Shown here piece after piece: positions 1 through 37,040 of a DNA stretch of 37,040 nt (its first letter is position 1; each line of letters starts with the position of its first letter). The position numbers and the translations under genes are program-made. Below the pieces are notes generated by a model that saw nothing but the letters and a program-made list of their open reading frames with translations, did no database searches and had not been told where the DNA came from. Source of the stretch: Gemmatimonadaceae bacterium (GTDB lineage Bacteria > Gemmatimonadota > Gemmatimonadetes > Gemmatimonadales > Gemmatimonadaceae). The stretch lies in NCBI GenBank assembly GCA_013813715.1, contig JACCRF010000007.1, forward strand, positions 1-37,040, in the 5' to 3' direction.

Positions 1-620
1 GTCCCGGGATACGGGTTGGGAATAACCCTTTCGCGATGAAACTCCGGCCGGTTTGCCGTCATCCAGTTTGTAAATGAGCGATGCCGCACGTGCTGCGACT
101 CGACCTTGTCCACATCCGTTGAATAGACAATGAGGTAACGGGAGGCGGAGTCGCAGAGGTGCTTCATATACCGCTCGAACATGCGATCGGCCACGATGTG
201 ATAAATCACGTCCAGAGAAAGTGCGAGGTCGGCGCGGAACATATGCAACGGGTCCTCGAACGCTTCGGGGTCATAGATGAAGAAAGTCTTCGTGCGATCG
301 TCGCGAAATCGATTGATGCAGCGCTCAACGGCCGAAGCCGAAACATCGAGGCCGACGTAAGCGGGATAGCGCATCAGCGATAACTGGTTTCCGTCCCCGC
401 AGCCGAACTCGATCGCTGAGCGGACATCGTGCTCTCGAACGAAGCCATTCACCACATCTGCCTTGAACTCGGCCAACAGGCCGTAGGAACCGTCGCCGGA
501 CGTGCCGCCGGCCGCGTAGCGCTGTTCCCAGTATCGGGTGGCGTCGAACCGGGCCCCCCGCGAGCCACGCCGGAGCATCCGGGCAGCGTCCGCGACCAGC
601 CTGATGATGCTCTCCTTCAC
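1..620 (-). CDS. Class I SAM-dependent methyltransferase (partial, 3' end outside window)
   Basis: My translation of the minus strand from a GTG at 620 stays open for about 206 codons to the window edge, so the C-terminus is missing. A glycine-rich SAM-binding motif I, EFGCGDGNQL, lies near residues 71-80. An acidic residue follows at the end of the next strand (YVGLDVS, about 88-94), and LALSLDVIYHIV (about 134-145) resembles motif IV. This is the Rossmann-fold class I methyltransferase pattern. The GTG overlaps the TGA of the upstream glycosyltransferase in a GTGA at 617-620, which supports both the start and translational coupling. As the last visible gene of a polysaccharide operon, it probably methylates a sugar, perhaps at the chain end. 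The substrate cannot be read from the sequence. The family call is fairly sure and the role is inferred. Confidence 0.8.
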   Translation of the reverse strand, partial: MKESIIRLVADAARMLRRGSRGARFDATRYWEQRYAAGGTSGDGSYGLLAEFKADVVNGFVREHDVRSAIEFGCGDGNQLSLMRYPAYVGLDVSASAVERCINRFRDDRTKTFFIYDPEAFEDPLHMFRADLALSLDVIYHIVADRMFERYMKHLCDSASRYLIVYSTDVDKVESQHVRHRSFTNWMTANRPEFHRERVIPNPYPG

Positions 621-1750
621 CTTGCTCCCCTGACTGCCGCCTGCATCACGCCCAGTTCCCTCTCGACGACTTGATCGATTCCGCTTTTCCTTCGAATGTC
701 TTCGGCGGCCTTGTGAGACATGCGGGCGAACAACCCGGGCTCGAGGTACAGGCGGCACATTGCCTCGACGATTCCCTTGCTTCCGTCGGTCAGGAACCCT
801 GTCTCACCATCCTTGACGAACTCGGGAATGGCGGTGGATCGCGATGTAATGGGCACCAGGCCCGACGACATCGCCTCGCACATCGAGACGCCCTGGGCAT
901 CCTGCCGGGTCGGGCAGAGCATCACTCCGTGCGCGGCGTGAAGATCGCTGATCTCGGCGTGCGTCAGATAGCCCTCCCTAATCGTCACGTTCGCGAGATG
1001 CCGAAGGGGCCGGGTCAAGCCGTCGAACAGTCTTCCGCGCCCATGGATCGAGAAGCTGAAATTGTGGAACTCAGGGTGACCGGCAAAACGCCGGATCGCC
1101 GCAATCGCGATGTCATTCGCATACTTTCGCGAGTCGAACGAGCGTATGAGGAGCACTCGCGTGCGAAATGACGGATCCTTTTCAGTGTAGGGGAATCGCA
1201 CCGTATCGATCGGATTCGGAATGATCTCATACGACGGCGCACGGGTAAGCGTGTCGGCCTCGGCGATCCGCCTCATCCAGTCCGAGACGAACACGAACCG
1301 CACCTTTCCGGGATAGCGTTGTGCGTAACGGAGGAGTTTTCTGAACCGCCCCTGCTGGATAGTACCGTACTTGACGTAGTGCCAGAACTCCCGAGAGAGC
1401 GCGAAGTTGAAGAGGCGCCGGTACCATCCCATGGCTTCAACGCCATGAACCCAGACGACAATGGGCGCCGTGAGCCGCTGAAACACCTTTCGCAGCATCC
1501 AGCCCTGAAAGAAATGAAGGGCCACCACATCCGGTGCGAACTCGTCGATGTGCGAGTTGAGCGTCGCCAGATCAGGCGCGCAACGCACCTGCACGCCATC
1601 GAAGGTGTAGTCCGGCATTGGGGTAAAGAAGGCCACCACTCTTACTGAGTGTCCGAGCGAGAGATAGCGGACAACGCGGACATGCACGAACACGTCGCCG
1701 TAAAGGTTCTCCGCATGGGGATAGTTTGCGTCGAGCACCAGGATTCGCAT
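617..1750 (-). CDS. Glycosyltransferase, family 4 type (GT-B fold)
   Basis: The 377-residue product reads as a GT-B retaining glycosyltransferase. The N-terminal acceptor domain starts MRILVLDANYPHAENLYGDV. IPNPID (177-182) sits at the domain junction. The C-terminal nucleotide-sugar domain has TRQDAQGVSMCEAMSSGLVP (281-300), the usual E-x7-E-like region of GT4 proteins. It is cytoplasmic or membrane-associated and would add one sugar to the lipid-linked chain. No transmembrane segment is evident. The ATG lies 12 bases after the wecB stop, and the TGA overlaps the GTG of the downstream methyltransferase. Donor and acceptor cannot be assigned. The length is normal for the family. Confidence 0.88.
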   Translation of the reverse strand: MRILVLDANYPHAENLYGDVFVHVRVVRYLSLGHSVRVVAFFTPMPDYTFDGVQVRCAPDLATLNSHIDEFAPDVVALHFFQGWMLRKVFQRLTAPIVVWVHGVEAMGWYRRLFNFALSREFWHYVKYGTIQQGRFRKLLRYAQRYPGKVRFVFVSDWMRRIAEADTLTRAPSYEIIPNPIDTVRFPYTEKDPSFRTRVLLIRSFDSRKYANDIAIAAIRRFAGHPEFHNFSFSIHGRGRLFDGLTRPLRHLANVTIREGYLTHAEISDLHAAHGVMLCPTRQDAQGVSMCEAMSSGLVPITSRSTAIPEFVKDGETGFLTDGSKGIVEAMCRLYLEPGLFARMSHKAAEDIRRKSGIDQVVERELGVMQAAVRGAR

Positions 1751-1762
1751 GCGACGCGCGCC

Positions 1763-2917
1763 TCAGCCTGCCGAAGCGGGTGCCGGAGAAAGCCGATTGG
1801 CCACCACGGCATGGATGCGCTCGGCCGCGTGGCCATCGCCGTATGGATTGCGGGCTTGTCTCATTCGATCGTACAGCGCGGCGTCGCTCCAAAGCGCGGT
1901 TGCCTGACGAACGATCTCCTCGGTCGATGTGCCCACCAGCCTGGCGTTGCCGGCGGCGATTCCCTCGGGGCGCTCGGTCGTGTCGCGCATGACGAGCACC
2001 GGCCGCCCCAGTGACGGCGCCTCCTCCTGTATTCCGCCGGAGTCGGTGAGAATCAGGTATGACCGTTCCATCGCTCGGCAGAAGCTCACGTAATCGAGCG
2101 GTTCAGTCAGGTGCACGTTGTCGCAGCGCTCCAGGAGTGGTAGTACCGTCGCGCGAACGTTCGGGTTGTAGTGGAGCGAGAATACGACCAGCGCTCCGGG
2201 AAGCTGCGCGATCCGGGCGACCGCCGCGCAGATGGACGCCAGCCCCTTGTCATGGTTCTCGCGGCGGTGCGCGGTCACCAGAACAAGTCGCTTCGCCGCC
2301 AGCTCGTGCTCCGGAATAAGGGCGCCTGAAAGTGAGCGGAGCGCCAGCGCGGTATTGCGCTGGCGTCGGACAGTGAGGAGCAGCGCGTCGATTGCGGTGT
2401 TGCCGGTCACATGGACGCTTGCGCCGGCCACCCCTTCCCGGAGCAGGTTATCTCTCGCCGCTGTCGTCGGCGCGAAGTGCAGGTCGGCGATCGATCCGAT
2501 CAAACGGCGATTGATCTCCTCCGGGAACGGGGAGTACTTGTTGTCCGTTCTCAGCCCTGCCTCGACGTGGGCGACGGGGATTCGCCGGTAGTAACTCCCG
2601 AGCGCTCCGACCATTGCGGTCGTCGTGTCCCCCTGTACGATGACGAGGGACGGCGTCGTTGCGCGGTACAAGTCATCGAGTGCGTCGAGCACACGAGCGC
2701 TCAACCCGGCAAGCGTCTGATTTTCGCCCATCAGGCCGAGTTCGCGATCGGGCGACAGCCCGAACGCATCGAAGGCCTGAGCCAGCATTTCTCGATGCTG
2801 TCCGGTCGAGCAGACATGGATGGAGAAATCGGGGCTTTCGCGAAACCGCAGTATCACCGGCGCGAGCTTGATCACCTCGGGCCGCGTCCCGAGGACGAAC
2901 ATCACCGTGGGTTTCAC
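1763..2917 (-). CDS. wecB: UDP-N-acetylglucosamine 2-epimerase, non-hydrolysing
   Basis: The enzyme interconverts UDP-GlcNAc and UDP-ManNAc in the cytoplasm. All the family landmarks are visible in 384 residues: GTRPEVIKLAP near the N-terminus (10-20), TGQHREML (38-45), the QGDT loop (95-98), HVEAGLR (117-123), PFPEEINR (130-137), TGNT (171-174), HRREN (217-221), TDSGGIQEE (291-299) and RDTTERPE (311-318). The GTRPE and TGQHREML forms match WecB. The WbpI-type epimerases that act on diacetamido-uronates begin differently, so UDP-ManNAc is the expected product. Its ATG overlaps the TGA of the upstream GT2 gene (ATGA, 2914-2917). A dehydrogenase such as WecC is not seen, so ManNAc may be used directly or oxidised by an enzyme outside the window. 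Confidence 0.95.
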   Translation of the reverse strand: MKPTVMFVLGTRPEVIKLAPVILRFRESPDFSIHVCSTGQHREMLAQAFDAFGLSPDRELGLMGENQTLAGLSARVLDALDDLYRATTPSLVIVQGDTTTAMVGALGSYYRRIPVAHVEAGLRTDNKYSPFPEEINRRLIGSIADLHFAPTTAARDNLLREGVAGASVHVTGNTAIDALLLTVRRQRNTALALRSLSGALIPEHELAAKRLVLVTAHRRENHDKGLASICAAVARIAQLPGALVVFSLHYNPNVRATVLPLLERCDNVHLTEPLDYVSFCRAMERSYLILTDSGGIQEEAPSLGRPVLVMRDTTERPEGIAAGNARLVGTSTEEIVRQATALWSDAALYDRMRQARNPYGDGHAAERIHAVVANRLSPAPASAG

Positions 2918-3852
2918 GGCTCGCTGGTCGATTGGGAAGGGGATGTCCGGGAGTCCGGACGAAGGCGTTTCCAGGCGAACCGGGCGATCGCACCCGTCGC
3001 CAGTGACGCGCGCCTGCGGTATCTGCCCGCGAGCTGGATGCCGCCTTTACCGCGAAGAAAAAGCCAGTAGTTACGAGCCCGTTTGCTCGACACGCGGGCA
3101 AGCGCCGCGTCGCGCTCCGTCTCGCTGAGGGGACATTCTTCAGCGCGAAGCGCGGCGATCTCTTCGTCCTCGCGCATCGCGATCCACTCTACTCGATCCT
3201 GGGTGTGCTGCTCCTGTCCCGCGTGTTGGCGATCCCACAGCAGGTCCGTCGGCATCTTCACCACAGCGAAGCGTGAGGCCAGCTTAAGCCAGAGCTCGAC
3301 GTCACCGATATAGCGGCGGCCGGAGAACCCACCCACCGCCTGAAATGCGGAACGGCGGATGATAGCGGAGCCCGGAGCGCGTGAAAGCAGGTCGGCGTGG
3401 AAGAAATGCTCCCGATACGCCGCGGCGGAGCTCAACACCAGCGGGCAGGGGCCGCGAGTATCGGGGACCGAGGACAGCCCCAGTCCCGCCTCGGGGAAGG
3501 CCTCCATGCACCTGACCATCACCTCCAGCCCATGAGGGTAGATCAGGTCGTCGGAATCGACGTATTTCAGGTACGCCCCAAGGGCGTGCCCGGCCGCACG
3601 GTTCCGGTTTGGAAAGTCGCCGATATTCGACTCGTTCTGGAATACTCTGACGCGCGCGTCCCGCAGCCGGTAATCTCGCGCGATGGCGACCGTCCTGTCG
3701 CTCGAACAGTTGTCCACGACGACGAGCTCCAGGTCATCGAGAGTTGAGCGCAGAACGCTGTCGATAGACTGGGCGATGTAGGCCTCGCGATTGTACGCCG
3801 TCATCAGCACGCTGACGAGCGGCACACGGGGTGTCGAGCTGGAGTGGCTCAC
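2914..3852 (-). CDS. Glycosyltransferase family 2
   Basis: This is a GT-A fold inverting glycosyltransferase. From the chosen start it is 312 residues. VSVLMTAYNREAYIAQSIDS (about 13-32) opens the domain, VVVDNCSSD (44-52) forms the nucleotide site, and YVDSDDL (97-103) carries the metal-binding DxD-type motif. The open frame extends to a TTG at 3900. I prefer the GTG at 3852 because it overlaps the stop of the upstream gene in a GTGA (3849-3852), the same arrangement as at 617-620, and because the extra 16 residues look unlike a GT2 N-terminus. The C-terminal quarter is basic and may lie against the membrane. It sits between a double-GT2 gene and wecB. The transferred sugar is unknown. Confidence 0.87.
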   Translation of the reverse strand: MSHSSSTPRVPLVSVLMTAYNREAYIAQSIDSVLRSTLDDLELVVVDNCSSDRTVAIARDYRLRDARVRVFQNESNIGDFPNRNRAAGHALGAYLKYVDSDDLIYPHGLEVMVRCMEAFPEAGLGLSSVPDTRGPCPLVLSSAAAYREHFFHADLLSRAPGSAIIRRSAFQAVGGFSGRRYIGDVELWLKLASRFAVVKMPTDLLWDRQHAGQEQHTQDRVEWIAMREDEEIAALRAEECPLSETERDAALARVSSKRARNYWLFLRGKGGIQLAGRYRRRASLATGAIARFAWKRLRPDSRTSPSQSTSEP

Positions 3853-5879
3853 GTGGGCCGCAATCCGCTGGTTTTTTGAGGAATTGGCGGAGTACCACAA
3901 TAATGCTCGTGAAGCTCTTCCAATCGGGCGGTTCCTCCAGTTGCCGCTTCCCGGAATGCTCTAACAGCTGAGCGCGCGGCGCGGTGGTTCCGCCATGCGT
4001 ACGCGCTCCACGAAGCCCGCTCCCTCCAGCTGAGTCTATGCTGTCGGATTACGACCGAGAATGCCCGCAGAAGCGGCACAGCAAGCTTCGGCTCGTCGTA
4101 CAGGTACCCAAAGCTCCGATAGCGATGGTACATGGCGCTGAGCGTACGCTTGAACGTGAACTCCGGCGTCTCGGTGTGAAAGTGATAGACTCTGGCGGCC
4201 GGATTGTAAACGAGCGCATGGCCAGCGCGGAGCGCGTCCTTGGCCCAGATGGCATCCTCCGCAAATGTGGTGCGCCGAAATGGGATGCGCAGCACGACGT
4301 CACGCCGGTAGAGAGCGGTGACGTCATCCCAGGAGCACGCCTTCAGCTTTTCAGCCGGTGCCAGTCGGTCGAACTGTTCCTCCGAAGAGAATTGGACGCG
4401 CTCGAGCCGGGGCTCGGAGATCGGCCGGAACCATTCGGCCGGATTGGCGTCGCGCTCGTGGGGAACCACCTGCGCTCCGCAGACCCCGACGACCTCAGCG
4501 TCAATCACCCCCTGGAAGAGCCGCTCGATCCAGCCGGCGTCTGCCGGACGGGCGTCTCCGACTGTAAGTACAACCCAGTCGCTGGTCGCGCTGCGCACAC
4601 CCAGGTTGCGCGTCTCTCCGTGGTTGAATTCGGCCACATCGATGGCGAGCACGCGGACTTCTGGATAGCGACTCAGTATCTCCAGCGTGCCGTCGGTCGA
4701 TCCCGAATCGATGACGATGATCTCTCGCACCTTGATCGTCTGGTTGAGAATCCCTTCGATGCAGGCCGCGATTCTGCCGGCCTCATTCCTAACGGGCACG
4801 ACGACTGAAACGGAACCGGCGGGCTCAACGCGCCGTCGATCGGCCGCAATTCGGTCTCTCGTCGCCACGCGAATTCGACCGAGTGTGGACTTGGCTGAAA
4901 ACGCGCTGGCGAGCTGATCGCGCATGCGTTGAACCGCGGGAATACGGTCGAGGCGAGACGCGCGGAACAGCTCTGCGAACCGGAGACCCCGGGCCTCGCG
5001 GGGGGAAAGCACCCCCTCGCGCAGGCCCCACTCACGCATTTCGCGCGCGAGATCAAAGTTGTTTGTTCCAATCGCGCCTAGAACAACGCTGGAGCAGAAG
5101 TAGCGAACCTGGGGAACCAGCTCGGCGCGACCGAGCTGCCGCAGCGTCGCGACCGCCCGTCGGGCGACGGCACTGCGGCTCTCGAGCTTCTCGCGCGACT
5201 GGTACGAGCCGCGGCTGAGGCTCGCGTCGGTCTCCCGGATAAAAACGTCGGGGCGCAGATCCAATCGCTTCGCGTAGCGATATCCGCCGGCAAAAGCCCG
5301 CAAATGGAGCTCGATGTCCTGCCACAGCCGGAGCTGCTCGTCCCACATCCCTGATCTTCTGAACGAATCGCGGCGCCAGAGCGTACCGGTGCCCTGGCAG
5401 ATGGGATCCAGTCTGAGGAGTCGAACCAGGTCGTCCTCCTCGGTGTCGACATTCCAGAGACGGTCGGCGGTGCGGGCGTCGTCCTGAAAGAGGAGCATCG
5501 GAAACACGGCGAAGTCGAGATGCGGATTCTCATCCATGACCGCCAGCCGCTGTTCGATGCAGAACGGCGCAAGCAGGTCGTCGGTGTCGAGGAACATCAC
5601 GTAGCGGCCGCGGCCGTTCTCGACCGCGATGTTCCGACAGGTGCACGCCCCTTTCGGCTCGCGAGCACGCGTGATCAACCGGACGCGGGGATCGCGCCGC
5701 GCGTACCCGGCGATCACGGCGACGGAGTCATCGGTGGAGCCGTCCTCGACGATCAGCGCTTCCCAGAGTGGATGGGTCTGCGCCAGGATGGAATCCAGCG
5801 TTTCCGAGACGAGATCAGCCCGGTTGAACGACGGGATGCAGATCGTGACATCCACACTCGAAGCCGAATGCCCGCTCAC
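3849..5879 (-). CDS. Bifunctional-looking protein with two GT2 glycosyltransferase domains
   Basis: This 676-residue protein carries two separate GT2 domains. Domain 1 (about 9-230) has CIPSFNRADLVSETLDSILA, EDGSTDD (45-51), FLDTDDL (96-102) and a later WDEQLRLWQDIEL (179-191). Domain 2 (about 355-600) has SVVVPVRNEAG, DSGSTDG (391-397), FNHGETRN (418-425) and TVGDARPADAGW (439-450). The FNHGETRN element recalls rhamnosyltransferase-like GT2 enzymes. A linker of roughly 120 residues separates the domains. Such tandem enzymes can add two successive residues or act as chain extenders. Which applies here cannot be seen. The start is a GTG 12 bases after the previous stop. Both domains keep their acidic motifs, so neither looks dead. 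Confidence 0.87.
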   Translation of the reverse strand: MSGHSASSVDVTICIPSFNRADLVSETLDSILAQTHPLWEALIVEDGSTDDSVAVIAGYARRDPRVRLITRAREPKGACTCRNIAVENGRGRYVMFLDTDDLLAPFCIEQRLAVMDENPHLDFAVFPMLLFQDDARTADRLWNVDTEEDDLVRLLRLDPICQGTGTLWRRDSFRRSGMWDEQLRLWQDIELHLRAFAGGYRYAKRLDLRPDVFIRETDASLSRGSYQSREKLESRSAVARRAVATLRQLGRAELVPQVRYFCSSVVLGAIGTNNFDLAREMREWGLREGVLSPREARGLRFAELFRASRLDRIPAVQRMRDQLASAFSAKSTLGRIRVATRDRIAADRRRVEPAGSVSVVVPVRNEAGRIAACIEGILNQTIKVREIIVIDSGSTDGTLEILSRYPEVRVLAIDVAEFNHGETRNLGVRSATSDWVVLTVGDARPADAGWIERLFQGVIDAEVVGVCGAQVVPHERDANPAEWFRPISEPRLERVQFSSEEQFDRLAPAEKLKACSWDDVTALYRRDVVLRIPFRRTTFAEDAIWAKDALRAGHALVYNPAARVYHFHTETPEFTFKRTLSAMYHRYRSFGYLYDEPKLAVPLLRAFSVVIRQHRLSWRERASWSAYAWRNHRAARSAVRAFREAATGGTARLEELHEHYCGTPPIPQKTSGLRPT

Positions 5880-5891
5880 GAATGATTCATG

Positions 5892-7139
5892 TCAGAACAC
5901 CAATCCATCGTGAGCGCTACCGGCGACCTGGCTGCGATACCAGGTCTCTTCGGCTACGAGCGCATTTGCCGCGTTGATCGTCCGGGCTTCTTCGTCACTT
6001 CGCGGTGCGTATGAGTTTGTCAGAAATGTGGGCACGTAATCGGTGCTCGCCTCAGGGCCGGCTTCGACTTTGGCCAACATGCCGTCGACTACGTGCTCGA
6101 TTCTGTTGTGCTCGTGGACGTACCGACGGCCTTCTTCGGCGAGCCGGATGCGGAGCTGCAGGTCAGTGAGAAGCGTGCGAAGCCGATCCACGACGTTGTG
6201 CTCGTCTATGCACCACACTGGAGGGCGGAAGCATGCAGGCGAATCCTCTAGATAGCGGGTCGCGACAGCGCAGCCGCTCGCCATTGCCTCGAATGATAAC
6301 CAGCCGGGCCCATGGGCGATCAGTTCGTCAACCAGGACGTCGGCGTCTGTGAGAATCCGCAACAGCTCGTCGTGAGCCGCGTCGCGAACGGAAACGAACT
6401 CGAATCGGATCCCTTCAGCTCGCAGGGTAGCGAGCGCGGCCTCGATCACATCGGTGCCCTTTATGTGAGGAGCGCTGGGAGCGTGCACCACTTTGGGAAC
6501 TGGCCTGCCGGGCACGGCGTGGACGAGGCTGTCGAGACGGAGTGGCACCTGAAGGTGATGATAGGGGCGAAGGGCTAGACCCATCTGATCGGGCACCGAG
6601 AAAATGGCGTCGGAGTAGCGCTCATGGGTTCTCAGGGCCACGACTTTCGCCGCCAGCGGAACATCGAGATACTCCTTTGGAAATTGCCACCGGGCGACCT
6701 CGTACTGGTCACGGAAGACGCCATAGTCGCGGACGTCTGATCCCATGAACAGCGTAGCGACACGGCCGCCCCCGCGCTTGACCGCTTCAAGCCCCTCCCT
6801 GTCGAAGGGAATCATGCCCCAGACTCTGATGTACAGATTGGCGCCGCGAAAGACGCGAGTGCGAAGCCTCCTTTCAACTGCGTGGTGCAATCGCGGATCG
6901 ACCTCCCACAGGACCTGAAAAACGCGCCGCCACAGGCGCCTCATACCGAAGCGCCTGCTGAGAGCGGACACCGGGAAATCATGCTGGTCGTAGTCGTAGC
7001 GGCGCGGAAAAAATCGGTGCTCCATCGCTACGGTGACGACTTCATGACCGCGCCGCTCGAATTCGTCGGCAAGATCCCCGATGACGCCGCAGATTTCATG
7101 ACCGCTGATCACCACCCGATAGCGTGGGGAATCAGGCAA
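5892..7139 (-). CDS. Glycosyltransferase, GT4/GT1-like (GT-B fold)
   Basis: The 415-residue product has a GT-B arrangement. The N-terminal domain begins with a VVISGHEICGVIGDLADEFE strand-loop-helix. The C-terminal domain has VVHAPSAPHIKGTDVIEAAL (217-236), typical of GT4 donor domains, and GPGWLSFEAMASGCAVATR (277-295), the nucleotide-sugar end of the site. The start is TTG at 7139, two bases after the WbpG stop. The N-terminal domain is more divergent than in textbook GT4 enzymes, so the exact CAZy family is uncertain. It probably adds one residue of the repeat unit. Its position directly after the amidino-sugar trio makes it a candidate for transferring that sugar, which is inference from order only. 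Confidence 0.8.
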   Translation of the reverse strand: MPDSPRYRVVISGHEICGVIGDLADEFERRGHEVVTVAMEHRFFPRRYDYDQHDFPVSALSRRFGMRRLWRRVFQVLWEVDPRLHHAVERRLRTRVFRGANLYIRVWGMIPFDREGLEAVKRGGGRVATLFMGSDVRDYGVFRDQYEVARWQFPKEYLDVPLAAKVVALRTHERYSDAIFSVPDQMGLALRPYHHLQVPLRLDSLVHAVPGRPVPKVVHAPSAPHIKGTDVIEAALATLRAEGIRFEFVSVRDAAHDELLRILTDADVLVDELIAHGPGWLSFEAMASGCAVATRYLEDSPACFRPPVWCIDEHNVVDRLRTLLTDLQLRIRLAEEGRRYVHEHNRIEHVVDGMLAKVEAGPEASTDYVPTFLTNSYAPRSDEEARTINAANALVAEETWYRSQVAGSAHDGLVF

Positions 7140-7141
7140 AG

Positions 7142-8386
7142 CTAGGCGACGCTCTCGGCTGCTGGTTCACTCGCTGTCGCCCCGGATGGTTGACGGAGGT
7201 AGCAGGACGGCCTGATGGCGACCATCTGATCGTCCTTCAGCACGCAGTACTTGTGATAGAAGCTTCTCGTCACATAGCCCATTTTGTACAACATCAGGAA
7301 AAGAGGGCGAAGCCTCTCGAACGTCTGCTTGTAGGTGCGATGCCGGGTGTAGTGTGACAGCGGAGCGCACATGACGCGTTCCCATTCCGCGTCCGAGAAC
7401 CCGACCCGCTGCTTGATCTCCGCCAGAATTCCTTCGTCGAAAGGCTTTTGTTCGGCGATTCGCGCCACAGCGTGGGAGCGGGTCAACTGACCCGCGCGTA
7501 TCAGCGCCGAGAACTCCGAGTAGCGAAGGTCGATGCCAAATTTCCGGACGAGGTAATAGTTGTTGGCGAAGTATGCGCTGCGGTTCTCCATGTGATGGCC
7601 GCCGTACCACTGCCATCCGTAAGTGTCGGCAAGAAACCGCTTCGTTCCCTCCTTGTCATAGTCGAAGTAGTAGAGCGGCCTGAACTTCCTGATCTTGTCC
7701 ACGGCCATCCACTTCATCCACCGCGGCAGTGTGAGTTCAGGAAGGGTCCTGATTCGGCCGTCACCGTACTTGCTGTGGATCGTGCGGACGTACTTCGAGT
7801 CCATATAGAACCAGCCCGGCGGCGAGATTCCCTCCGTTCGGAAGGAGTGCCCCTCCCATATCCACTTCACGCCGTGCTTCGCCGCCGCCATGTAGTGCAC
7901 CGCCGCAAGCGCGATGTCGGTGGGAGTGTCGATCTCCGGAACCGACGCGAGAAAAAACGAGCGGTATATCCGCTGGTACTCCTCGTTGTCAACCACATGC
8001 GTGTACAGATCGATGTCGAGCGCCTCGAGAATGCGTTGAATGTTCTCGACGGCGATGCGGGAGTTGTACGTGTTGTCGAAATGCGCGGCGAGCACGCGCA
8101 GGCCGTACTGCTTCTTCGCCAGGTGCAGCATGTAAGACGAGTCGCAGCCGCCGCTAACCCCGATGACGACGTCGTATTGCCTTCCGCGGCCGTCCTGCTT
8201 CATTTGCGCCACGGTGGCCGCGAGGATGTCCCGCCCCGCAGCGCCGGCCGGGTAGTCGCACTCCATTTCCTCGTACTGCCGGCAGTAACAGCACACGCCA
8301 TCGGCGTCGAACGAAATGCGCGGAATCGTCGCATCGTAAATGCAGCGCACGCACTCCTGCAGGGTCTCGAAAGCCGCCAATGTCAA
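7142..8386 (-). CDS. wbpG: N-acetyl sugar amidotransferase (WbpG/PseA-like)
   Basis: The enzyme turns an acetamido group on a nucleotide sugar into an acetamidino group, using ATP and ammonia. Near the N-terminus are two Cys pairs, ECVRC (C12, C15) and VCCYC (C32/C33, C35), likely a zinc knuckle. A PP-loop ATP-binding motif, GVSGGCDSS (76-84), follows, then HFDNTYNS (102-109). KWIWEGHSFRTEGISPPGW, from about residue 175, is a strongly recognisable block of this family. In Pseudomonas aeruginosa O5, WbpG works with HisH2 and HisF2, and the same pair lies directly upstream here. The start is TTG at 8386, overlapping the HisF2 stop as TTGA. The target sugar is not known. Confidence 0.92.
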   Translation of the reverse strand: MTLAAFETLQECVRCIYDATIPRISFDADGVCCYCRQYEEMECDYPAGAAGRDILAATVAQMKQDGRGRQYDVVIGVSGGCDSSYMLHLAKKQYGLRVLAAHFDNTYNSRIAVENIQRILEALDIDLYTHVVDNEEYQRIYRSFFLASVPEIDTPTDIALAAVHYMAAAKHGVKWIWEGHSFRTEGISPPGWFYMDSKYVRTIHSKYGDGRIRTLPELTLPRWMKWMAVDKIRKFRPLYYFDYDKEGTKRFLADTYGWQWYGGHHMENRSAYFANNYYLVRKFGIDLRYSEFSALIRAGQLTRSHAVARIAEQKPFDEGILAEIKQRVGFSDAEWERVMCAPLSHYTRHRTYKQTFERLRPLFLMLYKMGYVTRSFYHKYCVLKDDQMVAIRPSCYLRQPSGATASEPAAESVA

Positions 8387-9141
8387 TCCTCTTCGATGAT
8401 AAGCCGACGCTGTGGGAAGTTAATCAGCACGCCCATCCCCTGTTTCTGGTATACGGCCATACTGCCGAGGGCGGCAGCATTGGCCGGAGTCTCGTCGAGC
8501 ACCTGCCGCAAGTGTCCGACATTCCCGGCTCCGCCGCACGCAATGAGCGGAACTGAAACTGCTTCGGCCACCGTCCTGATCGTCGGAATGTCGTAGCCGC
8601 TCCACGTTCCGTCCCGATCGACGGAATAAAGCAGGAGTTCACCCACGCCGACGTCGTCGGCAAGAAACCGACAGTGCTCGAGCAGACTGCGCTGCGTCTT
8701 TGCCCCCGAAGCGGAATAAACCCGATTACCCCCGAACATTCCCGTCTTGTAGTCGACAGCTCCTACAACGCTGGTTGATCCGTATTGGTGCACCGCACTC
8801 CGAACGAACTCCGGGTCGGTCAGGCAGCGCGTATTCACGATCACCTTCTCGACGCCGATCTTGTAGAGGCGTGAACAGTCTTCAAGCGTTGCCACACCCC
8901 CTCCGTAGGAAAACGGCATGAAGCACTCCGAAGCGCACTCGCGAATGAGGTCAAAGCGCGGCGGCCGTTTTTGCCTGGACGCGTTGATGTCGAGCATGAC
9001 GAGCTCGTCAACCTCTTTCTCGTTGTAGATCTTGATCGCGTTGATCGGATCGCCGATGTACGAGGGATTCCTGAAACGCACAGTCTTCACGAGTGCCCGC
9101 CCGTCGAACAGAAGGCATGGCATTATTCGCTTCAGTACCAC
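8383..9141 (-). CDS. hisF2: HisF-like amidotransferase partner (HisF2/WbuZ family)
   Basis: This 252-residue TIM-barrel protein resembles the imidazole glycerol phosphate synthase cyclase subunit. It carries the marks of the acetamidino-modification branch: CLLFDGRALVKTVRFRNP at 9-26, YIGDPINAIKIYNEKEVDEL and MLDINASRQKRP. Canonical HisF has a catalytic Asp at position 11 (CLD). Here that position is Leu, while the Asp of the second site is kept (VVGAVDYKTG, D130). The protein therefore looks unable to run histidine synthesis and suited to channelling ammonia from HisH to WbpG. The start is GTG at 9141, three bases after the HisH stop. Confidence 0.9.
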   Translation of the reverse strand: MVLKRIMPCLLFDGRALVKTVRFRNPSYIGDPINAIKIYNEKEVDELVMLDINASRQKRPPRFDLIRECASECFMPFSYGGGVATLEDCSRLYKIGVEKVIVNTRCLTDPEFVRSAVHQYGSTSVVGAVDYKTGMFGGNRVYSASGAKTQRSLLEHCRFLADDVGVGELLLYSVDRDGTWSGYDIPTIRTVAEAVSVPLIACGGAGNVGHLRQVLDETPANAAALGSMAVYQKQGMGVLINFPQRRLIIEED

Positions 9142-9144
9142 GGA

Positions 9145-9756
9145 TCAGAGCCCGACGAATCCTTCGAGGAGTGCCATCCCGAAACGGTGGCTTTTCTCGG
9201 GGTGGAACTGGACCCCATAGACATTGTCGTGGTTCACGGCACAGGCGAACTCAAAACCGTACGTTGCGGTCCCGATCGTGTCCTGCGAATCGTCGCACGT
9301 CACATAGTACCCATGCACGAAATAGAAACGGCGCCGGGCGCCACCAGCAATCAGCGGGTTCTCGCGCGAGGGCCTGACGTAATTCCACCCCATATGCGGA
9401 ACCTTCAGACCAGCCTCGCCGGAAAACCGGAAGCGCCGTGTCTCCCCGTCAATCCAGCCCAGCCCGGGTCGCCTTCCTTCCTCGCTGGAACGGGTCATGA
9501 GCTGCATCCCAAGGCATATGCCCAACACCGGCACGCGACGTTCGAGGGCTGCTTCATTCAGAGCGTCGACCAACCCGAAGTCGGCGAGATTCTGCATGCC
9601 CCGGTCAAAAGCGCCAACGCCCGGCAGAATCACCTTCTCAGCGCGCCTCAACACGTCGGGGTCCCTTGTAAGCACGGGTGGCGGGCTGCCAATTCGCTTC
9701 AGCATGTTCGCCACGGACGCGACGTTGCCCATGTCGTAGTCCACTATCGCGATCAT
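9145..9756 (-). CDS. hisH: Glutamine amidotransferase HisH-type (HisH2)
   Basis: A class I glutamine amidotransferase of 203 residues, it hydrolyses glutamine to supply ammonia. The nucleophile Cys81 is in GICLGMQ (79-85), and the His-Glu pair is in GVQFHPEKSH (181-190, H185 and E187). The N-terminus IAIVDYDMGN and LPGVGAFDRGM (44-54) are HisH signatures. Its partners downstream are HisF2 and WbpG, with no histidine genes nearby. It therefore most likely serves the amidino-sugar pathway and is the second HisH of the genome. The ATG overlaps the acyltransferase stop (ATGA, 9753-9756). From its sequence alone it could pass for the histidine enzyme; context decides. Confidence 0.9.
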   Translation of the reverse strand: MIAIVDYDMGNVASVANMLKRIGSPPPVLTRDPDVLRRAEKVILPGVGAFDRGMQNLADFGLVDALNEAALERRVPVLGICLGMQLMTRSSEEGRRPGLGWIDGETRRFRFSGEAGLKVPHMGWNYVRPSRENPLIAGGARRRFYFVHGYYVTCDDSQDTIGTATYGFEFACAVNHDNVYGVQFHPEKSHRFGMALLEGFVGL

Positions 9757-10313
9757 GAACCCGTCCGCTGGCCGGCGCCGTTCCGTTCCCGTATCCGCAG
9801 GACCTTCGCCGGAACGCCTGCAACTACTGCAAAGTCGCGCACGTCGCCCGTCACAACCGCTCCCGCCCCTACCTGAACCCCTTTGCCAATGTGAACGCCG
9901 GGCAGGATCACCGAGCCCGTCCCGAGATCGCAGTCGTCATCGATGGTAACCGAAGCAAATGAAAGCTCACTCAAGAGGATTGGAACATCGGTGCCCTCCT
10001 CCCGATGGAACGACGAAAGGATTTTCACCCCCGGCCCGATACCGACGGTGCGGCCAATCGTGACGCCGCCCGCGCTATGGATGAAGCACTGCTGACCGAT
10101 CCAGGTGTTGTCCCCAATCACGAGGCTGTTTCTATAGTATCCCCTTAGAATCGTCTGGTGCCCGACGTAGACGTTCTCGCCGAGGCTGATGTTCTCGGGA
10201 TGGAACACCATCACCCCAGCCTCGAGCACGACGTTCGAGCCAATCGCGGCAAATGCGCTTCGGTCGACTTCGCCAGTGCCGGCAGACCTGTAAAGCGCGA
10301 CCGGTCTTGGCAC
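9753..10313 (-). CDS. Hexapeptide-repeat (left-handed beta-helix) acyltransferase
   Basis: The product (186 residues from the chosen GTG) is built of [LIV]-G-x4 hexapeptide turns: ISLGENVYVG, LVIGDNTWIG, VTIGRTVGIG, VTIDDDCDLG, VHIGKGVQVG. It ends with the usual GAGAVVTGDV and AGVPAKVLRIR. This is the sugar O- or N-acetyltransferase fold, active as a trimer with acetyl-CoA. The His in FIHSAGG or SFHREEG could be catalytic. The frame extends to 10409, but that extension overlaps the aminotransferase by about 95 bases. The GTG at 10313 starts right after the aminotransferase stop and fits the operon. Sitting next to an aminotransferase, it may acylate the newly made amino group. It does not closely resemble WbpD, and O-acetylation is equally possible. 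Confidence 0.8.
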   Translation of the reverse strand: MPRPVALYRSAGTGEVDRSAFAAIGSNVVLEAGVMVFHPENISLGENVYVGHQTILRGYYRNSLVIGDNTWIGQQCFIHSAGGVTIGRTVGIGPGVKILSSFHREEGTDVPILLSELSFASVTIDDDCDLGTGSVILPGVHIGKGVQVGAGAVVTGDVRDFAVVAGVPAKVLRIRERNGAGQRTGS

Positions 10314-10314
10314 G

Positions 10315-11445
10315 CTAACCGACCAGTCCGAGCACGACGTCAACTGCCGTGCATTGTTCTTCGGGCGTGATGCTCTCGTACAGTGGAAGGGCCAGTGCAG
10401 TGGCCGCAACCGCGTCGGTGACTGGAAAGTCGCCGGCCCTGTGGCCGTAGCGACCGCGAAAAAAAGTGGTGACCGGCATGTGAATGGTACCTAGTTGCGT
10501 TTCGACGTCTGCTGCCTTCGCGCCAGCGATGATTTCGCGCCGTCGCCCCGCCGCGCGTGCCGGCAGAAGCGCAACGTACGACTGGTAGACGTGGTCTGCA
10601 CCAGCAAGTGTGCGCGGCGGCTGCAGTGCGGTGCCCGCAAGCAGTCCGTCGTACACTGCTGCCGCGCGACGCCGCGCGCCAATGACTCGCTCGAGCTTCG
10701 CCATCTGGGTCAATCCGAGAGCTGCCTGAAACTCGGTGAGACGATAATTGTAACCAGGCATCACGAAGTCCGGCGGAGATGCGTCCGGATCCTGTCCGTG
10801 ATTGCGAAGGGCGCGAATACGGCGGGCCAGCGTGTCGTCGTTCGTCGTCACCATACCGCCTTCGCCCGTTGTAATCGCCTTTCGCGGATGAAAGCTGAAG
10901 CATGCCATGGTGCTCCAGCGTCCGGCCTGGCGACCATGCAGAGCGGCTCCCAGCGCGCACGCAGCATCCTCCACGATGGGAATGTCCCATCGCTCGCACA
11001 CGTCGCTCACTCCTCGCATGTCAGCCATCTGGCCGAAGGTGTGAACCGGAAGTACAGCCTTCACCCTTCGAGCCGATTCGGCGCTGGACATGAGCGCCTC
11101 CAGGGTCTTCTCCAGGTGACCGACGTCGATATTGAACGTTTCCGGATCGACATCGACGAACACGGGCCTGGCGCCGCAGAGCTCGATGACGTTGGCGGTC
11201 GAGATCCACGAATATGCGGTTACGACGCACACGTCTCCCGGCTTGACATCGAGCGCCAGCAACGCAAGGTGCAAGGCGCAGGTGCAGTTGCTGACTGCTA
11301 CCGCGTGCGGCACGCCGATCAATTTTGCGACCTCCCTTTCGAAGGCAGCAACACGTGGCCCTTGAACGAGATGGCCAGATGCAAGGGCTTCTCGCACGGC
11401 GAGGAGGTCGTCTTCCTCGATCGATGGCACGGCGAGCCGGATCAT
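10315..11445 (-). CDS. DegT/DnrJ/EryC1/StrS-family sugar aminotransferase
   Basis: A PLP-dependent enzyme of 376 residues, it transfers an amino group, usually from glutamate, to a keto group of a nucleotide sugar. [14 protein letters not shown] (23-36), a serine/threonine-rich phosphate loop in [10 protein letters not shown] (51-60), Asp160 in [10 protein letters not shown], and the Schiff-base Lys189 in [14 protein letters not shown] (185-198) are all present. The N-terminal APS/LVQG and C-terminal layouts are typical of the family. The ATG overlaps the stop of the upstream NAD-dependent enzyme (ATGA, 11442-11445). With that enzyme and the downstream acyltransferase it could make an acylamino sugar for WbpG to amidinate. 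The exact keto-sugar is unknown. Confidence 0.92.
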
Positions 11446-12419
11446 AACCGCGCTGTGAAAAATCCGGGTTGGCTCCGGAAATAATCGGCGGTGAGCCGAA
11501 TTCCTTCTTCGAGGTCGATCTTCGCCTTGAAACCCAGGACCTTGAGCGCCTTCTCGATGCTCGGAACCCGGATAGCGATGTCCGCCGATAGGGGCGGATC
11601 GAACACGATGTCAGCCTCCGACCTCGTGACACGCAGAACCGTTTCGGCGAGCCCGAGAATCGTGATGACAGCTCTGGCGTTCCCGATGTTGAAGCTCTCG
11701 CCGACAGCTGCCGGATCCTCGATGCAGCGCATGAGGCAGTCCACAAAGTCGTCGATGTAGCACCAGGCGCGGATCTGCGCGCCGTCGCCGTCGATGTGGA
11801 TGGTCTCATTGCGCAAAGCGCGCTTCACGAACGTCTGAATCGCACCTTCGCCCGTCTGGCCGGGTCCGTATACGTTGAACGGCCGGACGGTCACTACCGG
11901 CAGTCCGTATTGGGCGAAGTACGCGTGGGCCAAATGCTCACCAGCGAGCTTGCTCACGGCGTAGGTCCAGCGTGCTTCTCCCGCAGAGCCAGCTACCGTC
12001 GCGTCGGTTTCGGTCGACCGGAAAGCCATCGCCCCGAAGACTTCGGAGGTCGAGAAATCGACCACTCGGTCTCCCACACCGTGCGCGTGCGCCGCTTCGA
12101 GAACGTTAGCCGTTCCAATCATGTTCACCCGCATCGTACTTACCGGGCTCTTGATGACGGTATCGATGCCGGCGATTCCGGCCGCGTGGATGACGATGTC
12201 AGCAGCGTTCATCGCGTTCGAAAGCCGCTCCGAATCGAGAACGTCACCTTCGATGACCGTAAGGTTTGGATGCCGGAGCAAGTCTGGGAGGTCCTTGAGC
12301 GTACTCCGTGCCATGTTGTCGTACGCGACTATGATGTTCCGGTCGATCAGCTTGCCGATGATCGTCGAGCCAATGAAGCCCGCCCCGCCTGTCACGAAAA
12401 TGCGCCTGTTTTCAATCAA
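11442..12419 (-). CDS. NAD-dependent epimerase/dehydratase (extended SDR)
   Basis: A cytoplasmic sugar-nucleotide enzyme of 325 residues. The NAD-binding motif [10 protein letters not shown] (9-18) is followed by acidic D34 in VAYDNMAR, which favours NAD. The catalytic YAVSK (Y153, K157) and the upstream STSEVFG (123-129) are the usual SDR active-site elements. PFNVYGPGQ marks the extended UDP-sugar family. Possible activities are 4-epimerisation, 4,6-dehydration or decarboxylation, and the sequence alone does not decide. It starts with TTG at 12419, 12 bases after the wzt stop, and overlaps the aminotransferase gene by four bases. If it makes a keto-sugar, the next gene would aminate it. Confidence 0.88.
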
Positions 12420-12431
12420 AGTCGGGTGTCG

Positions 12432-13760
12432 TTATCGTGGTGTGCCATTGTCTGACTCGGACGGAAGAACCGGAGCCGTCCATCGCTGGGCCGGACGAAG
12501 GTACCCGCGCACCGTCCACGGATAGTGGGCGGGGTCATCGCTCCCCGCGTTCAGAACCTCGAAGTCGAACGCACGCTCAACGAAGTCTACCGTGGTTCCG
12601 TCCATCCGATGAATGCCAGCGAGCAGTGAATAGCGCCCTGGGAACACGGTATCCTGGATTTCGAGCCGGATTTCATGCGGGCCATGTTTCATATCAATCG
12701 GAGGCGCGCCGCCGTCGCTCGAGAACGACTGCGTGATCTGACGGCCTTCCTGGTCGTTGATGCCCACCTCGATCATCGCCCGGGCGAGCGGCTCCGCGAC
12801 CTCCCATTGGACACGCACGTGGATCGGCTCTCCGGTGACTACTGCCTGCACCACGCTTCCCCCGCGATCGATAATCTGGACGCTTCTCAGCTCGGCCTCG
12901 CCCGTCGCGTACTGACGGGGAAGGTCACGGGGAATCGTACCGTTGAAAGCATCGCTCCCTGCTCCAATGTACTCGCCCACCGCCGCCTCCACGGTGCCCC
13001 AGCAACGAAGCCTTCCGCTTTCGAGGTATAGCCCCTTGCTGCACAAGGCCTTCACCGCGGCGATGTTGTGGCTGACGAAAAGGACCGTCCGCCCGTCGTG
13101 CCGTGAAACGTCTTTCATCTTTCCCAGACACTTTCGCTGAAACTCAAAATCGCCGACAGCCAGCACCTCGTCGACAACAAGAATCTCGGGCTCGAGGTGT
13201 GCCGCGACTGCGAAGGCCAGCCGCACGTACATGCCCGAGCTGTACCGCTTGACCGGCGTATCCAGAAATTTGTCGATCTCGGCGAAGGCAACGATCTCGT
13301 CGAACTTCGCCTTGATCTCCGATCTCGTCATTCCGAGAATCGAACCGTTGAGGAAGATGTTCTCCCGGCCGGTGAGCTCGGGATGAAACCCCGTGCCTAC
13401 CTCGAGCAGGCTTGCCACGCGGCCGCGAATACGCACACGCCCGGTCGTCGGCTCGGTGATTCGCGAGAGAATCTTCAGCAGCGTGGACTTGCCCGCACCG
13501 TTGCGTCCGACGATTCCAAGGACTTCACCGCGCGCGACCTCGAACGAAACATCCCTGAGGGCCCAGAATTCCTCGACTTCGTCTCCCTGAATTATCTGGC
13601 GTCCCCGCGCCATATCCGCCGTCTTACGCGCGAGATTCTTCGCTTGCCTGACGAGCGAATCCCGCAGGGAGCCGTAGCGCTCGGGGCCGGCCGATTCGTG
13701 GCCAACGAGATAGCTCTTGGAAAGGCCCTCGACCGTGATTACGGCGTCCTGAGCGGTCAT
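12432..13760 (-). CDS. wzt: ABC polysaccharide exporter ATP-binding subunit with C-terminal carbohydrate-binding domain
   Basis: The 442-residue protein has an ABC domain with Walker A GRNGAGKS (85-92), a signature region YSSGM (173-177), Walker B ILVVDEVL (193-200) and the switch His231 in VSHN. FWALRDVSFEVARGE and ASLLEVGTGFHPELTGREN are typical of Wzt/TagH exporters. From about residue 290 comes an extra beta-rich domain (VTGEPIHVRVQW, then DTVFPGRYSLLAGIHR) that matches the Wzt C-terminal domain. In studied O-antigen systems this domain recognises the modified non-reducing end of the chain before export. It pairs with wzm, 58 bases upstream. The methyltransferase at the end of the operon may provide such an end mark, which is inference. 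Confidence 0.93.
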   Translation of the reverse strand: MTAQDAVITVEGLSKSYLVGHESAGPERYGSLRDSLVRQAKNLARKTADMARGRQIIQGDEVEEFWALRDVSFEVARGEVLGIVGRNGAGKSTLLKILSRITEPTTGRVRIRGRVASLLEVGTGFHPELTGRENIFLNGSILGMTRSEIKAKFDEIVAFAEIDKFLDTPVKRYSSGMYVRLAFAVAAHLEPEILVVDEVLAVGDFEFQRKCLGKMKDVSRHDGRTVLFVSHNIAAVKALCSKGLYLESGRLRCWGTVEAAVGEYIGAGSDAFNGTIPRDLPRQYATGEAELRSVQIIDRGGSVVQAVVTGEPIHVRVQWEVAEPLARAMIEVGINDQEGRQITQSFSSDGGAPPIDMKHGPHEIRLEIQDTVFPGRYSLLAGIHRMDGTTVDFVERAFDFEVLNAGSDDPAHYPWTVRGYLRPAQRWTAPVLPSESDNGTPR

Positions 13761-13818
13761 CGGACGCGCACACCGGGCGAGTCATTTGCTGGGGCGATCG
13801 ACCGCAATCCTGGAAGGC

Positions 13819-14658
13819 TCAAATCAGGTCCGCGAACGTTTTCTCGACCTTCCTGAACTGGCGGATGCCCAGCCACAGAAAGAAGCCCACGCCGAAGAGG
13901 CTGAGCCCGAAGCCCGGCCAATAGATGTTGCTTTCGCCTCCCAGAATGCACCAGCGAAAACCGTCAATAACGCCTACCAGCGGATTTAGTGAATAGAGCA
14001 GACGCCAGGCATCAGGCACCACCTTCGAGCTGAAGCCCACCGGGGAAATGTAGAGTCCGAACTGAACAACGAATGGAACAACGTACCGGAAGTCGCGGTA
14101 CTTCACGTTCGCGGCCGTGATCCAGAGCGCGGGGCCGAGTGCTGCGAGGATCGCAACGATTACGAAGGCCGGCAGGAGCACTATCTGCCATCCCGGCAAG
14201 AATCTGTACCAAGCCATCATCGCGATGAGAATCGCGAAACTGATGAGAAAGTCGATGAACGCCACAACGATCGTCGCCGCCGGTACGATCAGGCGCGGGA
14301 AATAGACTTTGCTGATGAGATTGGCGTTGCTGATCAGACTCGCAGAGGCATCTCCGAGCGCCGTCGAAAAGAATGTCCAGGGAAGCATCCCCGAAAAGAC
14401 CATCAGGGCGTAAGGGGCGTTGCCTTCGGTTGGCAGCCGCGCGATCCGGCCGAAGATTACCGTGAAGACAATCATCGTAAGGAGGGGCCGGATGACGGCC
14501 CACACGACGCCGATGACCGTCTGCTTGTATCTCACCGAGACGTCGCGCCACGCAAGCACCTGGAAGAGCTCGCGGTAATGCCACAGGTCTCTCCAGTAGT
14601 TTCGCTCCGATCTACCAGCCTCCAGGATGATTTCCATGATCGGCATAAAGCTAGTCAC
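13819..14658 (-). CDS. wzm: ABC-2 type polysaccharide exporter permease
   Basis: This inner-membrane permease moves undecaprenyl-diphosphate-linked polysaccharide across the membrane together with Wzt. The 279 residues contain about six hydrophobic segments. The cytoplasmic N-terminal helix is followed by WRDVSVRYKQTVIGVVWAV, the standard ABC-2 polysaccharide exporter block. A later YRDFRYVVPFVVQFGLYISP, close to residues 190-210, is another family hallmark. The first start is GTG at 14658 with a GAGAG just upstream; in-frame ATGs at 14646 and 14637 are alternatives. It is the first gene of the long minus-strand operon and faces a divergent promoter region. The family call is secure. Confidence 0.93.
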   Translation of the reverse strand: MTSFMPIMEIILEAGRSERNYWRDLWHYRELFQVLAWRDVSVRYKQTVIGVVWAVIRPLLTMIVFTVIFGRIARLPTEGNAPYALMVFSGMLPWTFFSTALGDASASLISNANLISKVYFPRLIVPAATIVVAFIDFLISFAILIAMMAWYRFLPGWQIVLLPAFVIVAILAALGPALWITAANVKYRDFRYVVPFVVQFGLYISPVGFSSKVVPDAWRLLYSLNPLVGVIDGFRWCILGGESNIYWPGFGLSLFGVGFFLWLGIRQFRKVEKTFADLI

Positions 14659-14855
14659 GACTCTCGACAGCAGTGACAGGCTGAGAGGGAACGTAACCGG
14701 GGGGCGTGCTTCTCCCTGACCCTACTCGTTTATATTTGAGAGACTTACGGGCAACATCGCGGGCGCCGAGAATCCGGTCCCTTCCCTTGGCGGTCGTCCG
14801 CAATCGTGCGACGCCCCTCCCTCTCCAAAATTCGGAATTCTGCCCTCCTCAACGC
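14659..14855. promoter_or_regulatory. Divergent promoter region between wzm and the carbamoyltransferase
   Basis: These 197 bases separate the starts of two divergent polysaccharide transcription units, so both promoters and any shared control site should lie here. An AT-rich patch, TTTATATTTGA at 14729-14739, stands out and could supply a -10 element on either strand. I could not find a matching -35 hexamer at 16-18 bases, so no exact promoter is called. The sequence just before the carbamoyltransferase ATG is pyrimidine-rich and has no Shine-Dalgarno match. Confidence 0.4.
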
Positions 14856-16607
14856 ATGTATATCCTGGGCATCAACGCTTACCACGCCGACGGCTCAGCC
14901 GTCGTCATCCGCGACGGCGAGCTGCTGGTAGCGGTCGAGGAGGAGCGCTTCAGGCGAATCAAGCACTGGGCGGGTTTTCCAACCAAAGCCATCACCCGCT
15001 GCCTCGAGATTGCAGGCGTCACCGGCACCGACATCGCACACGTGGCGATTAGCAGGGATCCGAAGGCCAATCTTCTCCGCAAAGCTGCGTTCGCAGTATC
15101 CAACCGAATGAAGGTTGCCAATATCGTCAATCGGACTCGCAACCTGCGAAAGGTGAACCTCGTGCAGGAGCCCCTTGCAGCCGCGCTCGGCGTGTCGCGA
15201 AAGGACCTGCCGCCGGTGCACTTTGTCGAGCATCACCCCTCGCACCTCGCGAGCGCCTTCTTCGTCTCTCCATTCAACGACGCCGCGATCTGCGCTGTTG
15301 ACGGTTTCGGCGATTACGTCAGCACGTCGACCGCATTCGGCCGCGGTAACCAGATCGAGATGCTGTCGAGAGTCACCTATCCGCACTCGCTCGGCGTTTT
15401 TTACACAGCTGTTACCCAGCATCTGGGCTTTCCCAACTACGGCGACGAGTTCAAGGTCATGGGGCTGGCGCCGTATGGGTCGCCTGAGTTCACGACCGAG
15501 CTCCGAAAGCTCGTTACGCTCGAGGCGGATGGAAAGTTCTCACTCGCACGAAAGTATTTCCGCCATTGGGACGAGGGCATCGAGATGGAGTGGGAGGGCG
15601 GCTTGCCCACCATGGGTAGACTCTACACGCCGGAGCTCGAACGTCTTCTCGGGCCGGCGCGCGTTGCCGGCGAGCCGCTGACTCCACATTACGAAAATAT
15701 CGCGCGGTCACTTCAGGCAGTGTACGAGGAGTGTTTCTTCCACGTCCTGAATGGTCTCTGGGCGCGGTCGAAGAATCCGCGGCTGTGCCTGGCCGGCGGA
15801 TGCGCCATGAACAGCGTCGCCAACGGAAAAGTTCGCGACCAGACCCCCTTTCGCCATCTCTACATACAGCCGGCCGCAGGCGACAACGGCACTGCACTTG
15901 GCGCGGGCTACTACGTGTGGAACCAGATCCTGAAACAGCCGCGGGGGTTCGTGATGGATCACGGCTACTGGGGTACCGAGTATCCCTGCGCCGATGTTAC
16001 GGCGATCGTCGAGGCACAGAACGACCCTGGGTGGAGCTACACCTTGGAGCGTCACGACGGCGAGGAGGCCGTCTGCCGCGCCACCGCCCGCCTGATCTCC
16101 GAAGGGAACGTCGTCGGCTGGTATCAGGGCCGCATGGAATGGGGCGCCCGCGCACTGGGAAATCGGAGCATCCTGGCCGATGCCCGGCGGGCCGACATGC
16201 GAGAGCTGATCAACGCACGGATAAAGTTCCGCGAAAAGTTCCGTCCGTTCGCGCCGTCCATTCTCGAGGAGGCAATGGACGACTACTTCGTCGGCGCCAC
16301 TCCCGACCCGTTCATGCAGCAGGTGTACCCGGTGAGGCCGGACAAGCGGTCAGTGCTGCCAGCTATCACCCACGCCGACGGCAGCGGGCGACTTCAGACG
16401 GTCAACCAGCATACCAATCCGCGATACTACCGGCTCATCAAGGAATTCGAGTTGCTCACCGGCGTGCCGGTATTGCTCAATACGAGCTTCAACGAGAACG
16501 AGCCGATCGTGGACACCCCGGAGCAGGCACTGGATTGTTTCCTGCGTACGAGAATGGACGTAATAGTCGTAAATGACACGGTGATCCGGCGTCGTGCCGT
16601 CGTCTGA
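14856..16607 (+). CDS. O-carbamoyltransferase, NodU/CmcH family
   Basis: The protein transfers a carbamoyl group from carbamoyl phosphate to a hydroxyl through an adenylate intermediate. It has 583 residues from ATG 14856. The N-terminal Kae1/TsaD-like domain opens YILGINAYHADGSAVV and contains EEERFRRIKH, the metal-binding HHPSHLASAF, then VDGFGDYVST and LAGGCAMN. The C-terminal YrdC-like domain has GRMEWGARALGNRSILADAR and KFRPFAPSI, both diagnostic. The frame runs upstream to 14706, but the added 50 residues are arginine- and proline-rich with no family match, so the internal ATG is chosen. It is followed by wza- and wzc-like genes, suggesting that it decorates the exported glycan. A small-molecule substrate is less likely in this setting. 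Confidence 0.92.
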   Translation: MYILGINAYHADGSAVVIRDGELLVAVEEERFRRIKHWAGFPTKAITRCLEIAGVTGTDIAHVAISRDPKANLLRKAAFAVSNRMKVANIVNRTRNLRKVNLVQEPLAAALGVSRKDLPPVHFVEHHPSHLASAFFVSPFNDAAICAVDGFGDYVSTSTAFGRGNQIEMLSRVTYPHSLGVFYTAVTQHLGFPNYGDEFKVMGLAPYGSPEFTTELRKLVTLEADGKFSLARKYFRHWDEGIEMEWEGGLPTMGRLYTPELERLLGPARVAGEPLTPHYENIARSLQAVYEECFFHVLNGLWARSKNPRLCLAGGCAMNSVANGKVRDQTPFRHLYIQPAAGDNGTALGAGYYVWNQILKQPRGFVMDHGYWGTEYPCADVTAIVEAQNDPGWSYTLERHDGEEAVCRATARLISEGNVVGWYQGRMEWGARALGNRSILADARRADMRELINARIKFREKFRPFAPSILEEAMDDYFVGATPDPFMQQVYPVRPDKRSVLPAITHADGSGRLQTVNQHTNPRYYRLIKEFELLTGVPVLLNTSFNENEPIVDTPEQALDCFLRTRMDVIVVNDTVIRRRAVV

Positions 16608-16709
16608 CGTCACTGGTTTCTCCCTGTACTGGATGATAACTTGAGAATTCCTTTCCAGCGTGCCCGCTGCTTTGCGGAAGCGCGCCGGCCAAGCCCTGTT
16701 TCAGTGGAT

Positions 16710-17336
16710 ATGCTCAGAATCTGTCGGTTTGCCCTGGCCTGCGTGGCCTTTCTCGCCGTTACGGAAGTTCGCGCGCAGGATGCCCTCGCCAACGATCCGC
16801 GCGCGCAAGGCCTCAGCCCGGGCGACCAGGTTCGGATCGCTGTCTGGCGGAGCGCGGAGTTCTCCGGCGATTTCATGGTCTCCGCCAACGGTACGCTCAG
16901 CCATCCGCTTTACCGGGAGATCCAGGTAACGGGTGTCTCGCTCGAGACGGTCGAAGAGCGACTCCGCACTTTCCTCACCCGCTACATTGCCAACCCGCAG
17001 TTCGTTCTTCAGCCCCTCGTAAAGATCATCGTCGGCGGGGAGGTGCGCACGCCGAATATCTACAGCGTGCCTCCAGAGACGACCATTGCGCAGGCTATCG
17101 TGCTGGCAGGCGGGCCGACCGCCGAGGGCAGGCTCGACAGGGTGCGCGTCGTTCGGGACGGACAGGCCACCACGGTCGATCTGGTCCAGGCGAACTCCGA
17201 GGTCGCGACCCTGAGAATCCGGTCAGGTGACCAGATTCTCGTCACACGCCGGCGGAACATCTTCCGCGACGTTGTGGTCCCATCGTTCAGCGCGGTCGCC
17301 GCCGTAGCGGCGGTGCTCAACATTTTCATCCGCTAG
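16710..17336 (+). CDS. Polysaccharide export protein, Wza-like, with SLBB domain
   Basis: From ATG 16710 the product is 209 residues and starts with a Sec signal (MLRICRFALACVAFLAV) with likely cleavage after EVRA. The Cys in the signal lies in a poor lipobox, so it is probably not a lipoprotein, unlike E. coli Wza. The Poly_export domain follows (LSPGDQVRIAVWRSAEFSGD, then VSANGTLSHPLY). An SLBB domain comes next, with VGGEVRTPNIYSV, AIVLAGGPT and IRSGDQILV. It ends in a hydrophobic VVVPSFSAVAAVAAVLNIFI. An in-frame TTG at 16641 would add 23 residues before the signal. The 102 bases since the previous stop show no other gene. It probably forms the outer-membrane or periplasmic conduit used with the kinase downstream. 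Confidence 0.9.
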   Translation: MLRICRFALACVAFLAVTEVRAQDALANDPRAQGLSPGDQVRIAVWRSAEFSGDFMVSANGTLSHPLYREIQVTGVSLETVEERLRTFLTRYIANPQFVLQPLVKIIVGGEVRTPNIYSVPPETTIAQAIVLAGGPTAEGRLDRVRVVRDGQATTVDLVQANSEVATLRIRSGDQILVTRRRNIFRDVVVPSFSAVAAVAAVLNIFIR

Positions 17337-17342
17337 GCAAAA

Positions 17343-19748
17343 GTGTCCGATCTGGTTCCGTACAGTGTGCAGGGCGGCCGCGCCACCCCGGAATCCGGGG
17401 AGGTTGCTCGGGGTTTCGATGCGCTTCCCCCGTCGGTCACGGAGTCTGTGGGTATCCGGGAATACCTCGCAACGGTGCGCCGGCACCTGTGGCTCGTCCT
17501 GCTCATTTTCGCGGCGGTCGTGGCGTACACATGGAACTCAGTTCGCCAGGCGCCGGCTATCTACAGATCGGTTTCCACTGTGCGTCTCGTTGACGAGCGT
17601 CGGGCGATGACGGGTGAGGGCGGCCAGTACGACCCGACAATCAGCCGGGGATCGGACGTTCTCGAATCCCAGGTGCAGGTGCTGCGGAGCCGCGCCGTAG
17701 CGGCAGTGGCGGTTGACCTCAAAGGCCTCCGCCTCATACCTGCGCCCGGCTATCGCTTTGTCATGGAGATCGGCGCCATCCGAGTTTCTGACAGCGTGAC
17801 CGCCGACTCCGTCATTCTCCAGTTCGGTCACACCACTTTCACGGTGCAGACACCGGACAACCAGGGCACCGCACCGTATGGCAGCGCGGCCGAAGTGGAC
17901 GGCATCAGCATCACTGTTGCCAAGCCGCCGACAATCGCGAGGACCGTGTTCAGAGTCGCGTCAAGGGAGGAAGCAATCGGCCACGCGCTGGGGGGATTCA
18001 GCGCTGTCAGCCGGGCGAAGACCGACATACTCGACCTTGTTTACACCGGCGGTGAACCGTGGGAAGTCACGCGAATCGCAAACGCCATGGCTGAGGCGTT
18101 CCAGGTTTACGACGCATCGAACGCGCAACAGCTCTCGCGACGGCGGCGGGTCTTTCTCGAAGGCCAGCTTCGTCAGACCGACTCGATGTTGTCCAGAGCG
18201 TCCGGCGCGTACAGCTCCTACCGGAGCAACAGGCAGGTATTCAGCTCGACGGGAAAAGCGAGCGCCCAGGAAGCGGGGCTCATCGACATCGACATGCGGC
18301 GCGCCGAACTCGACGCCGAGAAGCGCACCTACGAGACCCTCCTCGCCAGGGCCGAAGGGTCGGGAGAGAACATGGGCCCGAACCTGCGCGTTCTCGTGTC
18401 GTCTCCCGGAATAGCATCCAATGCGGTGGTGCAGCAACTCTATAGTCAGCTCACCAACTACGAAAAGCAGCGCGACGATCTCATCAGCGCGGGAAGCGCT
18501 CCGACAAATCCCGACGTCATGACGGTCAACGCGCTGATTCCCGAAACGAGTGCGAGGATCATCAGTGCAGTCCGCAGCCAGATCGTGTCGATACAGGCAA
18601 GGGTGGATGCGCTCGACCGGCTGCGTGCTTCGGGTGCTTCACAGATCGCCGCCGCGCCCGCGGCGGAAGTGGAAGAGATGCAGCTCAACCAGCAGGTGGA
18701 GACGATCCGCAAAATGGCGGATCAGCTTCAAGGGGATTTGCAGCGCGCCAAGATGGGGGAGGCGGTCGAGGCCGGGCGGGTCGAGATCGTGGAGCTGAGA
18801 GACACGCCAGGGTACATGATTCCCAACGGAAGCCGCCGTCGCCTCGGCCTCGGGATCGTGCTCGGCCTGATCTTTGGAGTCGGCGCCGCCGTTCTCATGG
18901 ATACGCTCAACGTCTCGATCAGGCGGCGAAGTGACGTTGAACGCGTTCTGAGGGTTCCCGGACTTGCCGTTATTCCGAAGCTGGGCCCCTGGGCGAGCCC
19001 GCGCGGACGAATCGCCCGGGCGCTCCCGCGACGCTCGCAGAACAGCAGCACCTCCGGCGCTCAGGGCGCGCAGGAGCTCGTGACTGTCTCCAGCGTGCGA
19101 TCATCGGGCGCCGAGGCGTACCGGACCCTGCGCACCAACCTCATGTTCTCGCAGGCCCTCCAGGCGCTCCGGACACTGGTCATTACCAGCGCCTCACCCG
19201 GCGAAGGGAAAACGACGACTGCGGCCAACCTCGCCGTATCGTTCGCTCAGCAGGGCATGCGGGTGCTGCTCATCGACTGCGATTTGCGCCGCGCCCGTTT
19301 GCACAAGATCTTCGGGCTGCCGCGCGAGCCGGGCCTGACCGACCTCGTGCTCGGCACCACGAATGAGGAGGAGGCAACGCGGCTCACGACAGTCACCGGA
19401 CTCTACCTGCTGACTTCGGGCGGCTTGCCACCGAATCCCTCCGAGCTGCTCGGCGGCGACAAGATGCGGCGCGCGCTGGCTTCCCTTGGCGAGGCGTATG
19501 ATCTCGTAGTCATCGACACTCCTCCATTACTGGCGGCTTCTGACGCCGCCATCCTGGCGACGCTCGCCGACGGAGTCGTGCTCGTGCTTCGGGCGGGGCA
19601 GACCGAGAACGCGGCCGCCCAGCAGGCGATGCAGCAGCTGAACGCTGTTGGTGCGAGGGTCATTGGCGCGGTGCTCAACGATCCCGATACCAAAGTCCCA
19701 CAATACGGGGCATACTACCGGTACGATTATGCGGGCGCGACAGAATAA
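17343..19748 (+). CDS. Wzc-type polysaccharide co-polymerase / tyrosine autokinase
   Basis: This inner-membrane protein of 801 residues controls chain length and export. The first membrane segment, about residues 48-66 (LWLVLLIFAAVVAYTW), opens the Wzz domain. A long periplasmic coiled-coil region follows, with the second membrane segment at about 500-520 (LGIVLGLIFGVGAAVLM). The cytoplasmic BY-kinase has Walker A SPGEGKTT (618-625), Walker A' VLLIDCD (641-647) and Walker B LVVIDTPP (721-728). It ends in a tyrosine cluster, YGAYYRYDY, the usual autophosphorylation tail. The start is GTG, six bases after the wza stop. A Wzb-type phosphatase gene is not seen beside it. Confidence 0.93.
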   Translation: MSDLVPYSVQGGRATPESGEVARGFDALPPSVTESVGIREYLATVRRHLWLVLLIFAAVVAYTWNSVRQAPAIYRSVSTVRLVDERRAMTGEGGQYDPTISRGSDVLESQVQVLRSRAVAAVAVDLKGLRLIPAPGYRFVMEIGAIRVSDSVTADSVILQFGHTTFTVQTPDNQGTAPYGSAAEVDGISITVAKPPTIARTVFRVASREEAIGHALGGFSAVSRAKTDILDLVYTGGEPWEVTRIANAMAEAFQVYDASNAQQLSRRRRVFLEGQLRQTDSMLSRASGAYSSYRSNRQVFSSTGKASAQEAGLIDIDMRRAELDAEKRTYETLLARAEGSGENMGPNLRVLVSSPGIASNAVVQQLYSQLTNYEKQRDDLISAGSAPTNPDVMTVNALIPETSARIISAVRSQIVSIQARVDALDRLRASGASQIAAAPAAEVEEMQLNQQVETIRKMADQLQGDLQRAKMGEAVEAGRVEIVELRDTPGYMIPNGSRRRLGLGIVLGLIFGVGAAVLMDTLNVSIRRRSDVERVLRVPGLAVIPKLGPWASPRGRIARALPRRSQNSSTSGAQGAQELVTVSSVRSSGAEAYRTLRTNLMFSQALQALRTLVITSASPGEGKTTTAANLAVSFAQQGMRVLLIDCDLRRARLHKIFGLPREPGLTDLVLGTTNEEEATRLTTVTGLYLLTSGGLPPNPSELLGGDKMRRALASLGEAYDLVVIDTPPLLAASDAAILATLADGVVLVLRAGQTENAAAQQAMQQLNAVGARVIGAVLNDPDTKVPQYGAYYRYDYAGATE

Positions 19749-19768
19749 CGAGCAACGGACAGACTGAC

Positions 19769-21352
19769 CTATAGGCGTTTTTCGCGCCCCGCGTCGGTTC
19801 TCCGGCTGGAGGATGCGCGTTTGCGCAGGTTCGGCGGATCGACGGTTGTATCCGCCACGACCAGCTCGTCGCGAGGCCCGGCGACCAACCAGCGCTCGAG
19901 CGCGGGCGCGAGGATTTTCGCCGCCCGTTCCGCGCCGTACGGTTTAGCGATGGTATCAGCGCTGCACCAGATTGCCAACAGGTAAGGTTGAGCCGCATTG
20001 GCTCGAAGTCCAGCGCGCAGCGGATACTCGAGCTTCCACGCCCACGTGTCAGGAGGAGACTGATACTTCTGATCAGTGACGTGCGGGTCTACGACTCGCA
20101 TCTGCAGGAATCCGAAGCGCCTGGCGGTAACCGAGAGTATCGAGTCGATCTCCTCCAGGCCACGCGCTTTCTCGATCTGGGCGTGCGCGTCCTGCGCGAT
20201 GATCTGGTCACTGATGACCCGCCGGAAACGCGAAGGCGCCGAGATCAGAACTTCGCCAGCCACGATGAACTCGTGGTAGGAAAGCAGGTTGGTTCCGTAG
20301 ATCACCATTACGCTGAGCCCGACAAGCCCCACCATAGCGATTGACGCGGCGACGAATGGTGCGGTGAGAGCAATCAGCAGCCCGAATGCGCCCATCGCCG
20401 CTGCGATGCCCCAGAGTAATACAGCGGTCCGCTCCTGCGATATTCCGAGAGCGAGCAGTCGGTGGTGGATATGCCGGGCATCGGCGCCGGTAAGCGGGAC
20501 ATTGCGCAGCCACCGCCGGATCACCGCGAGAAACGTATCGAGCAGCGGGACGAACAACGCCAGCATTGGGACGATTCCCAACACGGAATGACCCGGCGTC
20601 TCGACGGCCCTGAGTGACAGGACCGCGAGCAGAAAGCCGACGCTGAGACTGCCCGAGTCACCGAGAAAGACACGCGCCTGCGGATAGTTGAAACGCAGGA
20701 AGCCGAGCATGGCACCCGCCAGAGCGAGCGTGGGGACGAGAGCGACAACATTGCCAAGGGAGACGGCCACGACGACGAGCGTCGCACAGGCAACCACGGC
20801 GATGCCACCGGCAAGCCCGTTCAAGCCGTCAATGAAGTTGTACGCGTTGGTGACCCCGACTATCCAGAGAAAGACAAGGGGATACGCCAGCACTCCCACG
20901 TCAGCACCGACTCCGTAACCAAGCGTTAGACTCTCGATCCTCACGCCCCCGTACGCGGCAATCGCCGCGGCGGCGAGCTGCGCGACGAACTTGGCTCCCG
21001 GCGAAAGGTCACGGATGTCATCCACAAGCCCAATGAAAAACAGCAACGCCGCCCCACAAAAAATTCCCGCCAGATAGCGGGCGTCTGAACCAGAGATCCC
21101 GCCGGGGAACAGCGTATCTCCAGCGAGACTCAGTACGAGCGCCGACGCGATGGACGCGCCCAGAAAAACAGACACACCCCCCAACCGCGGCACGGGCATC
21201 GCGTGCAGCCGCCGCGCACCGTCTGGCGAGTCGAAGAGGCTCAGCGCGGCGGCGCCGCGAATAACCAGGGGCGTGATGAATGAGCTCGCGGCGATGGCGA
21301 GTAGAAAACCGGCCGCCAGCCAGATAAGCAACATTGGAAGTGAGTCTGTCAT
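19769..21352 (-). CDS. WecA/MraY-family undecaprenyl-phosphate phosphosugar transferase with long C-terminal extension
   Basis: This multi-pass inner-membrane enzyme starts glycan assembly by moving a sugar-1-phosphate, probably GlcNAc-1-P, from UDP to undecaprenyl phosphate. It has 527 residues from ATG 21352, with GAGGG just upstream. Motifs are RLGGV (56-60), VDDIRD (110-115), NFIDGLNG (172-179), FLGDSGS (229-235) and the C-terminal HIHHR (294-298). Membrane segments end near residue 355. A soluble tail of about 170 residues follows, rare in ordinary WecA proteins of about 350 residues. The frame extends to 21409, but those 19 extra residues are not hydrophobic and lack a clear ribosome site. 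It is convergent with the wzc-like gene, 20 bases away, with no clear terminator between. Confidence 0.92.
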   Translation of the reverse strand: MTDSLPMLLIWLAAGFLLAIAASSFITPLVIRGAAALSLFDSPDGARRLHAMPVPRLGGVSVFLGASIASALVLSLAGDTLFPGGISGSDARYLAGIFCGAALLFFIGLVDDIRDLSPGAKFVAQLAAAAIAAYGGVRIESLTLGYGVGADVGVLAYPLVFLWIVGVTNAYNFIDGLNGLAGGIAVVACATLVVVAVSLGNVVALVPTLALAGAMLGFLRFNYPQARVFLGDSGSLSVGFLLAVLSLRAVETPGHSVLGIVPMLALFVPLLDTFLAVIRRWLRNVPLTGADARHIHHRLLALGISQERTAVLLWGIAAAMGAFGLLIALTAPFVAASIAMVGLVGLSVMVIYGTNLLSYHEFIVAGEVLISAPSRFRRVISDQIIAQDAHAQIEKARGLEEIDSILSVTARRFGFLQMRVVDPHVTDQKYQSPPDTWAWKLEYPLRAGLRANAAQPYLLAIWCSADTIAKPYGAERAAKILAPALERWLVAGPRDELVVADTTVDPPNLRKRASSSRRTDAGREKRL

Positions 21353-21409
21353 CCGGCCCTCAAGATAGACCGGCCGGGATATAGCGGGCAACGGAAACAA
21401 CACGCCCAC

Positions 21410-21446
21410 GCAACAAATGCGTAAACGAAAGCAACGAATGCGTTAA
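21410..21446. repeat. Pair of 16-base direct repeats upstream of the WecA-like gene
   Basis: GCAACAAATGCGTAAA at 21410-21425 and GCAACGAATGCGTTAA at 21431-21446 match at 14 of 16 positions. Their starts are 21 bases apart, about two helical turns. A weaker GCAACG begins at 21388, 22 bases before the first copy. They lie in the 133-base gap between the hflX stop and the WecA-like start, where that gene's promoter should be. They could bind a regulator on one DNA face. No protein partner can be named. Confidence 0.55.
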
Positions 21447-21485
21447 GGCGGCGGCGCGTTCGGCAGCGCTTCGCAACCGACTGAA

Positions 21486-22757
21486 TCAGCCCGTTGTGAC
21501 CGACGCGCCGGCTCTTCTGAGTTTTCCTGCTAATGCTTCGTCAACGCGCGCGCGCAGCACGAGCTCCGCACCCTCGTGCCGCTGCTCGAGCACCTCAGAC
21601 TCGCGGTGAATCTCTGCCAGCATGCGGCCGTCCGAGAGCGGCAGCCGAATCTCGGTCACCGGCTTCCGCTCTCTTGCCTGCGACAAAAGCGACCGTCGCA
21701 GCGGGTCCAGCCCTCCTTCGGTCATCGCGGACACGAACACCGAGCCCGGAATCAGATTCGCGATCCGTGTCTCGAGCGGCACGAGCTCGGTTGCCGGAAC
21801 GCGATCGATCTTGTTGAATACGTGCAGCATCGGCTTGCCGCCGACGCCGATGTCGGCGAGTACCTGATCCACCACGACTTTCTGATCTTCCCATGTCGAA
21901 TGGCTCAGGTCGATGACGTGCAGGAGTATGTCGGATTCCGACACCTCCTCGAGCGTGGCGCGGAAGGACGCGACGAGATTGTGCGGCAGCTTCCGTATGA
22001 ATCCCACGGTGTCTGTGAGCAGCACGGACGTGTTGTCGGCAAGATGGATCTCGCGAGTGAGGGGATCGAGGGTTGCGAAGAGCCGGTCCTCGACGAACAC
22101 CTGTCCGCCCGACAACCCCCGCAGCACCGAAGATTTTCCGGCGTTCGTGTAACCGACGAGCGACGCGCGAAACTGGCCTTTCCGCGAAGTTCGCTGAACC
22201 TCGCGGGCCTTCTGCACGTCCACCAGTCGCTGCTTGAGGAGGCGAATGCGATTGTTGATCAGGCGACGGTCGGTCTCGAGCTGCGTCTCGCCAGGACCTC
22301 TTACACCAATGCCGCCGCGGAACTTTTCGAGGTGGCTCCACATTCGCATCAGGCGCGGCAGCATGTACTCGAGTTGCGCCAGCTCGACCTGCATCTTCGC
22401 TTCCGCCGATCGCGCGCGTGTCGCAAAGATATCCAGGATCAGCTCGGCGCGATCCATAACGCGCCTTCCCGTCGCGTCCTCGATGTTTTTACCCTGAGCC
22501 GGCGTCAGCTCGTCGTCGAAGATGACAAGCGTCGCGTCTGTTTCGGCAAGCCGCTGTCCGAGCTCCTCGATCTTTCCCTTTCCGAGGTACGTCGAGGGGT
22601 TGGGACGATCCACCTGCTGCGTCAGTTGGCCGACAACGAGCCCGCCCGCCGTGTCGACCAGCTCGGACAGCTCCTCGAGATGCTCGGCCATCACGTGACT
22701 GCGTGTCGCGGTTCCCGGCGCCGGCTCCGTCCGTGTGGCGGGGCGCTTGAGCTGCAC
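21486..22757 (-). CDS. hflX: GTPase HflX, ribosome-splitting factor
   Basis: HflX binds the 50S subunit and rescues stalled or heat-damaged ribosomes. The N-terminal domain has STYLGKGKIEEL (55-66) and ILDIFATRARS (107-117). GGIGVRGPGETQLETDRR (148-165) follows. The G domain has G1 GYTNAGKS (202-209), G3 DTVGF (249-253) and G4 NKID (315-318). The coordinates use the only canonical start in the frame, a GTG at 22757. The same frame stays open upstream to a stop at 22902-22904. It encodes TAPVERAFLVGVQL just before and through that GTG, which resembles the normal first strand of HflX. The true N-terminus is therefore probably some 12-15 codons longer, with a non-standard start. Confidence 0.93.
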   Translation of the reverse strand: MQLKRPATRTEPAPGTATRSHVMAEHLEELSELVDTAGGLVVGQLTQQVDRPNPSTYLGKGKIEELGQRLAETDATLVIFDDELTPAQGKNIEDATGRRVMDRAELILDIFATRARSAEAKMQVELAQLEYMLPRLMRMWSHLEKFRGGIGVRGPGETQLETDRRLINNRIRLLKQRLVDVQKAREVQRTSRKGQFRASLVGYTNAGKSSVLRGLSGGQVFVEDRLFATLDPLTREIHLADNTSVLLTDTVGFIRKLPHNLVASFRATLEEVSESDILLHVIDLSHSTWEDQKVVVDQVLADIGVGGKPMLHVFNKIDRVPATELVPLETRIANLIPGSVFVSAMTEGGLDPLRRSLLSQARERKPVTEIRLPLSDGRMLAEIHRESEVLEQRHEGAELVLRARVDEALAGKLRRAGASVTTG

Positions 22758-22818
22758 CCCGACGAGGAAGGCTCGCTCGACGGGGGCAGTCAGCTCTATA
22801 AGGTCGCGAGTCGTATTG

Positions 22819-23298
22819 CTACCGAGTCTGGGAAGTGCCGCCGAAGCTGGAAAACCGTCCCCGCTGGTCGTACGGGCGGGTGAAGTTTCCGAGCGGCGTG
22901 TCTACAGTGAAATCACCGATGACACGGTAGTTGATGCTCCCACTCGAAAGCAGCTGCCTCCCCGCGGCGCCGAGACCGGAATACGTGAAGTCGAGAGGAA
23001 TCGTCACGAACGTCGAATCCTTGTCCTTCACGCGGAAAGCCCTGTCAAGTTCACCGGTGCCCAGCTCCTTGTCCTCGACCATCACCCGGTAAGTTAACCG
23101 CGTGGCGTTGAGATTGAAGCCGTTGGGATTATACACGCTAAGCACGATGTCCATCGCACCGCCGGTGAGGCCGAGACCCTTGATCTTCGCGTCGTTGAAA
23201 TGAACTATCGGCTCCTTGAAACCGCCGGCGCCAAGGGAAGCGCACCCGGCCGTCACGAACGCCGCCAGCGCGGCAACTGCAAAACGTCTACGCATCAC
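22819..23298 (-). CDS. LEA type 2 (WHy-like) family lipoprotein
   Basis: The 159-residue product has a lipoprotein signal: basic MMRRRF, a hydrophobic stretch and the lipobox VTAGC near residues 15-19. The rest is a beta-sandwich of the LEA14/WHy type, with MDIVLSVYNPNGFNLN and LTYRVMVEDKELGTGEL the most typical parts. These small proteins are thought to act in stress tolerance or envelope upkeep, but bacterial members are poorly characterised. It starts five bases after rarA, and its TAG (22819-22821) abuts the start of the likely hflX N-terminal coding sequence. Family membership is fairly sure, the function is not. Confidence 0.82.
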   Translation of the reverse strand: MMRRRFAVAALAAFVTAGCASLGAGGFKEPIVHFNDAKIKGLGLTGGAMDIVLSVYNPNGFNLNATRLTYRVMVEDKELGTGELDRAFRVKDKDSTFVTIPLDFTYSGLGAAGRQLLSSGSINYRVIGDFTVDTPLGNFTRPYDQRGRFSSFGGTSQTR

Positions 23299-23303
23299 TC
23301 CTC

Positions 23304-24713
23304 CTATTTCGAATCGTTAGCAGCGGATTTGCCCTCCTGGGTAGCGCCGTCCGCCGTTCGTTCGCGAATATCCGCCCACCATGCGAGACGCTTCGCGATG
23401 TCTTTCTCGAACCCGAATGGGCCGGGCTCGTAGAACTCAGTGCCCCTCAACTGGTCCGGCAGATATTCCTGCGGAATGTATGCCTCGGGAACCTGATGAG
23501 CATACTGGTACCCCTCGTTGTACCCCAGTTCCTTCATTAGCGCGGTGGGTGCGTTACGGATGTGGAATGGCACCGGCGCGGCAGGAGTTTCGCGAGCGGC
23601 GTCGAGCGCAGCGTTCAGCGCCCGGTAAGCGGAATTCGACTTGGGCGCTGTCGCGAGATAGATCACCATCTCGGCCAGAGGCAGGTAGCCCTCGGGCGGA
23701 CCCAGCATGTGGAAAGCATCGCGCGCCGCGACCGCGAACTGAAGTGCGTTGGGGTCTGACAGTCCGATGTCCTCTGCCGACATCGCGATCGCCCGCCGGA
23801 AAATCGTCATCGGATCTTCCCCGCCCTCGATCATCCGCGCCATCCAGTAAAGCGCGCCGTTAGGGTCGCTTCCGCGGAGCGACTTATGAAACGCGGAGAG
23901 CATGTTGAAATGGGTCTCACCGCTCTTGTCATGGTGAGCGAACCGCTTCTGCATCGCGTCGCGCGCGGTTGCCACGGTCACGCGGCCGGACCTGCCGGCC
24001 TGAAGCGAGGCCGCTTCGAGAACGGTGAGCGCGCGCCGCGCATCGCCATCGGATTCCTCGGCAATCAGCGCCAAGGCGTCATCGTCGACTTCCAGCTCGA
24101 GCGCACCGAGGCCGCTCTCCGAGTCGCTCAACGCACGCTCGAGAAGGAGGCGAATTTCTGCCGCCGATATAGGCTCGAGCACGAACACCCGCATCCGGGA
24201 CAATAGGGCTCCATTCATCTCGAATGACGGGTTCTGCGTGGTCGCACCGATGAGTGTCACCGTGCCGCTCTCGACGTGCGGCAGGAACGCATCCTGCTGC
24301 GCGCGGCTGAACCGATGAATCTCGTCCACGAATAGAATCGTCCGGCGGCCAAGCTCGAGGCGCTCTTCGGCGGCCGCGACTATCTCGCGTATTCGCGGCA
24401 CCCCTTCAGTGACCGCCGAGAATGGCACGAACTCGCGGTCGGTGTATCGGGCAATGAGACGGCCGATCGTCGTTTTGCCCGAGCCAGGCGGGCCCCAGAA
24501 AACCATTGAGCCCACTTCGCCGCGAATGATTGCATCCCGCAGCGGTCGTCCCGGCCCGAGCAGATTCTGCTGCCCGACCACCCCGTCCAGATCGCGCGGT
24601 CGCATCCGTGCCGCGAGCGGCTGCGCCGAAGCGGGCGGCGTGAACAACGATTCACCGCGCGAAGAGGCACGCTCGTGTGCCAACGCTGGCGGACGCCTGA
24701 ATTTCTTCGGCAT
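23304..24713 (-). CDS. rarA: Replication-associated recombination protein A (RarA/MgsA AAA+ ATPase)
   Basis: The 469-residue cytoplasmic ATPase acts at stalled replication forks. It has MRPRDLDGVVGQ (37-48), Walker A GPPGSGKT (74-81), Walker B ILFVDEIH (126-133), sensor 1 GATTQNPS (156-163) and an Arg-finger region ALLSRMRVF. The C-terminal half includes RRALTVLEAAS, then RGSDPNGALYWMARMIEGGEDP and the YKYAHDYP-like stretch NEGYQYAHQVPE, typical of MgsA/WRNIP1 proteins. The frame extends to a TTG at 24743 that would overlap the ZIP gene. I chose the ATG at 24713, 19 bases after that stop. Neighbours are the ZIP transporter and the LEA lipoprotein. Confidence 0.94.
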   Translation of the reverse strand: MPKKFRRPPALAHERASSRGESLFTPPASAQPLAARMRPRDLDGVVGQQNLLGPGRPLRDAIIRGEVGSMVFWGPPGSGKTTIGRLIARYTDREFVPFSAVTEGVPRIREIVAAAEERLELGRRTILFVDEIHRFSRAQQDAFLPHVESGTVTLIGATTQNPSFEMNGALLSRMRVFVLEPISAAEIRLLLERALSDSESGLGALELEVDDDALALIAEESDGDARRALTVLEAASLQAGRSGRVTVATARDAMQKRFAHHDKSGETHFNMLSAFHKSLRGSDPNGALYWMARMIEGGEDPMTIFRRAIAMSAEDIGLSDPNALQFAVAARDAFHMLGPPEGYLPLAEMVIYLATAPKSNSAYRALNAALDAARETPAAPVPFHIRNAPTALMKELGYNEGYQYAHQVPEAYIPQEYLPDQLRGTEFYEPGPFGFEKDIAKRLAWWADIRERTADGATQEGKSAANDSK

Positions 24714-24732
24714 CAATGCATCGGGGCCGGAC

Positions 24733-25455
24733 TCACGCTTCAATGCCTATCAGATTCCGGGCCACCAGGTACAGCGCGCAGCCGGCAAAGAAACTGCCTT
24801 GCAGCCGCCAGTCGCGCTTCGACTGAAACTCGGGTACCAGATTCGACGCGCCGACGTAGAGGGTCACACCGGCAGCGAGCGACAGCCCGTACGAGCCAAG
24901 GGGGGCGATGTAGTCGGTGAGCAGCCCGCCGGCGACGGTTGCGAGACCAAGCGCGGCGCCCGCACCCAGCGCGCGACGCCTGCCGGCGCCGGCCGCGAGG
25001 AAGATGCTCGAGATCGCCAGCCCCTCGGGCAGCTTGTGCAGGAGAATCGCCATGAACACGAGAAGCCCCAGTGTCGCACGTACCTGGAAGCCACTTGCGA
25101 TAGCCACGCCGTCAACGAAAGTGTGGAGAAGCAGGCCAGCCAGCGCCGACATGCTGGTGGCCCGCGTCACTTCGTGCACTTCCTCGCCGAAATGGAAGTG
25201 CGGAGTAAGCGTGTGCTGGGTGAAGTGGACGAGGAGAAATCCGGAGAGGATGACGAGCCCCGCGCGCGCGCCGTGCTGAGCGATTGCTTCCGGAATGAGA
25301 TCGGTGAGCGATACCGATACCATGAACCCGGCTGAAAGCGCGATCATCTTCTCAAGAGCTGGCACGCTCCAGCGCGACCGCGATACGACCGCCGCCGCCC
25401 CGACCACGTTTGCTCCCGCCGCGATCAGCGTGTACGCGATCGCCGGCCGAATCAC
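24733..25455 (-). CDS. ZIP family divalent metal transporter
   Basis: This inner-membrane importer, probably for zinc or related metals, has 240 residues and about eight hydrophobic segments. The paired metal-site motifs are LLHTFVDGVAIA (109-120, with H111 and D115) and LLHKLPEGLAIS (138-149, with H140 and E144), as in ZIP transporters. A loop at about 77-94 is rich in His (HFTQHTLTPHFHFGEEVH from 77). The frame reaches 25545, but the extra 30 residues are Arg-rich and overlap the upstream gene. The GTG at 25455 overlaps that gene's TGA as GTGA (25452-25455), so I use it. No metal-responsive operator was recognised. Confidence 0.9.
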   Translation of the reverse strand: MIRPAIAYTLIAAGANVVGAAAVVSRSRWSVPALEKMIALSAGFMVSVSLTDLIPEAIAQHGARAGLVILSGFLLVHFTQHTLTPHFHFGEEVHEVTRATSMSALAGLLLHTFVDGVAIASGFQVRATLGLLVFMAILLHKLPEGLAISSIFLAAGAGRRRALGAGAALGLATVAGGLLTDYIAPLGSYGLSLAAGVTLYVGASNLVPEFQSKRDWRLQGSFFAGCALYLVARNLIGIEA

Positions 25456-25982
25456 GTCTGTGTCAGTGAAAGCCGCTCGGCTGCCGCGCTGACGGCGGCG
25501 GACAGCGTCGGCGCCGGAGCGCGGTCCCACGCCTGCGAGCCCCACGACCGGTCGGCGAGGGATGCCTTCTCTTCGAGTCCCTTGCCCTGAAGCAGGTAAA
25601 GCCAGCGGTCCGAGCGCGCGAAGATATACAGCTCGAGCTGGGGAGTCAGCGTGATCTGGTCGTCGGCGGTGTAGAGCGCAACCTCGACGCCGCCGTAAGT
25701 GGCGAGCGGAACCTTGAGGCGTGCGACGGCGTCGCGAACGTCGGGAAGCGCGACGCTCTCCCCCTTCCAGGTGGTCTGCGAGCGGAGGTCAGTGATGACC
25801 AGATCTATCGCCGGAGGGAGCTGTTCGCTCAAAGTATGAAAGAGATCGACCACTCGCTCGGCGTTGGCGCCAACATAGGCCTCCCAATGCTCCCCTTCGT
25901 GAGTGAACGTGAAACCGTCCACTCCCGAGCGAAAGCGTTTCCACACCGTAACATCCGGGTTTCTGCCGCGAAAGAGCATCAT
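25452..25982 (-). CDS. Hypothetical protein, unrecognised family
   Basis: I do not recognise this 176-residue protein. It looks soluble: no signal peptide or membrane span, and a mixed alpha/beta pattern. RVVDLFHTLSEQLPPAIDLV reads as an amphipathic helix followed by a strand. VRDAVARLKVPLATYGGVEV and ELYIFARSDRWLYLLQGKG read as further strand-helix units. It starts with ATGATG, 15 bases after the CCA-enzyme stop, and its stop overlaps the ZIP start, so it is translated with housekeeping neighbours. The open frame, codon use like its neighbours and tight packing support a real gene. No function is proposed. Confidence 0.75.
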   Translation of the reverse strand: MMLFRGRNPDVTVWKRFRSGVDGFTFTHEGEHWEAYVGANAERVVDLFHTLSEQLPPAIDLVITDLRSQTTWKGESVALPDVRDAVARLKVPLATYGGVEVALYTADDQITLTPQLELYIFARSDRWLYLLQGKGLEEKASLADRSWGSQAWDRAPAPTLSAAVSAAAERLSLTQT

Positions 25983-25997
25983 CCTTTGGTGCTGAGG

Positions 25998-27308
25998 TCA
26001 GCCTTCTTGTTCACGCGGCCGCGCATTCTTGACCGCTCGTGCCTGCTCGATGAGCCGCTGAGGGGTATTGGCCGCAGGGTCATTAATAACGGTTTCCAGA
26101 AGGTTCCGTAACGTCCGTCCGACTTCGGGCCCGCTCATGCCGAGCTTCTCGAGATCGCGTCCGGAAACGGCCAGGTCACCGAGCTCGATTGGATCGCGAT
26201 ACGCTGAGCGCACCGCGCGGCGGTAGACCGATGCCACCTGGCTGTACGAGGGAGCGTCCAGTCCGGCTGCGAGCTCCGCCCACCATTGCGCGCCGGCCAG
26301 ACGCAGCACTGGGGCAAGACGCGTGCGACCGGTTGCGGCCGCCCATCGGCGGAGAGCTGCATCGGGAGGCGGGCCGACGAGCAACGCGCTCTTCATCTCT
26401 CGTTCAAGTGCGCGCCAGGAGATGATAACCGACGATATCCATGCCGCGTCGGCATTGGAGAAACGAAGTGAACGCAGCACATCCCGTACGCCGACGGCCG
26501 GACCAGCGGCAAAGAGACCGATCAGGCGCGCTATCCTCCGCTGCGGCCGCCCGCGGAGACCGGGAATCCGGAGGTGGTCGAGTGCGGCGAGCTGGATCGG
26601 CGTGATCTGAGCGACCGACGGAATGAGCTGCGCGAGCGCGCCGCTATCCTGCCAGAGGCGGAACGCTCGGCTGGGAAACTCCACTTGGTCCATCGTCTTC
26701 TCTATCTCCTGCTTCACTCTCTCCGCTGAGAGCCGGGTCAGATGCGGTGCACTGTCCAGTATCGCCTGCCATGTGCTGGGCTCGATGGTGAAGTCGAAGC
26801 GCGAAGCGAACCGGATCGCTCGAAGGGCACGCAGACGGTCCTCACGCATCCTCTCCGACGGATCGCCGACCGCGCGCACGACCCGGCGCTCGAGATCCTG
26901 TCTGCCATCGAAGGGGTCATAGAGGTCGCGAGTGCGAGGCGAGTACGCGACAGCGTTGATCGTGAAGTCCCTTCGCGCCAGATCCTCGTCGAGGGTCGCA
27001 CCAAACTCGACAACCGCGTGCCTCCCGTCGGTCCGCACGTCGCGCCGATACGTCGTGACTTCGTGCATCACGCCGTTGTCGTCGAGCACGCCGATCGTAC
27101 CGAACTCAATGCCCACCGGCACCGTGCGCGGGAACAAGCTGCGCACCTCAGCCGGGCGCGCGGCTGTCGCCAGATCCCAGTCGAGATGGGGATGCCCGAG
27201 CAGCGCGTCACGTATCGCGCCGCCGACGCACCACGTGTCGTGCCCCGCCTTCTCCAGTTTTTCCGCAATGCGCAGGACTTCCGATGGAGGATTCAGGCGG
27301 TTGCTCAC
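25998..27308 (-). CDS. CCA tRNA nucleotidyltransferase / poly(A) polymerase family
   Basis: A class II nucleotidyltransferase of 436 residues, it adds CCA, or part of it, to tRNA 3' ends, or is a poly(A) polymerase of the same fold. The head domain has CVGGAIRDALLG (27-38), the metal-binding DWD (43-45), EVTTYR (83-88), RRDFTINA (112-119) and the EDRLRALRAIRFASR block (156-170), in the usual order. The C-terminal half is helical and has no HD domain motif that I can see. The GTG start directly follows the asparaginase TGA with no gap. Whether it adds C, A or both, or makes poly(A) tails, cannot be decided by eye. Confidence 0.93.
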   Translation of the reverse strand: MSNRLNPPSEVLRIAEKLEKAGHDTWCVGGAIRDALLGHPHLDWDLATAARPAEVRSLFPRTVPVGIEFGTIGVLDDNGVMHEVTTYRRDVRTDGRHAVVEFGATLDEDLARRDFTINAVAYSPRTRDLYDPFDGRQDLERRVVRAVGDPSERMREDRLRALRAIRFASRFDFTIEPSTWQAILDSAPHLTRLSAERVKQEIEKTMDQVEFPSRAFRLWQDSGALAQLIPSVAQITPIQLAALDHLRIPGLRGRPQRRIARLIGLFAAGPAVGVRDVLRSLRFSNADAAWISSVIISWRALEREMKSALLVGPPPDAALRRWAAATGRTRLAPVLRLAGAQWWAELAAGLDAPSYSQVASVYRRAVRSAYRDPIELGDLAVSGRDLEKLGMSGPEVGRTLRNLLETVINDPAANTPQRLIEQARAVKNARPREQEG

Positions 27309-28280
27309 TCAGCGGTCCGTGAACATCGCGCGAATTCCGTCCATTGGCATGCCGGCGCCGAGCGCGAGCATGAGATCCAGTCGCGCCTGCTGCGCTCGCC
27401 GCGATCCGCCGAAGATTACCCCTAACTCTTCGAGGCGCCGCCCGCCGCCCGCATAGCCGTAGGTGTGCCCGACGCGCCCGCCCTGAGTGCGCGATGTCAA
27501 TACGACCGGTTTCTCCTCCGCGATCCATCGGTCGATCGCGGGCACCATGTCGGGCGGCACGTTGCCGCGGCCCATCGCCGCGATCACGACGCCGCGCGAA
27601 TCCACGCGCGCGGCATCGAGCAGGCGGGCGTCGCTCCCGGCGGCGACGAAAACGATGTCGATCGGCGTCGCGAGCGATTCCGGCGCGATGACCGCACGTG
27701 CCGGCGGAAGCTCGCGATGCAATATCAGCTTGCCTTCATCCAGCACGCCGAGCGGGCCGAGTCCAGGACTCTCGAAAGCGTCGAGCAGGTGGGTATTGGT
27801 CTTCGTCGCGTCGAGCGCCCCAAAGATCTGGCCGCCGATGACCACCATTGCTCCATACCCCCGGGTTTCCGGACTCGCCGCGACCTGCACCGCCTCGAGC
27901 AGATTGGCCGGCCCGTCCCATCCGAGATCGCTTATCGTCCGCATGGCACCGGTGAACACGACCGGTTTGTCCGCTGGCAGCGATCGCGCGACGAGGTATG
28001 CCGATTCCTCGAGGGTGTCGGTACCGTGCGTAACGACGACACCCACTACATCAGGTCGAGCCAGGTGCTCGGCAATCCGGTTGCGCAGCGCCCACATCCG
28101 CGGGATCGTCATGTGCGGCCCGGGAAACACGCCCCATTCCTCTGTCTCGACTCCGGTGACGGCGTGAATGCCGCGCGTCGCCTCGAGTATCTCGGTTGTC
28201 CCGAGGGACGGCACAGCCCCCGTTCCTCGAGGGTCATTGCGCATCGCGATCGTTCCCCCGGTGAAGAGGATTACGATCAT
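27309..28280 (-). CDS. L-asparaginase, type I/II asparaginase family
   Basis: The enzyme hydrolyses L-asparagine to aspartate and ammonia. From ATG 28280 it has 323 residues. The first catalytic Thr is in FTGGTIAM (6-13, T10). The second Thr-Asp pair is in THGTDTLEES (84-93, T87 and D88). FTGAMR (109-114) and the ATKTNTHLL stretch further on fit the family. There is no signal peptide, so it is probably cytoplasmic. The open frame extends to 28553, but that 91-residue extension is Arg-rich and antiparallel to nothing known. The ATG overlaps the stop of the small upstream gene (ATGA, 28277-28280), which settles the start. Confidence 0.93.
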   Translation of the reverse strand: MIVILFTGGTIAMRNDPRGTGAVPSLGTTEILEATRGIHAVTGVETEEWGVFPGPHMTIPRMWALRNRIAEHLARPDVVGVVVTHGTDTLEESAYLVARSLPADKPVVFTGAMRTISDLGWDGPANLLEAVQVAASPETRGYGAMVVIGGQIFGALDATKTNTHLLDAFESPGLGPLGVLDEGKLILHRELPPARAVIAPESLATPIDIVFVAAGSDARLLDAARVDSRGVVIAAMGRGNVPPDMVPAIDRWIAEEKPVVLTSRTQGGRVGHTYGYAGGGRRLEELGVIFGGSRRAQQARLDLMLALGAGMPMDGIRAMFTDR

Positions 28281-28567
28281 GCCAGCGATGCGATGCGGCT
28301 GATCACCATGTCGGCTCTCTCGTCCATGGACGCGCACTCCTCTGCGGAGACCTCGAACGCATAGGTGAGAAGCGCATCGGCTGCGAGAAGATCGAGCGCG
28401 CCTTGCCGTCCGTCGGGCAACGTGGCGAGGATGGCTTGCGCGGCATTGACGAGCACATCGAAAGGCAGGTCGGTACCCTGAAAGCCGGCGACAGATTCGT
28501 TGATCCGAGCCGCAAGCGCCGGTGGCGGAGGGGGATTTCTCGACGCGAGCCATTCATGAACCTTCAT
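28277..28567 (-). CDS. Small conserved-looking protein of unknown function
   Basis: From ATG 28567 this is a 96-residue protein beginning MKVHEWLASRNPPPPPALAA. It is soluble, mostly helical and acidic towards the C-terminus (EVSAEECASMDERADM). The frame reaches 28645, but the extra 26 residues cross an inverted repeat in the divergent promoter region, so the inner ATG is more likely. Four-base overlap with asparaginase indicates coupled translation. I do not recognise the family. The proline run and short helical bundle could suit a partner or regulatory subunit, but that is a guess. Confidence 0.65.
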   Translation of the reverse strand: MKVHEWLASRNPPPPPALAARINESVAGFQGTDLPFDVLVNAAQAILATLPDGRQGALDLLAADALLTYAFEVSAEECASMDERADMVISRIASLA

Positions 28568-28592
28568 TGCCGAATAATCGTTGCTCTCGCAA

Positions 28593-28616
28593 CCGGGAGC
28601 AATCACGCACTCCCGG
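28593..28616. promoter_or_regulatory. Inverted repeat in the divergent promoter region before rfbF
   Basis: CCGGGAG at 28593-28599 and CTCCCGG at 28610-28616 are perfect inverted repeats of 7 bases around a 10-base centre. They lie in the 119-base gap between the divergent starts of the 96-residue gene (28567) and rfbF (28687). The site could be an operator or a short RNA stem. There is no T-run after it, so it does not look like a terminator. Confidence 0.45.
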
Positions 28617-28686
28617 GCTCCTTCCTTGCGAACGGGGTAAGGCACCGGTCAGATTGCGGCAACTCGAACTGGAGCGCTGGGAGCCC

Positions 28687-29481
28687 TTGAAGGTCGTCAT
28701 TCTTTGCGGTGGTTATGGAACGCGTCTCGCCGGCGTTCAGAGCGACATGCCGAAGCCCATGGTTCCGGTCGGCGGCCGTCCGATTCTGTGGCACATCATG
28801 AACGGCTTCGCCCGGGAAGGCTTTCGCGATTTCGTCCTCTGTCTTGGCTACCGGTCAGACGTTTTCAAACAATACTTCCTCAATCTCTCCTCGATGCTCG
28901 GCGATGTCACGATAGATCTTGCGCGCGGGCAGAGTCCGACGTTGCACCGCACGAGTACCGAGACGAACTGGTGCGTGACGATGGCGGAGACGGGGTATGA
29001 GAGCATGACGGGATACCGGGTGAGACGCGCCGCGCAGTACATACCCGAGGAAGACGACCTGTTTGCCGTGACTTACGGCGACGGCGTCACAGATCTCGAC
29101 TTCAATCGGGTAGTGGAGTTCCATCGCTCGCATGGCAGAATCGCGACCGTGACGGCGGTGCATCCACCCGCCCGGTTTGGAGAGCTCACGATCAGCGATC
29201 GGGGATCAGTTGGCGAGTTCAACGAGAAACCGCAGGCTGCCGGAGGGTGGATCAGCGGTGGATTCTTCGTGTTCTCGCGTTCGTTTCTCGATCGGCTCGG
29301 GGATGACCCCGAGCTGATGCTGGAGCAGGAACCGCTTCAACGCCTTGCCGCCGACGGCGAGCTCATGGCGTACCGCCATCACGGGTTCTGGTATTGCATG
29401 GATACGCCCCGAGACCATGCGACTCTCGAGAGCCTTTGGAACACCGGGCGTGCGCCGTGGATGACGAGTCGCCAGGAGTGA
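28687..29481 (+). CDS. rfbF: Glucose-1-phosphate cytidylyltransferase
   Basis: It joins CTP and glucose-1-phosphate to CDP-glucose, the first step to CDP-deoxysugars. The 264 residues start with the nucleotidyltransferase motif VVILCGGYGTRL and MPKPMVPVGGRPILWHIM. GDGVTDLDF and the substrate-site stretch GFWYCMDTPRDH are RfbF hallmarks. The chosen start is TTG at 28687, preceded by GGGAG three bases upstream. The open frame runs back to 28522, but the extra sequence has no family match. It is the first gene of a four-gene plus-strand cassette. Its stop overlaps the ribosome site region of rfbG. Length and motifs are normal. Confidence 0.95.
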   Translation: MKVVILCGGYGTRLAGVQSDMPKPMVPVGGRPILWHIMNGFAREGFRDFVLCLGYRSDVFKQYFLNLSSMLGDVTIDLARGQSPTLHRTSTETNWCVTMAETGYESMTGYRVRRAAQYIPEEDDLFAVTYGDGVTDLDFNRVVEFHRSHGRIATVTAVHPPARFGELTISDRGSVGEFNEKPQAAGGWISGGFFVFSRSFLDRLGDDPELMLEQEPLQRLAADGELMAYRHHGFWYCMDTPRDHATLESLWNTGRAPWMTSRQE

Positions 29482-29486
29482 GCTCA

Positions 29487-30602
29487 ATGACCGCTGCGGC
29501 TACGCTTCGCGAGGCCTACGCGGGTCGGCGGGTGATGATCACCGGCCACACGGGCTTCAAGGGCGGTTGGCTTTCACTCTGGCTGCATCACCTTGGCGCA
29601 GACGTGACCGGATTCAGTCTGCCACCCGCCACCATCCCGAGTCTTTTTCAGGTGGCCGGCGTGGAGAATGTCGTGCGAAGTGTAGAGGGCGATATAAGGG
29701 ACCGGGCCGGTCTCGACAACGCCTGGCGCGCCGCTGAACCAGAAATCGTATTCCACCTTGCGGCGCAGTCGCTGGTCCGGGAGAGCTATCGCGAGCCCCT
29801 GACTACCCTGGCGACTAACGTCACGGGAACGGCTCACGTGCTGGATATCGCGCGGGAGCGGGCGGCACCGGTGGCACTTGTCCTGGTAACGAGCGACAAG
29901 TGCTACGAGAACCGCGAGTGGGTGCATGCGTACCGCGAAGACGACGCGATGGGCGGGCACGACGTGTACAGCATGAGCAAGGGAGCGGCGGAGCTGCTGA
30001 TCAGCAGTTATCGCCGTAGTTTCTTCACGTCGGGCGATGGAGCCGACACGGTCTCAGTTGCGAGCGCCCGCGCGGGCAACGTCGTGGGCGGGGGAGACTG
30101 GGCGCCGGACAGGATAGTTCCCGACTGCATCCGTGCCCTCGAGGCCGGCGATGCAATTGGCGTTCGCAACCCGGCCGCTGTCCGTCCATTTCAGCACGTT
30201 CTCGAGCCGCTGTCGGGCTATCTCACGCTGGGGGCGCGATTGCTATCGAGCGACCCGTCCGTTCGCCGCGTCGCCTCGGATGCGTGGAATTTTGGGCCAA
30301 CCCAGGACAACACGCGCTCAGTCCGGGAGCTCGTCGAAACGGTGATACGCTTCTGGGGCGCCGGCAACTGGCGGCATGCGGTTGACGCCACAGCCGCTCA
30401 TGAAGCGGGAGTGCTGCGCCTGGCGACCGACAAGGCCCACGCTCTTCTTCAATGGAAAACGCGCTGGGGGTTCGACGAGACGATGGATCGCACTGTCAAG
30501 TGGTATCGGGCGCGCACCGAGCGCGCCGCGGGCGAAGGCGCAATCGACATGGCAGGGCTGTGCGTTCGGCAGATCAACGACTATATGAGGGTTCATACAT
30601 AG
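29487..30602 (+). CDS. rfbG: CDP-glucose 4,6-dehydratase
   Basis: It converts CDP-glucose into CDP-4-keto-6-deoxyglucose with bound NAD. The 371-residue extended SDR has ITGHTGFKGGWLSLWL (18-33), the RfbG form of the glycine-rich motif. LVTSDKCYEN (133-142) and YSMSK (Y161, K165) form the active site. ARAGNVVGGGDWAPDRIVPD is a further RfbG signature. The ATG at 29487 has a good ribosome site, AGGAG at 29474-29478, eight bases upstream, which decides the start over an in-frame ATG at 29394. It follows rfbF by five bases and is followed at once by the RmlC-like gene. Confidence 0.95.
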   Translation: MTAAATLREAYAGRRVMITGHTGFKGGWLSLWLHHLGADVTGFSLPPATIPSLFQVAGVENVVRSVEGDIRDRAGLDNAWRAAEPEIVFHLAAQSLVRESYREPLTTLATNVTGTAHVLDIARERAAPVALVLVTSDKCYENREWVHAYREDDAMGGHDVYSMSKGAAELLISSYRRSFFTSGDGADTVSVASARAGNVVGGGDWAPDRIVPDCIRALEAGDAIGVRNPAAVRPFQHVLEPLSGYLTLGARLLSSDPSVRRVASDAWNFGPTQDNTRSVRELVETVIRFWGAGNWRHAVDATAAHEAGVLRLATDKAHALLQWKTRWGFDETMDRTVKWYRARTERAAGEGAIDMAGLCVRQINDYMRVHT

Positions 30603-31082
30603 ATGGAAGCTCGAAAGGCGATCAACGATCCGCCCATCGACGGAGTGTCGGTCCGCCCGCTCCGCGTAATCCCGGACGAGCGGGGGAAGATTCTCCACAT
30701 GCTGCGAGCCGACCAGCCGCCCTTCGACACTTTTGGCGAGATCTATTTCAGCTGCGTTTACCCCGGCGCCATCAAGGCATGGCACATCCACCGCCGGATG
30801 ACGCTCAACTATGCCGTACCGTACGGCATGATCAAGCTCGTTCTCTATGATGATCGGGCGGGATCGCCGACACACGGCCAGCTCATGGAGATCTTCTCCG
30901 GTGAGTCGAACTATGTGCTCGTTACGGTTCCGCCGATGGTTTGGAATGGCTTCAAGGGGATCGGCACTATGATGGCAATCGTTGCGAACTGCGCGACACT
31001 GCCCCACGACCCGGATGAGATCGACCGCCGGGATCCGTTCGCGAGCGACATTCCGTACGACTGGTCGCTGAAGCATGGATGA
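30603..31082 (+). CDS. RmlC-like (dTDP-4-dehydrorhamnose 3,5-epimerase family) cupin
   Basis: This 159-residue protein belongs to the RmlC cupin family and is shorter than true RmlC at about 180 residues. VSVRPLRVIPDERGKILHML opens it. EIYFSCVYPGAIKAWHIHRR places H61 and H63 where RmlC has its active-site region. VPPMVWNGFKGIG and the C-terminal DPFASDIPYDWSLKHG are features of the branch found beside rfbF/rfbG. It likely epimerises the 4-keto-6-deoxy intermediate at C3, C5 or both. Its natural substrate would be the CDP-sugar, which is inferred from the operon. It starts directly after the rfbG stop and overlaps the next gene by eight bases. Confidence 0.88.
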   Translation: MEARKAINDPPIDGVSVRPLRVIPDERGKILHMLRADQPPFDTFGEIYFSCVYPGAIKAWHIHRRMTLNYAVPYGMIKLVLYDDRAGSPTHGQLMEIFSGESNYVLVTVPPMVWNGFKGIGTMMAIVANCATLPHDPDEIDRRDPFASDIPYDWSLKHG

Positions 31083-32049
31083 TCCCGACTACGGGGGCCG
31101 GCGAGTTCTTCTGACAGGAGCCACCGGGTTTCTGGGCACGCACCTGGCACGCCGGTTACTCGCCGCGGGAGCAGAGGTGCACGCCATGCGGCGGCATGCC
31201 TCGAAGCATACGCGCCTTCCTGCTGAGGGCCTGCACTGGCACACCGCCGACCTCACTGACTACCGCTCACTCGAACGAGCCGTCCTCGCCTCCCGGCCCG
31301 AGATCGTTTTCAACCTCGCGGCATATGGCACGACGTTCGACCAGAGGGATCGGGATCTCGCGCTCGCTGTGAACGTCGGGGGCAGTCTCAACCTTTGGCG
31401 CGCGCTGGAAGCCACCAGGTGTCGCCTCGTCCACACCGGGAGCTGCGGAGAATACGGCCAGATACGGGGACAGGTTACCGAGGATGTTGCGTGCCAGCCA
31501 ACCTGGTTCTACCCCGCGACAAAGAACGCGAGCGTGGTTCTGCTCTCTACTCTGGGAAGGCAGACCGGACGCGAGGTGGTTACCCTGCGTCCGTTCGGCC
31601 CCTACGGCGCGGCCGACGATCCCGGCCGCGTACTCCCGCACGTGATCATTTCGCTTCTCAATGGCGACGATGTAAAGGTCACCGCCGGCGAACAGTTGCG
31701 GGACTACTCGCACGTCGACGACCACGTGCGGGCGTTTCTGCTCGCCGGAGTCGTACCTCTCAGGCAGACGGGAGCGATCTACAACATCGGCAGCGGCGAA
31801 ATCGTGACTTTGCGCAAACTCATCGAGACCGTCGCGAATGCCGTCGCGAGCGACGCCGTGAAGCGCGTCGAATTCGGGGCGGTGGACTATCGCGACGGCG
31901 AGATATGGGAGATGTGCTGTGACATCTCCGCGGCGCGGCGCGACCTGGGTTACGAGCCGTGGGTGTCACTCGAGGATGGAATCCGCCGAACCGTTGAATG
32001 GTTCGCCACAGCCGGCGAACGGGCCGCCACCGCGGTGACGGGAAGCTAG
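31075..32049 (+). CDS. NAD-dependent epimerase/dehydratase (SDR), likely CDP-4-keto-sugar reductase or epimerase
   Basis: The 324-residue extended SDR has LLTGATGFLGTHLARRLLAA (12-31), TGSCGEYG (121-128) and the catalytic YPATK (Y146, K150). PFGPYGAADDPGRVLPHVI and NIGSGEIVTLRKLIE are typical of sugar-nucleotide enzymes. As the last gene after rfbF, rfbG and an RmlC-like epimerase, it probably reduces the 4-keto group to give a CDP-6-deoxyhexose. That role is inferred, and other SDR reactions are possible. Its ATG lies inside the previous gene's end (31075-31082). Its TAG shares the palindrome CTAG with the alaS stop on the other strand. Confidence 0.9.
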   Translation: MDDPDYGGRRVLLTGATGFLGTHLARRLLAAGAEVHAMRRHASKHTRLPAEGLHWHTADLTDYRSLERAVLASRPEIVFNLAAYGTTFDQRDRDLALAVNVGGSLNLWRALEATRCRLVHTGSCGEYGQIRGQVTEDVACQPTWFYPATKNASVVLLSTLGRQTGREVVTLRPFGPYGAADDPGRVLPHVIISLLNGDDVKVTAGEQLRDYSHVDDHVRAFLLAGVVPLRQTGAIYNIGSGEIVTLRKLIETVANAVASDAVKRVEFGAVDYRDGEIWEMCCDISAARRDLGYEPWVSLEDGIRRTVEWFATAGERAATAVTGS

Positions 32050-34967
32050 GCGGGCTTGCTCGCCGCTGTGAGCTGGCGGCGCACGACGTCCGCGACGGCG
32101 GCGAGCGCATCCGGTATTCGGCTCGCGTCGGGCACGCCGGCCACCGCCATGTGGGGCTTGCCTCCCCCTCTGCCACCCACCGCGGCGGCAACCTCCTTCA
32201 CGATCGTGTCCGCGCGGAGGCCGCGCTCGCGGATCGAGTCAGTGACGATACACAGGAGCGAGCTCCTGCCGTCGCCGAACGACGCCGCGAGAACGGCGAT
32301 TCCTTCGTTCATGTTCTCGCGAAGCGAATCGCCGAGGGCTTGAAGCGAGCTCATGTCGACGGCCGCGACGCTTGCAGCGACGACCAGGACGCCCTCGACG
32401 AGAGTTCCCTGATCGACGAGGTGGCGGGCGCCGGTTGACCCGCCCGACCGCATCGCGTCGTCTAGACGTTTCTCGAGAACGCGGCGCTCGTCGAGAACGG
32501 ACTGGAGGCGCTTGAGCGCCGAGCCAGGCGTCGCGCGGAGCATGTTCTCGACTTCGCCCAGGGCGCGCTCACGGTCTCTTACCAACAAATGTGCGCGCGG
32601 CCCGGTGACAGCCTCGATTCGTCGCACTCCCGCGGCCACGCCGGTCTCTCCGACAATCCGAAAGAGCGCGATTTCGGCCGTATTGCCGACGTGCGTGCCG
32701 CCGCACAGCTCGGCCGATACACCGGGTATGTTCACGACGCGAACGCGGTCGCCATACTTCTCGCCGAACAGCGCCATCGCGCCCGACGCAACGGCTTCCG
32801 CGTACGGACGCTCGGCGATGTTGAGCGGAATCGCCTCGAGCACTCCGCGATTCACGATGTCCTCGACCTCGGCTATCTGGCTGTCGGTCATTGGGCCGTG
32901 GTGGGTGAAATCGAAGCGCAGCCGATCCGGCGCCACCAGCGACCCAGCCTGGTGCACGTGCTCGCCGAGCACCGTGCGCAACGCCGCGTGCAGCAAATGC
33001 GTCGCCGTGTGATTGCGCTCGGTGTCGAGCCGTGCCTGCCGCGGGACAATCGCCTTCACGGAGCCGAATGACACCTTGCCATTTGCATCGCCGATCGCCG
33101 TCACACGGCCCTCGATGCGGCGAACCTCATCCACATCGACCGTCCAGCCGTCACCAGTTATAGTGCCGCGATCGGATATCTGTCCTCCGGCTTCGGCGTA
33201 AAACGGAGTCTCCCGCAGCATGACCGCCACGCGCCCGTCGGGCAGGGTGCGGAAGGCAACAACTTCCGTGTCGAGCTCCGTTTTGTTGTAGCCAGCGAAC
33301 CCGACCACGGGCAGGTCCGTTAGCTGCGCATCCCGACCATCGTCGTGAACCTCACCCGCGGTAAGGTTGCCCGCCGGGTTCTCGCCGGTGGTGTTGTCTC
33401 CTACGACCACGACGCTGATGTCCCGCGTGGTAGTGCGCCACATTCCGTCCGTGAATTCGTCCACCTCGATGCCGAGCTTTTTCGACTTGCGCTCCTGCCG
33501 CGATTGCGAACGCTGCGCGGCGAGAGCGGCCTCGAATCCTGGAATGTCCACGGTGTAACCGCGCTCGCGCGCCATCAGCTCGGTGAGGTCGATCGGGAAG
33601 CCAAACGTGTCATGCAGCCGAAACGCGTCCTCGCCGGCGATCGTGCCGCTGAATGCCTCCGACCCGTGCGTGGTGCCGGCAGGAGCGAGCTCGTCGAACC
33701 GGTGCATGCCTCCGTCGATCGTCGCGAGGAATCGCTGCTCTTCGGCGAGGGTGGTGTCCACGATGTGCCTCTCACGCTGCCGCAGCTCCGGATAGACGTC
33801 GCCCATCGTCTCGACGACACGCTGTACCACGTTCACGAGAGTTGGTGTGGCGCGACCCAGGAGCCAGGCGTGCCGCACAGCGCGGCGGAGGATTCGGCGC
33901 AGAACAAAGCCGCGGCCCTCGTTGGACGGAAACACTCCGTCCGCGAGGAGGAACGCAACCGCGCGTGCGTGATCGGCGAGCACGCGGAACGCAGCGGGCT
34001 CGACCAGTACCTGATTGCCCTTCGCTGCTGCGGAAAGTCCGGTGACCCGCGGCCCAAAACCATCCGTGCCGGCAAAACTGTGCAGGAACGAATCGTCGGA
34101 TTCCCTGCCGCGATATGGAATTCCGGTAGTCTCCTCGATGCGCTCGATGAGCGGAAGGAACAAGTCGGTGTGGTAGTTGCTGGTCACACGCTGGAGGACT
34201 GCGGCGACTCGATCAAGTCCCATACCCGTGTCGACCGACGGCTTGGGCAGCGGGTTGAGCGCGCCGTCGGGCTGCCTGTCGAACTGCATGAACACGAGAT
34301 TCCAGATCTCGAGAAACCGACCCGCCTCTACTCCCTCGACGAAAGCAGCGAGCGAGAACTCATCGCGGTCGAGATCCGTCCACTCGCCCGAAGCGCCTTC
34401 GGGAAATCGCCAGTCCGCCGCGACGTGAGCAAGATCAACGAATATCTCCGAGCAGGGGCCGCACGGGCCGGTATCGGCCATCTGCCAGAAGTTGTCGTGC
34501 GCACCGAGGCCATACACTCGCGAATCGGGGAGCCCCGCAATCTCCCTCCAGAGCGCGCGAGCTTCTCCGTCCTCGTTGAACACAGTGACCCGCAGGTGTT
34601 CCTTCTCGAGGCCGAGATCCTCGGTCAGGAACTCCCACGCAAATCGTATCGCGTCACGCTTGAAGTAGTCGCCGAACGAGAAATTGCCGAGCATCTCGAA
34701 GAAGGTGTGGTGCCTCGCGGTGTGCCCCACCTGCTCCAGATCGTTGTGCTTGCCGCCGGCTCGCACGCACTTCTGCGAAGTCACTGCGCGCTGGCCGAAA
34801 CCGGTGCTCTCGAGTCCGAGGAAAACCCGCTTGAACTGCACCATGCCGGCGTTGGTGAACAGCAGCGTCGGATCATCGCCGGGAACTAGCGAGCTGCTCG
34901 GGCGCACCGCGTGCGCCTGCCGCTCGAAGTAGGCGAGGAAGCTGCGTCTGATGTCGGCTGAGTTCAT
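32046..34967 (-). CDS. alaS: Alanine-tRNA ligase
   Basis: Alanyl-tRNA synthetase charges tRNA-Ala and edits mischarged Ser and Gly. The product has 973 residues, at the long end for the family. The catalytic core has LLFTNAGMVQFKRVFLG (35-51), HHTFFEMLGNFSFGDYFK (86-103) and VDTGMGLDRV. The editing domain has the zinc motifs NHTATH (about 652-657) and ELCGGTHV (about 752-759). The C-Ala domain ends with GGRGGGKPHMAVAG. The frame continues upstream to 35126, but MNSADIRRSF at 34967 is the family N-terminus, and the extension would run into recX. It follows recA-recX in the common order and meets the CDP-sugar gene tail to tail. Confidence 0.97.
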   Translation of the reverse strand: MNSADIRRSFLAYFERQAHAVRPSSSLVPGDDPTLLFTNAGMVQFKRVFLGLESTGFGQRAVTSQKCVRAGGKHNDLEQVGHTARHHTFFEMLGNFSFGDYFKRDAIRFAWEFLTEDLGLEKEHLRVTVFNEDGEARALWREIAGLPDSRVYGLGAHDNFWQMADTGPCGPCSEIFVDLAHVAADWRFPEGASGEWTDLDRDEFSLAAFVEGVEAGRFLEIWNLVFMQFDRQPDGALNPLPKPSVDTGMGLDRVAAVLQRVTSNYHTDLFLPLIERIEETTGIPYRGRESDDSFLHSFAGTDGFGPRVTGLSAAAKGNQVLVEPAAFRVLADHARAVAFLLADGVFPSNEGRGFVLRRILRRAVRHAWLLGRATPTLVNVVQRVVETMGDVYPELRQRERHIVDTTLAEEQRFLATIDGGMHRFDELAPAGTTHGSEAFSGTIAGEDAFRLHDTFGFPIDLTELMARERGYTVDIPGFEAALAAQRSQSRQERKSKKLGIEVDEFTDGMWRTTTRDISVVVVGDNTTGENPAGNLTAGEVHDDGRDAQLTDLPVVGFAGYNKTELDTEVVAFRTLPDGRVAVMLRETPFYAEAGGQISDRGTITGDGWTVDVDEVRRIEGRVTAIGDANGKVSFGSVKAIVPRQARLDTERNHTATHLLHAALRTVLGEHVHQAGSLVAPDRLRFDFTHHGPMTDSQIAEVEDIVNRGVLEAIPLNIAERPYAEAVASGAMALFGEKYGDRVRVVNIPGVSAELCGGTHVGNTAEIALFRIVGETGVAAGVRRIEAVTGPRAHLLVRDRERALGEVENMLRATPGSALKRLQSVLDERRVLEKRLDDAMRSGGSTGARHLVDQGTLVEGVLVVAASVAAVDMSSLQALGDSLRENMNEGIAVLAASFGDGRSSLLCIVTDSIRERGLRADTIVKEVAAAVGGRGGGKPHMAVAGVPDASRIPDALAAVADVVRRQLTAASKPA

Positions 34968-34998
34968 TACACAAATATATCGCGGCGAACGATCGCCC
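34968..34998 (-). promoter_or_regulatory. Possible alaS promoter and small inverted repeat
   Basis: Read on the minus strand, a TATATT hexamer ends six bases before the alaS ATG, which would place transcription start at or next to the start codon. Just upstream, the inverted repeat GGCGA-n4-TCGCC spans 34984-34997. No good -35 was found. A promoter here would give a leaderless or very short-leader mRNA. Cotranscription from recA/recX across the 82-base gap is the alternative. Confidence 0.35.
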
Positions 34999-35049
34999 CC
35001 GCGCGCAGGATTCGCCAAAGAATCGAACAGCTTTACCGCATTCAGGGGA

Positions 35050-35622
35050 TTACGGGGTCTCCAGTACTTTTCGTATCGCCGTGCGAATCTCGTCGGGGTT
35101 GTAACCGGCGCGCGCGAGGTGCGCATAGAGCCGGCGCCTCAACACGCCCGGCTCCAGATCGCGCATCGACGCGAGCTTTTTTCTCGCGGCTCGCTCCACG
35201 ATCGCCTCGAGATCCACCGGATCCTCGTCAAGCACGCGCTCGATCGCGGCCGCGGATACCTCGGTCGGGATGCCCCGCTGAAAAAGCTGCTGCCGCAGCC
35301 TAAGCTTCGACGTGCCCTGCCCGCGCAGGCGGCTCCGCGCAAACTGTTCGGCGAACCGGGCGTCGTCGAGGAGCCCACTGGAGACGAGCCTCTCTATCGC
35401 CGCGCTTATATCCGCTTCCTCGTAGCCCTTCTGGACGAGCTTACGGCGCAGGTTGCGCGCGGGGTAGGCACGGCCGGCCAGGAGATTCAACGCGTAGTCA
35501 TAGGCGGAAGCAGCCACGATGCGATACCTGACATCGGAAACAGCAGGTAGAAAGGAGGCGGGGGCCGAACAAGCCGCCCGCGCCACCGGAAACACCGGGT
35601 TTCCGTGGCCTCGAACACTCAT
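35050..35622 (-). CDS. recX: Regulatory protein RecX
   Basis: RecX caps and inhibits RecA filaments. The 190-residue product shows the family's repeated three-helix modules. The first is YALNLLAGRAYPARNLRRKL, next LVSSGLLDDARFAEQFARSR, then LRQQLFQRGIPTEVSAAAIE and a fourth module LRRRLYAHLARAGYNPDEIR. The ATG at 35622 has an AGGGGG about four bases upstream on its strand. The first 35 residues look poorly conserved, and a GTG at 35517 would start nearer to the family core, so the exact N-terminus is open. It lies 55 bases after recA, the classic arrangement. Confidence 0.92.
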   Translation of the reverse strand: MSVRGHGNPVFPVARAACSAPASFLPAVSDVRYRIVAASAYDYALNLLAGRAYPARNLRRKLVQKGYEEADISAAIERLVSSGLLDDARFAEQFARSRLRGQGTSKLRLRQQLFQRGIPTEVSAAAIERVLDEDPVDLEAIVERAARKKLASMRDLEPGVLRRRLYAHLARAGYNPDEIRTAIRKVLETP

Positions 35623-35677
35623 CCGACCCCCTGGCGATCGCTGACCGGTAGCCGTGACCTCCGATCAGCGCCGCTGC

Positions 35678-36721
35678 TTATTCCTCTCCGTTCTCCGATT
35701 CGACCTCTGACCCGACGGGACGAATTCCGAGCACGGTTTTCACCTTTTCTTCGACTTCGGCGAGGAGGGCGGGATTGTCCTTCAGGTACATCTTGGCATT
35801 CTCCCGGCCCTGCCCGATCCGCTGAGCCCCATAACTGTACCACGCCCCCGACCTATCGATGATACCAGATTCCGCGGCGATGTCCAGCACCAGGGAGGCG
35901 TGGCTGATCCCTTCGGCGTACATGATGTCGAATTCCGCCTGTTTGAAGGGGGGCGCCACCTTGTTCTTGACGACCTTCACCCGGACGTGCGACCCAATGA
36001 CGTCCTCCTTCTCCTTGACCGCCCCGATCCGGCGGATGTCGAGCCGCACCGAGGCGTAAAACTTGAGCGCCTTGCCACCGGTCGTCGTCTCGGGGTTGCC
36101 GAACATGACACCGATCTTCTCGCGGAGCTGGTTGATGAAGATTACCGATGTCTTCGACCGGGCGATCGCTCCGGTGAGCTTGCGGAGAGCCTGGCTCATG
36201 AGCCGCGCCTGAAGGCCCATGTGCGATTCGCCCATGTCACCCTCGATCTCCGCGCGCGGAACCAGCGCGGCAACCGAGTCGATCACCACGACGTCGACCG
36301 CCCCGGAGCGAACGAGTATCTCGCAGATTTCCATCGCCTGCTCGCCCGTGTCGGGTTGCGACACAAGCAGGTTGTCGATGTCCACGCCCAGCTTCTGCGC
36401 ATAATCGGTATCGAGCGCGTGCTCGGCGTCGATGTACGCCGCCACGCCGCCCGCCCGCTGCGCATTGGCAACGACGTGAAGACACAGTGTAGTCTTGCCG
36501 CTCGACTCCGGACCGTAGATCTCGGTCACCCGCCCCCGCGGAATTCCGCCCACTCCGATTGCCGCGTCGAGGTTGATCGCACCCGTTGGAATCGCGTCGA
36601 TCCTGACTCGCGCTCCCTCCGCGCCCATTTTCATGATGGAACCCTTTCCGCAGCTTTTCTCGATCTGCGCGATCGCCAGGTTCAACGCCTTCTTCTTTTC
36701 TTCAGCCACTGAAACAGCCAT
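35678..36721 (-). CDS. recA: Recombinase RecA
   Basis: RecA forms filaments on single-stranded DNA, drives strand exchange and stimulates LexA cleavage. From ATG 36721 it has 347 residues. Walker A is [47 protein letters not shown] and the L2 region [20 protein letters not shown] are near-invariant. The acidic C-tail reads [10 protein letters not shown] chose 36721 because AAGGA lies eight bases upstream. An in-frame ATG at 36730 would add MDE but leaves the ribosome site touching the start. It heads the recA-recX set and has a good promoter candidate 118 bases upstream. Confidence 0.97.
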
Positions 36722-36838
36722 CTCGTCCATCCTTATCGTTTATCGTTGACCCTCATCGCGCGTCAGTGTCCCGATCACCGCGGGCCCTCGGGCCGCCACC
36801 AAAGCTCATCCGGAGCGCCCCCAAGTCGCTACCCGAAT

Positions 36839-36867
36839 AAAATACGAAGGTGCTGCCACTTTCTCAA
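36839..36867 (-). promoter_or_regulatory. Candidate sigma-70-type promoter of recA
   Basis: On the minus strand, TTGAGA (36867-36862) and TATTTT (36844-36839) are separated by exactly 17 bases, close to the housekeeping consensus. It would start transcription near 36832, giving a leader of about 110 bases. The -35 begins just after the YraN-family stop. I recognised no LexA-type operator, but LexA sites differ between phyla. Confidence 0.5.
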
Positions 36868-36870
36868 GAA

Positions 36871-37040
36871 TCATCTCACCGAAAATGCGTTTTCGACGTG
36901 GATCACGTCCGGTGCGCCGCTTCCGTAGACCACCCCCACGACGTCGAATCGAAAACAGTCGCCGGCCTGCCTCGACTGCGCCATCCAGTCTCGTGCCGCA
37001 CTCACCATTTCACGCTGCTTTCGCCAGTGCACCGCACCCA
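36871..37040 (-). CDS. YraN/UPF0102-family protein (partial, 5' end outside window)
   Basis: The minus strand is open from the window edge to a TGA at 36871-36873. It encodes about 55 residues that read like the C-terminal half of the UPF0102/YraN family, a restriction-endonuclease-like fold of unclear role. VHWRKQREMVSAARDW corresponds to the helix after the usual conserved Lys. CFRFDVVGVVYG and DVIHVENAFSVR match the typical family ending. The N-terminal active-site residues lie outside the window and cannot be checked. It is upstream of recA on the same strand, but the recA promoter candidate suggests separate transcription. Confidence 0.75.
   Translation of the reverse strand, partial: GAVHWRKQREMVSAARDWMAQSRQAGDCFRFDVVGVVYGSGAPDVIHVENAFSVR

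Follow-up and report, generated by a model that had tools for sequence, protein, structure and literature searches.

In the window (the whole 37,040-nucleotide stretch of Gemmatimonadaceae DNA analysed here), a gene string encoding an SDR, an aminotransferase, an acyltransferase, HisH, HisF2, and WbpG probably supplies an ABC-exported glycan with an amidinated triamino-pentose. By analogy, the sugar that receives the amidine is most likely a triamino-pentose formed from UDP-GlcNAc3NAcA by decarboxylation, and not a hexuronate, pseudaminate, or legionaminate. This assignment is based on the kinship of the SDR and the aminotransferase to Pcryo_0617 and Pcryo_0618, on the sugar of Psychrobacter cryohalolentis, and on gene rows in which wbp genes stand beside the aminotransferase and SDR genes.

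The amidino trio is real and exactly placed. As the preliminary description had stated, its genes are contiguous with junctions of 3-4 bases: hisH and hisF2 are separated by 3 bases, hisF2 and wbpG overlap by 4 bases, and the coordinates are exact (Table 1). Family models, motifs, and the Wzm and Wzt genes upstream also supported its statement that an acetamidino-type trio lies inside an operon for an ABC-exported polysaccharide. In the profile search, WbpG scored 219.8 bits on TIGR03573 (WbuX; cut-off, 203.2) and HisH scored 222.6 bits on TIGR01855 (cut-off, 105.4), both passing. HisF2 fell 0.3 bit short of the NF038364 (AglZ/HisF2) cut-off (309.7 against 310), and this was its top model by 59 bits. 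The PP-loop (SGGxDSS) and the N-terminal four-Cys motif of WbpG are intact, as is the motif of HisH (Cys81/His185/Glu187). WbpG is predicted from its sequence to convert an N-acetyl group to an N-acetamidino group. A second genome from this genus (L039) shows an identical gene order at 69-85% identity, indicating that the operon is not a chance arrangement.

It is very improbable that HisH and HisF2 serve histidine biosynthesis and lie here by chance. HisH does pass the general HisH model, and the genome has no other strong HisF/HisA-type gene save one further HisF2-type gene on contig C77. However, HisF2 carries Leu at the position of HisF Asp11, which we take to be the catalytic residue, in 16/16 alignment rows and in agreement with the HisF-LUCA alignment. 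In addition, its top model is AglZ/HisF2, and the HisH-HisF2 pair accompanies WbpG in all 15 relatives.

Table 1 Genes of the window and the matches on which their names are based.
Gene product	Position	Strand	Evidence
Wzm, ABC-2 membrane subunit	13819..14658	minus	PF01061, 75.3 bits
Wzt, ATPase with C-terminal sugar-binding domain (Wzt_C)	12432..13760	minus	PF00005 and PF14524
SDR, predicted UDP-GlcNAc3NAcA decarboxylase, Pcryo_0617-like	11442..12419	minus	8vr2, 428.6 bits
DegT-family sugar 4-aminotransferase, Pcryo_0618-like	10315..11445	minus	9bgp, 8vr3, 8vr5, ~240 bits
Hexapeptide acyltransferase, predicted N4-acetyltransferase	9753..10313	minus	PF00132
HisH, predicted glutaminase giving ammonia	9145..9756	minus	TIGR01855, above cut-off
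HisF2, ammonia channel partner lacking HisF catalytic Asp11	8383..9141	minus	NF038364, 309.7/310; PF00977
WbpG/WbuX, predicted N-acetyl sugar amidotransferase	7142..8386	minus	TIGR03573; clade of 17
Glycosyltransferase	5892..7139	minus	PF13524
Glycosyltransferase with two GT2 domains	3849..5879	minus	PF00535, two stretches
GT2 glycosyltransferase	2914..3900	minus	PF00535
WecB/MnaA-type UDP-GlcNAc 2-epimerase, not WbpI-like	1763..2917	minus	TIGR00236, 459.9 bits
GT4 glycosyltransferase	617..1750	minus	PF13692
Predicted methyltransferase (assigned by eye), continuing past the window edge into C77	1..620	minus	ORF intact across the 127-base overlap

The genes for the SDR, the 4-aminotransferase, and the acyltransferase lie directly upstream of hisH, in one string with the trio, and were overlooked in the preliminary description. 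The notion that the receiving sugar lacks its own genes is not supported: these genes are in the window, and WbpB/D/E genes adjoin it on C77. The acyltransferase frame is open from 10409, and the start candidates point to GTG at 10313 as the likely start.

The best PDB match of the SDR was 8vr2 (next best, 135 bits), titled 'Pcryo_0617 oxidoreductase/decarboxylase', with 58% identity over the aligned part. The predicted structure of the SDR was poor (pLDDT 64.6), so the kinship was judged by sequence identity and entry title alone. The SDR was 67-72% identical to its relatives (14/14 aligned), and a plasmid search with it retrieved 13 records, every one below 60% identity. By kinship, the SDR appears to belong with the Pcryo_0617-type UDP-sugar decarboxylases, clearly above other SDR enzymes, and its substrate would be UDP-GlcNAc3NAcA. 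Its top NCBIfam models were dTDP-glucose dehydratase (161 bits) and LegB (142 bits), and the aminotransferase resembles the PseC, perosamine, and ArnB types, as would fit a 4,6-dehydratase and a bacillosamine- or Qui4N-like 4-acetamidino-4,6-dideoxyhexose. We regard that product as improbable: both scores are far below the cut-offs of 365 and 475, the bits to the 8vr2 decarboxylase are three times those to any dehydratase, and the gene rows contain wbpA/B/D/E. A plain dTDP-sugar dehydratase was rejected on the same model scores.

The closest PDB sequences of the aminotransferase were a Vibrio vulnificus enzyme for '2,3-diacetamido-4-amino-2,...' (9BGP/9BGR; top match, 240 bits) and Pcryo_0618 (~36% identity). 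Perosamine synthase (221 bits), ArnB (191 bits), and WbpE (180 bits) followed; this sequence lead is small, and the fold Z scores were tied with perosamine synthase and ArnB. The acyltransferase matched 8vr6 with only 43.6 bits. Pcryo_0616, the locus tag preceding Pcryo_0617, is titled a 3-aminotransferase for UDP-N-acetyl-3-amino-glucosaminuronate. Among the closest known systems are the Pcryo_0616/0617/0618 enzymes of P. cryohalolentis, where a WbpE-type step is one tag ahead of the SDR and the aminotransferase. The O-antigen of that bacterium includes 2,3,4-triacetamido-2,3,4-trideoxy-L-arabinose (PMC8040287). This sugar, as named, has no amidine; HisH-HisF2-WbpG are additional in the window, and its acyltransferase differs.

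We propose the following pathway. WbpA, WbpB/WbpE, and WbpD would produce UDP-2,3-diacetamido-2,3-dideoxyglucuronate. The SDR, with NAD, would oxidise C4, and the carboxyl carbon would be lost as CO2 to leave a 4-keto pentose. The aminotransferase would place an amino group on C4; the analogy to P. cryohalolentis suggests that its product has the L-arabino configuration. The hexapeptide enzyme would acylate N4, presumably with acetyl. HisH would free ammonia from glutamine and HisF2 would hand it on to WbpG, which would activate one N-acetyl group with ATP and convert it to acetamidine. WbpG presumably acts on the triamino-pentose, and N2 or N3 is favoured over N4 as the nitrogen amidinated. 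The glycosyltransferases would attach the sugar, and Wzm/Wzt would export the chain.

The gene content around close WbpG homologues, a comparison suggested in the preliminary description, agreed with this pathway. Among the 15 relatives fetched, all picked through WbpG, every one had the SDR, HisH, and HisF2, and 14 had the aminotransferase, the remaining contig being cut. One relative available in culture is Chryseosolibacter histidini PWU4 (L020). The 17 SDR-linked WbpG proteins form one clade (support, 100/96). In three surveys that started from the SDR, WbpG stood beside it in 6/15 genomes with a match, and the SDR of locus L063, 80% identical to that of L025, had no WbpG within the stretch examined, suggesting that the triamino-pentose also occurs without amidination. 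Rows joining wbp genes with the aminotransferase (AT) and SDR genes were wbpA..wbpE-wbpD-wbpB-AT-SDR (L063), wbpE-wbpD-wbpB-GT-AT-SDR (L070), SDR-AT-AcT..wbpA..wbpD-wbpE (L071), and wbpA-wbpB-AT-SDR..hisH-hisF2-wbpG (L021). L038 has wbpB-wbpD..wbpE..wzm-wzt-AT-SDR-formyltransferase-hisH-hisF2, with wbpG next, as seen in L068.

The left end of the window and C77 share an exact 127-base overlap, and the ORF is unbroken over the join. This methyltransferase ORF ends at base 179 of C77, and a 64% identical homologue occupies the equivalent place in L068. Directly beyond the window, C77 starts with a second WbpG and WbpB/D/E; a WbpA/B/D/E block lies on contig C132. The preliminary description had considered that a WbpA/B/D/E/I set just outside the window would mark an ordinary pathway; the A, B, D, and E members were found on these contigs, but no WbpI-type epimerase is present in the window. 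The sole 2-epimerase there is WecB/MnaA-like (361 bits to 1o6c vs 147 to the UDP-2,3-diacetamido-GlcA epimerase 8sxv), and a local WbpI was rejected. A pseudaminic or legionaminic route in the window was likewise rejected, as no NeuB/PseI/LegI synthase is found there and the nearest matches are at C77:39055 and C77:51002. The suggestion that the amidine receiver is a less familiar sugar is probably correct.

Pseudomonas aeruginosa O5 has a WbpG-HisH2-HisF2 acetamidino system, and O5 WbpG relatives use UDP-GlcNAc3NAcA. The window shares these three enzyme families with O5, and the genome has WbpA/B/D/E-type genes, some adjoining the window. The trio could then amidinate UDP-GlcNAc3NAcA or its manno epimer, with the SDR, aminotransferase, and acyltransferase making a separate, unamidinated pentose of a shared glycan. 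We consider this unlikely: the WbpG standing with WbpB/D/E is the second one, only 36% identical to that of the window, whose own clade, unlike the O5 system (ManNAc3NAmA), is tied to the SDR and 4-aminotransferase, and the window has no WbpI-like epimerase. WbpB/D/E on C77 and WbpA/B/D/E on C132 read better as the supply of the precursor UDP-GlcNAc3NAcA for the triamino-pentose. A point against the triamino-pentose reading is that the HisH-HisF2 pair could serve the second WbpG, acting on UDP-GlcNAc3NAcA itself.

That C132 carries WbpB says little, as this type occurs in 158/395 genomes of the phylum, and genome co-occurrence of WbpB and the SDR was dropped as proof since WbpB is common in the family. 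With two queries taken together, WbpB-like matches were obtained in 15/16 genomes. In only 12 genomes (G000, G001, G004-G010, and G013-G015) did they adjoin the SDR or form part of a clear wbp row, and they were lone or unplaced in G003, G011, and G012; G002 had no convincing WbpB with two queries.

The WbuX/WbuY/WbuZ FucNAm systems (E. coli O145-type) share the amidotransferase family model TIGR03573 with the window, but there the amidine is placed at C2 of a 6-deoxyhexose. In Cluster B of Sphingomonas, as described in PMC11340318, the WbuX, HisF2, and HisH genes share one glycan cluster with SDR, aminotransferase, acetyltransferase, and MviM-type dehydrogenase genes, a gene content resembling that of the window. 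UDP-ManNAc3NAmA is named in PMC11676643, and the amidino sugars named in the portions of the literature covered (including PMC11676643 and PMC9912281, and further PMC6367243, PMC3210612, PMC13014188, and PMC7281560) are all hexoses, hexuronates, or nonulosonates. For an amidine methyl group, PMC9912281 gives shifts near 2.2/20 ppm. No description of an amidino triamino-pentose was found in the one open-access library searched.

We give an even chance to a broader proposal: that the product is a previously undescribed charged sugar, an acetamidino 2,3,4-triamino-2,3,4-trideoxypentose, and that its genes form a mobile cassette, present in Gemmatimonadota, Bacteroidota, Rhodothermota, and Desulfobacterota, whose N4 cap alternates between acetyl and formyl and in which one HisH-HisF2 pair may feed two different WbpG proteins of one cluster, so that two different residues are amidinated. 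If true, such a pentose, with an amidine as one of its three nitrogen groups, would add a new class of cationic building block, and the cassette would be a genome marker for seeking it. In 4/15 loci (L016, L024, L025, and L028), a formyltransferase replaces the hexapeptide enzyme. Because the WbpG proteins of L025 and L028 keep 84-87% identity to most of the neighbours in their group that have the acetyl type, WbpG probably does not act on the exchanged N4 group. This natural swap of the N4 cap with a near-constant WbpG offers a clean test of the nitrogen chosen by WbpG.

The trio of acetamidino-type genes (WbpG, HisF2 and HisH) was confirmed where the preliminary description had placed it. 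That description had overlooked the three genes directly upstream, encoding an SDR, a DegT aminotransferase and a hexapeptide acyltransferase. They are joined to the trio in one overlapping string, with junctions of -4 (SDR/aminotransferase), about +1 (aminotransferase/acyltransferase) and -4 (acyltransferase/HisH). Wzt and Wzm are located above these three genes, and glycosyltransferases and a WecB below them. The WecB resembles MnaA (361 bits against 1o6c) rather than the UDP-2,3-diacetamido-glucuronate epimerases (147 bits).

Positions of genes in the window and of related features elsewhere
Feature	Location	Positions	Strand	Remarks
WbpG	window	7142-8386	minus	passes curated model
HisF2	window	8383-9141	minus	0.3 bit below its own model's cut-off, yet above every other model in the profile search
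HisH	window	9145-9756	minus	passes curated model
Hexapeptide acyltransferase	window	about 9753-10313		likely GTG start
DegT aminotransferase	window	10315-11445
SDR	window	11442-12419
NodU-type carbamoyltransferase	window	14706-16607	plus
NodU-type carbamoyltransferase	L041	2039-3778
NodU-type carbamoyltransferase	L072	14093-15835
Acyl-slot genes	L020	4678-7331		SDR, phosphoesterase-like, ATP-grasp-like (named by eye)
WbpB-like gene	G009, contig C93	46-1023		internal TAA; same contig as L024
Second WbpG	L011 (C77)	393-1586
Second WbpG	L068	14465-15568
Second WbpG	L022, L026, L027	about 14.4-15.6 kb

The motifs of WbpG and HisH were intact. Asp11 of HisF was missing from HisF2 in all 16 aligned rows, as cross-checked against HisF-LUCA; this is expected for an ammonia-channel partner that has lost imidazole-ring formation. 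No ordinary histidine HisF or HisA was found in the whole genome, whose just two strong hits for HisF/HisA-type genes both belong to the HisF2 type; this would fit either a histidine auxotroph or an assembly gap.

A scan with the window WbpG yielded 15 loci (51-77% identity), and their gene content was compared as the preliminary description had proposed. The SDR, HisH and HisF2 were present in 15/15 of these WbpG-selected loci and the aminotransferase in 14, the exception (L019) being a cut contig. Leaving out the partial SDR of L019, the 14 aligned SDRs were 67-72% identical to that of the window. The acyl slot, the position of the predicted N4 acyltransferase, held a hexapeptide protein in ten loci, a formyltransferase in four (L016, L024, L025 and L028) and neither in L020, where other genes occupy it; calls were made with Pfam for L019, L024, L025 and L038 (the upstream part of L016) and from sequence for the rest. 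WbpG identity remained 87% across the formyl/acetyl swap (L025 vs L029; L028 vs L023 and L029), which suggests that the N4 group is not the target of WbpG. In the tree, one clade (100/96) holds 17 SDR-linked WbpG proteins with formyl and acetyl types intermixed. The SDR-linked WbpG of L030 lies outside this clade, together with those of L066 and L067, which lack this SDR alongside.

The closest solved relative of the SDR was 8vr2 (428.6 bits; runner-up, 135), entitled 'Crystal structure of the Pcryo_0617 oxidoreductase/decarboxylase from Psychrobacter cryohalolentis K5 in the presence of NAD'. By sequence, the top solved relatives of the aminotransferase were 9bgp/9bgr from Vibrio vulnificus (title in part, 'responsible for the biosynthesis of 2,3-diacetamido-4-amino-2,') and 8vr3/8vr5 (Pcryo_0618), with a small margin over perosamine synthase and tied fold scores. 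The title for Pcryo_0616 names an aminotransferase for UDP-N-acetyl-3-amino-D-glucosaminuronic acid, and 2,3,4-triacetamido-2,3,4-trideoxy-L-arabinose is present in the O-antigen of P. cryohalolentis, according to PMC8040287. Combined, these data point to a putative route starting from UDP-GlcNAc3NAcA, via decarboxylation and C4 amination.

When the SDR was sought without WbpG, it was found in 7/395 genomes of the window's phylum, 4/395 of the phylum of the Polaribacter locus and 4/365 of that of the Desulfobacula locus, query genomes included. WbpG was near the SDR in six of the 15 SDR-bearing genomes: G000 (the window's own), G142, G192 (the genome of L016, judged from coordinates), G006, G009 and G1132. 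None was seen near it in the other nine, which include G351 (5.4 kb contig), G123 (ending 1.5 kb past the aminotransferase), and G176 and G266, whose SDRs are just 43-44% identical. Three of these nine carry precursor genes in a row: wbpA, then wbpE-wbpD-wbpB-aminotransferase-SDR (L063, G619); wbpE-wbpD-wbpB-GT-aminotransferase-SDR (L070, G1120); and SDR-aminotransferase-acyltransferase with wbpA, wbpD and wbpE (L071, G865). L038 reads wbpB-wbpD..wbpE..wzm-wzt-aminotransferase-SDR-formyltransferase-hisH-hisF2, and L021 has wbpA and WbpB (3oa2, 390.7 bits) ahead of the aminotransferase and SDR. Given these gene rows, amidination looks like an add-on to an underlying pentose route. A WbpB-like gene with an internal TAA lies on the contig of L024.

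The window is the entire contig C181. Its left end, reversed, exactly matches the first 127 bases of contig C77, and an ORF runs unbroken across the putative join; in L068, a 64% identical homologue occupies the same spot, with the same glycosyltransferase on one side and a second WbpG on the other. On C77 this ORF is followed by a second WbpG, a WbpB-like gene, WbpD and WbpE. Besides the C77 genes, C132 carries a WbpA/B/D/E block, but the latter is family background, because its WbpB type occurs in 158/395 genomes of the phylum. C77 also encodes a third amidotransferase, which has a HisH and a HisF2-type protein of its own and lies alongside NeuB genes.

We consider an acetamidino-2,3,4-triamino-trideoxypentose for an ABC-exported glycan the likeliest product, and a probable one. 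That the trio acts for UDP-GlcNAc3NAcA is rather unlikely and remains the main alternative, because one HisH-HisF2 pair may supply both WbpG enzymes. The individual parts of the amidino triamino-pentose reading are already known; their combination had no match in the open-access texts searched.

Two WbpG paralogues with a single HisH-HisF2 pair within the stretch read were also seen in L022, L026 and L027, resembling the gene cluster of the window. In both Gemmatimonadota genomes (C77 and L068), two of the four usual N-terminal Cys residues are missing from the second WbpG, and the C77 copy retains the PP-loop. A NodU-type carbamoyltransferase shares a contig with the SDR in three Gemmatimonadota genomes, the L041 and L072 copies being 64-70% identical to the window copy.
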